DNA of 64,000 bases from Sporosarcina koreensis. GTDB taxonomy: Bacteria > Bacillota > Bacilli > Bacillales_A > Planococcaceae. Within the stretch, counting starts at the first letter, position 1. Each line of letters opens with the position of its first letter. The stretch spans positions 20,891 through 84,890 of the forward strand of contig NZ_LQYA01000198.1 in assembly GCF_001531445.1 (NCBI RefSeq), read 5' to 3'. Position numbers and translations under genes: made by a program. The notes under the pieces are model-generated. The model searched no databases. It saw only the letters and a list, made by a program, of their open reading frames with translations, and had not been told where the DNA came from. This document shows positions 1 to 64,000 of the stretch, in pieces.

Positions 1-177
1 TACAGGATCTATGCTCGGTCTTCCAATGGTTGAGTAAAGATATTCAACTAATGGATAGATAAAGGAGAAATCAAGAGCCGCATCCAGTTTGCGCACCAGA
101 TGGTCTTGAGGAACCAACTGTTCTATGGTCAGCATTTCCAACTGTTCGCGTTCATTAATTTGATTCTTCGTCATCAT
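1..177 (-). CDS. IS1182-family transposase, N-terminal part (cut by window edge)
   Basis: The reverse strand reads an open frame beginning MMTKNQINEREQLEMLTIEQ and continuing with a segment rich in VPQDHLVRKL and YSTIGRPSID. This is the characteristic N-terminus of IS1182-type DDE transposases. The frame is open to position 1, so only the first 59 codons are visible and intactness cannot be judged. A GAGGTG ribosome site at 184-189 suits the ATG at 177; ATGs at 183 and 174 are alternatives. The protein would cut and paste its own element. The call comes from remembered family sequence. Confidence 0.75.
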   Translation of the reverse strand, partial: MMTKNQINEREQLEMLTIEQLVPQDHLVRKLDAALDFSFIYPLVEYLYSTIGRPSIDPV

Positions 178-212
178 ATCCATCACCTCATTCATTTAAT
201 GGGAAACACTGT

Positions 213-337
213 TGATTGGAGCGGAGAGCGGCGACTCCAGCGGGAACAGCGTGAGCTGAAGACCCTGGACTGAGCGCAGCGAAGGAAGCGGCTGAAGCCG
301 TGCCTGCGGAACGCGTCCGATCGCAGTGGAAATCAAC
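213..337. repeat. GC-rich intergenic repeat with inverted ends
   Basis: A GC-rich block in an AT-rich setting, bounded by TGTTGATTGGAGC at the left and, as an inverted match, GTGGAAATCAACA at the right. The interior holds short inverted segments (AGCGGCTGAAGCCG and others), so the whole can fold as an RNA or cruciform. Similar blocks occur as dispersed repeats in Bacillaceae genomes, often near IS elements (recalled, not searched). No coding potential is credible. Confidence 0.55.
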
Positions 338-370
338 ATTTCTAACTTTATCTCTATTTTAAAAGGAAAA

Positions 371-414
371 AGACTGCAGGCAACACCAAAATTCAAGGTG
401 TTTGTCTACAGTCT
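371..414. repeat. Long imperfect hairpin upstream of transposase
   Basis: The left arm AGACTGCAGGCAACACC (371-387) pairs with GGTGTTTGTCTACAGTCT (397-414) across a 9-base loop. It lies between the GC-rich repeat and a terminator and may be the IS terminal hairpin region, but the element's exact end cannot be fixed from one copy. Confidence 0.45.
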
Positions 415-415
415 G

Positions 416-440
416 AACCCTTGATTATCAAGGGTTTTTT
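416..440. terminator. Rho-independent terminator
   Basis: Perfect 9-bp stem AACCCTTGA / TCAAGGGTT with a 3-base loop, followed by a T run on the + strand. It insulates the transposase end from the integrase remnant. Confidence 0.6.
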
Positions 441-469
441 CTTTTTCTCTGTTTCATCTGATTTCATAT

Positions 470-920
470 TTTATTTATCGAATTTAGTCAAAAGCGTATT
501 CAATGCGCATCTGTCAATTTACATTCTCATTAAATCAGCGAACTGGTACAAATTTATAAGCTACTTTTCTAATGTGTGTATTGTTGTTTAGTGTCATTTT
601 CATATCACTGTGTCCTAATCTATCTTGAACTTATTTTAGAGTACCAGCTTCTAATAATAATGAAACAATGTAGAAGACGTAATCCATGTGTTGTGATTGT
701 GCCTGGCCCGTATTTTTTCTGCACATGTGTAATTATTTCAATGTTTTGAAGCTGAACCAGCACATTACGTTCATTGCTATATAGAAGCTGTATTGGCTAT
801 AGTGTATAGAAACCAAGTTTTAAATAATCTTGTTTTGCTTTTTCTTCCACTCTTTTAACACAGCCAGTTTTTCGTCATGTATCTATTTCTTTTTGTGGTA
901 CAATTCGTTATTTTTACCTC
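470..920 (-). pseudogene. Decayed tyrosine recombinase (ICE/phage-type integrase), C-terminal half
   Basis: In broken reverse-strand frames one can read AKQDYLKLGF, then LLYSNERN, VQKKYGPGTITTHGLR and finally LLLEAGTLK-stop-VQDRLGHSDMKMTLN. These match the C-terminal catalytic domain of Tn916/phage-type integrases, including the HGLR and LGHSD boxes around the catalytic residues. Several stops and frameshifts, and loss of the N-terminal half, make it non-functional. It marks the left side of the 1-15.7 kb island as a former integrative element. No attachment site or tRNA was found beside it. Confidence 0.75.
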
Positions 921-1098
921 GTAAGGGGGCTTATTGTGTATTTCATTTGCTGTAAAGTTCAAGTAATCCCATATAAGAGCTAAAGCTTCATAGGATAAAA
1001 TAAATTTTGTTTATTTTGAATATAAGGATATATATTACTTATGTAGGATTATAATGTTAATATATACATATTAATTACTTATATATACGGAGGTAAAA

Positions 1099-3519
1099 AT
1101 GAATCTATTAGATTTAGTATCAAAAGAGCAACTTCTTAAGTATTATAATCTTCAACCCAAAACAGAACTCGATTGCTTTGACTTTAAAAGAGAGTTTAGT
1201 GTTAAAGGTAGTTCAGGTATAGAAATGGTCAAGGATATAGCCGCCTTTGCAAATAGTAAAGGAGGAACAATTATATTCGGTGTTACAAATGATTTTGAGT
1301 GGATTGGACTCGGAGAATCCAGTGACTCAGATATTGATGAGGCCGAAATAAATAAACTATGTGAAAAGTATATAGACGGAAAAGTAAATCTATCAATGGG
1401 TTTATATGAGATCGAAGAGTTGGAATTTCTAATAATGTACATTGAAGCTTCTTCAGAAATTTTACCTTTTAAAATTATTGGTCAATACGTAAAGAGTAAT
1501 CGAAAAAATAAACAACAAGACAAAATTGTTTTTCGAGAAGGTGATGTTTTTTGTAGACGTGGTAGCCGAAGTATGAAAGCTAACTCACTCTTCTTTAAAC
1601 AAAAAAAAATGAATTTCGAATTGCTCCATAATCTACCAAGTCCGCCTTATCATGATTTTATCGGTCGGAATAATCAGATAGATAAACTTCATGACTTGTT
1701 GATGCATAAAAACACCAGATTATTACAAGTTAATGGAATAGGAGGAATCGGTAAAACATCCTTAGTTTATTATTACTGTGAATTGCTACAGAAAAAAGAG
1801 TTTAATCATGATTTTGAATTTATTATTTGGATGAGTGGAAAACGCACTTATTTTACACCGAATGGCGAGAGAAAAATTAGTGATTTTATATCCTCATATC
1901 AAGATGTAATAAGCGAAATTTATAACTTTTTTCACAGAGATAAAATAAATGATGAAAATTCGGATGATTATGGTGATACTTTAATTGAAGTGCAGAGATT
2001 ATTAGAAGAATATAAAATACTATTGGTAGTAGATAATTTAGAGACACTAATAGAAGAAGAGCTTATCAATTTTTTATTTAATATACCTTCGAATAGTAAG
2101 GTAATACTAACAACTAGAGAATCTATTGCTGATTTTCAAATGAGTATAATAACTTTACAAGGGTTTGAAGAAGATCAGGAATTTATTGATTTTCTTGAAA
2201 GAGAATATTCAAGAAGAACTGAAGATTCTTTTTCCGAATTATACGGTAAATACGCATCGGAAATTTATAAGTATACCAAAGGAATGCCGCTAGCTATTCA
2301 GCTAGTAGTTAATCAATTATCTTTAAACGCAGATATTAAAATAATTATACGGAGCCTTTCTAGGGGTAATACATACAACTCGCTTCTTGAGTTTTGTTTT
2401 ATGGGCGTAATAGAAAGGTTAAATGAAGTTCAAAAAAGCGTGTTATATATATTAGCCCTTCCAGAAGTTGAACATTTTTTTACTATAGAAGACATAAATT
2501 TAATAGCTAATTACACGGATGACGATATTATGTTAGCTTTACAACAGTTGTCAAACTTCTCACTTTGCTATAAGGAAAAGCGAGAAGATGAGCGAGCTAG
2601 TTATGCAACACCCCATTTAGCAAAGCTTTATATAAGGGATTTCAAGTTTGAAAACGCTAAATTGTTGATAGAAAGGTATAGTGAATATTCACGTGAAATT
2701 ATTCAAATTGCATCACACAGTGAACAATATATAAAGAAAACTGGTGCAAAAAACCATAGCGAAAAAATGGCAGCTTCAAAGATGGCTAATATAATGATGG
2801 TTTATTATAATCATGGTTATAATGAAGCAATGAAAATAATTGATAAATTAATTAGTGAAGTACCTCAATTTGGATATCTGTACTTTCAAAAGGGTTTTAT
2901 AGAAAAAGAAGCAAAGATTACAAATTATAAAGAAGAGACAAATAAAGCATTTAGTATGGCTACAAGATTAAGTCCAGATCAAATATTTTATTGGATTGAA
3001 TGGGCCTACTTTGCTTATGATGAAAAGCAATATTTCCAGAGTAAAAAATACTTTGAGGAAGCATTAAGACTTGATTCAAAATCGACTAGAGCTAACCATG
3101 GTTATGCAAAGACTTTAGCAACCTTGTATAAGAAGGGACGAGTATCACTAAATGATGCTCAAAAGGCAAGAGAACATTTTGAATTAGGTTATCATGAAGA
3201 ACGTAATATAGTTTCTGAGGAACAGCAGGCAAATGCAATTAATGCACATGCATTTAGTAAGTTTTTATATTCAATCAATGATTTGGAAAATGCACTAAAA
3301 GAATGTGAAAGGGGTCTAAGATGCCAACCTTACAACGATAGGCTGAAATCTTTAAAAGGAGAAATAAAAAAGGCTAAAATTAATAAGAGTAAACCAGATA
3401 AACCTTCAGTTTTTGATAAAAAACAAAGAATGGAACCATATTCAAACTCTATTAAAGATAACATATCATCAAAAGATAAAGCCAAGCTAGAAACGCTTGC
3501 AAAACAACTTGATAATTAA
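1099..3519 (+). CDS. AlbA_2 (Schlafen-type) - STAND NTPase - TPR protein, putative defence protein
   Basis: The 806-residue protein starts with an AlbA_2/Schlafen-like domain (about residues 15-150, including DIAAFANSKGGTIIFGVTN). An NB-ARC/STAND NTPase module follows: Walker A GIGGIGKTS near 214-222, Walker B ILLVVDNLETL near 307-317, and VILTTRE near 335. Degenerate TPR-like helices occupy about 560-750. This effector / NTPase switch / repeat-sensor order is the plan of antiviral STAND proteins such as Avs. Here the N-terminal domain would be the effector and the repeats the sensor, both by inference. The GGAGG at 1089-1093 decides the ATG. The gene is AT-rich, monocistronic, and sits in an island with an integrase remnant. 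A transcriptional regulator role (AlbA_2 proteins) is the main alternative. Confidence 0.8.
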   Translation: MNLLDLVSKEQLLKYYNLQPKTELDCFDFKREFSVKGSSGIEMVKDIAAFANSKGGTIIFGVTNDFEWIGLGESSDSDIDEAEINKLCEKYIDGKVNLSMGLYEIEELEFLIMYIEASSEILPFKIIGQYVKSNRKNKQQDKIVFREGDVFCRRGSRSMKANSLFFKQKKMNFELLHNLPSPPYHDFIGRNNQIDKLHDLLMHKNTRLLQVNGIGGIGKTSLVYYYCELLQKKEFNHDFEFIIWMSGKRTYFTPNGERKISDFISSYQDVISEIYNFFHRDKINDENSDDYGDTLIEVQRLLEEYKILLVVDNLETLIEEELINFLFNIPSNSKVILTTRESIADFQMSIITLQGFEEDQEFIDFLEREYSRRTEDSFSELYGKYASEIYKYTKGMPLAIQLVVNQLSLNADIKIIIRSLSRGNTYNSLLEFCFMGVIERLNEVQKSVLYILALPEVEHFFTIEDINLIANYTDDDIMLALQQLSNFSLCYKEKREDERASYATPHLAKLYIRDFKFENAKLLIERYSEYSREIIQIASHSEQYIKKTGAKNHSEKMAASKMANIMMVYYNHGYNEAMKIIDKLISEVPQFGYLYFQKGFIEKEAKITNYKEETNKAFSMATRLSPDQIFYWIEWAYFAYDEKQYFQSKKYFEEALRLDSKSTRANHGYAKTLATLYKKGRVSLNDAQKAREHFELGYHEERNIVSEEQQANAINAHAFSKFLYSINDLENALKECERGLRCQPYNDRLKSLKGEIKKAKINKSKPDKPSVFDKKQRMEPYSNSIKDNISSKDKAKLETLAKQLDN

Positions 3520-3671
3520 TATTTTTTTATATTTATAGCAACTATGATCGCATATTCACTTTATGCAACTCAATTGGAAACGGTGTGAAATTTACAAGGA
3601 AAGCGAAAAGTAATTTTCAATATATCAAACAGTAAAGTGAAGAAATGGAAAAGATATTACTAAATCGAATG

Positions 3672-3710
3672 GAGGCATAAATTCCCTTAAAGAAGATTTA
3701 TGCTTCTTTT
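3672..3710 (+). terminator. Terminator downstream of the STAND gene
   Basis: 11-bp stem GAGGCATAAAT / ATTTATGCTTC with one G-U pair, followed by TTTT. It lies 150 bases after the STAND stop codon. Confidence 0.5.
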
Positions 3711-4430
3711 ACTTATTATCTAAAATGGATCCTGAGTGAGCTGACTGATTCGATTGACACCACTTATTTATGAATTGTTGTATATCCCCTATAGCTATTG
3801 TCAAAAACGTTGAACTTATTAAAATATATATTGCTGACTTTCATAGTATATTTAATCTAGAAGAGAGGAGAGAGGATTTGGCGCTTTAGTTATTAACCCG
3901 AAAACCTCCTCTATCTGTAAAGAATATTGGTGCACTTTAGCTTTCATATATATTAGGGTTCGTAATTTGCGTAAGTCCCCCAAAAAACTGACACCCTTCG
4001 TCAATGCGTCGCTTACATCAGTTTTTAAGGGGATCTGGCTTACAAGCAAGTTTTCCTCCTGGTTCAATTTGAAGGGGTTAGCGTTTCAAACCATGTTATA
4101 TATGACATCTTGTTGCCTAAGGAATCTTAATGGGGACAACGTTACCGTTAATACCTCCCTGCAAGAGCTGTATACAAGTCCCGAGCGGATATGTATCTAG
4201 TCCTTAGAAGTGTTTACCGAGCCTGTGGGCGTTGAGGATGAAGAGAGGAAAGCAGTGAAACATGTTGTCTGTTTGAATCTATTGGAGAGAATAACAATAA
4301 CAAAAGGGATTACATGTATAAGTTGATAATACGCACAAGACCCTCTATTAATGTGTGATGGCCATTGTTTTGAGAATAGTTAAGTTGTAAGCCTTTGTTG
4401 ATGCTTAAAGAATATCTTAATTTACAATTG
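3711..4430. other. About 700 bases without a recognisable gene
   Basis: Short frames exist on both strands (3852-4067 reverse; 3967-4311 forward if a TAG at 4198-4200 is read through), but none resembles a family I know and no convincing ribosome site precedes them. Base composition is less AT-rich around 3960-4260 than in the flanks, so this may be a decayed fragment of a transferred gene. Confidence 0.35.
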
Positions 4431-5051
4431 CTATGTGATACCGAATCGCTTCCGTTGTGCCGTTGTCATAAATTTTGACACAAACTTTAGATCAATTGGA
4501 CTAAGTTTGGCGATTTGTTCTTGTTCTCTCTCTTTTCTTAAACTCACCTTAACAACACTTTTAAATGCTTGCTTTCCCATATCATCGAGTGTTGGGTAAA
4601 AGTTGTGTAAATGCTTTAATTGATTAGGTGTTAACTTACCGTCTTTTTTAATTTGTTCTGCAATACTTTTATAAAATGTGTTGTTTGAATTAGCTAATCT
4701 TTTATCTAGTGCTTCACTCAAAATCTTTTTAAGATATTCGTTTTTATCCTTGGCCAAACGCTTACCATCAACAAGGATTCCCTTTGTGTCATAGAAATCA
4801 TTTTTAAAATCGTTTGTGAATTTCTTGATACATTCCGAGCCGACAACCATTATTTTTCTGTTCGAACTATTCACAATGGTGTATTCATAGCGGATTTCTT
4901 CATGGTTACATAATTCACACTCTGCTTCACAATATTGATTGTCTTCTAATCCATTATAAAGCCATTCTTGACGTGCTTTATGGAAGTCCTCTTTTTCTTG
5001 GCTCTTTTTAAATAGGTTTTCCATTGCACGTTTTAACCAACTATTACTCAT
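4431..5051 (-). CDS. Uncharacterised Cys-cluster (probable zinc-binding) protein of mobile elements
   Basis: A 206-residue soluble protein. Near residues 41-80 it has CEAECELCNH followed about 30 residues later by VGSECIKKF. This gives a CxxxCxxC-type cluster plus a distal Cys that looks like a treble-clef or rubredoxin-like zinc site. Proteins with this CxLC...GSECI pattern turn up in phages and plasmids with no assigned role (recalled). The rest is charged and helical. The longer frame would begin with a GTG inside the GGAGGGG ribosome site, so the ATG at 5051 is the start. It stands alone between two gene-poor stretches. DNA binding is possible but not shown. Confidence 0.6.
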   Translation of the reverse strand: MSNSWLKRAMENLFKKSQEKEDFHKARQEWLYNGLEDNQYCEAECELCNHEEIRYEYTIVNSSNRKIMVVGSECIKKFTNDFKNDFYDTKGILVDGKRLAKDKNEYLKKILSEALDKRLANSNNTFYKSIAEQIKKDGKLTPNQLKHLHNFYPTLDDMGKQAFKSVVKVSLRKEREQEQIAKLSPIDLKFVSKFMTTAQRKRFGIT

Positions 5052-5356
5052 TGCTATCCCCTCCACACGTTTCTTGAGCTAACAAGGTATAATAATTTCC
5101 TCTCTAGTTATTTGGTCTATTCCCAAATAACTGAAAGTTATTTATATAATAATTCTAGCATAGTAGAATTCTGTTTAATAGAGAAGTAGTAAATATACAA
5201 CAAATTGGAAATATCCTGGCTGGACTCCACCCCATGCAGTACACTTATTCACTTTTTCAAAGGAATAAATCGCAAGTAAAGGTGACTTTTATAAAAGAAA
5301 TGTTTATGTCATTTGCGAAGACAGATATCTATTCTAATGCTATTACTAGACTTTTT

Positions 5357-5392
5357 AAGAGTAAGAGTAAGAGTAAGAGTAAGAGTAAGGGT
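5357..5392. repeat. AAGAGT hexanucleotide tandem repeat
   Basis: Five perfect AAGAGT units and a sixth variant unit. A 65-codon frame crosses it and would encode a Ser-Lys run, but that frame has no ribosome site or family match, so the repeat is treated as non-coding. Confidence 0.85.
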
Positions 5393-5578
5393 ATGGGAAT
5401 AAAAAGCATTGATTTGCTAATAAAATCATAGAAAAACGACGAAAAGAAAACTATATATTAATGGATATATATGAGCTATAGCATACGTAATGGGGACTGT
5501 AGCTTTTTGTCGTTCACAATTATTAGTATAGAGCCTGTGTTTTTCATAGCGTACCTTTAAATTTACCAGTAACAGTCG

Positions 5579-5683
5579 TTAGGCCCCATTGTTAATCTGC
5601 ATTAAAGTAAGTTCCGCTATCTCTTTTACAAAGATAGAATGGTGCGAGATGCGGATTGAGCGTAGTAATGCACCTAACTGCAT
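5579..5683 (-). CDS. Possible 34-residue small protein
   Basis: A 34-codon reverse frame starting MQLGALLRSIRISHH and preceded by a perfect AGGAGGTG ribosome site at suitable spacing. No family is recognised. It may be the surviving start of a decayed longer gene, since similar coding character seems to continue past the stop. The rest of 5067-5881 has no gene that I can support. Confidence 0.3.
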   Translation of the reverse strand: MQLGALLRSIRISHHSIFVKEIAELTLMQINNGA

Positions 5684-5881
5684 CAAACACCTCCTAGTGC
5701 GTTTGATTATTGTTCATAATTGAGACTTTCTATAGGGACTTTAACATCCAGTATCTGTTATTGTATAGCTTCACAATGTATTTCATAGAATATTAATTAT
5801 TTCAGTCTAACAAGTTTTAGAAAAATTATGGTAAAATCTTGTTAAGTAATTAGATCCCATTTGATTGAGGTGTAACCAACT

Positions 5882-6340
5882 ATGAAATTATTCATATTTA
5901 ATCATCCATTGGGAGCACAAGCAATACGAGATGAAATACTTAAACCTTTAATTGAATCATTGGAATCTATTCCTTTTGAAATTAACAAGGGATGCGCTTC
6001 CAGCTTGCGTGAAACTATAAAGCGCCAGATTCAATTACAAGGTTGGTCAGGAGAAACCAGAGTTGATAAATCTAACAATATAACAATAACTTCAATGAAA
6101 GATAATATTGGCTTATGTTTACAAACTGGTAATGTAGGAAGATTCTATGCTGATATGCTTAAGCTTCAGACACTTTATTTAAACGGGAAAATTGATGCTG
6201 GAATATATATAATTCCAACAAATAATGCGGCTAAAAAAATGGGCGGTAATTTAGCAAATTATGAGCGTTTTATAAGGGAATTGGATTTATATAAAAAGAT
6301 TATAACAATACCCATACATGTAATTGGGATTGAAGACTAA
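5882..6340 (+). CDS. BglII-like restriction endonuclease fold protein, catalytic residues doubtful
   Basis: This 152-residue protein resembles the BglII/BstYI endonuclease family: IGLCLQTGNVGRFYADMLKL (from about residue 78), then NGKIDAGIYIIPT, and a C-terminal IHVIGIE strand. In active members the core reads roughly D-x9-E-x-Q (Asp84, Glu93, Gln95 in BglII). Here the corresponding stretch appears to be GLCLQ, so Gln is kept, Glu is replaced by Cys, and the Asp position looks like Ser/Thr. That suggests a dead nuclease kept for binding, or a changed active site. The protein is shorter than BglII (223 aa). It is the first gene of a four-gene operon; GAGGTG precedes the ATG and the next gene starts 14 bases downstream. 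Confidence 0.65.
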   Translation: MKLFIFNHPLGAQAIRDEILKPLIESLESIPFEINKGCASSLRETIKRQIQLQGWSGETRVDKSNNITITSMKDNIGLCLQTGNVGRFYADMLKLQTLYLNGKIDAGIYIIPTNNAAKKMGGNLANYERFIRELDLYKKIITIPIHVIGIED

Positions 6341-6354
6341 GGGAGGAAATTAGA

Positions 6355-7620
6355 ATGGAGTTAGGCTGGTCCTATCCTAGAAGAAGAGAAATAATTGATA
6401 AATTGAGAGCTAATGTAGTGGTAGATCAAAATAGACATCCTATTAACTTTCAAAATGAAAGAACATTTTTCCCTATATTTAAAGTATCTATAGATATGCC
6501 GAGATACCGTTTGTCAAATGGACGAACGCAAGCGGCACAAGAAGAATATTACACTATGCATGATTTGCCAGAAGATTTCTTTGAGAGAGATATTGAATCT
6601 GAAGATGCACACATAGCACAGCATGATATTTTAAAAACACAGTTAAAACATACTGGCATAGATTTACTTGATTACTTTACCAAGAATGGCCAGGAGGAAC
6701 CGTTAATATTGGATAATAACGGTTTTGTTGTTAATGGGAATCGCAGATTACGTGCAATGAGGGAATTACATCAAATAGATAGTGGTAATGGAATACTGCC
6801 ACCAAAATTTTCTCATATTGAAGTTATTGTTCTTCCACCATGTTCGGAAGAAGATATTCTTGAACTTGAAGGTAAATTACAAATCACCGAGGATATAAAA
6901 GCTGATTATGATTGGACTTCAGAAGGGTGTATGTATCGAGCCCTCCGAGATAAAAAGCATTTTTCAACTGAAAAAATTGCTGGTATTTACGATAAGAAAA
7001 AAGAATACATTGAGGATTTAATTCTTTTATTAACTTATGTGGATGAGTATCTTGAATCACGTAACCTTCCAAAACAATACCATCAAATTCAGGATGATAA
7101 ATTTGCCTTTGAAGCAATTGTTAAAGGTAGGAAAAAATTAGACGACGAAGATAAGAAGGATATTTTCCAAACTATTTCCTTCTCGGTTTTAGATCCAGAT
7201 CATCGTTTACCAGGTATGGGTAGACTACATGGATTCATTCCTAAAATTGCCGAAAATATTGATACTATTATTGAAAAAGCACAGCTAGAGTTTCCTTCAG
7301 AAGAACAAATTGAATTGAATGATGTCGGTTTAGATGATGGATTACTTGGTGATAGTTATTTTGAAGAAGACTTAATCAACTTAGCACAAACTCTGAATAA
7401 GGAAGAAAATCGTGAGAACGTAGTACAAGTAGTAAAGGATGTCATTGACGCTGAGGATGATAGAAGACAACGGTATACTGTAATTCAAAAAATTCAACGT
7501 GCAAATACTCTATTACAAGATGCAATAAATATGTTTGATGATGATACTGAACGTGAGGGCATAGATTTGCAATTAGAATCTATTGAAACGCATGTTGCAG
7601 AGTTGAAGGGGAAGCTGTAA
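6355..7620 (+). CDS. ParB/Srx-like (GNRR motif) protein of the nuclease-helicase operon
   Basis: A 421-residue protein whose residues 105-150 contain PLILDNNGFVVNGNRRLRAM, the signature of ParB/sulfiredoxin-fold domains that bind or hydrolyse nucleotides (GNRR box). The C-terminal half is acidic and helical, with many DD/EE pairs, and may be a protein-interaction region. It does not look like a chromosome-segregation ParB, since no HTH or parA neighbour is visible. It lies between the BglII-like gene and the SNF2 helicase, and its stop codon is directly followed by the helicase ATG, so translation is probably coupled. ParB-like domains recur in phage-defence and DNA-modification gene sets. 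Exact function unknown. Confidence 0.7.
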   Translation: MELGWSYPRRREIIDKLRANVVVDQNRHPINFQNERTFFPIFKVSIDMPRYRLSNGRTQAAQEEYYTMHDLPEDFFERDIESEDAHIAQHDILKTQLKHTGIDLLDYFTKNGQEEPLILDNNGFVVNGNRRLRAMRELHQIDSGNGILPPKFSHIEVIVLPPCSEEDILELEGKLQITEDIKADYDWTSEGCMYRALRDKKHFSTEKIAGIYDKKKEYIEDLILLLTYVDEYLESRNLPKQYHQIQDDKFAFEAIVKGRKKLDDEDKKDIFQTISFSVLDPDHRLPGMGRLHGFIPKIAENIDTIIEKAQLEFPSEEQIELNDVGLDDGLLGDSYFEEDLINLAQTLNKEENRENVVQVVKDVIDAEDDRRQRYTVIQKIQRANTLLQDAINMFDDDTEREGIDLQLESIETHVAELKGKL

Positions 7621-9396
7621 ATGTTGCATATTGAATATTTAGCGGATATACATTCAGCTCGAATAATAACTGATGATGAGCAACATATTGGATGGCATGA
7701 ATTATGTAGAACTTGTAAGGAAAATGGAGAAGATGTTTCTTTTGACACTACAAAAACAATTACAATGCCTTGGTGGTCGTTTTTATCTACACGCCCCTCA
7801 ATTAATAGGATTGTGCGTAAGAATAAAATAAAACTTACTGCAGATGAAGAAGCAACTAGGTTGTTAAGGTTATCATTGGCTAGGGAAAGAACGTATCAAC
7901 AAGCAAGTGAAGGAGTTCAAGAGTTTTCCGAGGAAGAAGTAAAGCGCTTATTAACTGAGAAGGGGTTTCAGCGGAGACTTACACCCCAACAATTACGTAA
8001 TGTGACGAGGCTAGCATCACTTACAGCAGGGGCAACATTTTCAGTTCCTGGTGCTGGTAAAACAACTGAAGGGCTAGCTTTATACTGTATAAAAAAAGAA
8101 GAAAATACAAAACTTCTTATCGTTGCACCAAAGAACGCCTTTACGGCTTGGGAGGAAACACTAAGTATATGTATGCCTGAAAGCTCTAATGTAGTTCGAT
8201 TACGAGGGGGCTCAAGAAACGTAGCTCAATTATTGCAAGGTAACCCAGAAATTATGGTTATTACATATCAGCAACTTCCTAATGTTTTAACAGAAGTGGG
8301 GTCTTATTTAAGTACAGTTCCATTTTTTATGTATTTAGATGAAAGTCATAGAATTAAGAGAGGTAATAGTGGAGTTTATGGCAAAGCTGTTTTAAGTTTA
8401 GCCCATTTACCAGAACAAAAGTTAATAATGTCGGGAACACCGCTTCCAAATTCAACAGAAGACCTTGTTTCACAATTTAACTTTCTGTATCCAGAAGTGA
8501 AAGTTGATAAGGATTCTGTGGTGGGACATATACGTCCAGTTTATGTAAGAACAACCAAGAACGAATTAGGTCTGCCGCTTCCAAGATATTACTTTACCCC
8601 TATACAAATGAGTCTAGCACAACGTAGGTTGTATAATTTAATGAGAGATGAAGAATTACGTCAAGCAGAAATTTATTTAGCTCGGGATAGGAACAAATTA
8701 AGGACAATGGGTAGGAGTGCATTACGGTTACTACAAGTAGCTTCCAATCCATCTTTACTAGCAAACAGCGATTTCCAACACCATGAATTATTAAAAGATG
8801 TTTTACTGGAAGGAGATAGCCCGAAAATAAATTACATTTGTTCTCGTGCAAGACAGCTTGCGAGTGAAGGTAAAAAGGTAATCATTTGGTCAACCTTTGT
8901 CGAAAGTATCGAACAAATATCAAATAGGTTAAGAGACTTAGGCGCTGATTATATCCACGGTGGAGTTGATTCTGGTAGCGAAGATGTTAGCGATACAAGG
9001 GAAGCGAAAATAAAAAGGTTTCATGACGATCCAAACTGCTTTGTAATGGTAGCAAATCCAGCAGCAGCTGGGGAAGGGATAAGCCTCCACAAAGTTTGCC
9101 ATTATGCTATTTATTTAGATCGTAGTTATAATGCGGCGCATTTTCTACAATCAGTTGACCGGATACACCGATTAGGATTATCTCCAGATCAAGAAACAAT
9201 TGTAGAAATGATTGTTTCACCAGATAGTGTAGATGTCTCAGTTCATAGGAGGTTAGAAAATAAAATACACGTAATGTCTGATGTACTAAATGACGATTCC
9301 ATTATGATAGAGCCTGAGTATGCAGACGAAGAGATAGATAATGGATTAAACGATGATGATATTCTAGACTTTATCAATCATTTGCGAGGACAATAG
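7621..9396 (+). CDS. SNF2-type helicase/translocase
   Basis: A 591-residue superfamily 2 ATPase. Visible motifs in order are Walker A SVPGAGKTTE (about 141-150), LLIVAPKNAFTAWEE (Ia), YLDESHRIK (DEAH-type motif II, near 238), MSGTPLPNS (III, near 270), VIIWSTFVESIEQI (IV), ANPAAAGEGISL (V) and QSVDRIHRLG (VI, near 514). Spacing fits SNF2/RapA-type DNA translocases, which pump duplex DNA without full unwinding. In a defence operon it would couple ATP use to scanning or remodelling of target DNA for the nuclease partners (inference). The ATG abuts the previous stop codon, and AAGGGGAAG within the upstream gene acts as ribosome site. Confidence 0.85.
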   Translation: MLHIEYLADIHSARIITDDEQHIGWHELCRTCKENGEDVSFDTTKTITMPWWSFLSTRPSINRIVRKNKIKLTADEEATRLLRLSLARERTYQQASEGVQEFSEEEVKRLLTEKGFQRRLTPQQLRNVTRLASLTAGATFSVPGAGKTTEGLALYCIKKEENTKLLIVAPKNAFTAWEETLSICMPESSNVVRLRGGSRNVAQLLQGNPEIMVITYQQLPNVLTEVGSYLSTVPFFMYLDESHRIKRGNSGVYGKAVLSLAHLPEQKLIMSGTPLPNSTEDLVSQFNFLYPEVKVDKDSVVGHIRPVYVRTTKNELGLPLPRYYFTPIQMSLAQRRLYNLMRDEELRQAEIYLARDRNKLRTMGRSALRLLQVASNPSLLANSDFQHHELLKDVLLEGDSPKINYICSRARQLASEGKKVIIWSTFVESIEQISNRLRDLGADYIHGGVDSGSEDVSDTREAKIKRFHDDPNCFVMVANPAAAGEGISLHKVCHYAIYLDRSYNAAHFLQSVDRIHRLGLSPDQETIVEMIVSPDSVDVSVHRRLENKIHVMSDVLNDDSIMIEPEYADEEIDNGLNDDDILDFINHLRGQ

Positions 9397-9398
9397 TT

Positions 9399-10253
9399 AT
9401 GTCATTTTCAGTTGGTATTCTCTATTCTGTTCAGAAATTTTTGTTCTTCATTAACGAAACGGAAATTAAAGCAACGGAATTTTCCATCGCTTTCAATAGG
9501 TATGAATCGACTTCTTCGCAATTGGTATTGGAAGTAGCTGAAGGGTGTCAATGGATTCAACTTGATTTAGAAGGCAATCTTTCCGTTACTGCAAAAGGAA
9601 AGGAAATTCTAACACAAAGGGATATGCTCTATGCTTTAAGAGTACAATTAAAACATTTAATTGAAATGGTTAAACCATCTTGGTCATACCTTATTCATAA
9701 AGGGAGAAAAGAAGCCTTTCAATATTTCCCTTCCGATGTTAAGCAATGTTTCAAAGAAGCCGAGTTAATCAATTCATATAATAAAGATGTAATAAAATGG
9801 TGGGATATTCTCTCGTTGGCAGTGAGGGGACAGCAAAAAGATACACTGATGGAAATAGGAAGAACTGGTGAAGAATTGTCTTTGGAATATGAAAGAAACA
9901 GAGTGAAGAAAGAACCAATTTGGCAATCTATTGAATCAAATTTATCTGGATTTGATATATTATCAGTTGTTAGCTTGGAAGATTTGACACCATTGCGAAT
10001 TGAAGTAAAAACGTCAACTAGGGTTTCAAATTCATTTAGCTTTTATCTATCAAGAAATGAATGGGATGTAGCTGAAGTATCTACTAATTTTCTGTTTCAT
10101 TTATGGTTATTAAGTGATACCCCTGAGCTATTTATTTTGGATAAAAACGAGATGGTTAATCATATACCAACTAACTTAGGTAATGGTTCTTGGGAGAATG
10201 TAAAGATAACCTTTTCGCTGAAAGAGTTAAATAAACTAGATAAAAAGGAATGA
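9399..10253 (+). CDS. DUF3883/NOV-type PD-(D/E)xK nuclease-like protein
   Basis: A 284-residue protein. The C-terminal half carries GRTGEELSLEYERNR, then GFDILSV and RIEVKTS (near 200-206), and SFYLSRNEWDVA. This is the E...D...ExK layout of DUF3883 (Protein NO VEIN C-terminal) domains, which belong to the PD-(D/E)xK nuclease-like fold. The N-terminal 130 residues have no family that I recognise and may bind the partner proteins. It starts two bases after the helicase stop and is the last gene of the operon. If the BglII-like protein is inactive, this is the likeliest nuclease of the set (inference). Its stop codon lies inside the terminator stem that follows. Confidence 0.75.
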   Translation: MSFSVGILYSVQKFLFFINETEIKATEFSIAFNRYESTSSQLVLEVAEGCQWIQLDLEGNLSVTAKGKEILTQRDMLYALRVQLKHLIEMVKPSWSYLIHKGRKEAFQYFPSDVKQCFKEAELINSYNKDVIKWWDILSLAVRGQQKDTLMEIGRTGEELSLEYERNRVKKEPIWQSIESNLSGFDILSVVSLEDLTPLRIEVKTSTRVSNSFSFYLSRNEWDVAEVSTNFLFHLWLLSDTPELFILDKNEMVNHIPTNLGNGSWENVKITFSLKELNKLDKKE

Positions 10254-10273
10254 TTTTTCAATCATTCCTTTTT
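10242..10273. terminator. Bidirectional terminator shared by two convergent defence genes
   Basis: Perfect 14-bp stem AAAAAGGAATGATT / AATCATTCCTTTTT with a 4-base loop. T runs on both strands serve the operon on the left and the AIPR gene on the right. The TGA at 10251-10253 is within the left arm. Confidence 0.9.
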
Positions 10274-10359
10274 ATCAGGCAATTTCTCTCTAATGTATAA
10301 TGTTATAAGTATTTTTAATCAAAACACTCAATTAATAAAATGATAATTTATTTCAAGTG

Positions 10360-12132
10360 TTAATAATTATTTTGGAGTATATCTTCAAGATGATTTTTAA
10401 ATTTTATTTGTATCAACTTTCTTGTATTAGAAAGCGCAGTTGAACTCCGGAAAGTACGAAGAGCATATTCTAGTATATCAATACTATGTAATATTTCTAA
10501 ATTGTGATTTTTCACCATATGAAGTATATAAAATGCTTTTTGGTCTGAAACTGAATAATTCGAAGACTTATAATCCATTTTTATTCTTTCAGTAGATTTA
10601 ATTAACTCTAATACTGTATCAAGATTTAAGTCATCTGGGAATATATCTGAATAAAACTCGTTAAACAATTTTTTCTTTTGACTACTAACTTTTTCTGGAT
10701 TTCCTTTAGAGGCATAAATGATTTGAGCCAATTCTGCCATATCAATTCGAAGCTCTGGATTTTCAATTTCATTTCCAATATCTCCAGCTTTACGTGCATA
10801 GATGATATTATGTTGTTTTAAATGTTGTTCTATTTGAATTTGAATTTTACTAATGGATTTCAGATTCATATCTGAAATTGAATTCTGACTATTAGTATAT
10901 TCAGCGATTAAATTCTTAAGATCACTATTAGTAGGAACTTTATATAACCTGAGTAGAACAAAAGATGTGAAAATAGGAGTTAGAATGCTGTTAATTTCCT
11001 CATCACTTTTATTATCCAATTCAATACTGTTAATAAAAGTGAAAATTGAGGAAACAGTTTGCCCACCGTTGACAATTTGGAAATTAGACAAGCTTACATC
11101 GAATTTATTTACTTGCCTAACAGATTCAATTGTTTCAGCAATCATAGTGACACCATTATTAAACAGGAAAAAATTATCAGGTGATTCTTTAAGGGTATCT
11201 ATTATTTTTTTATTATAAGGTGTTTTTCCTAGAAATCCACGGACATTATCGTAAAGTAAAGATTGATCCATTTTTAATTTATGAGTGTTTTTCCACTTTT
11301 CGAATAAAGGATTTTTCTCATTAGGGAAATCGCTATTATCACAAGTTATTCGAATGAGTTCATTAATAGGAAGCTTAACAATTAAAGAAAGACTTGTAGT
11401 TTGAGCATCTAAATTAAATGAAATTAAGTCTTCTTGGGGGATAATAAATCCAGCTCTCTTGTTTTGATTTCTATAATCATAAAAGCCCATTATTTCGTCT
11501 AAAGTAATACTTTTAATATGGACGTTATAAAGTTTTTTTAAGCTTTCAATATAGTGAAGGCTATTTTCATGAATACCATTATTCTCATTTGAAACCATAT
11601 ATAAAGTTATGTTACAAATATACTTACTTTCACTATTAGTATATGTTTTTAGTATGTTTAGTATTTTGTGTGTGTATGTATTAACACTTTCATCTAAATT
11701 ATTATCATCAGCAAATAAAATTTCTAAAAACTTTATACTTCTATTTATATCTCTATCACCAATATGACCGTCACTAAAGTTTCCTCTATATTTAAAATTA
11801 AATAAATTAATATCTACCTCAGAACTAGATAATTCAGATATATTTACAATATCTATCCCATAGTCATCCATTTGTTGGAAATTCAAGTCGCGAATCTTGT
11901 TTAAATAATTTACATCGATAATTTGTGTTAGTTTACCTTCAATGATTTCAAAATCATTGTTTTCTAAATCAGCTTGGAACCCTAATACATTTTCCATTAT
12001 AAGATGATAGAACCCATATCTAGCGGTATTTATATCATCAAGATTTAATTCATCAAGTCTTTCTTTCAATAAAAGCTTAATTAACTTTTTACTATTGTCT
12101 CGAACAATTTTGTAGTCATTTAATGTTGCCAT
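10360..12132 (-). CDS. AIPR-family abortive-infection / phage-resistance protein
   Basis: This 590-residue protein carries the AIPR signature: FLFNNGVTMIAETIE (about residue 326) followed by NFQIVNGGQTVSSIFTFIN (about 355), then an acidic helical C-terminus. AIPR proteins are named after abortive phage-resistance loci and often neighbour restriction-modification, Z1 ATPase or PD-(D/E)xK genes; their biochemical activity is not settled. A GGAGGG ribosome site fixes the ATG at 12132. It faces the helicase operon across a shared terminator and lies upstream of the restriction-enzyme remnant, apparently in one transcription direction with it and with the XRE gene. The gene is AT-rich like its neighbours. 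Confidence 0.85.
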   Translation of the reverse strand: MATLNDYKIVRDNSKKLIKLLLKERLDELNLDDINTARYGFYHLIMENVLGFQADLENNDFEIIEGKLTQIIDVNYLNKIRDLNFQQMDDYGIDIVNISELSSSEVDINLFNFKYRGNFSDGHIGDRDINRSIKFLEILFADDNNLDESVNTYTHKILNILKTYTNSESKYICNITLYMVSNENNGIHENSLHYIESLKKLYNVHIKSITLDEIMGFYDYRNQNKRAGFIIPQEDLISFNLDAQTTSLSLIVKLPINELIRITCDNSDFPNEKNPLFEKWKNTHKLKMDQSLLYDNVRGFLGKTPYNKKIIDTLKESPDNFFLFNNGVTMIAETIESVRQVNKFDVSLSNFQIVNGGQTVSSIFTFINSIELDNKSDEEINSILTPIFTSFVLLRLYKVPTNSDLKNLIAEYTNSQNSISDMNLKSISKIQIQIEQHLKQHNIIYARKAGDIGNEIENPELRIDMAELAQIIYASKGNPEKVSSQKKKLFNEFYSDIFPDDLNLDTVLELIKSTERIKMDYKSSNYSVSDQKAFYILHMVKNHNLEILHSIDILEYALRTFRSSTALSNTRKLIQIKFKNHLEDILQNNY

Positions 12133-12142
12133 AATTCGTCCC

Positions 12143-12460
12143 TCCAGAATTTAATCTACGTCTATACCAACTACTAATACTGGAATATCTAAATTAGAAA
12201 CTCCTCGATTTTTTAAGTCCTAAATAATTTGTTCATGGAAACTCCTGTAGACACATCTGAAGAAGTTTTCAAAGGGATAATTTCAATTCCTAAATTAATA
12301 TATCCTTGTGGATGAAAAATCTGCATCTAAAGCGTACTTTCCAGATTGAACCTGGGCACCTAGTTTGTTTTTACGAAATCCTTCCTCGAAATGCTTTTGT
12401 TACGGACATTTCTGGGTGGGAAGGATTATAGATTGCATTGTGTTTTTACTTATCCCATAC
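12143..12460 (-). pseudogene. Decayed BglII/BstYI-type restriction endonuclease
   Basis: Broken reverse frames can be pieced together as GFRKNKLGAQVQSGKYALDA, then YINLGIEIIPLKTSSDVSTG, and DLKNRGVSNLDIPVLVVGID ending at a stop. This order and spacing match the core and C-terminus of BglII/BstYI-family enzymes (KNxxGxEVQFGKYA, GIEIVP, DIPVLVIGI). At least two frameshifts, internal stops, an apparent Glu-to-Gln change in the active-site strand and loss of the N-terminus make it inactive. It lies between AIPR and a controller-like XRE gene, with a methyltransferase beyond, which is the normal layout of a type II system. Confidence 0.7.
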
Positions 12461-12578
12461 AAGTGGTTTTAATACTAGTAAGTTATATAGTTATAGGTGC
12501 TTATTTGTTGTGTAGTTCAATAGACCTCTTTAAATTCCTTTGAGTAGTTGTTTACAAACGAATACACTGCACCCATTA

Positions 12579-12818
12579 TTAGTCATCCTTTTTCTTTAGT
12601 AGCCCGTCAACTGAAACAGATAGTATTTCTGCAATTGCTACTAATTCAATGTCAGTTACTTCTCTTGTTAGATTTTCTATTTTTGATATCATAGGTCTAT
12701 CTAAGTTAGTCCCAGAAGTAAGTAATCGTGCAGAGAGTTCTTCTTGTGTGATATGCTTTTCTTTTCTAATTCTTTTTAGGTTTCTACCTATTAAATTTCG
12801 GTTATTTATACTCATCAT
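12579..12818 (-). CDS. XRE-family regulator, restriction controller (C protein)-like
   Basis: A 79-residue single-domain helix-turn-helix protein: residues 10-65 contain LKRIRKEKHITQEELSARL and MISKIENLTREVTDIELVAI, a lambda-repressor/XRE fold. Size, sequence type and position (divergent from the methyltransferase, upstream of the restriction-enzyme remnant) match C proteins that time restriction against methylation in type II systems. The intergenic region of about 100 bases would hold its operator, but I see no clear paired C-box. MM at the start gives two possible ATGs (12818 or 12815). Confidence 0.75.
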   Translation of the reverse strand: MMSINNRNLIGRNLKRIRKEKHITQEELSARLLTSGTNLDRPMISKIENLTREVTDIELVAIAEILSVSVDGLLKKKDD

Positions 12819-12852
12819 ATTTAAGACACCCTATTTTAAAAGTTATGTATAT

Positions 12853-12881
12853 TTGATTTTAGTACAAAAATAATGTTAAAA
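12853..12881 (+). promoter_or_regulatory. Promoter of the DNA methyltransferase gene
   Basis: TTGATT at 12853-12858 and TTAAAA at 12876-12881, separated by 17 bases, upstream of the TTGGAGG ribosome site. The promoter overlaps the more upstream ATG at 12873, which supports translation starting at 12918. Confidence 0.5.
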
Positions 12882-12917
12882 TGTGTTATAACCACACATT
12901 TGGAGGTTTTCGTAAAA

Positions 12918-14396
12918 ATGTTAAATCCTGTTAATGATTTAGATATGGTAAATTTAAATGAATATATAAATGCTAGTTCATTATTTATAAAAGAATACTT
13001 CTCTAATCACGAGCCATTTGTTGATTTAATTGTTACTTCCCCGCCATATTGGGATATGAAAGAATACGGAGATGTAAAAGAACAAACAGGCTTTGGTCAA
13101 GAATATGAAGCTTATTTGGCGGATATAAGAAAAATTTTTGAAGGAGTACATCATATTTCTAAAGATAGTGCTACGATGTTTGTTATTGTAGACACAATGA
13201 AACGGGACGGAAAAATGGTAAGATTGCCAGATGATATAGCTAGAGAGCTTGAAAGTATTGGTTGGATACATCAAGATACTATTATTTGGGATAAAGGAAA
13301 AACTTTGCCTTGGTCTAGAAAAGGGCAAATGCGGAATGTATTTGAGTATGTCTTAATGTTTACTAAAGAAAACTCTACAATTTATAAATATTATATCGAT
13401 AGAATTAAAACTACTGAACAATTAAAGGAATGGTGGATAGATTATCCTGAAAGATACAGTCCACAAGGAAAAGTACCTGATAATATTTGGGAGTTTTACA
13501 TTCCAACTCAAGGTAGCTGGGGAAGTAAAAAAAAATTTGGTGAAGAGGAATTTAGACATGCTTGCCCATTCCCACCAGAAATGATGGCAAGATTAATTTT
13601 ACTTTCAACGGATGAAAATGATGTTGTATTTGATCCATTTGCTGGCACAGGAGTTTTCCTTGCTACTGCTGAAAAAATGAATCGTAGATATTTAGGTTTT
13701 GATACTAACCCAGATTACAAAAAAGTATTTGAAGTTGTAACTAAGCAATTGATTGAAGAAAAGTGGGTAGAAATTGACACTTATTATAAATACCAGGAAC
13801 GTTTAAAAACAATTTTAGAAGAATCTATCTATAAATTAAGGGTGCTAAAATATCCAAAGGCGGTTGTAAAAAGACTTAGAAATGAGAATAAAAAAAATGT
13901 TGATTTAGTTCCTAATGACTTTGGTTTAATTATCGCTATTGAAAAGGAACTTCCAGAAAATGAAGTTGTTTTAAAGAATAAAACAACTGGAAAAATAGAT
14001 TATTATTTTGTTTGGAATGATTCAGAAACATTAGAGCGGGCTAGAGCTCAAATTAATAATATTGTTTCAAAAGCTCCATTCACTAAATATGGGTTGATTA
14101 CTAACATAAATGTAATTACCATAGATGGGTTAATTGAGTTTAAGCATACTCTACCAACGAATTTAAGTTTATATTCTAATGGTAATACTTCAGATGAACA
14201 TTCTAAAGTTGAATTAGATAAGATAATTTTACTACTTCAATCTGATGGATTAGAATCGGCATTTGATAAAGATGTCCCTCCTGTAATAAGCAACATTTCA
14301 ATTAAATATAGTGATTATGAAATGTTACCTGCTGAAAAGTATGAAAAAAAGGGCTATAGCAAAGAGAATGATCAATTAAAACTAATTTTAAAATAA
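12918..14396 (+). CDS. DNA methyltransferase, beta class (TSPPY; N4-cytosine or N6-adenine)
   Basis: A 492-residue AdoMet-dependent methyltransferase. The catalytic motif IV TSPPYWDMKEYG comes first (about residue 38), and the AdoMet-binding FDPFAGTGVFLATAE comes later (about 237). This is the beta-class order, and TSPPY is typical of N4-cytosine enzymes such as M.BglII. The last 200 residues are an extension beyond the usual length with no motif that I recognise. With its endonuclease decayed it is effectively an orphan enzyme that may still mark host DNA. GGAGG at 12902-12906 fixes the ATG at 12918; the 45-base longer frame is rejected because it overlaps the promoter. The recognition site is unknown; a GATC-centred site is a guess from the enzyme family. 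Confidence 0.88.
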   Translation: MLNPVNDLDMVNLNEYINASSLFIKEYFSNHEPFVDLIVTSPPYWDMKEYGDVKEQTGFGQEYEAYLADIRKIFEGVHHISKDSATMFVIVDTMKRDGKMVRLPDDIARELESIGWIHQDTIIWDKGKTLPWSRKGQMRNVFEYVLMFTKENSTIYKYYIDRIKTTEQLKEWWIDYPERYSPQGKVPDNIWEFYIPTQGSWGSKKKFGEEEFRHACPFPPEMMARLILLSTDENDVVFDPFAGTGVFLATAEKMNRRYLGFDTNPDYKKVFEVVTKQLIEEKWVEIDTYYKYQERLKTILEESIYKLRVLKYPKAVVKRLRNENKKNVDLVPNDFGLIIAIEKELPENEVVLKNKTTGKIDYYFVWNDSETLERARAQINNIVSKAPFTKYGLITNINVITIDGLIEFKHTLPTNLSLYSNGNTSDEHSKVELDKIILLLQSDGLESAFDKDVPPVISNISIKYSDYEMLPAEKYEKKGYSKENDQLKLILK

Positions 14397-14398
14397 AT

Positions 14399-14420
14399 GG
14401 GGGCGAAAGCCTTCTTTTTT
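14399..14420 (+). terminator. Terminator after the methyltransferase gene
   Basis: Stem GGGGGC / GCCTTC (two G-U pairs) closed by a GAAA tetraloop and followed by six T. Confidence 0.6.
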
Positions 14421-14479
14421 AATTTAAAGTTATAAAAACATTACTTCTTCAAACTTTAAAAGATAGAGGTGAGGGGGCA

Positions 14480-14945
14480 ATTGTGCGGTCATTGTCCTTT
14501 GACGAAGACGACTGCTACCACTTCCACACCACGCAGAAAAGCTCAACTCAGGTTGGAGACAATTCCATGAACGCCAATTTGCTGGTGCTCAAAGTTGTTA
14601 GAATGGTGGGCAACTTTAATCGTCGCACAGTTTTGATCGAAATTTGATTGTTCGCCATGTTGAATGTCGAAGGCATTAGCCTTTGGGAATGCTTGGCCAT
14701 TCACGTACCTGCCGCTTTGGCCTGTCCTTTCAATCTGTACATAAGCGACGCCTTTTCTTTTTAGGTTCTTCTCTTGGGCATATTCGCTTCCTTGCCATCA
14801 TACCCATCGGCAAAGTGTCTTTCGCTTGCTTCGTTCCAGTGTTGGACAAAGTTATGGTGGACATCAACTAGACAAGGCCCTTTCAGTTCTATAAAGACAT
14901 CATGGTTTTGACAAAGGGAAAGTTTCCCTCCGTAGTGGGCTCAAT
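14480..14945 (-). pseudogene. Decayed phospholipase D-like gene
   Basis: The reverse strand reads [20 protein letters not shown] followed by [14 protein letters not shown], a stretch typical of PLD-superfamily (cardiolipin-synthase-like) proteins. After a frameshift it continues with ASLMYRLKG, then NAFDIQHGEQSNFDQNCAT and HQQIGVHGI. Stop codons and frameshifts throughout rule out a product. No ribosome site or start remains. Confidence 0.6.
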
Positions 14946-15028
14946 AAAATTCGTTATATCAGTAAGATATAATAAAAAAATGGCAATGGGAGAGGTTCAC
15001 CTCTTCCATCCAGCTGTATTTCATATCA

Positions 15029-15660
15029 TCATTTACTTTCAAAGTCACAATCATTAATGGAATCAACTTTATTTTTATGCTTAACTTCATAAATCAACCA
15101 AACGATCGAGAAAAGGGGGAGACCGATATAGGAAACGAGTGCGCTATTCCAATCGATTTCATCGCTCGTAAAGGCTTGGATTTTTTGTTCGGCAATGATG
15201 AAGATACATAGGACCTGGACCAACAAAGGACCGAATAGAAACCATTTTTCGCGATTAGGAAGATCCTACAGATTACCGCCTTGCGCAATATAAGGTTTTC
15301 TAAAACGGTAAAGACTGATTGCAATCCCAAGTCAAGTCAAAATCCAGCCATCCCCCATGCGTTTAATAACCAGCACCAAACTATACCGTCCCCGAATAAT
15401 GTGGATAGGAAGGCAAGGGAGCCGACTATTTTGAGGCGATCAACGAATTGAACCGGCAAGCCTCTTCATCCAACCCTTAGGACTTCGGCGCTTTCCCATT
15501 GTGCGCCAAATCCCAAAGCATACGTGTGGACGCATATATGAGTTACCCGCAGATATTATGGCCGTCAAAATGATGGTTCATAACGTAAGCAGCAAAAGTA
15601 AATCCAACCCGTTCAAGAAGGAATTGTGAAAGGACTGACAGAAACCGACCACTCAATAAT
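15029..15660 (-). pseudogene. Decayed amino-acid permease (APC/AAT family)
   Basis: The C-terminal frame (15029-15226) reads DWNSALVSYIGLPLFSIVWL and ends DCDFESK, as in AAT-type permeases. Upstream broken frames add LGIAISLYRFRKPYIAQGGN, LSTLFGDGIVWCWLLNAWGM, YASTRMLWDLAHNGKAPKS and FLLERVGFTFAAYVMN, in the right order for the C-terminal half of such a transporter. Multiple stops and frameshifts are present. With the PLD remnant it forms a graveyard at the right end of the defence island. Confidence 0.7.
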
Positions 15661-15908
15661 CGTGCATCTGTATATAGAGCTATCAATTTCAAACACCTCT
15701 TAAACTATTTAGATTTTGAAAATAATACGTTTTATGTCATGGTTTCCGTGTTTTAACGATCTTCTGAAACAATAGAAGGATAAAGAAATGCGAAACCTCG
15801 GTTATCGTTATGGGGTGGTAGATTTTTCATGTTGTAATTCATTTAGTTTTCTCCTTTCCAATATGCTAAACTTGTTGTCCGAAAGGCAATCAAGAAGGTG
15901 GAATTCAT

Positions 15909-18020
15909 ATGGGAAGAATTGAACATAAGCAGCAACAGAAACGATTGAATAAAGGGAAGAAATGGTCAAACATTAAAAAACCTTTCCGAATACTATTATT
16001 CGTAATGCTACTTGTAGTCCTTTGTGGATTATTAATGGTGAATCACTTAATTTCATCAAGTGATGTGAGTAAACTAGAAGAACCTGAACCAAGACCGACA
16101 TTTATTTACGATCAAAACGGAGAGATCGTTAGTAAGATTTCGAATTCCAACATTGAAGGAGTTCGTCTAGACCAAATACCAAAAGAGTTGATTGAAGCAG
16201 TGATCTCTGTTGAGGATCAACAATTTTATAAACATCATGGGATTAATTATTTTGGGATTGCGCGGGCATTTACTCAAAACCTATTAAAAGGTGAGGTTGT
16301 GGCTGGTGGGAGTACAATCACTCAACAGCTTACCAAAAATGCATTTTTAACGCAGGAACGTACATACTCTCGTAAATTCAAAGAATTGCTTATAGCGAGG
16401 AAAATTGAGAGAACGTATTCAAAAGATGACATACTGGAACGCTACCTGAATCAAATCTATTTAGGCGAAGGGGCATGGGGTGTTCAACGAGCTGCGCAAA
16501 TTTACTTTGGAAAAGATGTAAGCGAGTTATCGTTAAGCGAATCCGCTACATTGGCGGGTTTAATTAAAGCACCTTCCCATTTATCACCTTATAAAAACAT
16601 GGAAAAGTCGGTGCAACGACGTAACATTGTTTTATCGTTAATGAAAAATGAAAAGTATATTAGTCAAGCGGAGTTCGATGAAGCGGTCGGACAAGAAATT
16701 GTGTTAGCTGATTCAACACTGCCGAATTATGAAGGGAAGTATCCTTATTATATTGACCATATCATTGATGAGGCGGTTAACAAGTACGGACTAACGAAAA
16801 ATGAAGTGCTGTCTGGAGGATTACATATATATACAGCGTTAAATCCTGTCATCCAAGATGCCCTTGAAGAAGTCTATCAGGATGATCGTTATTTTCCGGA
16901 GAGTAAGCCGGATCAACTCATTCAAAGCGCTTCAGTCTTCTTGAATCCTAAAACGGGTGGAATTAGTGCCTTGGTTGGGGGCAGAGGGGAATATACGTAT
17001 GCACGCTTTAATAATGCGACCGAGCTCGTTAGACAACCGGGATCGACTTTGAAACCGCTTGTCTACACTGCTGCGTTGGAGCAAGGCTATCATATTTCGG
17101 ATTTGCTCGTTGATGAACCAATTAACATTAATGGATATTCCCCGCAAAATTTCGATCATAAATTTAGAGGGCAAGTGACGATGTACGATGCAGTCGCTCA
17201 ATCGTATAATATCCCTCCTGTCTGGCTCTTGAATAACATCGGAATTGAAAATGGTGTGCGCGCCGTAGAGCGGTTCGGAATCCCATTGGAAGAACAAGAT
17301 CATAATCTTGGCCTGGCATTAGGGGGCTTGCACAAAGGTACTTCACCCCTGCGTATGGCTCAAGCTTTTTCTACATTCGCGAATGATGGGATCATGATGG
17401 AAGCCCATGCGATTATCGAAATAAAAAATTCAGAAGGCAAAGTCATTGGAAAATGGCATGAACAGTCTGAAGAAGTAACAGATGCTGAAGTTGCCCAGCA
17501 AATGACTTATATGCTGCAAGGCGCAGTCGAAGAAGGTACGGCCAAGAAAGCTCAGATTTCAGGAATGGAAGTTGCCGGCAAAACAGGTACTACTCAGCTG
17601 CCATTCACGGGTTTGGATGGATCGAAGGATCATTGGTTCGTCGGATATACGCCAGACATCGTGGGTGCGGTTTGGCTAGGTTATGATAAAACGGATGCCG
17701 AACATTACTTGACTTCTACGAGTAGTTTCACAGCACCTCCAATTTTCGGGCAAGTCTTATCAAGATCAATGAGTGAATACCCTACGAAGAAATTTGATTT
17801 ACCATTAATCGCGAAAATGAAAAAAAATCTAGAGGAACAGAAAAATAAGTTAAAGGAGAGAAAACAAAAGCAAGAAGAAGAGAAAAGGAAACAGAAGGAG
17901 AAAGAAGAGAAGGAAAAGAAAAAAAGAGAGAAGAAGGACAAGAAGAAAAGAGAGAAAGAACGGAAAAAGAGAGAGAAGAAGGAAAAGAAAGAAAAGAAGA
18001 AGCGAGAAAAAGAAAAATAA
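15909..18020 (+). CDS. Class A penicillin-binding protein (transglycosylase/transpeptidase)
   Basis: A 703-residue bifunctional peptidoglycan synthase. After a basic N-terminus there is one membrane anchor (about 25-47). The GT51 glycosyltransferase domain follows, with ISVEDQQFYKHHG, GGSTITQQLTKN, RKFKELLIARKIE and YLNQIYLGEGAWGVQ. The transpeptidase has the acyl-serine box STLK (about 379), SYN (about 430) and KTGTT (about 557). The last 65-70 residues are almost only Lys, Glu and Arg, a charged low-complexity tail seen in some Bacillales PBP1-type proteins that could bind anionic wall polymers or form a long helix. GGTGGA precedes the ATG. It acts outside the membrane in wall polymerisation and cross-linking. 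Confidence 0.92.
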   Translation: MGRIEHKQQQKRLNKGKKWSNIKKPFRILLFVMLLVVLCGLLMVNHLISSSDVSKLEEPEPRPTFIYDQNGEIVSKISNSNIEGVRLDQIPKELIEAVISVEDQQFYKHHGINYFGIARAFTQNLLKGEVVAGGSTITQQLTKNAFLTQERTYSRKFKELLIARKIERTYSKDDILERYLNQIYLGEGAWGVQRAAQIYFGKDVSELSLSESATLAGLIKAPSHLSPYKNMEKSVQRRNIVLSLMKNEKYISQAEFDEAVGQEIVLADSTLPNYEGKYPYYIDHIIDEAVNKYGLTKNEVLSGGLHIYTALNPVIQDALEEVYQDDRYFPESKPDQLIQSASVFLNPKTGGISALVGGRGEYTYARFNNATELVRQPGSTLKPLVYTAALEQGYHISDLLVDEPININGYSPQNFDHKFRGQVTMYDAVAQSYNIPPVWLLNNIGIENGVRAVERFGIPLEEQDHNLGLALGGLHKGTSPLRMAQAFSTFANDGIMMEAHAIIEIKNSEGKVIGKWHEQSEEVTDAEVAQQMTYMLQGAVEEGTAKKAQISGMEVAGKTGTTQLPFTGLDGSKDHWFVGYTPDIVGAVWLGYDKTDAEHYLTSTSSFTAPPIFGQVLSRSMSEYPTKKFDLPLIAKMKKNLEEQKNKLKERKQKQEEEKRKQKEKEEKEKKKREKKDKKKREKERKKREKKEKKEKKKREKEK

Positions 18021-18038
18021 AGAAGACAAGTGAAGACT

Positions 18039-18086
18039 AAAAAACCTTCTCTAATCATTAAACAAGATGATTGGAGAAGGTTTTTT
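18039..18086. terminator. Terminator after the PBP gene
   Basis: 20-bp stem with one G-U pair (AAAAAACCTTCTCTAATCAT against ATGATTGGAGAAGGTTTTTT) and an 8-base loop, with T runs on both strands. Confidence 0.9.
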
Positions 18087-18228
18087 CTTGAGGAGTAAAG
18101 TACATACATCAAGGAAAAGAATGATACGCTTGTCTCTATGACAAAGATATACTTAATTTTATTTTCAGAAGAAGATATACTTAAAACTAGGTTTTAACGA
18201 AACTACTGCAAAGGTGGATGGATAATAA

Positions 18229-19269
18229 ATGATACGTTTTGAAAGTGACTATTTAGAAGGTGCACATGAACAAATTCTGAATCGACTAATGGAAACCAAT
18301 GAAGTACAGACGCCTGGATATGGGATGGATGACTATTGTGAAAGGGCCAGGGGGTATATTCAAAAAGCGTGTAATATGGAGAATGCAGATGTACATTTCT
18401 TAGTTGGTGGAACACAAGCAAATACTACGATTATCTCTTCCATATTGCGCCCGCATCAAGGGGCCATTTCAGCGATAACTGGTCATATTGCAGGACATGA
18501 AACGGGAGCAATTGAAGCGACTGGACATAAAGTGCTTACGTTGCCGAGTGATGATGGGAAGATTAATGCAAAACAAGTAAAAGAATTGTATGATGCCCAC
18601 TGGAACGATGCCACTCATGAACATATAGTACAGCCGGGTTTGGTTTACATTTCACATCCTTCCGAGAATGGGACGACTTACAGTAAATCTGAACTGGAGG
18701 AATTAAGCACAGTCTGCCGGGAATGTGGCTTGCCATTATTTATGGATGGCGCTCGATTAGGGTATGGCCTGGCTGCAAAAGACAACGATCTATCTCTAAG
18801 CGATATCGCAAGACTTTGTGATGTGTTCTATATCGGCGGAACGAAACTCGGAGCATTGTTTGGGGAAGCTGTTGTCATCTTAAATGATGACCTTAAAAAA
18901 GACTTTCGGTATATGATCAAACAAAAAGGAGGATTGCTCGCTAAGGGGCGTTTATTAGGGATTCAGTTTGAAACTTTGTTTGAAGATGGATTATACTATG
19001 AGATTTCTAAGCATGCTGTAGACTTGGCGATGATGATTCGAGAAGCGTTTGTTGAAAAAGGGTATTCATTAAGATATGACTCCAAGACAAATCAACAATT
19101 CCCTATTTTGCCGAATAATGTGTTGAGTAAATTGGGCGAGAAGTATTCATTTTCCTATTGGGAGAAATTCGATGATACGCATAGTGTTGTGAGATTTTGT
19201 ACGAGTTGGGCTACGAAAAAGGAAAATGTTGAACAATTGATTGAAGATATTAGAAATCTGGATTGTTAA
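18229..19269 (+). CDS. Low-specificity L-threonine aldolase
   Basis: A 346-residue PLP enzyme of the beta-eliminating lyase/threonine aldolase family, cleaving L-threonine (and allo-threonine) to glycine and acetaldehyde. It shows TPGYGMDDY near the substrate end, FLVGGTQANTTIISSILRP, FMDGARLGYGL (Asp for the PLP ring nitrogen), and GGTKLGALFGEAVV with the Schiff-base Lys near 206. Length is typical. GGTGG at 18213-18217 supports the ATG. It is monocistronic, with its own promoter region and a strong terminator. Two copies of AGATATACTTA lie upstream (about 18145 and 18173) and could be a regulator site. Confidence 0.9.
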   Translation: MIRFESDYLEGAHEQILNRLMETNEVQTPGYGMDDYCERARGYIQKACNMENADVHFLVGGTQANTTIISSILRPHQGAISAITGHIAGHETGAIEATGHKVLTLPSDDGKINAKQVKELYDAHWNDATHEHIVQPGLVYISHPSENGTTYSKSELEELSTVCRECGLPLFMDGARLGYGLAAKDNDLSLSDIARLCDVFYIGGTKLGALFGEAVVILNDDLKKDFRYMIKQKGGLLAKGRLLGIQFETLFEDGLYYEISKHAVDLAMMIREAFVEKGYSLRYDSKTNQQFPILPNNVLSKLGEKYSFSYWEKFDDTHSVVRFCTSWATKKENVEQLIEDIRNLDC

Positions 19270-19273
19270 TTGA

Positions 19274-19317
19274 AGGCTTCCCATTAGTTCGATGAACTTT
19301 TGGGAAGCCTTTTTTTC
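19274..19317 (+). terminator. Terminator after threonine aldolase
   Basis: 10-bp perfect stem AGGCTTCCCA / TGGGAAGCCT followed by TTTTTTT. Confidence 0.9.
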
Positions 19318-19380
19318 TGCATGCAAATAGACATCAATTAATATAATCAAACAGTCTATTAGAAGGGACGTTAGAAACGA

Positions 19381-20416
19381 ATGGTGACTAACAAATACGA
19401 TGAAATATTTAGCCGTGTAGTGAAATCAAAGAAAATACATGAGTCTGTTCTATTTATCCAAAATGGAAATGGGGATTTTTCATACAAAAATGAGTACGGG
19501 GGCAAGAGCATAGATGAACCATTACTCATGGCAAGTATTACGAAGTTGTTTACAACAACATGCATTTTAATATTGCTCGAGCAAGGTAAACTGTCATTCG
19601 ATGATAAAGTGACACGTTTTTTCGATCATGGGAATCTTAGTGGACTCCACCATTATAAAGGACAGGAATATACTCCGAAATTAACAATAGCCCATTTGTT
19701 GTTTCAGACAAGTGGGTTACCGGATGTATCTGAGGAAGGTAAAAATAATCTTCGAAAACTTGTACTCCAGGAAGATATGAACATCACAATTGATGAATTA
19801 ATAGCATTGACTAAAGAGATGAAACCACACTTTGCACCTGACACATTGAATAAATCACATTATGCGGATATCAACTTTGATATCCTTGGCAAGATTATCG
19901 AATCCGCTACAAATTCCTCATTGAAAGATGTCTTTAAGGAGTTCATTTTTAAACCTTTGGGACTTAAGAAAACATATTTACCAATAGATGAGGATGATTT
20001 CATTCCTAATGTTTATTATAAAAATAAAGCACTTTCCCTTCCGAAGTATTTAAAAAGCTGTCCTGCGAGTGGAGGGGCAATTAGCACTGCCCGCGAAATG
20101 ATGGTCTTTATTAAAGCGTTTTTTGGAGGTGGATTATTTAATAAAGATATTTTCCATCAGTTGGAGAACTATAAAAAGTTGCAAATCACTTTTTATCCCA
20201 TTCAATATGGCGGTGGCTATATGCGAATCCCATTAGGCGGACTTTCAGTGCTTTTTATGGGTAAGGGGGAATTGATTGGGCATTCGGGCTCGACAGGTTC
20301 TTTTGCTTTTTATTATCCAGAGAAGGATCTGTTTTTTTGTAGGTGATGTAAACCAAGCTGCAAATCCAGCAACAGCAATACGATTGGCAATGCGGCTTGC
20401 TGTTTCAAGTGAATAA
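19381..20416 (+). pseudogene. Serine hydrolase (beta-lactamase/PBP4-type), frameshifted near the C-terminus
   Basis: The frame 19381-20346 encodes a class C beta-lactamase-like hydrolase with ASITKLFTT (SxxK nucleophile near residue 52), a Tyr-Xaa-Asn-like region around KSHYADINFDILGK and GHSGSTGSF (HxG-type motif). It ends abruptly as DLFFCR. Removing one T from the seven-T run at 20332-20338 restores the expected ending DLFFVGDVNQAANPATAIRL and a stop at 20414-20416. So the gene is either truly frameshifted (loss of the last 25 residues), slippage-controlled, or a sequencing error in a homopolymer. The substrate is unknown; such proteins are often D-Ala or peptide hydrolases. No signal peptide is seen, so it is probably cytosolic. 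Confidence 0.8.
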
Positions 20417-20477
20417 AACGAACTTGGAGCTGACAATGGTACAATGAGAAAAAGAATTCCGCAAAGGAGGGGCACAA

Positions 20478-20786
20478 GTGAGTGACAACAACTCTCAAAA
20501 TTGCAATCTAAATATATGGTATTACCTGTCTGATGATGTATGGGATAAAGTAGCTACTATATATGAGAGTATGCCTGGGTGGATAGGATATAAAAATGGA
20601 CTTCCTTATTGGTTCGGGGATGAAGATGATGATGTTTTCATCACAGCTTCCGTTGAACCAAGCGGATTATCATTTTATGCACAGATGATTGATAATGATT
20701 GGCGTTCTTGGATAGAGAGATTTAAAGTGGAAGCGACACAAGTATTAGGATTTGCTGTCGGTGAACCAGAGGACGGATTTATGTAA
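20478..20786 (+). CDS. Small acidic protein of unknown function in an immunity-like gene run
   Basis: A 102-residue, acidic, tryptophan-rich soluble protein (YYLSDDVWDKVATIYESMPG; GLPYWFGDEDDDVFITAS). No named family is recognised. The GTG at 20478 follows AGGAGGGG at ideal spacing. It sits 43 bases before the ankyrin protein gene and upstream of YwqG-like and SMI1-like genes. The neighbourhood suggests an orphan immunity protein for a polymorphic toxin, but nothing in the sequence alone proves it. Confidence 0.6.
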   Translation: MSDNNSQNCNLNIWYYLSDDVWDKVATIYESMPGWIGYKNGLPYWFGDEDDDVFITASVEPSGLSFYAQMIDNDWRSWIERFKVEATQVLGFAVGEPEDGFM

Positions 20787-20829
20787 CAATGCAACAATAT
20801 GTAAAAATGACGTAGGGAGAGAAGTGGAG

Positions 20830-21882
20830 ATGGGCAGAAAGAGAAAAACCTTACCGAAAAATTTCGATGAACTAATTGAAGCGGGTGACATAGCAGCTTT
20901 AAAAGAGGTATTTGCCAAATGCGAGTTGGATGCCCGAGGCGGTTACAGTAAATCAACAGCCTTGAGCTTTAACCTTCCGAATGAATTGGTTCACTGGCTC
21001 GTGGAACAGGGGGCTGATATAAATGCTGTAGATAGTTACGGAAGAACGGCATTACATAAACATGCGATGAGTTGGTGGGGGAATTCTGAATTGCTGCTTG
21101 GGTTAGGTGCGGATCTAGAAGCCCTTGATTATCAAAATGAGACGCCTTTATTTGCCGCTGCAGGTTCATTTAAGCCGAATGCAGTTCATACGTTGGTTGC
21201 TAAAGGTGCAAATATCAGCGCGGAAAATAAGATGAAACAAACTCCTTTAGAAAAAGCTTTGGCCATGTGTAGAAATATAGATATTGTTCATATGGCAGAG
21301 GTTGCCGATATTTTGCTAAACGCTGGAGCAACTGTAACGCAGAAAATGAGAGACTCGGTTAAGCGGATCGGAAATGAATTTGAATTTCATAGAGAAGGGT
21401 TTAATAAAGATTTTTTGAATGAAACCGATGACGCACTTTACCGTCTCTATGAGCTATTTGATGTTCCCCCGGTAGGGAAACGGAAGACGCACGATGGTAT
21501 ATCTCCAATAACAGTTTCAACAAAGGGATGGCAGGCGCAGCACCATGAATTATGGAATTTCCTAATTCCTTCACAAGGACATGCGAAAACCGTGCAGGGT
21601 GAGGTGATCCGCATTACTGGTAAAGTGTCCTACGAAGTTTTAGATAATGGCGGTATCAATTGGGATAATCAATTTCGTCAAATGCTTAATAGTTTGATCC
21701 ATTACTTTAGCTTAGGCAAGTCATTACATCCCGCCGCACTTCAGGAGGCAGCGACATTAATGAAAGAACTACACAACGGCAATGGGAATGATGAACCTGC
21801 GAGACTATGCGAAATGGCAGTTGAATGGGTTCTCAGCAATCCGAATCCAATTACGTTGGAACAGCCCGGCTATAAGCGATAA
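20830..21882 (+). CDS. Ankyrin-repeat protein
   Basis: A 350-residue soluble protein. Four or so ankyrin repeats span about residues 15-150, for example LVEQGADINAVDSYGRTALH, LLLGLGADLEALDYQNETPL and LVAKGANISAENKMKQTPLE. The second half (DALYRLYELFDVPPV, then HHELWNFLIPSQGHAKTVQG) is helical and recurs in ankyrin-containing immunity-like proteins of Firmicutes. Ankyrin repeats bind other proteins, and the partner is unknown. The longer frame starting at 20752 would overlap the preceding gene; GTGGAG directly before the ATG at 20830 marks the better start. Confidence 0.75.
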   Translation: MGRKRKTLPKNFDELIEAGDIAALKEVFAKCELDARGGYSKSTALSFNLPNELVHWLVEQGADINAVDSYGRTALHKHAMSWWGNSELLLGLGADLEALDYQNETPLFAAAGSFKPNAVHTLVAKGANISAENKMKQTPLEKALAMCRNIDIVHMAEVADILLNAGATVTQKMRDSVKRIGNEFEFHREGFNKDFLNETDDALYRLYELFDVPPVGKRKTHDGISPITVSTKGWQAQHHELWNFLIPSQGHAKTVQGEVIRITGKVSYEVLDNGGINWDNQFRQMLNSLIHYFSLGKSLHPAALQEAATLMKELHNGNGNDEPARLCEMAVEWVLSNPNPITLEQPGYKR

Positions 21883-21959
21883 CTTATGTACGACTTATTT
21901 ATTTGAACCCTATGAAGTATTATGTTCATTAGTAGACAATAGAATGGGGGATGCTTCCA

Positions 21960-22700
21960 ATGATGACATACGAAATTCCTGAGCTCTTGAAAGGACATGA
22001 AAACCTAATTAAAAGCACCTTTAGGTATAGCAACGAGATCAGTTTGAAGCGTCAAGAAACAAAACCATGGGACAGTAAATTAGGTGGGTATCCCTATTTG
22101 AAAAGCAGTGAAGATTATCCTTTCGATGAAAAGGGAAACCCTATGTTGTTTCTTGCACAAATCAATTTGGCTGATCTTGAAAATCTAGATGAATTGCCAG
22201 AAAAGGGATTACTGCAATTTTTTGTTGTAAACGATGATATGTATGGTTTGGAGGATCCGATTTTAGTAAAATATATTGAAGATTACGAGGAAAATGAAGA
22301 CCGTTTAGTAAAGAAGCATCCTTATGAAAATGAAGAATATAACTGGAATCTTCCTTTTACACATAGCGGTAAAATGTATTTTACATCAAGGGAGATGCCT
22401 ATGTCTTCCTCATTAGATCTGTTTCGAGAAATTTTCATGAAGAAGTTATCAGAAGTAGAATACGAGAAACTGAGTGATGATTGCTATAGCAGCGATAGCA
22501 GAGTTGGCGGTTATCCTTATTTTGTTCAGAATGACGATATCGGTTTTGATGATGGCGATTTTCTTTTACTGCAACTGGATATCGATGACGAATGCGGCAT
22601 TATGTTTGGGGATTCCGGGAATTGTGTTTTATCTATTCCGAAGGACGCTTTGAAAAATAGGGACTTTTCAAAGGTAGTGTATGATTGGCAATGCTGCTAG
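21960..22700 (+). CDS. ywqG: YwqG-family (DUF1963) protein
   Basis: About 246 residues with the DUF1963/YwqG hallmarks KLGGYPYLKSSEDYPFD, MLFLAQINLADLENLDELPE, GLLQFFVVNDDMYG and, near the C-terminus, RVGGYPYFVQNDD and LLLQLDIDDECGIMFGDSG. YwqG of B. subtilis lies in the ywq LXG-toxin region, and family members are common among toxin-immunity genes; biochemical function is unknown. GGGGG at 21945-21949 is too near the first ATG (21951), so 21960 or 21963 is the likelier start. Confidence 0.8.
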   Translation: MMTYEIPELLKGHENLIKSTFRYSNEISLKRQETKPWDSKLGGYPYLKSSEDYPFDEKGNPMLFLAQINLADLENLDELPEKGLLQFFVVNDDMYGLEDPILVKYIEDYEENEDRLVKKHPYENEEYNWNLPFTHSGKMYFTSREMPMSSSLDLFREIFMKKLSEVEYEKLSDDCYSSDSRVGGYPYFVQNDDIGFDDGDFLLLQLDIDDECGIMFGDSGNCVLSIPKDALKNRDFSKVVYDWQCC

Positions 22701-22727
22701 TGAGTGCCGTTACTAACAGTGAATGAA

Positions 22728-22756
22728 GAAGAGCCCGCTTTAACAGCGAGCTCTTC
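22728..22756. terminator. Bidirectional terminator between convergent genes
   Basis: 12-bp stem GAAGAGCCCGCT / AGCGAGCTCTTC with one mismatch and a 5-base loop, between the YwqG-like and SMI1-like genes. Confidence 0.6.
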
Positions 22757-22766
22757 ATAAACCTTA

Positions 22767-23768
22767 TTAAGCTTCTTGCAACGTCTTAATTACTTCCTCC
22801 GCATAGGAATCAGAAAAGTGGATCATCCCGTTCTCCTGTACAATCCGCCCTTCCTGCATGCGGTGGTCAAGCCAATCCGTAATGAAGGAAGGGGCATATC
22901 CGCCTTGGCCGAATTCATCCCCAAATACGATGATGTTCGGGTAAGCAGCTACATATTGATCGCGACTGGTGTCTGGATTTGGCTTCGTATATAACCAAAA
23001 CTGCACATCGTACATGACATACGATAATTTGTCTGCGTGAAATGAAAAATGGCCTTTCTCTTCGACAATCCGTGTACAGATGCTGCGGATTTTTTGTTCC
23101 ACCTGCTCCAATTCGGTTACCCGAGAGCATAGCTCCTCCAGCATAGGAGAAAATTTGCCGTGCGCTACTTTATCCAAAGCTTCTTCTTTGTTTTCTTCAG
23201 AAGTATCATATTGTTCATCATTCACTAGGCCCTTGATAAACTCCTCGAAATTATCAGCAAGAAAGGTAATTTTATAATCATCTTCTTGATCGACATGAAC
23301 AACTGCTGGTTCACCATCTGTATCGCATGCCCGGTAGTCTAACATGACGACATCATGACCAGCTGAAGGACAATCACAGATCACCACACCGATGTCAGGA
23401 TATCCCCATTCCTCAATCATAAATGGGCTACCTAAATCCCCACACAGTGAATAGCTTTTCTCGCGACCAATTCCCATAATCCCTGTAATGGCAATATGAT
23501 CCTCTGCCCAAGAAGTCGGTTCCTCTGTTGGAAAGTTGGTATTCTTCGGCACCCCGCCATTTCGATGCTTCATAAGTTGAATATAAGAGGTTGGAAGTTT
23601 GTAACCAAGCTCTTTCTCAATCGAATCAATTAAATCAACCGTAGGCGGCTCGGATTGATATGATTCTATTGCATACTCGCTGTCCTCCCAAAAATCTGCT
23701 AAAAACATATCGGAAAATAGATATTCGTCTACTTTATTCCCCTCGTTATCTATACGCTTTTTTTCCAT
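22767..23768 (-). CDS. SMI1/KNR4-family protein
   Basis: A 333-residue soluble acidic protein. Residues 40-190 show the SMI1/KNR4 fold: LIDSIEKELGYKLPTSYIQL, MKHRNGG, ITGIMGIG, EEWGYPDIGVVICDCPSAGH and FLADNFEEFIKGLV. This superfamily supplies many immunity proteins against bacterial polymorphic toxins. The remaining C-terminal 130 residues form a second domain with no family that I recognise. GGGAGG sits just before the ATG at 23768; the upstream ATG at 23813 lacks a ribosome site. It converges on the YwqG-like gene. Confidence 0.82.
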   Translation of the reverse strand: MEKKRIDNEGNKVDEYLFSDMFLADFWEDSEYAIESYQSEPPTVDLIDSIEKELGYKLPTSYIQLMKHRNGGVPKNTNFPTEEPTSWAEDHIAITGIMGIGREKSYSLCGDLGSPFMIEEWGYPDIGVVICDCPSAGHDVVMLDYRACDTDGEPAVVHVDQEDDYKITFLADNFEEFIKGLVNDEQYDTSEENKEEALDKVAHGKFSPMLEELCSRVTELEQVEQKIRSICTRIVEEKGHFSFHADKLSYVMYDVQFWLYTKPNPDTSRDQYVAAYPNIIVFGDEFGQGGYAPSFITDWLDHRMQEGRIVQENGMIHFSDSYAEEVIKTLQEA

Positions 23769-23981
23769 TTCTTCCTCCCAATGATATCTATAATAGTTGG
23801 TAGCCTTTATCATTCAAGTAATAGTAACATTTGGAGATAAAGGATTCTAGAAATATCCCACTAATGCTATATACAAAGCCGTCTATCGCTATTATTAGAA
23901 GTTTAGATATAGTGCTATATATTACAAATAAAAAAACTTCTGCCAATCGGCACTCGTCTAATATTATGAGGGGGGAATGAA

Positions 23982-24518
23982 GTGGATAGCTATTCAATTG
24001 AACAAACGAAACTACTTTCGTATGAAACGATTATCGATGAACTAATGATTGACTATGGTCAAGATATATTACAGCTTGTTATGCAATACGTACATAACCT
24101 CTCCGTTGCGGAAGATTTAACACAAGAGATATTTGTAAAGAGCTATAGGGCATTACCAACCTTCCAGTTTAATTCTTCAATGAAAACTTGGTTATGGCGC
24201 ATTGCGATTAATCATACAAAAGATTATTTGAAAAGCTGGTATGCAAAAAATGTAGAAGCGACTGAAGATAATCGATTCGCACAAGTGAAAAGTGGGGATT
24301 GTGTCGAGCAGCAAGTTATTAGGCAACAACAAGATGAAGAACTGGCACGCGTTGTGTTCGCACTACCAGTGAAGTATCGTGAAGTAATCTATTTATGCTA
24401 TTACGAGGAGCAATCGATGAAGGAAATAGCAGACGTCCTGCAGCTAAACGAAAGTACCGTGAAAACGAGATTGCGTAAAGCAAAACAATTATTGAAAAAT
24501 CGATTGGAGTGTGAGTAG
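23982..24518 (+). CDS. ECF-type RNA polymerase sigma factor
   Basis: A 178-residue sigma-70 family protein with only regions 2 and 4. Region 2 contains LSVAEDLTQEIFVKSYRALP and FNSSMKTWLWRIAINHTKDY. Region 4 contains LPVKYREVIYLCYYEEQSMK and LNESTVKTRLRKAKQLLKNR (HTH for the -35 box). It starts at GTG 23982, seven bases after a GAGGGGGG ribosome site. The next gene follows after two bases and the third overlaps, so this is one operon, probably autoregulated as ECF operons often are. No classical anti-sigma protein follows; the PadR-like and HAAS-FtsW proteins take that position. Confidence 0.88.
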   Translation: MDSYSIEQTKLLSYETIIDELMIDYGQDILQLVMQYVHNLSVAEDLTQEIFVKSYRALPTFQFNSSMKTWLWRIAINHTKDYLKSWYAKNVEATEDNRFAQVKSGDCVEQQVIRQQQDEELARVVFALPVKYREVIYLCYYEEQSMKEIADVLQLNESTVKTRLRKAKQLLKNRLECE

Positions 24519-24520
24519 GA

Positions 24521-24919
24521 GTGGAAGAACGCTTAAAAAGTTTTAAAAAAGCAGTCGATCAAACTGTCTTTACTAAAGTAGAATTTAGGCCAAAACATCG
24601 ACAGCAAGTACATAAACAGTTACAAGTATTATCCCTACAACAAACAATTCTATCCATGCTCACAGAATCAAAATCAGGCACGGAGATAACACAAATGCTG
24701 CATGTACGTGGTGTCGAGCAAATTGTTCATAATGAAGGGATGATTTATTCAATTTTACATGAAGCAGAGCAGCACGGTTGGCTTTCTGCAAGATGGGAAA
24801 GTGGTGTGAAGTACTATCAATTAACGAAGCTCAGGAAAAAGCAATTACTGCAAGACAATGCGCATGAAAATCTATCTCTTAAGGAACTAATTTTGGGGGT
24901 GCGCATGAATGTCGATTAA
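24521..24919 (+). CDS. PadR-like winged-helix regulator
   Basis: A 132-residue protein. Residues 40-110 resemble a PadR winged helix (LTESKSGTEITQML, NEGMIYSILHEAEQHGWLSA, GVKYYQLTKLRKKQL), in which MIYSILHEAEQHGWL matches the recognition-helix/wing layout. It starts with GTG two bases after the sigma stop and ends 11 bases inside the FtsW-like gene. PadR proteins often pair with HAAS-domain membrane proteins, and the next protein has such an N-terminus. A role as partner or modulator of the sigma factor is an inference from the operon. Confidence 0.7.
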   Translation: MEERLKSFKKAVDQTVFTKVEFRPKHRQQVHKQLQVLSLQQTILSMLTESKSGTEITQMLHVRGVEQIVHNEGMIYSILHEAEQHGWLSARWESGVKYYQLTKLRKKQLLQDNAHENLSLKELILGVRMNVD

Positions 24920-26216
24920 GGAGTTTCTACAGCAAGTTACAAGCTATATCCGTTCAAAAGAGGCACGTAGCTATGTAGAAGAAGAATTGCACCACCATCT
25001 GACGAAATCCAAACAAGCCTGGGTGAATTCAGGCTACTCCCCAATAGAAGCTGAGCAAAAAGCGATTGCGGAAATGGGCTCTGCTTCCCAGATCGGAAAA
25101 TCAATGGACAAAATTCACCGGCCAAACTGGGATTTCTGGCTAATTGGCGCAGTGTTGCTATTGATTGCCGTAAGCATTACACCGATCTTAACGACAGATT
25201 TCAGCCATCGATTTGGTGTAGATATGACGGGTTATTTTGTTGAAAATAAAATCATTCATATTATACTAGCCGTTGCAGGGATAGCCGTCATCATGTATTT
25301 TGATTATCGTAAACTGCAACGCTATAGTATGTCGTTTTATAGGGGTGCACTGCTGTTATTAATCGTTCTCTGGGCTATGCCGAACATCTTTGTTAACGGA
25401 GAAGCAATGTATAAAATAGGACCAATTCGTTTTCAGGCTTGGATGTCACTTCCGTTGTTATTATTAGCCTTTGCAGGATTTTTCACTGAACGTAAACGGA
25501 AAGGGTGGAAACTGACTGGATTATTTCTACTTCCATTATTCTTATTTATGATGCTAGGGAGTCTTTCTGTAGCACTACTATATATGGCAGTAATGGCTGT
25601 CTTGTTTAGCTTTAGCTATTTCAACCGAAAAGTGAAGCTTATTGTATTTTTAATAGTAGGGGGAATGGGGTTAGCGATAGCGGCATTTAGTGTTTATGCA
25701 TATCACTATTTACTTGAGCCATATCAAACAGTACGCATCAGAGCGTTTTTACATCCTGAATTATATGCGGATTCAGCAGGCTACATGATGCTCCAATTAA
25801 ATGAAGCACTCGCACGGGCTGGCTGGTTCGGAGCGGATAAGCTTCACTACATTCCTGAAGCCCACACTGATTATGCTTTGGTACAACTTATTCAATCGCA
25901 CGGCTATGTTGCAGGAATCGCAGTCATTGGTATCATACTCGCAGTTGCGCTACGCATTTTGAGGCTTGTTACTACAATGCCGCAATCATTTGGTAAATTA
26001 CTCGTTATCGCAGCAGGAACATTATACAGCTGCCAGAGTATTTACTCCGTTTTAATGGTGTTTGGCTTCTTACCACTAACAGGCGTGCCGTTACCATTTA
26101 TTAGTTACGGGATTACACCATTACTGATGAATGCTTTTCTAATCGGCTTAGTCTTAAGCGTCTATCGTAGAAAAGCGTTTATCGAAAAACAGGCAATTGG
26201 ACACAGGTTCAACTAA
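24909..26216 (+). CDS. HAAS-like domain fused to FtsW/RodA/SpoVE-family membrane protein
   Basis: A 435-residue protein. The first 75 residues (SYVEEELHHHLTKSKQAWVN and PIEAEQKAIAEMGSASQIGK) match the HAAS/DUF1700-type helical signalling domain that partners PadR regulators. About nine membrane helices of the SEDS family follow: GPIRFQAWMSLPLLLL, HTDYALVQLIQSHGYVAG and the terminal FLPLTGVPLPFISYGITP. The usual SYGGSS at the end is changed to SYGITP. SEDS proteins polymerise peptidoglycan with a PBP partner; whether this one is catalytic or a sensor is uncertain. ATG 24909 overlaps the PadR-like gene, giving translational coupling. Confidence 0.82.
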   Translation: MSIKEFLQQVTSYIRSKEARSYVEEELHHHLTKSKQAWVNSGYSPIEAEQKAIAEMGSASQIGKSMDKIHRPNWDFWLIGAVLLLIAVSITPILTTDFSHRFGVDMTGYFVENKIIHIILAVAGIAVIMYFDYRKLQRYSMSFYRGALLLLIVLWAMPNIFVNGEAMYKIGPIRFQAWMSLPLLLLAFAGFFTERKRKGWKLTGLFLLPLFLFMMLGSLSVALLYMAVMAVLFSFSYFNRKVKLIVFLIVGGMGLAIAAFSVYAYHYLLEPYQTVRIRAFLHPELYADSAGYMMLQLNEALARAGWFGADKLHYIPEAHTDYALVQLIQSHGYVAGIAVIGIILAVALRILRLVTTMPQSFGKLLVIAAGTLYSCQSIYSVLMVFGFLPLTGVPLPFISYGITPLLMNAFLIGLVLSVYRRKAFIEKQAIGHRFN

Positions 26217-26248
26217 CACTGTCTTAATAAGATCTTATTGAAAGCAAC

Positions 26249-26298
26249 AAAAAAAGAAGCACAAATTCTCTGTATTGGAGATTTATGTTTCTTTTTTT
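26249..26298 (+). terminator. Terminator of the sigma/PadR/FtsW operon
   Basis: Imperfect stem of about 21 bp (AAAAAAAGAAGCACAAATTC against the T-rich complement ending at 26298) followed by a T run. Confidence 0.7.
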
Positions 26299-26405
26299 AA
26301 TTCAGAATTCCTAGTCGTATTTTAGAGAATAAGTGATAGAATGGAAGGTACAGCGACATACGGCGGATGGGCGGTTGGCACTCCCTTGAGAAAGGGGGTG
26401 TTTAT

Positions 26406-26516
26406 ATGGTGACATATGAAGCGATGACAATGATGTTCCAGTTTGGAATGTTCCTCGTAGCAACGGCAACAGCCATTGTAGCGATGATTGCTCTATACAC
26501 CAAAAGAAAAAAGTAA
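26406..26516 (+). CDS. Hol_Tox-type holin-like type I toxin (36 aa)
   Basis: A 36-codon gene encoding a short hydrophobic peptide: MVTYEAMTMMFQFGMFLVAT, then a second hydrophobic stretch, and a basic tail KRKK. This is the form of the putative holin-like toxins (Hol_Tox; TxpA/BsrG-like class), which insert in the membrane and depolarise or damage it. GGGGG ends seven bases before the ATG. The downstream hairpin and the convergent antisense transcript match the layout of known type I modules. It is too short for ordinary gene callers. Confidence 0.85.
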   Translation: MVTYEAMTMMFQFGMFLVATATAIVAMIALYTKRKK

Positions 26517-26637
26517 CTGCCCTCCGCTAACCGGCAAGTAAGCAGGGCAGTTACTCTTGTAAAAACTCTCGTGCTAATGGCCGACCGCACTTCATGCGGA
26601 TGTCAGCTGTACTGACTGGGTGTTAGTGCACCCGGTC
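26504..26637 (-). ncRNA. Antisense antitoxin RNA (RatA-like) of the type I module
   Basis: On the reverse strand a -10 box TATAAT (26649-26644) precedes a structured region of about 130 bases. It has hairpins GGGTGCACTAACACCC and CCGCATGAAGTGCGG and ends in a strong terminator: AGTAACTGCCCT pairing with AGGGCAGTTACT, followed by TTTTTT at 26513-26508. The RNA would overlap the last codons and terminator of the toxin mRNA, as RatA does with txpA, and would block the toxin mRNA or trigger its decay. The start point is estimated from the -10 box; no good -35 is visible. Confidence 0.75.
26515..26552. terminator. Shared stem: toxin mRNA 3' hairpin and antisense terminator
   Basis: AACTGCCCT (26515-26523) pairs with AGGGCAGTT (26544-26552). 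The stop codon of the toxin abuts the stem. The same stem with the A run of the toxin's KKRKK codons forms the antisense terminator. Confidence 0.75.
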
Positions 26638-26810
26638 TCTTTTATTATATGTTCAGTTTACCACAACCATACGGAGAATACACATGTTCTGACAAGTGAA
26701 TGGATATGCACTAGCGAGAAAGTTACGGAGTTGACATGTGTAAACCTAATGCGGATAAATATAAAATAACTTTTGATTTGTAACGGGGATATAAAAAGGG
26801 GTTGTGAAGT

Positions 26811-27752
26811 GTGATAGATACAGATAAAAGTCAATACATTGAGCAATGTATTAATAAATATGAAATAGTTATAAATAAGGCAAAAGATAATGAGGTATTA
26901 GCAACAATCGTCAAATCAATGTCATTTGGACTCATAAAAACTAACTATGATAGTTGGTTAGATGAGTGCTTTTTACATCAAGACTGGCAAAAGTGGAATG
27001 ATTTAATTTTCCAGCAAATGCGTCATAATTTACTTCCGGGAAGTAGCGGAGGCTATGACCATTGTCGAAATTTCTTACATATTTTAGAGGCATTCGCTTG
27101 CGGGGATTATGAAACAATGGAGCGCATTCTTTCATCCGAACTGGGTTTAACTAAAAATGGCTACCCATTCTATGTTGTGATGAGCAACCTCTTGATTGCA
27201 ATGTGGTATCAAGATGAAACACTGTTGCCAAAAGCGATTGAGGCTGCCGAGAAATTTGTTGGCACGAAGAAACCACAATGGGAATGTTCAGGAGTTGCAT
27301 TTCTACTTTCATTACACAAAGAAGATGCCGAGGAAATGGGGGAACATTTACAAAATTTTTGTTCAGGATACATGCGTGCAGATTTTAGTAAAGCGATCAA
27401 ACAGCTATGTGTGCCTGCACATGGTCTTTATTGTTTGGCAAAAATCATATTGCCCTCAGAGGTATTTCAACAAATAAAAATGCCAGAACACAAAAACTTT
27501 TCTCAAGGATTTGCAAAATGGAGAAATGATAATTCACAGCCTAGATTAAATGTGTACTTTGAATATCCGGAACCTTTGGAAATCCTCAATCAAATTTATA
27601 TGGCTCCAGTTGCTAAAAGTATTATTTCACAACCATATCTCCATAGCGATAGTTCTTATCTCTCTCCGCAATTAAAGAAAAAATGGTTTCTTGATGAAGA
27701 GGCAATGCTAATAGCCTTTGTTAAAAATCTGAACTTTACCCCTAGCGAGTAA
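26811..27752 (+). CDS. Immunity-49-like protein
   Basis: A 313-residue soluble helical protein. The pattern of conserved pieces (DSWLDECFLHQDWQKWNDL, FLHILEAFACGDYETMERI, YVVMSNLLIAMWYQDETL, ECSGVAFLLSLHKEDAEEM and CVPAHGLYCLAKIIL) resembles the Imm49 family of polymorphic-toxin immunity proteins (recalled, moderate certainty). The start is a GTG at 26811 after AAAAAGGGG. No toxin gene is adjacent. It adds to the immunity-like genes at 20.5-23.8 kb. Confidence 0.6.
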   Translation: MIDTDKSQYIEQCINKYEIVINKAKDNEVLATIVKSMSFGLIKTNYDSWLDECFLHQDWQKWNDLIFQQMRHNLLPGSSGGYDHCRNFLHILEAFACGDYETMERILSSELGLTKNGYPFYVVMSNLLIAMWYQDETLLPKAIEAAEKFVGTKKPQWECSGVAFLLSLHKEDAEEMGEHLQNFCSGYMRADFSKAIKQLCVPAHGLYCLAKIILPSEVFQQIKMPEHKNFSQGFAKWRNDNSQPRLNVYFEYPEPLEILNQIYMAPVAKSIISQPYLHSDSSYLSPQLKKKWFLDEEAMLIAFVKNLNFTPSE

Positions 27753-27957
27753 AACCGTTAAGAATAAGTATGGAAGAAGCATGTTCACTCCGTTTGAAGA
27801 GGACGTACTCTTTTTTGCATCGATCAATGAATGAACAAACGGCTAATTTAAATTTGCTTTAGACAAAACACAATAGCCGACATGATATAAGTTGTAACCT
27901 TCTCAAATAGAATTCGTTTAAATTTGCAGGGAATTCTACGAAACGGTAAACGGTGGC

Positions 27958-28047
27958 ATGAATCAATTCGTTTTTATGTTTATTGTAAGTCTATTAATTT
28001 GGTGGGTCATCCTGCTCGTTTTTCAACAAAAGGATCAGATTGACTAA
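27958..28047 (+). CDS. Possible 29-residue membrane peptide
   Basis: A short frame MNQFVFMFIVSLLIWWVILL with a charged end QQKDQID: one membrane helix. It lies just ahead of another small membrane protein gene and ends 26 bases before it. The ribosome site is weak (GGTGG), so translation is uncertain. Confidence 0.35.
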   Translation: MNQFVFMFIVSLLIWWVILLVFQQKDQID

Positions 28048-28073
28048 TCATATATACACGGGGAGGTAATTGT

Positions 28074-28307
28074 ATGTGGAGTTTCAGCACTTTTAAAGAC
28101 AAACGGTATTGGATTCTTTTGATACCAGCAATAATTATTTTAGTATTGTACGTAGTTTTTACCCCGGATTATATTCTTGGAAAACCATACGTTGCCCCAT
28201 TTTCAATGCTTATAGGTGCAGCTTTATTCTGGACTACATACCACCTGTGGAAGTATTTTGGAGATAAAAAGAAAAGGGATAGAACAGAAGAGCGTCACGA
28301 ATTGTAA
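28074..28307 (+). CDS. Small two-helix membrane protein, unknown function
   Basis: A 77-residue protein with two hydrophobic segments (WILLIPAIIILVLYVVF and YVAPFSMLIGAALFWTTYHL) and a strongly charged C-terminal tail. A clear GGGGAGG precedes the ATG. It resembles small uncharacterised Bacillales membrane proteins but I recognise no family. Confidence 0.65.
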   Translation: MWSFSTFKDKRYWILLIPAIIILVLYVVFTPDYILGKPYVAPFSMLIGAALFWTTYHLWKYFGDKKKRDRTEERHEL

Positions 28308-28368
28308 TTTTCTTGTCCAATAAATTGCACAGCTCACGGGCTCTTATGAGGGTTAACGCAAAAGGGGG

Positions 28369-28941
28369 GTGGGATTTTCGAAGCGACAGCATGTTTGGCT
28401 TATTAAACTCTTGGTAATGATAACCTTTGCACTCCTGCTGGCGGGCTGTGGCAAGACAAGTACGGATATTAATGAGTACCTGAACACGGGCACCGCCATT
28501 GATGCGGAAGCAAAAGACATGATGCCCGTTCTTGAGGATTTACCAACATACAGGGCCATCGACTACCGACATACGCAAAAGAAAATGTTCCTCTTCGAAG
28601 CCAACTCGGTAGCGCTAGTGGTCGAATATGACACGCAAACCTATGAAAGCGAAAAAGGGAAACTCGCGGAAGATTTCGCAGCCTCCAAACTGGAATCCGC
28701 ATCTGAAACGACGGATAATACGAGTCGCACGAATGAGGAGTTCTCACTCAACAGTTATGTGTTTCGAGTGTTGGAAGGAGATGGCTTTCCGAAGTCGTTT
28801 GGAATGATTGGCACATCCGATGAACACCAACGCATCGCGTATTTGTACTTCTACGATTTTGATTTGGACACAATCGGCGAACCAGATGACAGCAACCGCA
28901 TGTCAAAATTTGTGAAAAGCTATTTCGACTATGAATTCTGA
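28369..28941 (+). CDS. Uncharacterised lipoprotein
   Basis: A 190-residue protein starting at GTG 28369 after AAAGGGG. The N-terminus is a lipoprotein signal: basic SKRQH, hydrophobic LLVMITFALLLAG, and lipobox LLAGC with Cys near 27. The mature part is acidic, with no enzyme motif visible (YRAIDYRHTQKKMFLFEANS; NSYVFRVLEGDGFPKSFGMI). It would sit on the outer face of the membrane. No partner is evident; it is flanked by small membrane proteins and a serine hydrolase. Confidence 0.7.
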   Translation: MGFSKRQHVWLIKLLVMITFALLLAGCGKTSTDINEYLNTGTAIDAEAKDMMPVLEDLPTYRAIDYRHTQKKMFLFEANSVALVVEYDTQTYESEKGKLAEDFAASKLESASETTDNTSRTNEEFSLNSYVFRVLEGDGFPKSFGMIGTSDEHQRIAYLYFYDFDLDTIGEPDDSNRMSKFVKSYFDYEF

Positions 28942-29058
28942 TCTCTTATAGCAAGTCTCTCACTTTAACGTCATACGAAAGATTTTATTGGGAGAATAGA
29001 AGATAGTATTGCTTAGATATTAAAGCTTATAATTGGTACGAGGGGGATTAATAGGCGA

Positions 29059-29961
29059 ATGAAATCTTTAACGGAGTTTGAAAAAGTCATAAAAAAAGAT
29101 AAAATTGATAGCGTCATTGTCCAGAGGAATGATGCTGTGGTATTTGAATACTATCGAAACAATAAAATGAAAGAAAAGCAACACAAAATATATTCTGTCA
29201 CAAAAAGCATCCTATCCGCATTGATCGGGATTGCGATAGACAAAGGGTATATTGAAAATGTTAACACACCAATTAGTAATTTCTTTCAGGAATTTAATGA
29301 AGATAAAGAGAACCAGAAAATCACAATTAAACACCTGCTGACAATGACTTCTGGGTTGCAATGGCCGGGGAATAGTAGTATGATACCTAGCAAAAATTGG
29401 GTCAATTTTGTACTTCAGCAGGACATTGATCATCCTCCCGGTAAAGAAATGGTCTACAGTTGTGGTTCTTCACAATTGTTAAGTGCAATCTTACAAAAGA
29501 CTACCGGATTAAATACAGAAGCCTTCGCTAAAAAGCATTTATTTACTCCTCTAGGAATAACAGATTATAAGTGGAACAGTGATGCTCAAGGTATAGCTAT
29601 TGGTGGATTTGGATTAACGATGAAACCGGTTGATATGTTAAAAATCGGTACGCTTTATGTGAATAAAGGACGTTGGAAATCCAAACAAATTTTGACCCCT
29701 GATTGGATTGAGGAATCTACAAATCCAAAAGTCAAAGTTGATGATGGTACTTCTTACGCGTACCACTGGTGGAATAAACAATTCGACAATCAAATAGGTA
29801 GGATTGCACTGGCGGTTGGATATGAGGGACAATATATTATTCTCGCTCCTGATTATCAATTGGTAGTAGTTATGACAAGCAGTATTAAAGATGATTCATC
29901 AAGACCTTTATATTATTTTAAGGATTATCTATTGCCTTATGCTGACAGTCAGTTACCCTAA
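29059..29961 (+). CDS. Serine hydrolase of the beta-lactamase/6-aminohexanoate-hydrolase type
   Basis: A 300-residue class C-like hydrolase: YSVTKSILSALIGIA holds the SxxK nucleophile (Ser near 49), YSCGSSQLLSAIL is the YxN-type region with Cys in the third place, and GYEGQYIILAPDYQ lies near the C-terminal HxG/KTG position. It is full-length for the group that includes EstB and 6-aminohexanoate-dimer hydrolase. No signal peptide is seen. The substrate is unknown. It is the second serine hydrolase of this fold within 10 kb; unlike the one at 19.4 kb it is intact. Confidence 0.82.
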   Translation: MKSLTEFEKVIKKDKIDSVIVQRNDAVVFEYYRNNKMKEKQHKIYSVTKSILSALIGIAIDKGYIENVNTPISNFFQEFNEDKENQKITIKHLLTMTSGLQWPGNSSMIPSKNWVNFVLQQDIDHPPGKEMVYSCGSSQLLSAILQKTTGLNTEAFAKKHLFTPLGITDYKWNSDAQGIAIGGFGLTMKPVDMLKIGTLYVNKGRWKSKQILTPDWIEESTNPKVKVDDGTSYAYHWWNKQFDNQIGRIALAVGYEGQYIILAPDYQLVVVMTSSIKDDSSRPLYYFKDYLLPYADSQLP

Positions 29962-30014
29962 GAAAATTTTCACCATTACAATCTGGAAGAAAGTATGAAA
30001 AAGGTAAATCGAAC

Positions 30015-30053
30015 AAAAGAGAGTCTTGGCACATATACGGACTCTCTTTTATC
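30015..30053 (+). terminator. Terminator after the serine hydrolase
   Basis: 11-bp perfect stem AAAAGAGAGTC / GACTCTCTTTT followed by further A/T. Confidence 0.75.
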
Positions 30054-30295
30054 GTATTTAATAGTTTATAACAACACCTAAAAAGAACTGTTCAAGCTCC
30101 ACCAACCTCAGAATGGAGCCGTTCTCCTTTTAAGTGATCGTAAACCCATACTCCATCAATTTGTCACTGTAGATAAACCCGAAATACTTTTCTATATCTT
30201 CTACGCTTTGGCTTAAGTTACTACAAATAGGTATGCCCGTTTGCTTGAATTGTCATATATTCACTGCGCAAGAGTACATTGAAAAAAATCGAAAG

Positions 30296-30925
30296 TTAAT
30301 AATTCATCGCTGCTTTTGATTTCAACTTCTTTATTTCCACAACCCCCTTATCAACAGAAGTCTCTATATACCCAATCATCTGCTCAAGTGTAAATACAAG
30401 CAGCCTTTCATTTAAAACGTAGTCTTTATCATACTCCATATCTCCGAGAACAGATGGTAGGAATCCCGTCACTTCCATGGACGCTACTTCTTCTAAATCT
30501 GGAACGGTTGCAATATGGGAAAGACTATTTTTGAGCTCATCCTTAAGCCCATAATACTCCAGCAATTTTCCGTTAAGTAGCTGAAAGTCATTATGATAGC
30601 GTTTGAATAATTCATTGTCAGCCTCCATTCTGTTCTTAAGCCATGGAAGGTAGAAGCCCTTCAGCCACATGTCGTCCGCTATTAAATGTATGAAGTAGCC
30701 CAATACATAAAAATTTTCTGCTGCATCGTGGTATTTCTCCCAGAAAGCTATATAATCAACGTGTCTTGAATAGTCTTGCAAGTCTCCCGCAAAGAAGTGG
30801 GGTGTATCCTTGGATGAAACGGCGTCAGGGGCTACGCCACCAATCAGAAATGGAACCTTATCCTCTATCGATAGCTTATCCGCTATTTTATGTGCAATGA
30901 TTGCATGCATAATTCTTGAACCCAT
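30296..30925 (-). CDS. Zinc-dependent phospholipase C-like hydrolase
   Basis: A 209-residue protein resembling bacterial zinc-dependent phospholipase C-fold proteins. It has MHAIIAHKIADKL, FLIGGVAPDAV with an Asp, HFFAGD, YFIHLIADDMWLKGFY (His/Asp metal ligands) and NDFQLLN. The His and Asp residues fit a three-zinc site. There is no signal peptide, unlike secreted clostridial or Bacillus PLC, so it belongs to the intracellular uncharacterised branch. GGAGG is placed ideally before the ATG. It is divergent from the LysR gene. Substrate unknown. Confidence 0.75.
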   Translation of the reverse strand: MGSRIMHAIIAHKIADKLSIEDKVPFLIGGVAPDAVSSKDTPHFFAGDLQDYSRHVDYIAFWEKYHDAAENFYVLGYFIHLIADDMWLKGFYLPWLKNRMEADNELFKRYHNDFQLLNGKLLEYYGLKDELKNSLSHIATVPDLEEVASMEVTGFLPSVLGDMEYDKDYVLNERLLVFTLEQMIGYIETSVDKGVVEIKKLKSKAAMNY

Positions 30926-31070
30926 AGTGATCCTCCTATTATCGTAAATTTATGAATTAAAGATAAATATCCTAGCAATTTCAATCGTAAACCACTACTA
31001 TGAAACTGTAAAATTGATTTATTGAATGTATACAATCGGAAAAATAGATCATTGAATTGGAGGATCACTA

Positions 31071-31922
31071 ATGGATATAGAGCAGATCAGAGCTTTTTTA
31101 ATTATTAATGAAACGAAAAATTTTACGAAAGCAGCGGAAATTCTTCATATTGCCCAGTCGACCATTACAGCAAGAATACGAACGCTGGAACAACAGATCG
31201 GAAAGCAATTGTTGCTGCGCAATAATAAACAAGTAACTCTGACGAGGGCGGGGGAGTTGTTTGTCCCCTATGCGGAACGTTTGAATGAACTAGTCCAGAT
31301 AAGTATGGAAACGATTCTGCTGGAAAATCGATTTACGGATAAGTTAGTGATCGGGGGTCCTTCGTCGATATGGAATTACACACTTCACACCGACATATTG
31401 AATTTCAAGTCGAATCATCCCGAGATTGCTTTGGACTTAATGGCGCATACGAATGAAAATACGATTCAAAAAGTCATTGATGGAACGATTGACATAGGAA
31501 TCATCTATTCGAAACCACGCCATCCAATGGTTGAATATGAGTTGTTACAAGAAGATTATTTTGTTTTAGTGGGAAGAAATGATTTGGATACGATTGATTT
31601 GAATGCATTAAAAGGCGGTAATTTTCTATTCCTCGATTGGGGTAAGCCTTTCATGACGTGGTTTAATGAAATCGTAGGACCCCATTTTATTCCTGCATTT
31701 AAAATCAATCAAACAGCGCTCGTGGTAAAGTACTTAAAAAGCGGGGATTATTTTGGATTTGTCCCGAAATCATTCGTTGCTCCGTATCTTAAAGATGGGG
31801 AACTGCAAGAGCTGGATCATAAGTTTTCTTCGACGTTGCCTAGATTCAATACGTACGTTATTTATCTCAAAAATAAGAACCAGCTGGCAACTGATTTATT
31901 CCTTGAACGGTTGAGGAAATAA
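31071..31922 (+). CDS. LysR-family transcriptional regulator
   Basis: A 283-residue protein with the LysR winged helix at residues 1-60 (IRAFLIINETKNFTKAAEIL, STITARIRTLEQQIGKQLLL) and a periplasmic-binding-protein-like effector domain after about 90. GGAGG precedes the ATG. It is divergent from the phospholipase-like gene and upstream of the TPP-riboswitch SDR/monooxygenase genes, on the same strand. It may regulate either side. The effector is unknown. Confidence 0.9.
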   Translation: MDIEQIRAFLIINETKNFTKAAEILHIAQSTITARIRTLEQQIGKQLLLRNNKQVTLTRAGELFVPYAERLNELVQISMETILLENRFTDKLVIGGPSSIWNYTLHTDILNFKSNHPEIALDLMAHTNENTIQKVIDGTIDIGIIYSKPRHPMVEYELLQEDYFVLVGRNDLDTIDLNALKGGNFLFLDWGKPFMTWFNEIVGPHFIPAFKINQTALVVKYLKSGDYFGFVPKSFVAPYLKDGELQELDHKFSSTLPRFNTYVIYLKNKNQLATDLFLERLRK

Positions 31923-32034
31923 ATGGTCCAGTTGTAATAGATAATACAATATGATATGGTGTAAAGTACAAACTAATAGAAATATTATAAATGGCTGAAT
32001 GATCTTTTACAAAAACTCTAAAAACTAAATAGTA

Positions 32035-32120
32035 TGCACTAGGGGTGTTATTTAACTGAGATGAGTAGTAACTCAAACCCTTTGAACCTGATCTAGCTGA
32101 AACTAGCGTAGGAAAGTGTA
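32035..32120 (+). promoter_or_regulatory. TPP (THI-box) riboswitch
   Basis: The hallmark segments occur in order: CACTAGGGGTGTT (P1/P2), CTGAGATGAGTA, ACCCTTTGAACCTGATCTAG and CTAGCGTAGGAAAGTG. Together they make a complete thiamine pyrophosphate aptamer. Terminator hairpins follow, so high TPP should stop transcription before the SDR gene. Confidence 0.95.
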
Positions 32121-32181
32121 AACATTCATACAGACGAAGAGGGATGACTCTGTCTTCTTCTTCGTGTGTAGTTATTGTTTT

Positions 32182-32215
32182 ACGCAACTTTCCTTTTGGA
32201 AGGTTGCGTATTTTT
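32182..32215 (+). terminator. Expression-platform terminator of the TPP riboswitch
   Basis: 12-bp stem ACGCAACTTTCC / GGAAGGTTGCGT (one G-U pair) with a TTTT loop, followed by ATTTTT. It ends about 50 bases before the SDR start. A weaker hairpin around 32132-32165 could be part of the anti-terminator switch. Confidence 0.85.
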
Positions 32216-32267
32216 CATTTAGCTGCCATTTACATATTCAAATATTATACGTATAGGAGCTGTTAGA

Positions 32268-33020
32268 ATGACTAAAGTAGTATTGGTAACAGGAAGTAGT
32301 CAAGGATTAGGGGCAACGATCGTAAAAACACTGGCAAACCAAGGATTTCGGGTAGTAGTCAATTACAATAAGAGCAAAGAGGCAGCCGAGAAGATTGTTT
32401 CCGAGATTGGAAAGGATCACGCTGTTGCCATTCAGGCTGATGTAACCAACCGTACAGAAGTGGATCGTATGGTAGAAGAGGCAACTGACTATTTTGGGCA
32501 AATTGATGTTGTGGTGAATAATGCATTGATCGATTTTAAATTTGATCCGGTGAAGCAGAAACCTTTCGCAGAACTATCTTGGGATGATTATCAAAGACAG
32601 TTAGATGGTACTTTAAAAGCGGCATTTAACGTAGTTCAAAGTGTCATCCCTCAGTTTATTGAACGACAAAATGGAAGTATTATCAATATAGGTACGAACC
32701 TATTTCAAAATCCTGTCGTTCCTTATCATGAATATACAACAGCGAAAGCCGGATTAATCGGTTTTACACGTAATATAGCTGCCGAGTTAGGGGCATATGG
32801 CATAAAAGCGAATGTCGTTTCAGGAGGATTATTGAAAACAACTAACGCCAGTGCTGTTACAACGCCAGAAGTATTCGATTTAATTGCAACCTCAACGCCG
32901 TTGAAGAAGGTCACCACGCCTCAAGACGTAGCGAATATGGTCGCTTATTTGTCTTCAGAAAATGCAAGTGGTATTACTGGTCAGAATTTTACAGTTGATG
33001 GCGGTTTAACAATGAACTGA
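32268..33020 (+). CDS. SDR-family oxidoreductase (FabG-like), TPP-regulated
   Basis: A 250-residue short-chain dehydrogenase: VTGSSQGLGATIV is the NAD(P) glycine motif, VVNNAL follows (NNAG variant), and YTTAK carries the catalytic Tyr/Lys near 156-160. The usual catalytic Ser region reads INIGTNLFQ, so Thr may replace Ser. It ends with the typical ITGQNFTVDGGL. AGGAG precedes the ATG. As the first gene behind a TPP riboswitch, it is expected to act in thiamine synthesis, salvage or repair, although it belongs to no known thiamine enzyme class. It is followed 77 bases later by an FMN-dependent monooxygenase that is probably co-transcribed. Confidence 0.88.
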   Translation: MTKVVLVTGSSQGLGATIVKTLANQGFRVVVNYNKSKEAAEKIVSEIGKDHAVAIQADVTNRTEVDRMVEEATDYFGQIDVVVNNALIDFKFDPVKQKPFAELSWDDYQRQLDGTLKAAFNVVQSVIPQFIERQNGSIINIGTNLFQNPVVPYHEYTTAKAGLIGFTRNIAAELGAYGIKANVVSGGLLKTTNASAVTTPEVFDLIATSTPLKKVTTPQDVANMVAYLSSENASGITGQNFTVDGGLTMN

Positions 33021-33097
33021 CAAGTCGATTGATCGTTAAGTTTCTTTTAAAAGAGTACTAAGGCTTAACTATAATGCTATATTTTGGGGTGTGAAAA

Positions 33098-34405
33098 ATG
33101 GCTGAAATCAAAGGGAAACAACTAAACTTAGGTGTTTTGCTGTATGGTTGCGGACACCACCAAGCTGCTTGGCTAATGCCCGACTCAAGTGTTGAGTGTA
33201 TTGGTGATATTTCCTATTATCAAAACTTGGCCAAGTTGGCGGAAAGAGGCCTACTAGACGTCGTATTCTTTGCGGATAATCAATCTTTTGTAGGCAAGGA
33301 TTGTAGTGATATGCCGGCATTTTGGTTTGATCCACTAATCAATTTAACAGCCATTTCCCAAGTGACAGACCATGTGGGGCTAGTTCCAACCATTTCAAGT
33401 ACTTTTTCTAATCCGTTTACAGCTTCTCGACAGCTTTTGAGTTTAGACCATATAACAAAAGGTCGTGTAGGTTGGAATCTTGTTACCTCAATGACTGATT
33501 TTGAAGCGAAGAATCATAGTATGGATAAACTGCCGTCTCATGATGAACGTTATGAAAAAGCAGATGAATTTGCCACTTTAATGAATCAGTTATTTCTTTC
33601 ATGGGATAGTAAAGAGTTCCTGCATCAACGTGAAGAGAAAAAGTTGATCAATCCTTCAAACATCTCGCCATTTCATCACGAAGGAACCTATTTTAAGGTG
33701 TGTGGACCGTCCACTACGCCTAAAAGTCCTCAAGGTAAACCGGTCGCAATGCAGGCAGGGGCGTCCAAACAAGGTATTGCATTAGCCGCAAAGCATGCTG
33801 ATGCAGTTTACTCAGTGTCGTGGAATTTCAAGCAAGCAAAAAGATTTCGAGAAAAAATAAATGAACAAGTTCAACAAAGCGAGAATAGCAACAGACATAT
33901 TAAAGTGTTCCCGGGCTTAGTAACCTATGTCGGCAAGTGTCGTGAAGAGGCTTTAGCCAAGAAAGCGGCATTAGATGTGCAATTACCTATTGAAACAGCT
34001 TTAAAACAGCTGAGTATTTTTATTCGGCAAGACTGCTCCAATTGGGCAATTGATGAAAAGGTTCCTCCATTGCCGCCTGTGGAGGAATTTACTGGACCAG
34101 TCGGCCGGTATGAGACGATAATAGAAATTATTAATGATACAAACCCTACAGTAAGGGAGTTATTAGGATATTTAAATGCTGGAGGAGGACATTTCACGCT
34201 CATCGGCACACCTGAAGAGATTGTCGATAAGATGGAGCTTTGGTTTGAAGCTGGGGTAGCCGATGGATTTAATCTTATGCCTCCCACATTGCCCGGTAGT
34301 TTAGAAGACTTTGTTGAATTAATAGTACCGGAGCTGCAAAAAAGAGGTCTTTTCAAAAACGATTATGAAGGTCATACCTTGCGTGAACATTTGGGACTAA
34401 CATAA
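33098..34405 (+). CDS. NtaA/SnaA/DszA-type FMN-dependent monooxygenase, TPP-regulated
   Basis: A 435-residue luciferase-like flavin monooxygenase. Family pieces are KQLNLGVLLYGCGHHQAAWL, LLDVVFFADNQ, VGLVPTISSTFSNPFTASRQ, GRVGWNLVTS and AMQAGASKQGIALAAKHADA. These enzymes use FMNH2 supplied by a separate reductase to oxidise N- or S-containing substrates such as nitrilotriacetate or dibenzothiophene sulfone. Position behind a TPP riboswitch with an SDR suggests a thiazole- or pyrimidine-related substrate from thiamine or an analogue (inference). GGGGTG precedes the ATG. No flavin reductase gene is adjacent. Confidence 0.88.
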   Translation: MAEIKGKQLNLGVLLYGCGHHQAAWLMPDSSVECIGDISYYQNLAKLAERGLLDVVFFADNQSFVGKDCSDMPAFWFDPLINLTAISQVTDHVGLVPTISSTFSNPFTASRQLLSLDHITKGRVGWNLVTSMTDFEAKNHSMDKLPSHDERYEKADEFATLMNQLFLSWDSKEFLHQREEKKLINPSNISPFHHEGTYFKVCGPSTTPKSPQGKPVAMQAGASKQGIALAAKHADAVYSVSWNFKQAKRFREKINEQVQQSENSNRHIKVFPGLVTYVGKCREEALAKKAALDVQLPIETALKQLSIFIRQDCSNWAIDEKVPPLPPVEEFTGPVGRYETIIEIINDTNPTVRELLGYLNAGGGHFTLIGTPEEIVDKMELWFEAGVADGFNLMPPTLPGSLEDFVELIVPELQKRGLFKNDYEGHTLREHLGLT

Positions 34406-34419
34406 TAAAAGATTGTCTT

Positions 34420-34835
34420 ATTTGTTGCCATAACAGTGATCAGCAAAGCACGATACGCAAGGTCTTCGAATACATGGAAATCGTCTTTGTAAATATCAAA
34501 CTTCAACATGCGTCCAGATACGGCCCTATGAATTCCGTGGAATTCACGGGCCATTTTTGTGTCTCCGATTGTTGCGGCAAGCAAGTCTTTCATCCGACTA
34601 AAAAGACTTGTGTAGTACTTTGGCGATTCCATAGGAGACTTGTAGTTAAGATCTTTAGATTCTAATAGAAATCTAGAAAGAGTAGCTTCGTCTGCCGGAA
34701 GTTGCTCGTTTTCCTCGTTCTCATGCGGTTTGTCGTCGTGATCACGGTCGTTCATTTCCCCCTGGTCATCGAATGGTAAAATGATGTAAATGTTAGCGCC
34801 AAGCCCGCTCATGACCGGTCTGATGTAACATTGCG
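34420..34835 (-). pseudogene. Truncated copy of the winged-helix gene at 41.3 kb
   Basis: The reverse frame contains IRPVMSGLGANIYIILPFDD and, later, REFHGIHRAVSGRMLKFDIY, very close to the middle of the 41296-42093 protein. Both the N-terminal winged helix and the C-terminal 60 residues are missing, and unrelated sequence replaces them at each end (match starts near 34420 and ends near 34835). The fragment is in the same orientation as the full copy 7 kb away. It lacks its own start and is probably inert. Confidence 0.8.
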
Positions 34836-34950
34836 GATGGAGGGCCTGTCCGTTCGCCAAGTCCTAAACCATCTGCAGTGTGGCACTTAATGCAGCCTTT
34901 TGGGTTGTGTGTTTCTCGGATCCGTCTACGATACATAAAATAAAAAACTC

Positions 34951-34979
34951 TTGACTTCCAAATTCAGATTATTTAAGAT
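34951..34979 (+). promoter_or_regulatory. Promoter of the ABC transporter / ferrochelatase-like operon
   Basis: TTGACT (34951-34956) and TAAGAT (34974-34979) with a 17-base spacer, a good sigma-A match. The start site would fall just before the first palindromic operator. Confidence 0.7.
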
Positions 34980-34995
34980 GAGGGAGGATTTAAAA

Positions 34996-35011
34996 GTTTC
35001 CTTAAGGAAAC
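34996..35011. promoter_or_regulatory. Palindromic operator copy 1 (MntR/DtxR-box-like)
   Basis: Perfect 16-bp palindrome GTTTCCTTAAGGAAAC placed near the expected transcription start. It resembles MntR/DtxR-family boxes recalled from Bacillales (core CCTTAAGG with flanking T/A runs). A metal-bound repressor here would block transcription. Confidence 0.6.
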
Positions 35012-35042
35012 AAAGTTGCGCGAGGGAAATTTTTTTGTTGTA

Positions 35043-35064
35043 AAAGTTTCCTTAAGGAAACTTT
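35043..35064. promoter_or_regulatory. Palindromic operator copy 2 (MntR/DtxR-box-like)
   Basis: The same core as copy 1 with matched AAA/TTT ends, giving a 22-bp perfect palindrome whose right end touches the GGAGGGGG ribosome site. The two centres are 50 bp apart, so cooperative binding on one DNA face is possible. Confidence 0.6.
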
Positions 35065-35080
35065 GGAGGGGGAAAATGGT

Positions 35081-36181
35081 ATGAAGAATGTTCAAGAGGA
35101 GGCTTCGGCAAAGGAAAGGAACACCTTTTCGGCAGTTTGGAAGTTTAGTAAACACCCTCTTGGGATGACTTTGCTTTTTGCCGTCCTTCTTGTGGCTCTT
35201 ATTGTCGGTGTTTCGCTCGGACCGGTCGTTGTGCCATTTACAGAGACGGTCCGGATTTTGTTAGCCTTCATGGGATTGCCGATAGAGGCGGAGTTCGCGA
35301 ATCAGCAATGGGTCATCATTACGGAGGTGCGCTTGCCACGGGTGTTGGTCGGCGGGCTTGTTGGTGCGGCGCTTGCGGTTTCCGGAGCTGCCATGCAAGG
35401 GTTGTTCAGGAATCCGCTCGTTGAACCCGGGTATGTCGGCGTTTCAAGCGGCGCTGCACTCGGCGCGGTATGCGCTATCTTTTTCGGGTGGACGGCGGTC
35501 AGCTCCTGGTTCCTCCCTGCTTCAGCATTTATCGGCGCCATTGTTGCGATGGTGACGATGCTGACAGTTTGGAAGTCGAGCCGGCAAAAGAGCGTCGCCA
35601 TGCTGTTACTACTTGGAATCGGCATTAATGCCTTTTTTTCTGCCATTATGAATGTGATGGTGGCGACGTCTAAAAATGAACAGGAGCTGCGGAGCATCAT
35701 CTATTGGTTGCAAGGCGGATTGGAGGCCCGCACGTGGGAGCATGTGTGGCTGATCGGCCTGCCGGTGATTGGCGGGGCAGTTTGTCTGTCGCTCTTTGGA
35801 CGTGAGTTGAATCTTCTGCTGTTGGGGGAGGACCAGGCGAAAAGTGCAGGTGTCAATGTGAGATGGACCCGGAATCTCGTCTTAGCATTGACTGCCCTTA
35901 TAACAGGAGCGGCGGTCGCCGTAAGCGGCATTATCGGATTCGTCGGATTGGTCGTGCCGCATATGATTCGTATCGTCGCCGGGCCGGATCATCGGTTTTT
36001 ATTGCCTGCAAGCGCCATCGGGGGAGCGGCATTCCTGATTTTCGCAGATCTTGTATCCCGGATGGTCATCCAGCCGATTACGCTTCAAGTGGGTGTCGTC
36101 TGTGCCATTATCGGCGCTCCGCTGTTCATTGTGTTGATTCTCAGGTCAAATAGGGGGGGCGCGTATGATTCAGGTGGATAA
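35081..36181 (+). CDS. FecCD/BtuC-family ABC transporter permease (haem/siderophore/cobalamin type)
   Basis: A 366-residue integral membrane protein with about ten helices. Family signatures are VRLPRVLVGGLVGAALAVSG, AMQGLFRNPLVEPGYVGVSS, GAALGAVCAI and, near the end, ITGAAVAVSGIIGFVGLVVP followed by HMIRIVAGPDHR. This is the homodimeric channel for haem, ferric siderophores or cobalamin. A longer frame from TTG 35063 overlaps the ribosome site; GGAGGGGG places the start at ATG 35081. It overlaps the ATPase gene by 17 bases. GC content is clearly higher than in the first 15 kb. Confidence 0.9.
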   Translation: MKNVQEEASAKERNTFSAVWKFSKHPLGMTLLFAVLLVALIVGVSLGPVVVPFTETVRILLAFMGLPIEAEFANQQWVIITEVRLPRVLVGGLVGAALAVSGAAMQGLFRNPLVEPGYVGVSSGAALGAVCAIFFGWTAVSSWFLPASAFIGAIVAMVTMLTVWKSSRQKSVAMLLLLGIGINAFFSAIMNVMVATSKNEQELRSIIYWLQGGLEARTWEHVWLIGLPVIGGAVCLSLFGRELNLLLLGEDQAKSAGVNVRWTRNLVLALTALITGAAVAVSGIIGFVGLVVPHMIRIVAGPDHRFLLPASAIGGAAFLIFADLVSRMVIQPITLQVGVVCAIIGAPLFIVLILRSNRGGAYDSGG

Positions 36182-36962
36182 GCTTGGGGTCCGTATTCAG
36201 CAGAAGGAGATTTTGCGCGATATTACGCTGCAAATCGGAAAAGGGGAATTCATCGGGTTGATCGGGCCAAATGGGAGCGGCAAATCAACCTTGTTGAAAT
36301 CATTGGCGAATTTATTGAAGACGACGTCGGGCAAGGTGCTGATTGAAGGACAGAATATACAATTGTTTAAACCGAAGCAGCTTGCCAAGCTCGTCAGTTA
36401 TGTCCCGCAGGATACGGCGATTGACTTCGATTTTACAGCGATCGACATCGTGAAGATGGGGCGACATGTCTATAGTTCGCTTTTTTCGTCGGATCAGCTC
36501 GATGATGTGCGGGAGGCCGAGGAAGCGATGCGGATGACCGGTGTCTTGCATATGAAAAACCGGTCGGTGTTGTCCTTGTCCGGTGGTCAGCGACAACTTG
36601 TGTTCATCGCAAAGGCGCTTGCGCAAAACACGCCGATCCTTTTTCTCGATGAACCAATTTCCGCGCTCGATATCCGTTTCCAGCTGAGTATCTTGAGCAT
36701 GCTGAAGCGGTTGGCGGATCAAGGAAAAACGATCATTGTCGTCCTGCATGATTTAAATTTGGCAGCCAGATATTGTTCCAAGATGCTCTTGCTATCGGAG
36801 GGCAGGCTGAAGCAGTTCGGAACGCCGGAGCAAGTGTTGTCGCAGCGGGTTGTCGATGCGACGTATGATGTCACGTCCGACATCCGTATGAATGCAGTCG
36901 TAGACGCCGTTTCAGTGACGGCAATTTCAACAACAGAGAAGGGTAGGATTCATATTGAATAA
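36165..36962 (+). CDS. ABC transporter ATP-binding protein (FecE/HmuV type)
   Basis: A 265-residue ATPase with Walker A GPNGSGKSTLLK (about 36-47), Q-loop VPQDTAIDFDF, signature LSLSGGQRQLV, Walker B ILFLDEPISALD and switch VLHDLNLA. It is the standard partner of FecCD permeases. The start overlaps the permease end and the end overlaps the binding-protein start, so the three proteins are translated together. Confidence 0.93.
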   Translation: MIQVDKLGVRIQQKEILRDITLQIGKGEFIGLIGPNGSGKSTLLKSLANLLKTTSGKVLIEGQNIQLFKPKQLAKLVSYVPQDTAIDFDFTAIDIVKMGRHVYSSLFSSDQLDDVREAEEAMRMTGVLHMKNRSVLSLSGGQRQLVFIAKALAQNTPILFLDEPISALDIRFQLSILSMLKRLADQGKTIIVVLHDLNLAARYCSKMLLLSEGRLKQFGTPEQVLSQRVVDATYDVTSDIRMNAVVDAVSVTAISTTEKGRIHIE

Positions 36963-37971
36963 AATCAAGTTTAGTATGATAGTGTTTATCTGCTGTTTTG
37001 TATTAGGTGCGTGTGCTGTTAACAATGCCGATATAGAGGAAGATACCATCAAGGCGGATCTCAAGGAAACGTCCGATGCGGAAAATAATGATGCGGAAGA
37101 GACTGGGTTTCCTGTGTCGGTCAACGTAGATGGAAAGGAAGTGACGATCCAGGAGAAGCCGCAGCGCATCTTGCCCCTTTCGCTTGATGGTGCGGAGATC
37201 GTCCTCGATTTAGTGGAGACAAACCGCGTCGTGGCCGTATCGAAAAGTGTGGCGGACCCGATGATTTCGACACAGGCCGAGAAGGCGGAGCTGATCGATG
37301 AGCGACTTGCGTCTGCAACAAACATCGACCCGGAGCAAATTCTATCCTATGACGTGGATCTGCTGCTGCTGACCAAAATGCATGGTCAAGAAGCCGATGC
37401 AGATCAATTGCTGCAGCAGGCCGGTGTTCCGATCCTTTCATTTGATACGGTGAAGACGGTCGATGATTTATTCACAAACATTGCCGTGATCGGGAAAGCG
37501 GTCGGGGAAAAGGAAAAAGCCGACGCGTTGATCAGCAGCATGAAAGTGGAGATGGAGCAGATTCAATCCGAGTTTCCAGCACAAGCGGAAAAGCCGACGA
37601 TTCTTGTCCTATCGGAAGTTGGACCGGGAACAGGGCCATATATGCTGGGGCCGACAAATATCTCTTATGATCTGATTAAAAAGGCGGGCGGTGAACCTGC
37701 AGTGAATCTCATTGGTCTCGATCGGACGACGAAAGCAGAGGTGGAGCAGGTCATCAAGATGGATCCGGACTTCTTGTTTTTGCTCGATTGGCAGGGGAAC
37801 GGCGAAGATGCGTACAAGGAATTGATGGATGCGCCTGGCTGGAACACATTAAAGGCTGTGCAAAATGGCCATGTGACAATTACCGAAGTGAAATACATCA
37901 TGAATCCGAATAAGGAAATTGTCCACGGGCTTAAGTTGATGGCGGAAACAATCAATGAGGCATTGGAATGA
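36955..37971 (+). CDS. Substrate-binding lipoprotein of the haem/siderophore ABC transporter
   Basis: A 338-residue protein starting at TTG 36955. The signal KFSMIVFICCFVLGACAVNN has the lipobox LGAC (Cys near 21). The mature part is a helical-backbone (FhuD/BtuF/HmuT-like) binding protein: RILPLSLDGAEIVLDLVETN, IDPEQILSYDVDLLLLTKMH, VPILSFDTVKTVDDLF and VILVLSEVGPGTGPYMLGP-like segments near 215-235. Together with the permease and ATPase it would import haem, a siderophore or another tetrapyrrole. No NEAT domain or transpeptidase-anchored receptor is near. Confidence 0.88.
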   Translation: MNKIKFSMIVFICCFVLGACAVNNADIEEDTIKADLKETSDAENNDAEETGFPVSVNVDGKEVTIQEKPQRILPLSLDGAEIVLDLVETNRVVAVSKSVADPMISTQAEKAELIDERLASATNIDPEQILSYDVDLLLLTKMHGQEADADQLLQQAGVPILSFDTVKTVDDLFTNIAVIGKAVGEKEKADALISSMKVEMEQIQSEFPAQAEKPTILVLSEVGPGTGPYMLGPTNISYDLIKKAGGEPAVNLIGLDRTTKAEVEQVIKMDPDFLFLLDWQGNGEDAYKELMDAPGWNTLKAVQNGHVTITEVKYIMNPNKEIVHGLKLMAETINEALE

Positions 37972-38900
37972 ATGCAGTTATTCTCTTCAGTTATGGCCAT
38001 TTGACGTCCATTGATGATTTGGAACCATTCTATAAGCATTTATTGCGTAAGCATTATTCGGAAGCGTCATTGGAGCGTGGGAAAGAACTTTTCAAGTCGC
38101 TAGGTACGCCGGATTCCCTGACGTCCATCACGAAGAGGATCGGGCGCGCGCTTAGCAAGCAGCTGTCAGATCAAACAGGGGAGCAATGGATGTTCTATAT
38201 TGGCGCCAAGCATTCACCTCCATTTGTTGAAGATGCTGTCCAACAATGCGCGATGGAAGGCGTAACAAGAATTTTGACGGTTCCCCTCACACCGCTTGCA
38301 TCCATAACGGGGACAAAGGTGTATGAACGTGAAGTGGAAAAGGCGGCGGAAGGAACAGGCATCGATGTGCTACATTTGGGCGCATACGGTGGAAAGCAGT
38401 TGTTCGTCGACGTTTTGGTGACACGGTTGTACGATGCCATTGAGTGGCTGCCGCAGGAAGTGAAGGGGCAAACGACAGTCGTTTTCACAGCCCATAGCAT
38501 GCCGGGCGTTGACCGGGTTCACTCCGAATTCATTGAACAATATAAAACCCTGGCTTCGTCTTTATGTAATGCGGCAGGTGTGGAAGACTACCGGATCGCC
38601 TATCGGAGCGGCGGACCGTCTCCTCAAAAATGGCTCGGCCCCGATGTGTTGGAGGTCATTGCCGATGAAGCGGATGAAGGGAGGAAGGCGATTGTCGCTT
38701 GCGAACTCCTTTCAATCATCGCTAATGCGGAAGTGATCCAGGAAATCGGCAGGGAAGCGAAACAGTTTGCCCATTCGAGGCAGATGGACTTCGTGCAAAC
38801 CGACTATTTGAACGATGGTTTTGACTTTGTGGAATGTCTGGCGGTCTTATGTGCCGAACGGCTGGAAACAGGAAAGGAGATGACTGAAATTACAGGGTGA
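37968..38900 (+). CDS. Ferrochelatase-like protein in the ABC transporter operon
   Basis: A 310-residue protein with ferrochelatase features: VVFTAHSMPGVDRVH with the catalytic His near 176, and YRIAYRSGGPSPQKWLGPDV matching the AYQSRxGxxxWLxP segment. The C-terminal metal-site region reads CELLSIIANAEVIQEIG where coproporphyrin ferrochelatases have a SDHLE-type motif, so the key Glu may be shifted or lost. It is shorter and more divergent than housekeeping CpfC/HemH. ATG 37968 overlaps the upstream stop (ATGA). Possible roles are metal insertion into, or iron removal from, an imported porphyrin. No hemE or hemY gene is adjacent. Confidence 0.75.
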   Translation: MNAVILFSYGHLTSIDDLEPFYKHLLRKHYSEASLERGKELFKSLGTPDSLTSITKRIGRALSKQLSDQTGEQWMFYIGAKHSPPFVEDAVQQCAMEGVTRILTVPLTPLASITGTKVYEREVEKAAEGTGIDVLHLGAYGGKQLFVDVLVTRLYDAIEWLPQEVKGQTTVVFTAHSMPGVDRVHSEFIEQYKTLASSLCNAAGVEDYRIAYRSGGPSPQKWLGPDVLEVIADEADEGRKAIVACELLSIIANAEVIQEIGREAKQFAHSRQMDFVQTDYLNDGFDFVECLAVLCAERLETGKEMTEITG

Positions 38901-38904
38901 TTCT

Positions 38905-38948
38905 AAAAAACTGCCAACGGGACCGCATGTTTTCCGTCGGCAGTTTTT
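38905..38948 (+). terminator. Terminator of the ABC/ferrochelatase-like operon
   Basis: Stem AAAAACTGCCAACGG / CCGTCGGCAGTTTTT with one mismatch, ending in a T run. Confidence 0.85.
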
Positions 38949-38989
38949 GATACCATCCGATGGCTGCCTGACATTTGTCAATGTAGATT

Positions 38990-39110
38990 GATTTGCCTTT
39001 ACCGATTCTTGATCACCGAGATGCAGCCGTCCGTTTCCAGGATGACGGCCTCCGCTTCTTCGAGCCTCTGACTGTGCCGCTTGCAGAAACATCAGGATGT
39101 ACAAGTATCC
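38990..39110 (-). pseudogene. Short remnant, possibly C-terminus of a DUF421-type protein
   Basis: The reverse strand reads EEAEAVILETDGCISVIKNR followed by a stop, like the end of YetF/DUF421 membrane proteins (ETDGxxSV). Nothing upstream is readable in frame and the start is gone. Confidence 0.3.
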
Positions 39111-39142
39111 GTGAAATAATTAATTAATTCGGTACTTGGCAC

Positions 39143-39706
39143 TTAGTGCTTAAGTTGGCTAATGGAGCCCATGAGAAAAGGTAGTATTGCTTCAAGGAAT
39201 GCTTCGCGCGAGATTGGTTTGTTTTCACCAATCCAAGAGCAGGTAGCACTATGAATGGACATAACAAGCATCGTTGCGATTATTTTATTTTCCTCCATCT
39301 TATTTAGCGGGGACAGCGAACTAATAATACCGATTAATTGATCTTTAATAGTATTTTCTGTTAAGAGGAGCACAGCTTGGTAATTGCGCCCGAACGTTGC
39401 TTTAAGTTCTTCAATTAATTTATCGAAAGAATCGATTAGTAAACGAAAGGTTTTTTCGTTGAGATCCGTTCGATCTTTAATTTTTTCGAATCCTTTGTTT
39501 CCCATCATTTCGTGTAATATCTTTTCAAGCAGTACGTATTTGTCAGAAAAGTGGCGGTAAAATGTAGCTCGATTGATGGTCGCGCGTACCGTAATGTCTT
39601 TTACGGTGACCGATTCAATGTCTTTTTCATTAATTAATTCAAGATAAGCATCGATAATTAGATTTCTTGTTCGCACAATTCGCGGGTCCTCTTGTAGATG
39701 CTCCAT
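39143..39706 (-). CDS. TetR/AcrR-family transcriptional regulator
   Basis: A 187-residue regulator. Residues 10-60 form the TetR HTH (RTRNLIIDAYLELINEKDIE, SVTVKDITVRATINRATFYR, HFSDKYVLLEKIL). The C-terminal part resembles the TetR_C group found in Firmicute regulators with YbfA-like ligands. AAGGAG precedes the ATG. It is divergent from a carboxymuconolactone decarboxylase-like gene, and two matching sequence elements in the shared promoter region are likely its operators. Confidence 0.9.
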   Translation of the reverse strand: MEHLQEDPRIVRTRNLIIDAYLELINEKDIESVTVKDITVRATINRATFYRHFSDKYVLLEKILHEMMGNKGFEKIKDRTDLNEKTFRLLIDSFDKLIEELKATFGRNYQAVLLLTENTIKDQLIGIISSLSPLNKMEENKIIATMLVMSIHSATCSWIGENKPISREAFLEAILPFLMGSISQLKH

Positions 39707-39742
39707 TTGATGATCACTCCTTATTTAGACAGTTGATTGGAA

Positions 39743-39758
39743 GTGTTGCTTACACAAC
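39743..39758. promoter_or_regulatory. Candidate TetR operator, regulator side
   Basis: GTGTTGCTTACACAAC, an imperfect inverted repeat (TGTTG...CAACA) located 37 bases before the tetR start. A near-identical element lies at 39822. Confidence 0.55.
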
Positions 39759-39821
39759 ATTTTAGACTTTTTAATGATTGTAAACCTTATTATTTCTTAT
39801 TACACTAAGTATAAACAACAT

Positions 39822-39837
39822 GTGTTGCTTAAACAAT
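39822..39837. promoter_or_regulatory. Candidate TetR operator, target side
   Basis: GTGTTGCTTAAACAAT, matching the 39743 element at 14 of 16 positions and placed 35 bases before the carboxymuconolactone decarboxylase-like gene. Confidence 0.55.
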
Positions 39838-39871
39838 AACTGTTTTATTGAATGAAAAAGGAGCAGAACAA

Positions 39872-40465
39872 ATGGAGCAAGTTCTTTATAAGAAAAAATT
39901 TACAGTGAAAGAGTTTTATAACGCACTTTACAAAGGAATTTGGACGTTTAAGTTTTTAAAGAAAAGTAAAAAAAGTGGGCAACTGTCTGAGCAATTTGTG
40001 AAAAGGATTATGCTCGCTGTTACTGAAGTGAATGGCTGTGAAGTGTGTTCTTATGCACATACGAAGACGGCTTTAGAAATGGGTATGGAAGAAAAGGAAA
40101 TACAACAGCTGCTAACTGGAGTGATGAATGATATCCCTGCTGATGAAATAAAGGCAATTCTATTTGCGCAACATTATGCTGATACGAAAGGAGACCCGAC
40201 GAAGGAATCATGGGATGATTTTTTTAGCGTTTACGGAGAGCAAACAGCGTTGGGTATACTAGGTGCAATCCGAATGATTATGCTTGGGAATAGTTATGGA
40301 ATTGCGCTAAGTGCGTATAAAAGCCGAATGAAAGGTGTGCCGATTAAAAAGTCGAGTTTATTTTATGAGATAAGAATGCTTTTAAGTTTGATTCCGTTGT
40401 TTCCGGCAGCCATCATACATGTGATTATTTTAAGACTTTTAAAGAGACCTGTTATTGAGTTTTAG
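39872..40465 (+). CDS. Carboxymuconolactone decarboxylase (CMD/AhpD)-like membrane-associated protein
   Basis: A 197-residue protein with the CMD/AhpD core VTEVNGCEVCSYAHTKTALE: the CxxC pair and the following His match the AhpD-like disulfide reductase centre. After GNSYGIALSAYKSR comes a hydrophobic C-terminal segment (IRMLLSLIPLFPAAIIHVII) that should anchor it in the membrane. It probably acts in peroxide or thiol stress defence, controlled by the divergent TetR protein. AAAAGGAG fixes the ATG at 39872; the longer TTG frame from 39848 contains the ribosome site. Confidence 0.8.
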   Translation: MEQVLYKKKFTVKEFYNALYKGIWTFKFLKKSKKSGQLSEQFVKRIMLAVTEVNGCEVCSYAHTKTALEMGMEEKEIQQLLTGVMNDIPADEIKAILFAQHYADTKGDPTKESWDDFFSVYGEQTALGILGAIRMIMLGNSYGIALSAYKSRMKGVPIKKSSLFYEIRMLLSLIPLFPAAIIHVIILRLLKRPVIEF

Positions 40466-40517
40466 TAATCAAAGTTTGTACCGTTTAGTACCAGGTATCG
40501 AAACAATTCACAATTAA

Positions 40518-40568
40518 ATGGGTGCCTGGTACTTGAATGTAAATATTGCTGATGTACCAGGCACCCGT
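40518..40568. repeat. Inverted repeat of the TGCCTGGTAC type
   Basis: GGGTGCCTGGTAC (about 40520-40532) and GTACCAGGCACCC (about 40554-40567) are inverted copies; a partial copy CCGGGTGCCTGGT lies near 41274. Such GTGCCTGG elements are scattered in Bacillales intergenic regions (recalled). Confidence 0.5.
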
Positions 40569-40593
40569 AAAGATGCCTGGAACCAATTATGTG

Positions 40594-41133
40594 CTACTTT
40601 ATAATTTTCAAGATTTGTTTAAACTCTTTCGCATTTGCTGATTCCAACAATTCATAAATGGCCATTTCCACGCTTGTTCCGAGAATGCCAAGGGCCTTCA
40701 TCTTCTCTAGTCCAAGTTGTTTATTTGCCAACGTGCGGGAAGATACGGCATCTTCAACGACTTGTACGTCAAAGTCAGAGTCTTTTAGATCGGCAGCTGT
40801 TTGGTAGACACATATATGCGTTTCGATGCCTGCAATGAGGATTTTCTGCCTCTGTGTCGCCCGCAGCGCATTCATAAACTCCTCAGTTTTACAGGCGCTA
40901 AACGTCATTTTAGGAATAGGTGCAAGTCCATCCAATTGTTCAGCCACTTTTTCCACAGTAGGTCCTAAACCATCTGGATACTGTTCGAGCCAAATAATCG
41001 GCACATCCAAAATCCGCAAACAGCTGATCAGCTTCCTCAAATTTTCGATTAACGCCTCACTGTCATGTACAATTTTAGCCAATTTCCCTTGAACGTCTAC
41101 TAGTACAAATACCGTTTGCTCTTTTGTAAACAT
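40594..41133 (-). CDS. Isochorismatase-family cysteine hydrolase
   Basis: A 179-residue isochorismatase-fold protein. Asp in VFVLVDVQGKLAKIV, Lys in PIPKMTFSAC and Cys in IAGIETHICVYQTAADL form the catalytic triad of the family. TAADL-SDFDVQVVEDAVSS is typical of the nicotinamidase-related YcaC branch. The substrate cannot be told; pyrazinamidase/nicotinamidase metal-ligand residues are not evident. The frame could start at 41190, but GGGGGC upstream of ATG 41133 and the loss of homology before it favour the shorter form. Confidence 0.85.
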   Translation of the reverse strand: MFTKEQTVFVLVDVQGKLAKIVHDSEALIENLRKLISCLRILDVPIIWLEQYPDGLGPTVEKVAEQLDGLAPIPKMTFSACKTEEFMNALRATQRQKILIAGIETHICVYQTAADLKDSDFDVQVVEDAVSSRTLANKQLGLEKMKALGILGTSVEMAIYELLESANAKEFKQILKIIK

Positions 41134-41295
41134 ATGAAATTCCAGCCCCCTTAGCAAGTAAGTATAATTGTTTGATTGTTCTCTATTCAATCATACCATG
41201 TTTCACCATTATTATCGGTCTAATCCATAGCCTCAGGGTTAGTACTAGGTACGGGAAAGAATTAGAAGTAACCGGGTGCCTGGTCTGAAAAATTC

Positions 41296-42093
41296 TTACG
41301 GACAATAAAACCTTTCCACCGGCTTATCAAACAGCATGAAAATGTCCTTGAAATACGCCTCATCAACCAACTTGTCCAACACTCCCTTGAAATAGCCCGG
41401 CAAATTACGGATTGCCTTCTTCTTCGTTGCCATAACTGTAATCGTCAATGCACGATACGCAAGGTCCTCAAATATATCGCGATCATCTTTATAGATGTCG
41501 TACTTCAACATGCGTCCTGATATAGCTCTATGAATTCCGTAGAATTCACGGGATAGTTTTGTGTCTCCAATTGTCTTGGCAAACAAGTCTTTCATCCGAC
41601 TGAATAGACTTGTGGATAACTTTGGCGATTCCGTAGGAGACGTGTAGTTAAGAACTTTAGATTTTAATAGAGATTTAGAAAGAGGAGCTTCGTCTGCTGG
41701 AAGTTGCTCGTTTTCCTCGTCCTCATGCGGTTTATCCTCATCATCCCGGCCGTTCATTTTCCCCTGGTCATCGTAAGGTAAAATGATATAAATGTTGGCG
41801 CCAAGCCCGCTCATGACTGGTCGGATGAAATGAATTTTCTCGATGATTCCCAAGTTGACGAGTTTGCGGATCGCACGTCTCACCGTCACGTTGGATTTCC
41901 CAATTGCTGCTTCGATTGTTCCGTGTTTCAGGTGTGCTGCGCCGTATTTGACTGAGTAGCGTCGGATGACGTCGAGCACTTGACGATCAGACTTTGTCAT
42001 TTCATCCCAGTGGGCCAGCACATGCTGCTCAGCTGCAGCGTCCATTTCTTCGATCGTGTTGAGTCGTGCGTATTCTTTCAAGTAGTGTGTCAT
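41296..42093 (-). CDS. Winged-helix DNA-binding protein, plasmid/phage replication-like
   Basis: A 265-residue soluble protein. Residues 35-95 are a winged helix: SDRQVLDVIRRYSVKYGAAH, AAIGKSNVTVRRAIRKLVNL and GIIEKIHFIRPVMSG. A charged linker (DKPHEDEENEQLP) leads to a helical C-terminus. Similar proteins occur in several copies in Bacillus genomes and plasmids and look like replication or conjugation regulators, but no function is established. A GGGGG ribosome site precedes the ATG. A truncated copy of the same gene lies at 34.4 kb in the same orientation. Confidence 0.7.
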   Translation of the reverse strand: MTHYLKEYARLNTIEEMDAAAEQHVLAHWDEMTKSDRQVLDVIRRYSVKYGAAHLKHGTIEAAIGKSNVTVRRAIRKLVNLGIIEKIHFIRPVMSGLGANIYIILPYDDQGKMNGRDDEDKPHEDEENEQLPADEAPLSKSLLKSKVLNYTSPTESPKLSTSLFSRMKDLFAKTIGDTKLSREFYGIHRAISGRMLKYDIYKDDRDIFEDLAYRALTITVMATKKKAIRNLPGYFKGVLDKLVDEAYFKDIFMLFDKPVERFYCP

Positions 42094-42110
42094 TGATAAT
42101 TCCCCCTTTG

Positions 42111-42126
42111 CCCTCTATATAGAGGG
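42111..42126. promoter_or_regulatory. Perfect palindrome upstream of the winged-helix gene
   Basis: CCCTCTATATAGAGGG, 16-bp perfect palindrome 18 bases upstream of the start codon at 42093. The position suits an autoregulatory operator. The truncated copy at 34.4 kb lacks it. Confidence 0.5.
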
Positions 42127-42292
42127 GAGGGGTCAAAAAGGATACTTTACAAAGTGGGAAAATGAAAACGGTTCTAAATACCTAGAAAGACATTTGGAGC
42201 TTTTCCCAGTTTCCTTCGTCTGTACTCTGCCAAATTTAGATGGCAGCCGGGGTGGAACTGGTTTGCCTTTAGAATAGAAGGGGAGAAATCAG

Positions 42293-42484
42293 ATGAAGAG
42301 AAAAATCATGATAGCGCTTGGCACATTGCTGCTCGCATGCAGCTTGCCGGTGTCGGACTTAGCTGCAGAGAAGTAGCTGTTCACCGATGTGCCGCCGACG
42401 AAGCATTTTGCGCAGGCGGTGCAAAGACTTGCAGAGCGGAATATTCAAGTTCGTGCTAATAGATCTGTAATGCCGGATCATTGA
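42293..42484 (+). pseudogene. Decayed S-layer-homology (SLH) protein, N-terminal fragment
   Basis: A clear ribosome site and ATG start a signal peptide (KRKIMIALGTLLLACSLPVS), but TAG at 42374-42376 stops it after 27 codons. The same frame then reads LFTDVPPTKHFAQAVQRLAE and RNIQV, the start of an SLH domain, before running into unrelated sequence and TGA. Only the first fragment of a wall-anchored protein remains. Confidence 0.7.
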
Positions 42485-42548
42485 GTTGAGGTATCGGATA
42501 GAAGAGGTACAATTTTGAGTTGTAAATAGGGTTCCTTTTACACTATGA

Positions 42549-42581
42549 ACAGGCATCTAGGAATTGGATGTCTGTCTTTTT
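42549..42581 (+). terminator. Terminator-like hairpin after the SLH remnant
   Basis: 9-bp stem ACAGGCATC / GATGTCTGT with one G-U pair, then CTTTTT. Confidence 0.5.
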
Positions 42582-42762
42582 GCGTTCATCTGAACAGTTG
42601 TCCTATCATGATTTGCGGCTGTTCCGCAATCAAAACTATTCACGCGCCAACTACGAGCCGTTTTTCATTTTATTGATTACTTGTTACAATTAGCAAAAGT
42701 GTATATAGTTGTAAATCTTTAGCTTCTTTGTTTGAGGAAATCTATTTAATGGGGGAGAGAGC

Positions 42763-43809
42763 ATGCTGCATGGGACCATTGTTATTGGCGCAGGTCAAGC
42801 TGGACTTGCGATGGGATTTTATTTAAAGCAAAGGAATGAGCACTTCTTAATTTTAGATAAAGGGCTGGAACTGGGGGAAGTATGGAAAGAAAGATATGAC
42901 TCCTTACAATTGTTTACACCTAGGTTGTATAGTTCACTGCCGGGTCTGTCCTTAAATGGAAAGCAGCATGGGTTTCCTACAAAAGATGAAATCGCCGATT
43001 ACTTGAAAAGTTATGCAGAAGCGTTTGATCTGCCGGTAGAACTGAATACTGAGGTTCTGTCCGTGACAAGAAATGATGGGGGTTTTTGTGTAGAGACAAC
43101 AAAGGGGAAATATTTAACAAGGAACGTTGTGGTTGCGACAGGTCCTTTTCAAACGAAGCGGATTCCCATATTTTCGAGTTCTCTCAGTGAAAATGTCTTA
43201 CAGTTGCATTCTTCTGAGTATAAGAATCCTAATCAACTTCAACAAGGAAATGTCCTAGTTGTTGGAGGGGGCAATAGTGGTGCCCAAATAGCGGTTGAGT
43301 TGTCGAAAGAAAGAGAAACGTATTTGGCTGTAAGTCAAAAGCCAAGATATTTTCCATTAACGATTGGTGGAATGAGTGTCTTTTGGTGGTTAGATAAATT
43401 GGGAATATTAAATGTAAGAAACACATCGAGCATTGGGGAATTGATACAGAAAAAGGGGGATCCACTATTTGGAAGTGAATTGAAAAATGCCATTAGAAAC
43501 GAATCGGTTAGGGTAAAGGCAAGGGTCGTAAATGGCAAGAACAATCAAATCATATTCGACGATGCGACTATCCTGGAAGTGAATAATATTATTTGGGCAA
43601 CCGGATTCCAACAAGAGTTTGAATGGCTAAAAGTGGATGGTGTTTTTGATCAGCAGAAAGAGATTATTCACAAAAGGGGGATTAGCCCAGTAGATGGCCT
43701 CTACTTTTTAGGATTACCATGGCAATCTCGAAGGGGATCTTCTTTACTTCAGGGTGTAGGTGACGATGCAAAACATATCGTTGAACATATGAAAACGACA
43801 ACTACCTAA
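42763..43809 (+). CDS. Flavin-containing monooxygenase-like FAD/NAD(P) oxidoreductase
   Basis: A 348-residue two-dinucleotide-domain flavoprotein. The N-terminus TIVIGAGQAGLAMGFYLKQR binds FAD, VLVVGGGNSGAQIAVELSKE binds NAD(P), and IIWATGFQQEFEWL is the ATG motif of group B monooxygenases. The LQLFTPRLYSSLPG and HGFPTKDEIADYLKSYAEAF segments match CzcO/YpdA-like oxidoreductases. It probably oxidises a small N/S compound or acts as a disulfide reductase. AGAGAGC is a weak ribosome site before the ATG; no partner gene is close. Confidence 0.85.
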   Translation: MLHGTIVIGAGQAGLAMGFYLKQRNEHFLILDKGLELGEVWKERYDSLQLFTPRLYSSLPGLSLNGKQHGFPTKDEIADYLKSYAEAFDLPVELNTEVLSVTRNDGGFCVETTKGKYLTRNVVVATGPFQTKRIPIFSSSLSENVLQLHSSEYKNPNQLQQGNVLVVGGGNSGAQIAVELSKERETYLAVSQKPRYFPLTIGGMSVFWWLDKLGILNVRNTSSIGELIQKKGDPLFGSELKNAIRNESVRVKARVVNGKNNQIIFDDATILEVNNIIWATGFQQEFEWLKVDGVFDQQKEIIHKRGISPVDGLYFLGLPWQSRRGSSLLQGVGDDAKHIVEHMKTTTT

Positions 43810-43962
43810 TGAAGATGTTCTGCATGGAGCATTATCAGCATAATCATTTTGTGAAACAACGAGAAATAACAACGTAGACTCAAATTGAATATATCCTGTG
43901 TCCAGCATAATTTAAGATCTACACCCATATAAAATAAAGACAAAATAATAAAGGATGGTTTA

Positions 43963-44676
43963 TTGGCTCCTGTTTGGTTTATCGGTTTTTTATCCACTTT
44001 TGCTGGAATTGGCGCAGGCGGTTTGCTTGTATGGGTCATAAAAGGTTTAAAAAGGAGTATCGGTACGATCTATGGGCTATGTACGGGCTTAATCTTAGGG
44101 TTAATCAGTTTTGAATTAGTACCGGAAGCCTTGCAACTAGGTAATTGGAAGTTTGTTTTCGTTGGATTTTTAACTGGGATTATGTTATTTAAGCTTCTAC
44201 ATATCGTCGTCCGTAAAAACGCTGTAACTACAAATGAACTCCATAATAGAAAGTTAGGATTTTTTTTGGCTCTAATGATCTCTATCCACAATCTTCCCAT
44301 GGGAATTGTTCTAGGGACCGGCGGCGCATCAGAATTGAGTATAGCTCTTTTGCAGACGTTACTATTGCACAATATTCCAGAAGGTATGATCCTGTTTGCC
44401 CCATTGTTTATCGCAGGATTCAGTGCTTCCCTGCTATTCTCAATCTCGATTATTGTTGCTGTGCCTGTTGGATTTGGTGCTTTCATTGGCGAATTCATCG
44501 GTATGCAAAATCCATTATTATGGGCGTTCTTAATGAGTTCGACTGTCGGCATTATTTACATGGTTGCCATAACGGAAATCCTAGCTGAATCAACCAGGCG
44601 ATCATCAAATATGTATAGCTTTCTACTTGCATTCATTGGTTTTTGTCTGATGGGGGCATACTCGATTTTTTATTAA
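43963..44676 (+). CDS. ZIP-family divalent metal transporter
   Basis: A 237-residue membrane protein with seven to eight helices. ISIHNLPMGIVLGTGGA (helix IV) and LLLHNIPEGMILFAPLF (helix V) carry the paired HN-P-G motifs that form the ZIP metal site. It should import Zn, Mn or Fe. TTG at 43963 is the start, six bases after AAAGGATGG. No Zur- or Mn-type operator was seen upstream. Confidence 0.88.
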   Translation: MAPVWFIGFLSTFAGIGAGGLLVWVIKGLKRSIGTIYGLCTGLILGLISFELVPEALQLGNWKFVFVGFLTGIMLFKLLHIVVRKNAVTTNELHNRKLGFFLALMISIHNLPMGIVLGTGGASELSIALLQTLLLHNIPEGMILFAPLFIAGFSASLLFSISIIVAVPVGFGAFIGEFIGMQNPLLWAFLMSSTVGIIYMVAITEILAESTRRSSNMYSFLLAFIGFCLMGAYSIFY

Positions 44677-44745
44677 GTTCGCTGTAACTGCCAATGGCGG
44701 TGCAGGGAGAAGGTTTGTCTCCTGCACGGGCATCGGCCATTCTAT

Positions 44746-45012
44746 TTAGTCGGATTTCAAGCTAATGAGGATGAGCGTGATTCCGGCAAAGAGGCAGACC
44801 ATTCGTGTGAGGGAAATTTTTTCAGTTAGACCGAATAATGCAACCCCTGTCGTGATGATCAATACACTAGGTCCTACGAGAGCTAATAGTGTGTTAATGT
44901 AAAAGGCTTTTTCTAAATCATTAAACTTATACATAAAGATGGCAGCGGTGATGTCCACGCTCCCGGAAAAAATCCGCAACAAGATAATTAGTAACAATGC
45001 TTTTTCAATCAA
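44746..45012 (-). CDS. yqhV: YqhV-family (DUF2619) membrane protein
   Basis: An 88-residue protein with three helices. RIFSGSVDITAAIFMYKFND, KAFYINTLLALVGPSVLIIT and ISLTRMVCLFAGITLILISL align with B. subtilis YqhV, a small membrane protein encoded next to spoIIIA. Its function is unknown. It starts at TTG 45012 after GAAAGAGG. Here it stands alone between a ZIP transporter gene and a TetR gene, not beside sporulation genes. Confidence 0.8.
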   Translation of the reverse strand: MIEKALLLIILLRIFSGSVDITAAIFMYKFNDLEKAFYINTLLALVGPSVLIITTGVALFGLTEKISLTRMVCLFAGITLILISLKSD

Positions 45013-45143
45013 TCACAGTGCCTCTTTCCCTTCCATGTTCATCCATTAGATTTTGTTTTGCAACAGGGCTTTTCCTACTATATGTAAGTCGGCTCGTGTT
45101 CATTATGGAAAGTTCATTTTCTTTAGGGAGTCTGTTCGTTTTA

Positions 45144-45227
45144 TGACACGGTGTCATCATTATGATTGACTAGTGACACAGTGTCACATATAATAAGTGT
45201 ATCGATAGAAGTGACACGTCGTCACTT
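45144..45227. promoter_or_regulatory. Three inverted-repeat operators of the TetR regulator
   Basis: TGACACGGTGTCA (45144-45156), GTGACACAGTGTCAC (45173-45187) and AAGTGACACGTCGTCACTT (45209-45227) share the GTGACAC half-site. Three copies within 84 bases upstream of a tetR gene point to tight autoregulation. Confidence 0.8.
45166..45194 (+). promoter_or_regulatory. Promoter of the TetR / alarmone synthetase operon
   Basis: TTGACT (45166-45171) and TATAAT (45189-45194) with a 17-base spacer, near consensus. The middle operator GTGACACAGTGTCAC fills almost the whole spacer, so bound repressor must exclude polymerase. Confidence 0.85.
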
Positions 45228-45247
45228 TTGGACTGGAGGAATCGAGC

Positions 45248-45886
45248 ATGCCAAAACAAACATTTTTCCATTTACCTAAAGAGAAACAGGGCACGATCAT
45301 TCAAGCTGCTAAAAGTGAATTTTCTCGAGTAGCATTACACGAAGCGTCAATCGCCAATATCATTAAAGAAGCGGACATTCCAAGAGGGAGCTTTTATCAA
45401 TATTTTGATGATAAAGAGGATCTTTATTATTATCTGTTACACCAAATAGCGGATGAAAATAATGATCGGTTTATTGCTTTCTTGCAAGAGAAAAATGGGG
45501 ATATATTTGAAACGTTGCTTGATTTATTTCAATATATGATTCAAAATCACGGGAACGAAGAACATAAAAGTTTCGTTAAAAATGCATTTTTAAATATGAA
45601 TTATAAAATGGAAAATATATTAGCGAATGATATTTACCAGGAGAATAAGAGAAGTCAGTATATTAAGATGATCAGTTTGATAAATACCACAAATTTGAAT
45701 GTGAAAGATGAACAAGAACTTCATCATATCTTTAAGATCATCATGGCTGTCACTTTTCAAAACCTTATTCAAGCGTTCGTAATGGACTTGACGGAAGAAG
45801 AGGCTGTAACCAGTTATAATGAGCAAATGGAATTGTTAAAAAGAGGAGTAGGTAAGAAAGAGAACAGTGCTAATGAGTTCTCGTAA
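45248..45886 (+). CDS. TetR/AcrR-family regulator
   Basis: A 212-residue regulator with the HTH at 10-55 (KEKQGTIIQAAKSEFSRVAL, EASIANIIKEADIPRGSFYQ, YFDDKEDLYYYL) and a helical ligand domain resembling the TetR_C group seen in Bacillus efflux regulators. GGAGG precedes the ATG. A small gene overlaps its end and leads into a RelA/SpoT-domain gene, so the three are probably co-transcribed from the GTGACAC-controlled promoter. Confidence 0.9.
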   Translation: MPKQTFFHLPKEKQGTIIQAAKSEFSRVALHEASIANIIKEADIPRGSFYQYFDDKEDLYYYLLHQIADENNDRFIAFLQEKNGDIFETLLDLFQYMIQNHGNEEHKSFVKNAFLNMNYKMENILANDIYQENKRSQYIKMISLINTTNLNVKDEQELHHIFKIIMAVTFQNLIQAFVMDLTEEEAVTSYNEQMELLKRGVGKKENSANEFS

Positions 45887-45992
45887 AACAGTGAAAAAAG
45901 AGAGCCGCCATTTAAACAACATCATTAAAAAACTGCAACAACAAGGCATAGATGCGCAGATATGCAAACGGCCTAAACGATCAACTACATGA
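45873..45992 (+). CDS. Possible small basic protein bridging tetR and the alarmone synthetase gene
   Basis: A 39-codon frame (MSSRKTVKKESRHLNNIIKK, then LQQQGIDAQICKRPKRSTT) overlaps the tetR end by 14 bases. It finishes with ATGA, overlapping the next start. The overlaps at both ends and the strongly basic, helix-forming composition suggest a real coupled gene, but the ribosome site is poor and I know no family. Confidence 0.4.
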   Translation: MSSRKTVKKESRHLNNIIKKLQQQGIDAQICKRPKRSTT

Positions 45993-46738
45993 ACAGAAGG
46001 GGCATTACAGCATTGGAAAATACAACTTTTGAAGACCTGGAACAATTGAAGACGACTAAGAATGAGTTAACTAGGTTTATGATGACATATAAATTCGCAA
46101 TCGATGAAGTGAATACAAAATTAAACATACTGAAAGAAGAGTTTCAATATATTCATGACTATAACCCAATTGAACATAGCATCTCGAGGGTAAAATCACC
46201 GGAGAGCATACTGAAGAAGGCATATAGAAAAAATTGCGGGCTGTCATTAGCGGCGATTAAAGAAAACATTCAAGATATCGCAGGAATCCGGATTACTTGT
46301 TCTTTCATTTCCGATATTTATAAAGTGAGTGAAATGATTACGAAACAAAGAGATATAACCGTGATCGAGCGCAAGGACTATATTCAGAATCCGAAGCCTA
46401 ATGGGTATCAAAGCCTTCACCTTATTATTAAGATTCCTGTATTTATGTCGGATCGCGTCGAGCATACATTTGTGGAAATCCAGATTAGAACGATAGCAAT
46501 GGACTTTTGGGCAAGTTTAGAACACAAGATTTACTATAAGTTCAATAAAGAAGTTCCCGAGAGGATAACGAGGGAATTAAAGGAGGCCGCTGTCTCTGCC
46601 ACAGAGTTGGACAAGAAAATGGAAAGGCTTCATGAAGAAGTGAAGGTGATTAAAAATATGGAGAATGAAGAACAGCAGCATGTATCGGATTCTCCGATGA
46701 ATGGAGAAATTAGACAGCTCATTGGGTTACTAAAGTAG
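45989..46738 (+). CDS. Small alarmone synthetase (RelA/SpoT-domain GTP pyrophosphokinase)
   Basis: A 249-residue single-domain (p)ppGpp synthetase. It shows YNPIEHSISRVKSPESILKK, IQDIAGIRITCSFISDIYKV, YIQNPKPNGYQSLHLIIKI and VEIQIRTIAMDFWASLEHKI, the synthetase fold with the G-loop and substrate Tyr. It has no HD hydrolase or regulatory domains, as in RelP/RelQ-type enzymes, and is slightly longer than those. ATG 45989 overlaps the small upstream frame; TTG 46013 after AGAAGGGG is an alternative start. Transcription with a TetR regulator would link alarmone synthesis to a small-molecule signal. Confidence 0.88.
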   Translation: MNRRGITALENTTFEDLEQLKTTKNELTRFMMTYKFAIDEVNTKLNILKEEFQYIHDYNPIEHSISRVKSPESILKKAYRKNCGLSLAAIKENIQDIAGIRITCSFISDIYKVSEMITKQRDITVIERKDYIQNPKPNGYQSLHLIIKIPVFMSDRVEHTFVEIQIRTIAMDFWASLEHKIYYKFNKEVPERITRELKEAAVSATELDKKMERLHEEVKVIKNMENEEQQHVSDSPMNGEIRQLIGLLK

Positions 46739-46762
46739 TTCCAAGGCTGGCGTCGTTCTACA

Positions 46763-46799
46763 AAAAATAATCCATCCTTCAGTGAGATGGATTATTTTT
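46763..46799 (+). terminator. Terminator after the alarmone synthetase gene
   Basis: 14-bp perfect stem AAAAATAATCCATC / GATGGATTATTTTT, 9-base loop. Confidence 0.85.
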
Positions 46800-46877
46800 A
46801 TCAAACGAGCAAATCCCGCTTGTGGGGGCCTGCTAATACGTTTCTACAGACTACCTTATGCATAAGGCAGTCTTTTT

Positions 46878-47516
46878 TTACCTGACTTTTTGTTTTCGCA
46901 TCCATTGCGTGGCGACCCACTTTTCGCCGGTGATCACTGGCGCTCCACCATGTAACGTTAAATCGTTTAGCGTTTGATCGTTGTAGAAGTACTCGAAGTA
47001 GACGGCCATCCCTTTTTTGGGGGATACTGAAAAATTCAGTTGAGGGAAGAATGTTTCTCCACCTTCTTCCACATCATTTAAGTACATAACGAGCGTACTA
47101 ATTCTATTATTGTTCACTACTTTATTCGTTGATGAAAAGAAATCATGATGAGCCTTATACTGCTGACCAGGAGTATACCGAAGGATCTGAAGACCTTCTC
47201 CGTGTGCAATCGGTATATTCATAATCGTTGAGATTCGTGTTTCGACTCTCGCAACAATATCGTTTTCGCTTTCTTCAATAAACATGCTACTACTTGTTCT
47301 CAGCTCATTTTCTTCGCGTGTCGTTCCAATTTTAGAGCGTTTCATTTTGTCCGTGGACAAGTTGATCAGTTCATTGCACTCTTCGGCACTTAACACATTT
47401 CCTAAAACCACTACGAGGGGTTCCTCTAGTCTAGCGACTATGTCAATCTCTCTGTCTGTAATGATTTTACTTCCTACATGATTAAATATCGTTTGCTCTT
47501 TATTATCCGTTATCAA
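46878..47516 (-). CDS. 2OG-Fe(II) oxygenase, Bacillus-type prolyl 4-hydroxylase
   Basis: A 212-residue enzyme closely resembling the B. anthracis/B. cereus P4H. It has EEPLVVVLGNVLSAEECNEL, AHGEGLQILRYTPGQQYKAH then HDFF (HxD iron ligands), RISTLVMYLNDVEEGGETFF, and DLTLHGGAPVITGEKW (distal His, 2OG-binding Lys). It hydroxylates prolines using O2, Fe(II) and 2-oxoglutarate; targets in bacteria include collagen-like spore proteins and perhaps EF-Tu (family knowledge). Comparison with the family start, and GAGGTG before TTG 47516, favour that start over 47549. Confidence 0.9.
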   Translation of the reverse strand: MITDNKEQTIFNHVGSKIITDREIDIVARLEEPLVVVLGNVLSAEECNELINLSTDKMKRSKIGTTREENELRTSSSMFIEESENDIVARVETRISTIMNIPIAHGEGLQILRYTPGQQYKAHHDFFSSTNKVVNNNRISTLVMYLNDVEEGGETFFPQLNFSVSPKKGMAVYFEYFYNDQTLNDLTLHGGAPVITGEKWVATQWMRKQKVR

Positions 47517-47810
47517 CTTCCAACACCTCATAAGCTCTCTAATTTTCAAAACAAATACGTTTTTGGGTAATGAGATTGCGTGTTTTAACGGTCTTTTTGT
47601 AGGGTTCCACTTCCTTTTGGAATTAAATTCAATTTATTTTATCACGTCGTTTTATATCTCGTAAAATTTTAACGAAGATTTTTTGGCAACACGGCTGCCA
47701 ACTTCTGATGTGCAACAGTTGCATGTTGATTGAAAATGACTGCTGGAGGTACATGTTATAGTATAAATACAACTACCTTAATTTATAGGGCATTGCAGAG
47801 GAGGCTTACT

Positions 47811-48380
47811 ATGAACCGTGAAACCGAAGATTCGAAACAAGTCGTTTTACAAGTTGGGGCGGTGGTAAAAAAACTTCGTAAAGAGAAGCAGTTAAGTTTA
47901 GAAGATCTGTCGGAACTGTCCGGCGTTAGCAAGTTAACACTTGGAAATATTGAACGTGGAGAGACGAATCCGACAATCGCGTTGCTGTGGAAAATCTCAA
48001 GAAGCTTGAATATACCGTTCATGGCATTATTCTCGAAAGAAAATAGTGTGGATTTATCTAGGGCAGGGAAGGGCCTAAGAATCTCTGGCGATAATAAAGA
48101 CTGGGTTATTGAGCCGATATTTCAACATACAAGCGGTGCAATGGAAACGTATCGAGCCTACTTGCAACCGAATAGTTCCTATCATCCTGAAAATCATCAC
48201 CGCGATACGACGGAAATCGCTACCGTCATGACAGGCACTATTTCCATTAAGGTCAATGAGGAAACATACATATTACATCAATATGATTCAATCAGTTTCC
48301 CTGCAGATGGTAGTCATTCATATGAAAATAATTCCGAAGAAGTTGTTGTGCTTCATATACTATTGAAATATGGAGTGTAA
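47811..48380 (+). CDS. XRE-cupin transcriptional regulator
   Basis: A 189-residue regulator: HTH at 12-68 (VGAVVKKLRKEKQLSLEDLS, VSKLTLGNIERGETNPTIAL) and a C-terminal cupin at 110-185 (HHRDTTEIATVMTGTISIKV, DSISFPADGSHSYEN). Such proteins sense small ligands and control adjacent transport or catabolic genes. GAGGAGG fixes ATG 47811. The MFS gene downstream on the same strand is the likely target. Confidence 0.88.
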   Translation: MNRETEDSKQVVLQVGAVVKKLRKEKQLSLEDLSELSGVSKLTLGNIERGETNPTIALLWKISRSLNIPFMALFSKENSVDLSRAGKGLRISGDNKDWVIEPIFQHTSGAMETYRAYLQPNSSYHPENHHRDTTEIATVMTGTISIKVNEETYILHQYDSISFPADGSHSYENNSEEVVVLHILLKYGV

Positions 48381-48381
48381 A

Positions 48382-48397
48382 TACTTTCATGAAAGTA
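48382..48397. promoter_or_regulatory. Perfect palindrome between XRE-cupin and MFS genes
   Basis: TACTTTCATGAAAGTA, 16-bp perfect palindrome right after the regulator stop codon. The half-site GAAAGTA recurs at 48494-48500 beside a second palindrome. Operator candidate for the XRE-cupin protein. Confidence 0.4.
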
Positions 48398-48497
48398 AGT
48401 CCTTTATCAATGCGAAACTTGATATTGGGCTTTTTTATTTTGAAATAGTGGACGTGACACTCATTATATATTATAGTTTATATTGTTGTCGTGAAAG

Positions 48498-48511
48498 TAT
48501 AGTATACTATA
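48498..48511. promoter_or_regulatory. Second palindrome upstream of the MFS gene
   Basis: TATAGTATACTATA, 14-bp perfect palindrome flanked by GTGAAAG on the left and TTTCAC on the right, 77 bases before the MFS start. It may overlap the promoter. Confidence 0.4.
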
Positions 48512-48587
48512 TTATATTTCACTCTAGCTGATAGTAAAGATAGAAATACTACTTTACACATTTGGACGAGTAGTGAGGAGGAAAATA

Positions 48588-49808
48588 ATGAGCGGTCAAG
48601 ATATACATTCAAAAGCAATCGTCCGTAAACAGGCGGTTTGGTTACTTATCGTTGGGATTGTGTTCATTGCAGCCAACTTACGGGCGCCTTTAACTTCGGT
48701 AGGACCTTTAGTCAGTTTCATTAGAGATAATCTTCATATTTCCAATACAATGGCAGGTATGATTACCACATTGCCATTATTAGCTTTTGCGCTTTTTTCA
48801 CCACTTGTGCCTAAGTTGGCACGGAAATTTGGGATGGAAACCGTCATTTTCATCTCCATCATATTTCTTTTGATTGGAATTACGTTGCGTTCATTGTCAG
48901 GAATAATTGTATTGTACATTGGGACGGCTATTCTTGGACTAGCGATTGCCGTATCCAATGTGTTATTACCGAGTCTTATAAAAAGGGAGTTCCCCGAACG
49001 GATCGGTTTAATGACGGGTGTCTATTCCATTTCCATGAATCTGATGGGTGCCATCGCTTCTGGCATCAGTGTCCCGATTGCAATCGGGGCAGGTTATGGA
49101 TGGCAGGGCGCTCTTGGAATATGGGGAGTGCTTAGTTTCATTTCTATTTTATTTTGGCTACCGCAAATGAAGCGCAATAAGGAAAAAGCATCTGTCTCCC
49201 CTCATCAAACCGATGACAGACATGTGAATCTATGGCGCTCCAGCTTGGCTTGGCAAGTGACATTGTTTATGGGACTGCAATCCATGGTATTTTATGTCCT
49301 AATTGCATGGTTGCCTGCAATTTTAGTGGAACAAGGAATCAGTTCCGACCAATCGGGCTGGTTGCTTTCCATCATGCAGTTAGCGTTGCTGCCATTTACA
49401 TTCATCGTGCCAATTGTGGCAGGGCGCATGTCCAGTCAACGTCCGTTAGTCATCGTAACGGCGGCTTTGTTGTTAACTGGAACACTTGGATTGTTATATG
49501 GAAATACGAATGTAATTTTGCTATGGATTATCGTTTTGGGAATAGGAGGAGGCTTCGCATTCAGTCTATCGATGATGTTCTTCGGATTGCGTACAGCCAA
49601 CGCCAGGCAGGCTGCCGATTTGTCCGGTATGGCTCAATCAATCGGCTATTTGCTTGCGGCTTCGGGTCCTACGCTTTTCGGCTATTTGCATGATGTTACA
49701 AATAGTTGGACGATTCCGCTATGGATTTTAGTTGTTGCCTCCGTACTAATTTTAGTATTTGGTTTAGGGGCGGGAAGAGAGCGCACTGTCTGTTCGGCCA
49801 ATCAGTAA
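48588..49808 (+). CDS. MFS transporter of the CynX/NimT type
   Basis: A 406-residue, 12-helix permease. The N-terminus FIAANLRAPLTSVGPLVSFI and LLAFALFSPLVPKLARKFGM are typical of the CynX/NimT (YycB-like) subfamily, which moves cyanate, nitroimidazoles or related anions. GAGGAGG fixes ATG 48588. Expression is probably under the upstream XRE-cupin regulator, with two palindromes between them. Substrate unknown. Confidence 0.88.
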   Translation: MSGQDIHSKAIVRKQAVWLLIVGIVFIAANLRAPLTSVGPLVSFIRDNLHISNTMAGMITTLPLLAFALFSPLVPKLARKFGMETVIFISIIFLLIGITLRSLSGIIVLYIGTAILGLAIAVSNVLLPSLIKREFPERIGLMTGVYSISMNLMGAIASGISVPIAIGAGYGWQGALGIWGVLSFISILFWLPQMKRNKEKASVSPHQTDDRHVNLWRSSLAWQVTLFMGLQSMVFYVLIAWLPAILVEQGISSDQSGWLLSIMQLALLPFTFIVPIVAGRMSSQRPLVIVTAALLLTGTLGLLYGNTNVILLWIIVLGIGGGFAFSLSMMFFGLRTANARQAADLSGMAQSIGYLLAASGPTLFGYLHDVTNSWTIPLWILVVASVLILVFGLGAGRERTVCSANQ

Positions 49809-49828
49809 TATAATTGAATGGAGTGATC

Positions 49829-50272
49829 ATGTTGTTTCATAAAATTCTTGTCGCAATAGATAAGTCGGAACTGAACAGCAAAATAGTAGAAGCCACTTTA
49901 GACATAGCCCGGAACAAAGATGCACATATAACTTTAGTGAATGTGATTAAGGAAAATGTAACGATGGGTTTACCATATGTTCCGAAGGATTATTTGGAAA
50001 GTGTGCTGGAAAAGGTGGAAGAGGAAAGCAATAAACTAGTAGAGAAGGTGCAATCCGAACTGTTGACTGTACTTACAAAGGGGACTTCTATAGAAACGGT
50101 TCACCTGAAAGGGGATCCTGCCCATCAAATTTTGGATTATGCAAAAGATCATGGGCAGGAATTGATTATTATTGGCAGCAGAGGGCTTAGTGGAGTGAAG
50201 GGAGTCATGCTTGGAAGTGTTAGCCATAAAGTGTCACAGTTGTCATCATGCCCTGTATTGATTGTTCATTGA
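49829..50272 (+). CDS. Universal stress protein (UspA family)
   Basis: A 147-residue protein: FHKILVAIDKSELNSKIVEA at the N-terminus and IIIGSRGLSGVKGVMLGSVS near the end, the G-x2-G-x9-G-S ATP-binding loop. It is cytosolic and probably an ATP-binding dimer induced by growth arrest or stress. ATG 49829 follows GGAG; it lies 20 bases after the MFS stop and may be co-transcribed. Confidence 0.9.
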   Translation: MLFHKILVAIDKSELNSKIVEATLDIARNKDAHITLVNVIKENVTMGLPYVPKDYLESVLEKVEEESNKLVEKVQSELLTVLTKGTSIETVHLKGDPAHQILDYAKDHGQELIIIGSRGLSGVKGVMLGSVSHKVSQLSSCPVLIVH

Positions 50273-50466
50273 TCAGTTGAGCAAGGACTCATTCGTTGCC
50301 ACTAACAAAAAATATCATCCGCTTTTTTACCCTTTATCTAAGTATGGAGTTTCGATTTTGACTTTGTTTTCAGCTTGTATCGTTCATCATAAGTAAAGAC
50401 AGAGCTTTCTTGTCCAATGTGAAATTCAAACGACTTGAAGTGCCTGTCTTTGCATTTATGATTTGC

Positions 50467-51003
50467 TCACCTAGGCTTAATCTCTTCCATATATCCTTTA
50501 ATATCACTTTCCGACATTTCCCCTGTAATGATTCTGACAATCTTACCTTCCGGGTTGATAAGGAAAGTGGTAGGCAATGGTTTAACATTATATGTTTGCA
50601 TAACGGTTTTCGTCTTATCAATTAATGTAGGAAAAATCATTCCATATTGTTCTGCAAATGTACGCACTTTAAAATCGGATTCAGCAATATTGACCGCCAA
50701 TATTTGTACTCCTTGATCCTTATATACTTCATATTGCCGCCCCATGGCAGGCATTTCCTTTTTACAAGGAGCACACCAACTCCCCCAGAAGTTTAAAAAG
50801 ACCCCTTGTCCTTTATACTCTGATAGCTGATGTTCATTTCCATCTAAATCGATAAGCGCGAAGTCCGGTGCATCATCTCCGACCTTTAATACATCATACT
50901 TCTCTTTTGCAAAACCAGTGTATATTGTAAAGATAGTGGCTGCTGCCAGAAGGGATAAAGTAATGACCCTGAAAATAAAGCGATTCCTCTTTTTGTTGCT
51001 CAA
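50467..51003 (-). CDS. resA: ResA-like membrane-anchored thiol-disulfide oxidoreductase
   Basis: A 178-residue TlpA/ResA protein. One N-terminal anchor (FRVITLSLLAAATIFTIYTG) precedes an extracytoplasmic thioredoxin domain with NFWGSWCAPCKKEMPAMGRQ (active CAPC) and PLPTTFLINPEGKIVRI (cis-Pro loop). ResA reduces apocytochrome c cysteines before haem attachment. Here it is divergent from a sensor kinase gene rather than the first gene of resABC, but the ResB/ResC genes follow 4 kb downstream. Confidence 0.85.
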   Translation of the reverse strand: MSNKKRNRFIFRVITLSLLAAATIFTIYTGFAKEKYDVLKVGDDAPDFALIDLDGNEHQLSEYKGQGVFLNFWGSWCAPCKKEMPAMGRQYEVYKDQGVQILAVNIAESDFKVRTFAEQYGMIFPTLIDKTKTVMQTYNVKPLPTTFLINPEGKIVRIITGEMSESDIKGYMEEIKPR

Positions 51004-51207
51004 TGATACATGCTCCTTTCGTGTCTACCATGGTTCGTATATTGAAATGCCTCTATAGTAATTATTATACTAAAGAGATTTGGATAAAGTGTGCAGACAC
51101 AAAGAAGTCATCATTTCCTATGAACGAATGGATTATCCCTTTGTCTGCATACCTTTTTGATAATTATTTTCTATACTATTTGCATAAGGAGAGGAGAACG
51201 AACTGTA

Positions 51208-52569
51208 TTGAATAAAATTTCGAAAAAGCTGGCTGCATATTTTATCATTTCTTTCCTTGTCCTTGAAACAGTTCTTATGATGTATTTGCACCAAAATATT
51301 GTTCATACAAGAGTGGATGAAGAATATTCTCGTCTGTTAGCAACGGGCTCCAATCACCGAAACGTCTTAATCGATCATTATTCTGATGAGACGATTACCC
51401 ACATTGTTTTAATGGAAGCCGAAGGAGACAGGGGAGTTATCATTACCGACAAGAACGGGGAGATCATTCGAAGTTCGGATGGAAAGCTGGAAGATCTCCT
51501 TCCGTCACAATCCTTCTTACAAGACCCATTGGTTCAAGATGATCGGATCATAGAGCAAGAATGGGAAGATTCGCCCTATATCATAAGTGCTCATCCATAC
51601 AAGATTGACGAGAAGTATTCGGGGTATGTGTTGATGTTTCAAAGCACCGAACCATTGGAACAGCTAGTGCGCAAGCTGAATCTTCACTTCGGCTTAGCGG
51701 GTGGAGCAATTATTGTCATCCTGTTTATCATCTATTCGATTTTGTCCAAATTTCTTACTCGGCCGCTGATTCGAATGAAAGAAGCGACAGAGAAATTAAG
51801 CGAGGGAAAATTCGACGTTAGCCTTCCGGCAGGAGGTAATGATGAGCTTGGTGAATTATCGATTGCGATTCGGAAATTGGCCAATGATTTGGAAAGGATG
51901 AAAAAGGAGCGAAATGAGTTTCTTGCATCGATCTCCCATGAATTAAGCACTCCGCTAACCTACTTGATTGGTTATTTGAAAGTGGCTATGAGACCTGATT
52001 TGACTGAAGAAGAGAGAAATCATTATTTACTGATTATAGCGGAAGAATCGAATCGAATGAAAGATTTAATGAAAAACTTAATGGATTTAGCAAAAATGGA
52101 TGAATTGACATTTCTAGTTTCAAAGTCGGATTTTTCTGCGCAAAAATTTGCTGAAGATATTTATCGACTTGTCCAACCTTCTTTTGTTTTGAAGAACGTA
52201 CATCTGGATTTGATAGCTAACAAGGATTTTCAGATTTATGCAGATCCGGTGAGACTGGAACAGGTTGTACTGAATCTCTTGGATAATGCGTTAAAGTATT
52301 CAAATGAAAATACCACTGTTACGTTTAGAATTTCCAAAGAACAAAATCGAACGGTCATTACGGTTGCGGATGAAGGAATCGGAATCCCGGAAGAGCAAAT
52401 CGATATGATTTTCGAGAAACTTTTCAGAGTTGAAAAATCCCGTTCGAGAACGTTTGGAGGATCAGGCCTTGGACTCGCTATTGTGAAGGAATTAGTGGAA
52501 GCACATGGCGGATCGATCGAAGTGAAAAGTGAGTTGGGCAAAGGGAGCAAATTTACAATCAGGATGTAA
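51208..52569 (+). CDS. Sensor histidine kinase
   Basis: A 453-residue membrane kinase. Helix 1 is near 8-28, an extracytoplasmic sensor of about 130 residues follows, then helix 2 near 160-180. A HAMP domain (FLTRPLIRMKEATEKLSEGK), the HisKA box FLASISHELSTPLTYLIGYL (His near 245), and an ATPase domain with N box NLLDNALKYS, G1 DEGIGIPEEQ and G2 GGSGLGLAIV complete it. It starts at TTG 51208; earlier starts lack a ribosome site. The response regulator gene follows after 20 bases. Its place beside ResA/CcdA/ResB genes suggests it senses redox state, copper or envelope stress. Confidence 0.9.
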   Translation: MNKISKKLAAYFIISFLVLETVLMMYLHQNIVHTRVDEEYSRLLATGSNHRNVLIDHYSDETITHIVLMEAEGDRGVIITDKNGEIIRSSDGKLEDLLPSQSFLQDPLVQDDRIIEQEWEDSPYIISAHPYKIDEKYSGYVLMFQSTEPLEQLVRKLNLHFGLAGGAIIVILFIIYSILSKFLTRPLIRMKEATEKLSEGKFDVSLPAGGNDELGELSIAIRKLANDLERMKKERNEFLASISHELSTPLTYLIGYLKVAMRPDLTEEERNHYLLIIAEESNRMKDLMKNLMDLAKMDELTFLVSKSDFSAQKFAEDIYRLVQPSFVLKNVHLDLIANKDFQIYADPVRLEQVVLNLLDNALKYSNENTTVTFRISKEQNRTVITVADEGIGIPEEQIDMIFEKLFRVEKSRSRTFGGSGLGLAIVKELVEAHGGSIEVKSELGKGSKFTIRM

Positions 52570-52589
52570 TTCGGTAAGGAGTTGAACAA

Positions 52590-53267
52590 ATGCAAACGAT
52601 TTTGCTTATAGATGACGAACAAAGAATGCTTGATTTATTGGGGTTATTTTTGGAACCCCATGGATTCAACTGTATAAAAGCACTTACCGGAAAGAAAGGA
52701 CTGGAAATTGTAAAGGACGAAAAGGTTGATCTTGTTTTATTGGATGTAATGATGCCTGATCTGGATGGTTGGGAAGTGTGCAAGAACATACGGCAACTGT
52801 CGACCATTCCGGTAATTATGCTCACTGCAAGGACAGATAAAGCAGACATCGTGAAAGGCCTTGAATTCGGGGCGGATGATTATATCACGAAGCCTTTTGA
52901 TGAGAGGGAGCTTGTGGCGAGAGTGAATGCATTACTCCGCCGCGTTTCAAGCGAAGTCACTGAAAACAGCAATACAGTGTACGGAGATTTCACCTTGAAC
53001 CGGGATTCTTATTCATTACATTACAAAAACATGGAAGTGCAGCTGACGTTAAAGGAATTTTATATTATTGAGGCGTTAATCACTCACCCGAAAAGGACAT
53101 TTACACGTGAACAGCTTTTACGTACAGCGTGGGACTATAACACATTCACGGATATTAGGACGGTGGATTCGCATATCCGGAATTTAAGGGAGAAACTAAG
53201 AGTTGCAGGTTTCCCAATTAATGACTTCCTATTAACGGTGTGGGGAATCGGATATAAGTGGAACTGA
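52590..53267 (+). CDS. OmpR/PhoB-family response regulator
   Basis: A 225-residue regulator. The receiver domain has DDEQR acidic residues near 10, LVLLDVMMPDLDGW with phosphoacceptor Asp52, MLTART, and TKPFDERELVARVNALLRR. The C-terminal winged helix includes TFTREQLLRTAW and DIRTVDSHIRNLREKLR. It is the partner of the adjacent kinase. Targets probably include the downstream cytochrome maturation genes. Confidence 0.92.
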   Translation: MQTILLIDDEQRMLDLLGLFLEPHGFNCIKALTGKKGLEIVKDEKVDLVLLDVMMPDLDGWEVCKNIRQLSTIPVIMLTARTDKADIVKGLEFGADDYITKPFDERELVARVNALLRRVSSEVTENSNTVYGDFTLNRDSYSLHYKNMEVQLTLKEFYIIEALITHPKRTFTREQLLRTAWDYNTFTDIRTVDSHIRNLREKLRVAGFPINDFLLTVWGIGYKWN

Positions 53268-53327
53268 TGCGTGATTATTGGCCAGAGAGATAAATTGCTG
53301 AAGAAATTATAGGAGGAGTGATCCTCG

Positions 53328-54062
53328 ATGTATACGTTTTTATCGGAAATTAGCCAGGTCATCACGGAGCCGATCACGGGTCTAATTCATTCGTACGCAG
53401 ATTTCCCACTCATGTTTGCATTACTGTTAGGGGTGGTTGGCGCTGTTGCACCTTGTCAATTGACAGGGAATATGAGTGCCATCACGCTATACGGCAATCG
53501 TACGGTTCAATTCAAGACTGATTGGCTAGAAATTTTTGCTTTTATTGCAGGAAAGGTTGTCGTTTTCAGCGCATTTGGTCTGTTGGCATGGGGGTTCGGT
53601 CAAGCATTCGAATCCAAGATGACGGAATACTTTCCGCTTTTCCGTAAAGCGATAGGCCCTCTTATTGTTTTTACTGGACTTGTTCTATTGGGCGTATTGA
53701 AACTGAGGATCTTTCAGCGTATGACGCTGCATATTCCGGTACGGATTCGAGAGGGGAAGGCGGGTTCCTTTTTGTTAGGGGCGAGTTTTTCACTTGCATT
53801 TTGTCCGACAATGTTTGTTCTGTTTTTCGTGTGGCTCATGCCAATCGTTTCCTCGACCTCTTATGGACTCGTACTCCCCGCTGTCTTTGGAATTGCGACA
53901 TCGTTTCCCCTTATCCTACTATTCCTGATGATATGGCTTTTTGAAACAGATCGCCGAATTATGAAGAAAAGTGTGAAAATCGGCCGGGCCATTCAACGTG
54001 TGGCGGGATTGCTGCTTGTGATGATCGGGTTATTTGATACGTTGACGTATTGGGGGATGTAA
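53328..54062 (+). CDS. DsbD/CcdA-type transmembrane thiol transporter, divergent copy
   Basis: A 244-residue membrane protein with six or seven helices. Two helices carry single cysteines in Pro motifs: VGAVAPCQLTGNMSAIT (about 42) and LAFCPTMFVLFFVWLM (about 162). This is the cysteine pair of the DsbD/CcdA family that carries electrons across the membrane. It is less like standard CcdA than the next protein and resembles the copper-associated branch. AGGAGG precedes the ATG; it overlaps the region of the next gene. Confidence 0.8.
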   Translation: MYTFLSEISQVITEPITGLIHSYADFPLMFALLLGVVGAVAPCQLTGNMSAITLYGNRTVQFKTDWLEIFAFIAGKVVVFSAFGLLAWGFGQAFESKMTEYFPLFRKAIGPLIVFTGLVLLGVLKLRIFQRMTLHIPVRIREGKAGSFLLGASFSLAFCPTMFVLFFVWLMPIVSSTSYGLVLPAVFGIATSFPLILLFLMIWLFETDRRIMKKSVKIGRAIQRVAGLLLVMIGLFDTLTYWGM

Positions 54063-54106
54063 CGATTGGTCTCGTAAAATGTTTTTTCTGTAAGGAGTGT
54101 TCCTAT

Positions 54107-54817
54107 TTGTTCACTGATCTGAATTTATTCCTAGCATTTGGAGCAGGTCTGCTTAACTTCATATCACCTTGTACGCTACCGCTGTATCCGGCTTTCATTT
54201 CCTATATTACCGGCATGTCACTGGATGAATTGAAATCGGATAAAGTGAAAATAAGGAAAAGCGGTATGGTACATACGATTTTGTTCTTAGTTGGGTTTTC
54301 CATCATTTTTATCTTTCTTGGATTCAGCTCTTCTTTCGTAGGGACTTTCTTTATTCAATATCAGGATTTACTTCGGCAAATTGGTTCGATTTTTATCATT
54401 CTTTTCGGTTTGATGATCATCGGTCTGTTTACACCGAAATTCCTGATGAAGGAAAAGAAATTACAATTTAAAAACCGGCCGGCTGGCTATTTTGGTACAT
54501 TTCTTATTGGACTCGCGTTTGCAGCGGGATGGACGCCTTGTACCGGTCCGATTACGGGAGCCGTTTTCATGCTTGCGTCCCAAAATCCGGGTTCAGGCGT
54601 CTGGTATATGCTTGCCTATGTGCTTGGATTTGCTATTCCGTTTTTCCTGCTCTCCATTTTCATTACTCGTGTTAAGTGGATTCGAAAATATAGCGGAACA
54701 ATTACCAAAGTCGGCGGTGCTCTCATGATTGCACTTGGGATTCTACTGTTCTTTGATGGGTTGACGTTCATTATTGCGTGGCTCAGTCCATTTTTCGGCG
54801 GATTCATGGGGTTTTGA
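54107..54817 (+). CDS. ccdA: CcdA cytochrome c-type biogenesis protein
   Basis: A 236-residue, six-helix protein with GLLNFISPCTLPLYPAFISY and FAAGWTPCTGPITGAVFML, the two Cys-Pro-containing helices of CcdA. It passes reducing power from cytosolic thioredoxin to ResA. Start: TTG 54107 after TAAGGAGTG; a longer frame from 54050 overlaps the previous gene. ResB follows 34 bases downstream. Confidence 0.9.
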   Translation: MFTDLNLFLAFGAGLLNFISPCTLPLYPAFISYITGMSLDELKSDKVKIRKSGMVHTILFLVGFSIIFIFLGFSSSFVGTFFIQYQDLLRQIGSIFIILFGLMIIGLFTPKFLMKEKKLQFKNRPAGYFGTFLIGLAFAAGWTPCTGPITGAVFMLASQNPGSGVWYMLAYVLGFAIPFFLLSIFITRVKWIRKYSGTITKVGGALMIALGILLFFDGLTFIIAWLSPFFGGFMGF

Positions 54818-54851
54818 CACGATAGTAAAATCGTAAAGGAGTACGTGATAA

Positions 54852-56501
54852 ATGAATAAAATCAAATGCCAATGTGGTCATGAAAACCCATTTGGCACGG
54901 TTCTTTGTGAGCAATGCGGGCGTCCTCAGACGGAAGATGCGAAGAAAAGTAAACTTATCGACATGAGGTATGAAGGGTCTGCAAGAAGATCGCAAACATA
55001 TAAACGGTCGATTGTTGATAAGATATGGAATTTCTTTTCTAGTGTTAAGGTAGGAATAAATATCATTATAGCTGTTCTTGCTACATCGGCAATCGGCACA
55101 ATTTTTCCTCAGAAGCTATTTGTTCCAGCAACGACTGAGGCTGATATTTTAGCATACTACGAAAAGCATTATGGTTTTGCTGGAACCCTTTATTACAAGC
55201 TTGGATTTTATGATATGTACAGTAGTTGGTGGTTCATCATACTAATTGGGATGCTTGGTGCCTCCATCATCATCGCAAGTGTTGATAGGGTTTTTCCGCT
55301 TTATAAATCGTTGAAAAAGCAGCGCACGAAGCGGCATACTTCCTTTTTAAAGAAGCAAAGGATCTATGCTGAAGGGGAAGTAGCCGATTCAAATAGTTCA
55401 CTAGCAAAAGCAGAGAAGAAGCTTAAAGAGCTGCGTTACAATGTGAAGACCGAAGACGGAGCGCTACTGGCAGAGAAAGGCCGGTTTTCCAGATGGGGTC
55501 CTTATGTCAACCATACAGGTTTGATCATCTTCTTATTCGCTGTTCTGTTACGAACTCTTCCTGGTTTTTATGTTGATGAAACGATTTGGCTTCGTGAAGG
55601 GGAAACGCGTGCTATCCCAGGTGCGCCAGGATATTATTTGAAAAACAATGAGTTCATTATAGAGACTTATTCGAAGGAAGAGGACGCTGCCTTTGGCCAG
55701 GCAATAGATCGGGTTGGGACAATCGTGAAAAATTATCAATCGGACGTCACCTTGTATAAAGATGCGGAGGACGGTATTCCGGGTCGGACGGATCAAATGG
55801 AGTTTGTGAAAAATTATTCAATCGTCGTCAATGATCCACTTAGCTTTGATGGATTCAATGTATACCAGATGGACTATCGCCTTGACGAATTAAAATCGAT
55901 GACATTCCAATTGACTGAAAAGGAAACGGATATGTCATTTGGCGAATTTACAGTTGATCTTCTCAATCCCGAAAGATTATATGAATTGAACGAAGGGGCA
56001 ACAGTTGAACTGAAAGAATATTTTCCGGATTATGATGGAGTTGAAAACGGAGAACCGGTTACTAATTCACCGATTCCGAATAACCCGGCTTTTATTTTTA
56101 AAATGGTAACTCCATCTAAGCCGAAAGGAGAAATCAGTTTTGTCGCTATCCGTCAGACACTTGAAACAGAAGTAAATGAACTTAAAGCTAGTTTTGTTAG
56201 CGCGGAAACACGCGACATTACCGGACTTGTCGTACGGAAGGACAAAACGCTCTATATATTGCTCCTAGGGGGTATTATTTTCATGATTGGTGTTGCCCAA
56301 GGCTCTTATTGGAACCATCGGAGAATATGGATTCAAAAGAGTGAAGGGAATGCACTTCTCGTGGCGGGTCATACGAATAAAAATTGGTTCGGCTTGAAAA
56401 AGGAGCTTGATAAAGTAAGAATCTATGCTGACTTGCCTCAACATGAAGACAGGCAAGACTCTGGATTTGGTTCGGACGAGATGAAAGGGGACAAGCAATA
56501 A
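54852..56501 (+). CDS. resB: ResB cytochrome c biogenesis protein with N-terminal zinc ribbon
   Basis: A 549-residue protein. Residues 6-22 form a four-Cys zinc-ribbon-like knuckle (Cys6, 8, 19, 22), an unusual addition. Three membrane helices follow ([56 protein letters not shown]) with a large outside domain ([26 protein letters not shown]) and a last helix near 470. ResB and ResC together hold and ligate haem to apocytochrome c outside the membrane. The stop overlaps the ResC start by one base (TAATG). Confidence 0.9.
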
Positions 56502-57685
56502 TGCAACTAGCATCTTTAAGTGGTAACTTACTGTTCATTTCATTTATCGCATATCTTGTCGCAACGCTCTTCTTTGGTGGCGCGGTCAAGGGGGCAAAAA
56601 CACAAGAGTCCTATGAAAATAATCGTTGGGGAAGAATTGCAATCGTTATTACGATAATGGGATTCCTAACTCATCTAGGTTATTTCATCACACGATGGAT
56701 CGCTTCTGCTCACGCACCTGTTAGTAATATGTTTGAATTTATTACTGCATTTGCAATGATGGTCGTTGGCGCGTTCATCTTGCTGTTTTTCCTTTACCGA
56801 ACCCCATCACTTGGCTTATTTGCGTTGCCGCTAGCAGTTGTAATGATCGGTTATGCAAGCATGTTCCCAAGGGAGCTCAGTCCATTAATACCTGCGCTGC
56901 AAACATACTGGTTGACGATTCATGTCATAACAGCTGCAATTGGTGAGGCTATACTTGCGATTAGTGCGGTTGCAGGTCTTGTATTTCTATTGAAAAACAT
57001 AGACCTGACGAAAAAATCCAAACAACGTTTTTGGTTGGAATCAGTGATGTTCACTCTTATGCTTGTTGTCGGATTCATTTTGTCGTCTTCGACTTTCGCA
57101 ATAATGGGGTATGAAGCGAAATTCACATATATTAATAAAAATGAACAAGCAGCTCAAATAGTATATAATTATCCGCCATTATTTGGGATGAATGAGTATG
57201 AATCACTTACTCCTGACAAGATGACACCACTGGCTGAAATGCCTCCAATCATAAATGCGAAGACGCTAACGACCTTTGTTTGGTCAGTTGCAACAGGCAT
57301 AGTCCTTTATATATTGCTAAGACTTATTTTGCGTCGTCCGATTGCAGCATTATTTCAACCGTTCGCCAAAAAGGCAAACTCCCAAGTTATGGACGAAATT
57401 GGTTACAGGTCTGTCCTGATCGGATTCCCGGTATTTACCCTTGGTGCTCTTGTCTTCGCTATGATCTGGGCACATGAAGCCTGGTCCAGATTTTGGGGAT
57501 GGGATCCGAAAGAAGTATGGGCGCTTATTACCTGGTTATTCTATGCAGCCTATCTACATCTTCGGCTCTCCCGAGGATGGGAAGGTGAGAAATCGGCATG
57601 GCTTGCGGTGATCGGTTTTGTCATTATCATGTTTAACTTAATTGCGGTTAACTTGATTATCGCAGGACTGCATTCGTACGCATGA
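56501..57685 (+). CDS. resC: ResC/CcsA haem-handling cytochrome c maturation protein
   Basis: A 394-residue membrane protein with eight or more helices and the WWD-type haem motif [20 protein letters not shown] (about 325-344), flanked by conserved His residues ([29 protein letters not shown]). With ResB it transports and attaches haem to cytochromes c. It is translationally coupled to resB and is the last gene of the operon, which ends in a strong terminator. Confidence 0.93.
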
Positions 57686-57715
57686 CATGTTGCAGTGCTT
57701 ATACTATTGAATCAT

Positions 57716-57753
57716 AAAAGATGTCCATACGATTTTTCGTATGGACATCTTTT
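57716..57753. terminator. Bidirectional terminator between resC and the DUF302 gene
   Basis: Perfect 17-bp stem AAAAGATGTCCATACGA / TCGTATGGACATCTTTT with a 4-base loop. Confidence 0.95.
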
Positions 57754-57757
57754 ATAT

Positions 57758-58141
57758 TTAAATTACCTTATCAATAGATGAAATGAGCCGTCGTTCTATA
57801 TCTTCAGCCATTGTTTGGATCTCATCATTCTGGATCATCTGGATTAAAGACGTTGGTTTTGGTAAACCAATTTTCGTTGTTCCATTGTCTTCATAGATGA
57901 CAATCTTACATGGTAGAAAATATCCGACAAGTAAATTCTCATAAAGCACGCGTTGTGCTTCCTTAGGATTACACACTTCCAATACGGTATATGGTGTATC
58001 AAAATCCATTCCTTTTTCCTGTAACTTTGCAGTTAAATCAAGTTTCCACAGGACACCGAAATTTTCCTCTTTTAATCTTTCTTCTACGGCTGTAACAGCT
58101 TCTTCCACATTTTTTGATGTTTCAACAGTATAATCAAACAT
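57758..58141 (-). CDS. DUF302 protein
   Basis: A 127-residue soluble protein: SKNVEEAVTAVEERLKEENF, GVLWKLDLTAKLQEKG, TVLEVCNPKEAQRVLYENL and VGYFLPCKIVIYEDNG are the DUF302 pattern with two conserved cysteines. The family often lies beside copper or other metal-resistance genes; its role is unknown. AAGGAG fixes ATG 58141. It is downstream of and in the same direction as the copB-type ATPase gene. Confidence 0.85.
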   Translation of the reverse strand: MFDYTVETSKNVEEAVTAVEERLKEENFGVLWKLDLTAKLQEKGMDFDTPYTVLEVCNPKEAQRVLYENLLVGYFLPCKIVIYEDNGTTKIGLPKPTSLIQMIQNDEIQTMAEDIERRLISSIDKVI

Positions 58142-58235
58142 ATAACTATCTCCTTCGAACAATATATACTGTTTTAAGGATTCCCTTTCGAATCAAATAT
58201 AAACTGTATTTTTAAGGTCTCCGCTAAATGGACTA

Positions 58236-58255
58236 TACACAATTTTGATTGTGTA
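58236..58255. promoter_or_regulatory. Inverted repeat upstream of the DUF302 gene
   Basis: TACACAAT-TTTG-ATTGTGTA, 8-bp perfect arms. It lies between the copper ATPase and DUF302 genes, where the DUF302 promoter is expected. Operator candidate; regulator unknown. Confidence 0.4.
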
Positions 58256-58296
58256 AAATTTTATAATCATATCATATCATATTATATTTGTTCGAA

Positions 58297-60360
58297 TTAG
58301 AGTTTTAACAAACGGGCATTGATTGCCACGATTACTGTGCTAAGTGACATCAAGATTGCACCAACTGCCGGGCTTAGAACAATACCGATAGGATAAAGAA
58401 CACCTGCTGCTAATGGTATTGCAGCGATATTATATCCTGCAGCCCACCACAAGTTTTGTGTCATTTTACGATAGGTAGCCCTTGAAAGCTTGATAATATT
58501 AACTACATCAAGCGGATTACTTTTCACAAGAACGACATCAGCAGTTTCGATGGCTACATCTGTACCCGCGCCAACAGCAATGCCTAGATCTGCTTTGGCA
58601 AGAGCGGGTGCGTCGTTTACGCCATCTCCAGTCATCGCAGTTCGAAGACCTTCAACTTTTTGGATATGCTCTATCTTTTCGGATTTCTGGTGTGGAAGGA
58701 CTTCAGCAAAAATTTCCTCCATTCCGAGTTGCGCACCTACGTAATGCGCTACCTTTTCATTATCACCCGTAAGCATGATTGATTTTACATTCATTTCTTT
58801 TAACTGATTGACTGCGTCTATAGCAGTTTCGCGGACGATATCCGCAAGTGCAATCATACCGGCAAGTTTATTGTCAATCAGCGTGAATACCACTGTTTTT
58901 CCTTCCGAAGACCACTGATCAAATTGGGCTTTATCGAATTTAAGGTTCAACTCTCTTACATAACCAGGACTGACAACCATAACCTGTTTTCCATCTACTG
59001 TCCCTTCCAACCCTTTTCCGGTCAACGATTGAAAATTTTCCACTCGTTGAAGAGGGAGATTCATCTCTTCTGCTTTCCTAGTGACACCTTTCGCAAGGGG
59101 ATGTTGGGATTGTGCTTCTACTGCAGCTGCATAAGAAATGACATTTTCTTCACTAAACTCCTCAAATGTATTGATGTTCGTTACACCGAATTCACCTTTT
59201 GTTAGTGTACCTGTTTTATCGAAAACGATGGCTTCAATGTTTCGGGCGCCTTCAAAAGCAGCCCGGTTTCGGATGAGCAGTCCATTTTTAGCTGCAATGG
59301 ACGTTGAGACCGCGACAACTAATGGAGCTGCCAGTCCTAAAGCATGCGGACATGCGATGATGAGAACGGTCACCATTCTTTCCATTGCGAATGATACAGG
59401 ATAGCCAAGTGAAATCCAGATGATGAACGTGATCAGACCTGCTGCAAGTGCACCATAAAACAACCATTTCGCAGCTCGGTTGGCAAGATCTTGTGCCCGA
59501 GATTTGGATTCTTGTGCTTCTTTGACTAATGTGATGACTTGTGAAAGATAGGTTTCACTTCCGGTTTTCATGACGGAGATGACGAGGGATCCTTCCCCGT
59601 TAATGGAGCCGCCAATCGCCTCTAATCCGGCTTCTTTTTCCACAGGAACCGATTCACCCGTGAGCATCGACTCATCAATAGTCGATTTACCTTCAAGTAT
59701 CGTTCCGTCAACCGGTACCTTCTCACCAGGCTTGACGAGTACATGATTCCCTTGTTTCAATTCCGTTACATCAACCTCTTTAATATTTCCATCGGCATCA
59801 ATTAGGTGTGCTTCTGAAGGCATCAGTTTTGCTAACTCTTCCAATGCCTTTGAAGCCCCCATGACAGAACGCATTTCAATCCAATGTCCCAAGAGCATAA
59901 TATCGACGAGGGTAGCTAATTCCCAGAAGAAGTCATTTTCTGCAAAGCCGAATACGGCAGCTGTACTATACACATAGGCAACGGTGATGGCCAATGAAAT
60001 CAGTGTCATCATACCGGGATTTCTATCTTTTAGTTCATCCTTAGCCCCCGTAAGAAATGGCCACCCTCCATAAAAAAATACAAATGTTGACAATGTGAAT
60101 AAAATGTACAAGTCTCCATTGAAACGCCAGTCAACGCCAAGGAACATTTGAATCATCGGTGATAGGATCAAAATAGGGATTGTAACAATTAATGAAATAT
60201 AAAATCGCTTTTTGAAATCCTCAACCATATGTGCATGATGTCCGTGATGCCCATGATGCTCACCGTGAGACTCATGTACTTCCTCATGATGATGTTGATG
60301 ATAATCGTCAGCGGCAGTAGGTTTTTCCGGTTGATGGTGATGATGTGAATGGTTTGACAT
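58297..60360 (-). CDS. copB: CopB-type copper-translocating P-type ATPase
   Basis: A 687-residue P1B ATPase. The first 45 residues are a His-rich cytosolic arm (clusters of HHHH and HGHHGHH). Eight helices follow, with the CPH metal motif LIIACPHALGLAAPLVV that defines the CopB (P1B-3) group instead of CPC. Phosphorylation site DKTGTLTKG, actuator TGES and hinge TGDGVNDAPALAKA are intact. It exports Cu(I)/Cu(II) or Ag. No CopZ-like HMA domain is present. It is divergent from a cupredoxin membrane protein, and inverted repeats between them are likely operators. Confidence 0.93.
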   Translation of the reverse strand: MSNHSHHHHQPEKPTAADDYHQHHHEEVHESHGEHHGHHGHHAHMVEDFKKRFYISLIVTIPILILSPMIQMFLGVDWRFNGDLYILFTLSTFVFFYGGWPFLTGAKDELKDRNPGMMTLISLAITVAYVYSTAAVFGFAENDFFWELATLVDIMLLGHWIEMRSVMGASKALEELAKLMPSEAHLIDADGNIKEVDVTELKQGNHVLVKPGEKVPVDGTILEGKSTIDESMLTGESVPVEKEAGLEAIGGSINGEGSLVISVMKTGSETYLSQVITLVKEAQESKSRAQDLANRAAKWLFYGALAAGLITFIIWISLGYPVSFAMERMVTVLIIACPHALGLAAPLVVAVSTSIAAKNGLLIRNRAAFEGARNIEAIVFDKTGTLTKGEFGVTNINTFEEFSEENVISYAAAVEAQSQHPLAKGVTRKAEEMNLPLQRVENFQSLTGKGLEGTVDGKQVMVVSPGYVRELNLKFDKAQFDQWSSEGKTVVFTLIDNKLAGMIALADIVRETAIDAVNQLKEMNVKSIMLTGDNEKVAHYVGAQLGMEEIFAEVLPHQKSEKIEHIQKVEGLRTAMTGDGVNDAPALAKADLGIAVGAGTDVAIETADVVLVKSNPLDVVNIIKLSRATYRKMTQNLWWAAGYNIAAIPLAAGVLYPIGIVLSPAVGAILMSLSTVIVAINARLLKL

Positions 60361-60387
60361 TACTTGACTCCTTTCCTCCCAGTTATA

Positions 60388-60406
60388 GGTATATCTAGAG
60401 TATACC
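60388..60406. promoter_or_regulatory. Inverted repeat near the copB promoter
   Basis: GGTATA-TCTAGAG-TATACC, 6-bp perfect arms with a 7-base gap, 28 bases before the copB start. A related ATACC-7-GGTAT repeat is at 60504. A CsoR/copper-type regulator site is plausible but unproven. Confidence 0.45.
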
Positions 60407-60503
60407 CTTCAAGTATGCAGGAATTATGCAAAAACTCCTGTGTATCGATTCGTAAAAGGGGGCGACAATCATGCGCAAGGTACATGAAGATTATTCAAAT
60501 CGC

Positions 60504-60520
60504 ATACCCTTATGAGGTAT
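60504..60520. promoter_or_regulatory. Inverted repeat near the cupredoxin gene promoter
   Basis: ATACC-CTTATGA-GGTAT, 5-bp perfect arms with a 7-base gap, 59 bases before the cupredoxin gene. It uses the same half-site as the 60388 repeat in opposite order. Confidence 0.45.
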
Positions 60521-60578
60521 ATATCCTTAACATCAAATTTCGAAACGTAAGCGTTATTCAGGAAAGGCGGGGGGGTAA

Positions 60579-61502
60579 ATGGGCAACTACCAATCATTTG
60601 TATTAGGTTCACTGGGATTGTTAACAGTTGTAGTCGTTATCTTGGCAGTAATTTTGAAAAAAACATATAGAACGATGCAAGGAATGATGATTGCAATGTT
60701 TTTCGGGATGAATGTCGGATTGACCGCTGGCGTTCTATTAGGTGTAACTTATCAAGGGAACCTATTTTTCTCAACCATTCTCTCGATGGCTATTGGCATG
60801 ATTGCTGGCATATTATGCGGATTATCTTTAGGCATTCTTCCGGTATTGGATGGAGTGATGTCCGGGGTAATGGGAGGCATGATGGGCGCGATGGTAGGGG
60901 AAATGATCCGTGCAGAACAATCGATCCAATTAATCCAGATATTCCCATTTTTATCCATTTGCACAATTTTTATCATGGCTATTTTAAAAACACCGCGAAA
61001 CGCGAGAATACATAATAAAAAGTGGTTAGTAAAGCCTGTTTTACTTTCAAGTATCATTGCCGTTTATATAATATGGGGCTATTCATTTGCAGAAAAGTAT
61101 GTAAAACGAGCAAAACCTGATTCGTCAGAAAATCATCACTCAGTTTCCGCTAAGAATACTGAAAAGCGCAATCAGAAGACCCGACTGGTTGTTCTGGAAA
61201 CAGCTGAAATGAAGTATTCCACCAATGAAATATTAGTGGATAAAGACAAGGCAATCAAATTGACTCTTACAAACTTGGATCAGGTCGAGCATGACATTGA
61301 AATCAAGCTCCCATTTCGGTCTATTGAAAATGCATCCCAGCATGACCATGGAAAAGAAAATAATGTGATACATCTTCATGCCTCGCCCAAAAGTACAGAA
61401 ACACTAATATTTACTCCAACTGAAGCAGGAGTTTATGAATTTTATTGTACAGTTCCTGGACATAAAGAATTTGGGATGGCAGGGAAGCTCATTGTAAGTT
61501 AA
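60579..61502 (+). CDS. Membrane protein with C-terminal cupredoxin domain
   Basis: A 307-residue protein. About residues 1-175 hold five or six helices, one with a Met/Gly-rich run (GVMSGVMGGMMGAMVGEM). A linker then leads to an extracytoplasmic cupredoxin domain (200-307) with ligands His in QVEHDIEI (about 236) and Cys, His, Met in FYCTVPGHKEFGMAG (about 288-302), a complete type 1 copper site. The Met-rich helix suggests copper passage. It is divergent from copB and likely acts in copper sensing, storage or detoxification. GGCGGGGGG precedes the ATG. Confidence 0.82.
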   Translation: MGNYQSFVLGSLGLLTVVVVILAVILKKTYRTMQGMMIAMFFGMNVGLTAGVLLGVTYQGNLFFSTILSMAIGMIAGILCGLSLGILPVLDGVMSGVMGGMMGAMVGEMIRAEQSIQLIQIFPFLSICTIFIMAILKTPRNARIHNKKWLVKPVLLSSIIAVYIIWGYSFAEKYVKRAKPDSSENHHSVSAKNTEKRNQKTRLVVLETAEMKYSTNEILVDKDKAIKLTLTNLDQVEHDIEIKLPFRSIENASQHDHGKENNVIHLHASPKSTETLIFTPTEAGVYEFYCTVPGHKEFGMAGKLIVS

Positions 61503-61547
61503 TTGACATAAAAATTTTCGAATCTATTGGAAACAGCAGCTTTATAG

Positions 61548-61584
61548 AAAAATCGCTTAGATGATGAATCTAGGCGGTTTTTTC
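61548..61584 (+). terminator. Terminator after the cupredoxin gene
   Basis: Stem AAAAATCGCTTAGAT / ATCTAGGCGGTTTTT with G-U pairs, then T residues. Confidence 0.6.
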
Positions 61585-61781
61585 TGTTTGAGGGTCAAAG
61601 AGCATATAGGATTGCTTAAACACTGCATGAATTATCCATGAAAAATCCTTAGTTTTGTCATGTGAATGTCTTGAGATTGTAAAATGAAAATGCTAGTGAT
61701 TATGCTAAAGTTATACAGGAATAGATAAATAAAGATGTCGAACGAAGAAAAAAGACATCAATAAAACAGCTGGGGTGGAAA

Positions 61782-62279
61782 ATGAGAAAACGAATTGTCC
61801 AAGGACTAATGGCTACATTTTTTGTTATTACGATACCTTTCGTATCATCGACGCAAGTGAGTGCGGCAGCAAGTTCGGATGATATTGCAACTTTTGCGGA
61901 GAAGTTTTATGGAACACCTTATAAATTCGGAGGGACGACTACTGCCGGGTTTGACTGTTCGGGGTATATCAGGCACGTCTTTACTAAATTCGACATTAGC
62001 TTACCAAGAACTTCAGCAGATCAGTTTAAAGTTGGAACTGAAGTTAGTAAAGAAGATTTGCAACCTGGAGATTTAGTGTTCTTCGCGAACACATACAAAA
62101 AAGGCATTTCCCATACTGGAATTTATTTAGGCGATGACGAGTTCATATCAGCAAAAAGCCGTGGGGTCTTGAAAGCGAATTTAAAGACGGATCCTTATTG
62201 GGCACCTAAGTATGCAGGAGCAAAACGAGTAGCGAATGTTACAGTGGCTTTTGAACCTGTACAGGTAAAACCGAAGTGA
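61782..62279 (+). CDS. Secreted NlpC/P60 cell-wall endopeptidase
   Basis: A 165-residue protein. A signal peptide (about 1-29, ending VSA-A) is followed by a C40 peptidase domain: GTPYKFGGTTTAGFDCSGYI with the catalytic Cys near 58, and ISHTGIYLGDDEFISAKSRG with the His near 111. It should cleave gamma-D-Glu-diamino acid bonds in peptidoglycan. No LysM or SH3 binding domain is present. TGGGGTGG precedes the ATG. It is probably monocistronic. Confidence 0.9.
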   Translation: MRKRIVQGLMATFFVITIPFVSSTQVSAAASSDDIATFAEKFYGTPYKFGGTTTAGFDCSGYIRHVFTKFDISLPRTSADQFKVGTEVSKEDLQPGDLVFFANTYKKGISHTGIYLGDDEFISAKSRGVLKANLKTDPYWAPKYAGAKRVANVTVAFEPVQVKPK

Positions 62280-62304
62280 ATGTAGCGAATATAAAAGTAC
62301 AAAG

Positions 62305-62358
62305 AAGAGTCTATGATAACTCATTAAAGAGTATATCATCGGCTCTTTTAGTTTTTTT
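62305..62358 (+). terminator. Terminator after the NlpC/P60 gene
   Basis: Imperfect stem AAGAGTCTATGATAACTC against GAGTATATCATCGGCTCTT, followed by TTAGTTTTTTT. Confidence 0.6.
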
Positions 62359-62497
62359 CTGCCCCCTTCCCATTAAGTGTGCAAAACTTATGCACCTATT
62401 ATGTCGATTTTCAAACACACCATTCGTTTGCATATTTTTTTCATTTTTCTTTGTTATGCTACATAAGAAATAATCAAGAGAAGAGGAGAAATATGTA

Positions 62498-64000
62498 ATG
62501 GGAATAAAAATGAAGATGATCATATTGGCGATGAGTATATTGGTGATCAGCGGTTGTAGTAATTCGAATTCACAACCAGATGAGGAAATGGATCATTCCA
62601 AGATGAATGATGAAGAGATGGATCATTCAATGATGGAAATGGATGAAGGTATGATGGAAGCTCATATGAGCCATGACGAGGTTGTCAGTTTAAACGACTC
62701 AACCGGTGAAAACGAATTGAAAATCCCGTCCATGCTTGAACGTGACGATGAAGAAGGAATCGTCTACACTGTTCGGGCACAAAAAGGACAAACTGAAATA
62801 TTTGATGGAATTGAAACGACTACGTATGGGTACAATGGATCGTTTTTAGGACCCATGCTTCGTCTTGAAGAAGGCGAAACGGTGAAGATTCGAACAATAA
62901 ATGAACTTGACGAGAATACAACATTCCATTGGCATGGATTGGAAGTTGCGGCAGATGCAGATGGTGGACCGCATGATGTAATTAAGCCGGGGGAAGAAAG
63001 GATCATTGAATTTAAAGTTGGACAAGAAGCCGCAACATTATGGTTCCATCCTCATCCAGAAGGAAAAACCGCCGAACAGGTATATAATGGTCTTGCAGGA
63101 TTGATGTATATCGAAGATGAAAATGCAAAAATCCTTGGATTGCCAAGTAATTATGGGAAGAATGATATTCCTTTAATTTTTCAGGATAGATTATTTGATG
63201 ATAAAAAACAATTGAACTACAGTGCGGTAATGAACGATGACGGAACAATTGGGGATACTTTGCTGATCAATGGGACGCTCAATCCGAAATTGACTGTGAA
63301 CAAAGAGAAAGTTCGTCTCCGTTTATTAAATGGATCGAATGCAAGGAATTTCACATTTAAATTGAATACAGGAGATCCCTTTGTTCAAATTGCAACGGAT
63401 GGTGGTTTGTTGAATGAACCGGTTGTGTTAAATGAGGTGACGCTAACTCCTTCCGAGCGGGCGGAAATTGTTGTTGATTTTGCCCAGTTGAATACAGAAG
63501 ATGGCTTGGCAATAATAAATGAGGATGGGTCTATTCTTTTACCATTTGAAGTTTCTGATCAAAGCGGAGCGGTAAGCAGGCTTCCTGGAGAGATGAATGA
63601 TTTTTCATTGACAGACGAAGAGATGAACCTGCCGGTCACAAAGAAAGTGGAACTCTTTGGAATGATGGACATGGTAACGATAAATGGGAAGAAATTTGAC
63701 CCAGAACGAATTGATTTTACCCAACAGCAAGGGGTCACCGAAGTGTGGGAAATTTACAATAAACCCGACATGATGGGCGGAATGATTCATCCGTTCCACA
63801 TTCACGGCGCACAATTTAAAATCATTTCTAGAAACGGAGAAGCGCCACCGGAAAATGAACATGGATGGAAAGACAGTATCTCTGTCGAACCGGATGAGCG
63901 AGTAAAGATAGCTATACAATTTAAGCATAAGGGTGTGTATATGTTCCATTGCCACATTCTTGAACATGAAGACAATGGCATGATGGGGCAGGTGAAAGTC
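62498..64000 (+). CDS. Multicopper oxidase lipoprotein (C-terminal end beyond window)
   Basis: An open frame of 501 codons from ATG 62498 (AGAGGAG upstream) to the window end. A lipoprotein signal with LVISGCS precedes a Met/Asp/His-rich segment (DEEMDHSKMNDEEMDHSMME) that may bind copper. The four copper motifs are present: HWHGLE (about 145), WFHPHPEG (about 184), HPFHIHG (about 430) and HCHILEHEDNGMMG (about 484). Family members (CueO/CotA-like) oxidise Cu(I) or phenolics at the cell surface. Reaching the last motif means only a few residues are missing. It fits with the nearby copB and cupredoxin genes. Confidence 0.92.
   Translation, partial: MGIKMKMIILAMSILVISGCSNSNSQPDEEMDHSKMNDEEMDHSMMEMDEGMMEAHMSHDEVVSLNDSTGENELKIPSMLERDDEEGIVYTVRAQKGQTEIFDGIETTTYGYNGSFLGPMLRLEEGETVKIRTINELDENTTFHWHGLEVAADADGGPHDVIKPGEERIIEFKVGQEAATLWFHPHPEGKTAEQVYNGLAGLMYIEDENAKILGLPSNYGKNDIPLIFQDRLFDDKKQLNYSAVMNDDGTIGDTLLINGTLNPKLTVNKEKVRLRLLNGSNARNFTFKLNTGDPFVQIATDGGLLNEPVVLNEVTLTPSERAEIVVDFAQLNTEDGLAIINEDGSILLPFEVSDQSGAVSRLPGEMNDFSLTDEEMNLPVTKKVELFGMMDMVTINGKKFDPERIDFTQQQGVTEVWEIYNKPDMMGGMIHPFHIHGAQFKIISRNGEAPPENEHGWKDSISVEPDERVKIAIQFKHKGVYMFHCHILEHEDNGMMGQVKV

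What the first reader, a model, noticed from the sequence alone, without database searches (positions are those of the whole stretch)
5882..10253. Four-gene BglII-like / ParB-Srx / SNF2 helicase / DUF3883 operon: candidate undescribed defence system
Seen directly: four genes with gaps of 14, 0 and 2 bases, one strong terminator, and recognisable domains in the order nuclease-fold, ParB-like GNRR, SNF2 translocase, ExK nuclease-like. It lies in an AT-rich island with an integrase remnant, a STAND gene, AIPR and an R-M wreck. I know no named system (BREX, DISARM, Zorya, Druantia, Dpd and others) with this composition. Inference: the SNF2 protein moves on DNA, the ParB-like protein binds nucleotide or DNA, and DUF3883 cuts.
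Basis: partly seen in the sequence, partly recalled or inferred. Interest (0 to 1): 0.82.

Follow-up and report, generated by a model that had tools for sequence, protein, structure and literature searches.

The report
Restriction system with a dead reader
A bacterial gene cassette looks like a restriction system in which an enzyme that once cut DNA has probably lost its cutting site and now only reads the sequence, while a motor and a separate cutter seem to do the work; it has not been tested in the laboratory.

Summary
The four genes are real and exactly where stated, and they recur as a unit: of 13 non-redundant clusters of gene A, B follows directly in 12, and C and D in all 10 whose contig continues. 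A fifth gene, an N4/N6-type DNA methyltransferase, belongs with them (11 of 13; in the window at 12873-14396, behind an AIPR gene). So this is a restriction-modification (R-M)-like system, not a free-standing defence operon.

A has the BglII/BstYI fold (Z 22.4, 1.5 A), but the catalytic glutamate is C or Q in 13 of 13 system clusters and E in 13 of 13 other BglII-family clusters. D keeps a PD-(D/E)xK-like site in 20 of 20. Best reading: A reads, B (ParB fold) clamps, C (SNF2) moves, D cuts, the methyltransferase protects.

Two further restriction-enzyme families with no detectable similarity to A sit before B-C elsewhere and also seem to lack the acid. One comes with D; the other with a PLD domain fused to C. 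I found no description of this in nine literature searches of an open-access library, nor a matching composition in PADLOC. All evidence is computational.

The parts
5823..5881 (+). leader; DNA homology with the L005 copy begins here
   Evidence: blastn block 5823-10307 against L005 6203-10695, 82.8% identity
5882..6340 (+). gene A, BglII/BstYI-fold protein, probably catalytically dead; proposed sequence reader
   Evidence: Pfam 8.6e-15; model pLDDT 91; Foldseek and VIA matches; loss of the ExQ glutamate, C79 here
6355..7620 (+). gene B, ParB-fold protein; proposed nucleotide-dependent clamp or adaptor
   Evidence: GNRR invariant in 13 of 13; ParB/Noc/KorB fold
7621..9396 (+). gene C, SNF2-type motor
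   Evidence: Pfam; GAGKT and SVDRIHRLG motifs
9399..10253 (+). gene D, DUF3883/NOV_C nuclease; proposed cutter
   Evidence: G154, E158, G184, D186, E202, K204, E221 invariant in 20 of 20
10239..10276 (.). terminator-like hairpin, 17 pairs, overlaps the end of D
   Evidence: listed for the - strand
12873..14396 (+). N4/N6-type DNA methyltransferase (TSPPY, DPFAGTG), proposed cognate modification gene, separated from D by the AIPR gene
   Evidence: Pfam 1.2e-42; 73% DNA identity over 854 columns to the methyltransferase gene that adjoins D in L005; same family in 11 of 13 system clusters

Best explanation
An ATP-dependent, multi-subunit restriction-modification system. A, a BglII/BstYI-type restriction enzyme that has lost its catalytic glutamate, recognises a short sequence. 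B, a ParB-fold protein, uses nucleotide binding to load on or clamp DNA at that place and couples A to the motor. C, an SNF2 ATPase, translocates along DNA. D, a DUF3883 PD-(D/E)xK nuclease, makes the cut. The N4/N6-type methyltransferase marks the host's own sites so that A does not trigger on them. Shown by sequence or model: the conserved unit, the folds, the loss in A, the kept sites in D and C, the methyltransferase link. Inferred: DNA reading by A, clamping by B, translocation by C, cutting by D, protection by the methyltransferase, and the antiphage purpose.
For: Unit: 18 loci with a system-type A (window included) fall into 13 clusters at 90% identity (refetched copies of the same contigs left out). 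B is adjacent in 12 of 13; C and D in 10 of 10 whose contig continues past B. Pairwise distances of A, B, C and D across 10 systems correlate, r 0.83-0.96, 0 of 5000 permutations as high (without L005 r 0.53-0.95, at most 3 of 5000). A methyltransferase of one family in 11 of 13 clusters. A: Z 22.4, rmsd 1.5 A over 150 of 152 residues to BstYI 2p0j and BglII 1d2i. E-site C in 8 and Q in 5 of 13 system clusters; E in 13 of 13 other clusters; the system group is one side of a branch, support 99/98. D site invariant in 20 of 20. Second family: X before B-C-D in five loci lacks the (D/E)xK acid in 5 of 5; 9 of 9 fetched relatives without B-C-D keep it. Third: a Sau3AI-like partner in four loci matches mainly the C-terminal half of Sau3AI and has SIK or IIK at the likely (D/E)xK site; D is absent there, and C carries an N-terminal PLD domain in 5 of 5 such long C proteins scanned. 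Neither family matches the A profile.
Against: No function was tested. L041 has B-C-D and, after a C5 methyltransferase, a BglII-like protein with D...ExE kept. L011, L040 and L043 have B-C-D with no reader that I could identify. L067/L068 have methyltransferase and dead A (104 aa, truncated) without B. No methyltransferase was found in L039 or L071. An Asp stands 17 residues before the lost Glu in 7 of 13 A proteins (a Glu in one more), and some restriction enzymes carry a catalytic acid elsewhere (recalled), so A might still cut; D91 is invariant in nine A sequences, although relatives that keep the Glu, such as L150, L151 and L154, have an Asp there too. In loci with type III Res before B-C, the Res nuclease motif is kept in 6 of 6, so there B-C serve an apparently active enzyme. 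In the window the methyltransferase is 2,619 bp from D. Most of the evidence on A reflects one evolutionary loss.
Confidence: 0.6

Rival explanations
1. A is an active type II restriction enzyme with an unusual or displaced active site; B, C and D are a separate helper or back-up module that travels with ordinary R-M systems.
For: The same methyltransferase family sits beside BglII-like enzymes that keep the Glu in L151, L152 and L154; B-C also stand behind type III Res with a kept nuclease motif, 6 of 6; L041 has a BglII-like gene with D...ExE in a B-C-D locus; an Asp stands 17 residues before the lost Glu in 7 of 13 A proteins.
Against: The E-site is C or Q in 13 of 13 system clusters, and two families without detectable similarity to A in or near the same slot also seem to lack the acid, which fits replacement of the cutter rather than a helper.
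Confidence: 0.2
2. Not classical restriction but a block of invader replication (BREX- or DISARM-like): the methyltransferase marks self, and A-B-C-D stall or clear foreign DNA without cutting at defined sites; D acts late or on damaged DNA.
For: C's motor domain matches ZorD, DpdE, DrmD, DrmA and BrxHI/BrxHII models partially; SNF2 fused to DUF3883 is reported in DUF499 R-M operons (PMC3710099, passages).
Against: No marker protein of DISARM, BREX, Zorya or Dpd other than these motor matches appeared among the eight window proteins scanned; a DNA-recognition fold points to site-specific action.
Confidence: 0.12
3. The cassette is a regulator or maintenance module of a mobile element (ParB as partition-like protein, A as DNA binder), not a defence system.
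For: B has the ParB fold; ParA-like genes lie upstream of B-C in L042, L044, L046, L049, L050 and L052; several copies are on plasmids or contigs labelled viral.
Against: A search with the L046 ParA (phmmer, E 1e-5) found none in 16 A-type loci, window 1-16000 included; more distant ParA proteins could be missed. The kept nuclease site of D and the R-M partners fit restriction better.
Confidence: 0.06

Closest known systems
BglII / BstYI / BamHI type II R-M systems
   Same: A has their fold; the methyltransferase is of the family that stands next to BglII-like enzymes with a kept Glu in L151, L152 and L154
   Different: A lacks the catalytic glutamate and is about 50-70 residues shorter than BstYI, BamHI or BglII; three further proteins are attached
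CglI / NgoAVII ATP-dependent R-M (PMC4267653 and PMC5737866, abstracts)
   Same: methyltransferase + endonuclease + helicase-like ATPase; cleavage needs ATP hydrolysis; the closest working analogue
   Different: endonuclease of two proteins with a DEAD-family ATPase; the abstracts name no ParB-fold protein, dead type II enzyme or DUF3883
SauUSI (PMC7913695, start of abstract in a search listing)
   Same: ATP-dependent endonuclease; that it joins a PLD nuclease and a helicase in one chain, like the PLD-SNF2 variant of C, is recalled
   Different: type IV, modification-dependent (recalled); no ParB-fold protein and no restriction-enzyme reader (recalled)
DUF499-type / BREX-related R-M operons (PMC3710099 and PMC12839542, passages)
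   Same: SNF2 motor with an REase-fold nuclease; in some, SNF2 fused to DUF3883
   Different: built around the DUF499 ATPase with BREX-like components; the passages seen show no ParB plus dead type II enzyme
DISARM, Zorya, Dpd
   Same: contain SNF2-like proteins that C matches partially
   Different: none of their other components found among the eight window proteins scanned

Membership tests
BglII-family type II restriction enzyme (protein A) | BglII/BstYI fold | tested here: met
   Z 22.4, rmsd 1.5 A, 150 of 152 residues; Pfam over cut-off
BglII-family type II restriction enzyme (protein A) | catalytic glutamate of the ExQ/ExE motif | tested here: not met
   C in 8 and Q in 5 of 13 system clusters; E in 13 of 13 other clusters
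BglII-family type II restriction enzyme (protein A) | catalytic aspartate before that motif | tested here: inconclusive
   absent at -9 in 13 of 13, Asp at -17 in 7 of 13; the register is not settled
Restriction-modification system | methyltransferase linked to the restriction genes | tested here: met
   same family in 11 of 13 clusters; open reading frame in the window, 2.6 kb from D
Restriction-modification system | cuts unmodified DNA, spares modified DNA | not testable with these tools
   needs biochemistry or phage plating
ATP-dependent R-M (CglI/NgoAVII kind) | ATPase motor encoded with the nuclease | tested here: met
   C with SNF2 motifs next to D in 10 of 10 clusters whose contig continues
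ATP-dependent R-M (CglI/NgoAVII kind) | homologous R- and N-proteins | not tested
   no direct comparison with the CglI or NgoAVII proteins was run
DISARM | DrmB (DUF1998) and DrmC (PLD) with DrmA | tested here: not met
   PADLOC scan of 8 window proteins: only partial motor-domain matches of C to DrmA and DrmD
Zorya type I | ZorA and ZorB | tested here: not met
   PADLOC scan of 8 window proteins; C matches only part of ZorD
BREX | PglZ and BrxC | tested here: not met
   PADLOC scan of 8 window proteins; C matches part of BrxHI/BrxHII
ParB NTPase fold (protein B) | P motif GxxR and ParB-like N domain | tested here: met
   GNRR invariant in 13 of 13; KorB, ParB and Noc best, Z up to 9.7; the motif definition is from PMC12704722 (passages)
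ParB NTPase fold (protein B) | CTP- or ATP-dependent clamp closure | not testable with these tools
   needs nucleotide-binding and DNA-clamping assays

The most novel reading that the evidence does not exclude
A new type of R-M machine with a fixed core (ParB-fold clamp plus SNF2 motor) into which different type II restriction enzymes have been plugged as sequence readers after losing catalysis (BglII-like, a PDLC03501-type enzyme, and a relative of the C-terminal half of Sau3AI), while the cutting is done by a swappable nuclease (separate DUF3883, or a PLD domain fused to the motor). A ParB clamp loaded at a restriction site would be a new way of tying recognition to translocation.
Probability: 0.5. 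Interest if true: 0.9.

Novelty: new variant of a known kind. Interest (0 to 1): 0.78.

Why it matters
If true, it shows how a type II enzyme, which needs no ATP, can become part of an ATP-driven restriction machine: by dropping its own cutting site and hiring a motor and another nuclease. The same trade seems to appear with three different enzymes, so it would be a rule rather than a curiosity. It gives the ParB NTPase fold a possible role in DNA restriction and offers a sequence-guided, translocating nuclease set whose reader may be exchangeable.

Tried and rejected
Rejected: (1) a named system: PADLOC (profiles of 2023, proteins only, no system rules) matched motor models for C, REase_II models for A, PDC-S36, PD-T4-1 and TmtA for D, and nothing for B. 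(2) Four genes adjacent by chance: the unit recurs in divergent copies. (3) My own prediction that the partner enzyme would be intact wherever D is absent: borne out for type III Res (motif kept in 6 of 6), not for the Sau3AI-like partner, where a PLD domain fused to C may explain it. (4) L174 holds no system gene and was dropped.

Led nowhere: A of L069 against phages gave nothing; A of the window, L072 and L075 against plasmids gave only the Paracoccus record. PDB sequence searches with B and D gave no meaningful hit, with X none. Genome scans could not be centred on Alphaproteobacteria. One genome-contig scan, built on a single protein and so on close relatives, gave one locus. In the fold listings, families that do not appear are not excluded.

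Left out of the counts: loci that refetch a contig already counted (L013-L014, L032-L034, L058-L062, L073, L074, L076, L078, L155, L164, L165, L169-L173; L153 repeats L005). L158 and L159 were counted with L157 as one cluster.

Literature: 9 searches of open PMC papers; one term was a faulty literal phrase; subscription papers are mostly missing. Seen as passages: PMC10853773, PMC12839542, PMC5512222, PMC3459991, PMC6098607, PMC12458937, PMC4081073, PMC12704722, PMC5608340, PMC3710099. Abstract and outline: PMC4267653, PMC5737866. Listing only: PMC7913695. Nothing I saw in them described this composition. Recalled, from no call: catalytic residues of BstYI and BamHI, that the C-terminal half of Sau3AI is non-catalytic, that BglII, BstYI, BamHI and Sau3AI sites all contain GATC, that catalytic acids have migrated in some restriction enzymes.
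Full report
OBSERVATION. The four ORFs stand at the stated coordinates with gaps of 14, 0 and 2. Domains: A BglII family (8.6e-15), C SNF2 plus Helicase_C, D NOV_C/DUF3883, B weakly ParB-like in PHROGs (3.2e-5). A hairpin of 17 pairs overlaps the end of D. Neighbours: an AlbA_2/NB-ARC/TPR protein, an AIPR (AbiU-like, 3.7e-37) gene on the other strand, and an open N6_N4 methylase gene of 507 aa.

SAME CASSETTE ELSEWHERE. The only hit of the genome-contig scan, a Lysinibacillus antri contig (L005), carries A-B-C-D at 86, 79, 90 and 83% protein identity. DNA homology with the window starts 59 bases before A and ends just after D (5823-10307, 82.8%). The other shared pieces found by blastn are part of the methyltransferase gene (inverted in L005, where it adjoins D) and a 301-column piece of an ORF that looks like an integrase. 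I infer that operon and methyltransferase gene moved together and were rearranged.

UNIT. In one search, 18 loci with a system-type A, window included, form 13 clusters at 90% identity. B follows A directly in 12 of 13; the exception is L067/L068, where A is truncated. Two of the 12 (L039, L168) reach a contig end at B; in the other 10, C and D follow. A methyltransferase of one family is found in 11 of 13 (not in L039 or L071). It lies within 160 bases of A or D in 10 and 2,619 bases from D in the window; in eight clusters it stands directly before A on the same strand. For 10 systems, pairwise distances of the four proteins correlate at r 0.83-0.96 (0 of 5000 permutations as high); without L005, r 0.53-0.95 (at most 3 of 5000). 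Mean identities are 32-44%, so I take the linkage to be old.

DISTRIBUTION. A profile of B hit 16 of 398 genomes of the class. Of 19 matches, one lies at a contig end; of the other 18, 15 have an SNF2 gene directly downstream or fused. The three others lie within the same stretch as a B-C pair. A profile of A hit 5 of 398 genomes of the phylum, of which two (own and G755) are the system type and three are BglII-like enzymes without B-C-D. Pfam BglII hit 13 of 299 genomes of the class. The system is rare and patchy. The genome sets of these calls overlap.

PROTEIN A IS PROBABLY DEAD. Its model (pLDDT 91) matches BstYI and BglII at Z 22.4, rmsd 1.5 A over 150 of 152 residues, then BamHI and OkrAI; the next row is at Z 5.8. 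In the sequence alignment the BamHI stretch MEFETGN and the BstYI stretch IEVQFG face LCLQTGN. At the place of the first glutamate the 13 system clusters have C (8) or Q (5), whereas all 13 other BglII-family clusters have E; the residue two further on is Q in the system but Q, E, G or A in the others. Fisher gives 2e-7 if clusters were independent. They are not: on a tree the system proteins are one side of a branch, support 99/98, so this is probably one loss, kept. The Asp nine residues before the Glu (seen in L150-L152, L154, L156-L160, L162, L163) is T, F, Y or A in 13 of 13 system clusters. But an Asp 17 residues before, its place in L041, is present in 7 of 13 and a Glu in one. So loss of the Asp depends on register, while loss of the Glu does not. 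Q, G and N of QTGN are kept in 13 of 13.

PROTEIN D IS INTACT. G154, E158, G184, D186, E202, K204 and E221 are invariant in 20 of 20 sequences, a pattern that fits a PD-(D/E)xK nuclease. DUF3883 was called a novel REase domain in PMC3710099 (passage). PROTEIN C keeps GAGKT in every system C examined except the weak C-like hit of L067/L068, and SxDRIHRLG in most. PROTEIN B: model pLDDT 83, best matches ParB, Noc, KorB and Spo0J, e.g. KorB 8qa9 Z 9.7, 199 residues, 3.7 A; the first unrelated row has Z 7.2, and its helical part is less sure. The GxxR P motif, on which nucleotide binding depends in ParB-fold proteins that bind CTP, ATP or GTP (PMC12704722, passages), is GNRR in 13 of 13.

TWO MORE DEAD PARTNERS. 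(i) Five loci (four alphaproteobacterial plasmids L007-L010 and viral contig L077) have before B-C-D a protein X of about 285 aa (in L010 a transposase gene lies between C and D). The four scanned hit PADLOC REase_II PDLC03501 at 1e-18 to 1e-21. Relatives without B-C-D on nine plasmids stand beside a cytosine methyltransferase in the eight annotated records; the two scanned fit that model end to end (1e-120, 1e-149). The nine keep the (D/E)LK motif and an Asp before it. The five linked ones have I at the E/D column and V or I at the Asp column, with K kept; an Asp two columns earlier is present in all five (Fisher 5e-4 before removal of two near-duplicate pairs). Of 18 records I fetched nine of the 14 that were new. 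(ii) In L047, L051, L055 and L056 the gene upstream of B-C (directly before B in L051, one gene away in the other three) matches Sau3AI, best at residues 313-508 (87 bits), also solved alone as 2reu, and weakly at 99-184 (18.5 bits). It has SIK or IIK at what I take to be the (D/E)xK site; that this half of Sau3AI is non-catalytic is recalled. These loci lack D, and their C proteins of about 850 aa carry an N-terminal PLD domain. Pfam finds it at 9e-9 to 7e-6 in 5 of 5 such C proteins scanned (L042, L047, L049, L055, L056), 4 of 5 over the cut-off; all eight aligned share HSK and GSNN. L042 and L049 have the PLD-SNF2 protein but no Sau3AI-like gene that I identified.

EXCEPTIONS. L041 has McrB-like AAA, a DUF2357/PDDEXK protein, B-C-D, a C5 methyltransferase and a BglII-like protein with D...ExE. 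L040 and L043 have B-C-D with a C5 methyltransferase and no reader found; L011 has B-C-D, no reader found, and 1.7 kb upstream on the other strand a gene labelled restriction endonuclease that Pfam calls DUF6415. L162/L163 are BglII-like genes with a kept Glu that face the end of C in L047/L051, beside a C5 methylase in L047. Type III-like Res proteins before B-C (L012; L053, L079, L080, L081, L092 at 51-96% identity to it) keep PD...(E)xK in 6 of 6.

MECHANISM. Most likely (0.6): A reads an unmethylated site, B loads and clamps, C pumps, D cuts, the methyltransferase spares self. The closest working analogue is CglI/NgoAVII, where cleavage needs ATP hydrolysis by a helicase-like subunit (abstracts). 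What is new is that recognition would come from a disarmed type II enzyme and that a ParB fold would sit between reader and motor. Lead only: BglII, BstYI, BamHI and Sau3AI all recognise sites with GATC (recalled), so the readers may share a core site.

NOVELTY. PADLOC gave no matching composition, and nine literature searches found no description. I call it a new variant of a known kind (R-M), with an even chance that it is a new type.

Noticed in passing
L045 1817-4891: B and C are fused in one 1024-aa protein (profile hits of both, SNF2 by Pfam), independent support that the two act together.
   Followed up: partly
L012, L053, L079, L080, L081, L092: B-C pairs lie directly behind type III-like Res genes on an Enterococcus plasmid, in a genome and on viral contigs; L012 Res is PADLOC REase_III, the others are 51-96% identical to it. 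In L081 an inserted gene splits C.
   Followed up: partly
L041 2870-14988: Composite locus: 392-aa protein of unknown family, McrB-like AAA, DUF2357/PDDEXK_7, B-C-D, C5 methyltransferase, BglII-like enzyme with D...ExE, all on one strand.
   Followed up: no
L042, L044, L046, L049, L050, L052, upstream of B: ParA-like ATPases sit upstream of a B-C pair with a long C protein; an RHH protein lies with them in L046; possibly a partition locus beside or within the system.
   Followed up: partly
window 10360-12132 (-): AIPR gene (AbiU-like, PADLOC 3.7e-37) lies between D and the methyltransferase; in L005 D and the methyltransferase gene are adjacent.
   Followed up: partly
window 1099-3519: Schlafen-AlbA_2 + NB-ARC + TPR protein, matches phrog_24039 at 2.9e-37: a likely separate STAND defence gene.
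   Followed up: no
window 4431-5066 (-): 211-aa protein of unknown family with a Cys-rich stretch (CEAECELC); only weak PHROG matches.
   Followed up: no
L047 5064-7451, L056 5081-7363, L055 8209-10473: Proteins of 754-795 aa between the Sau3AI-like gene and B; no Pfam or PADLOC match in the two scanned (L047, L056).
   Followed up: no
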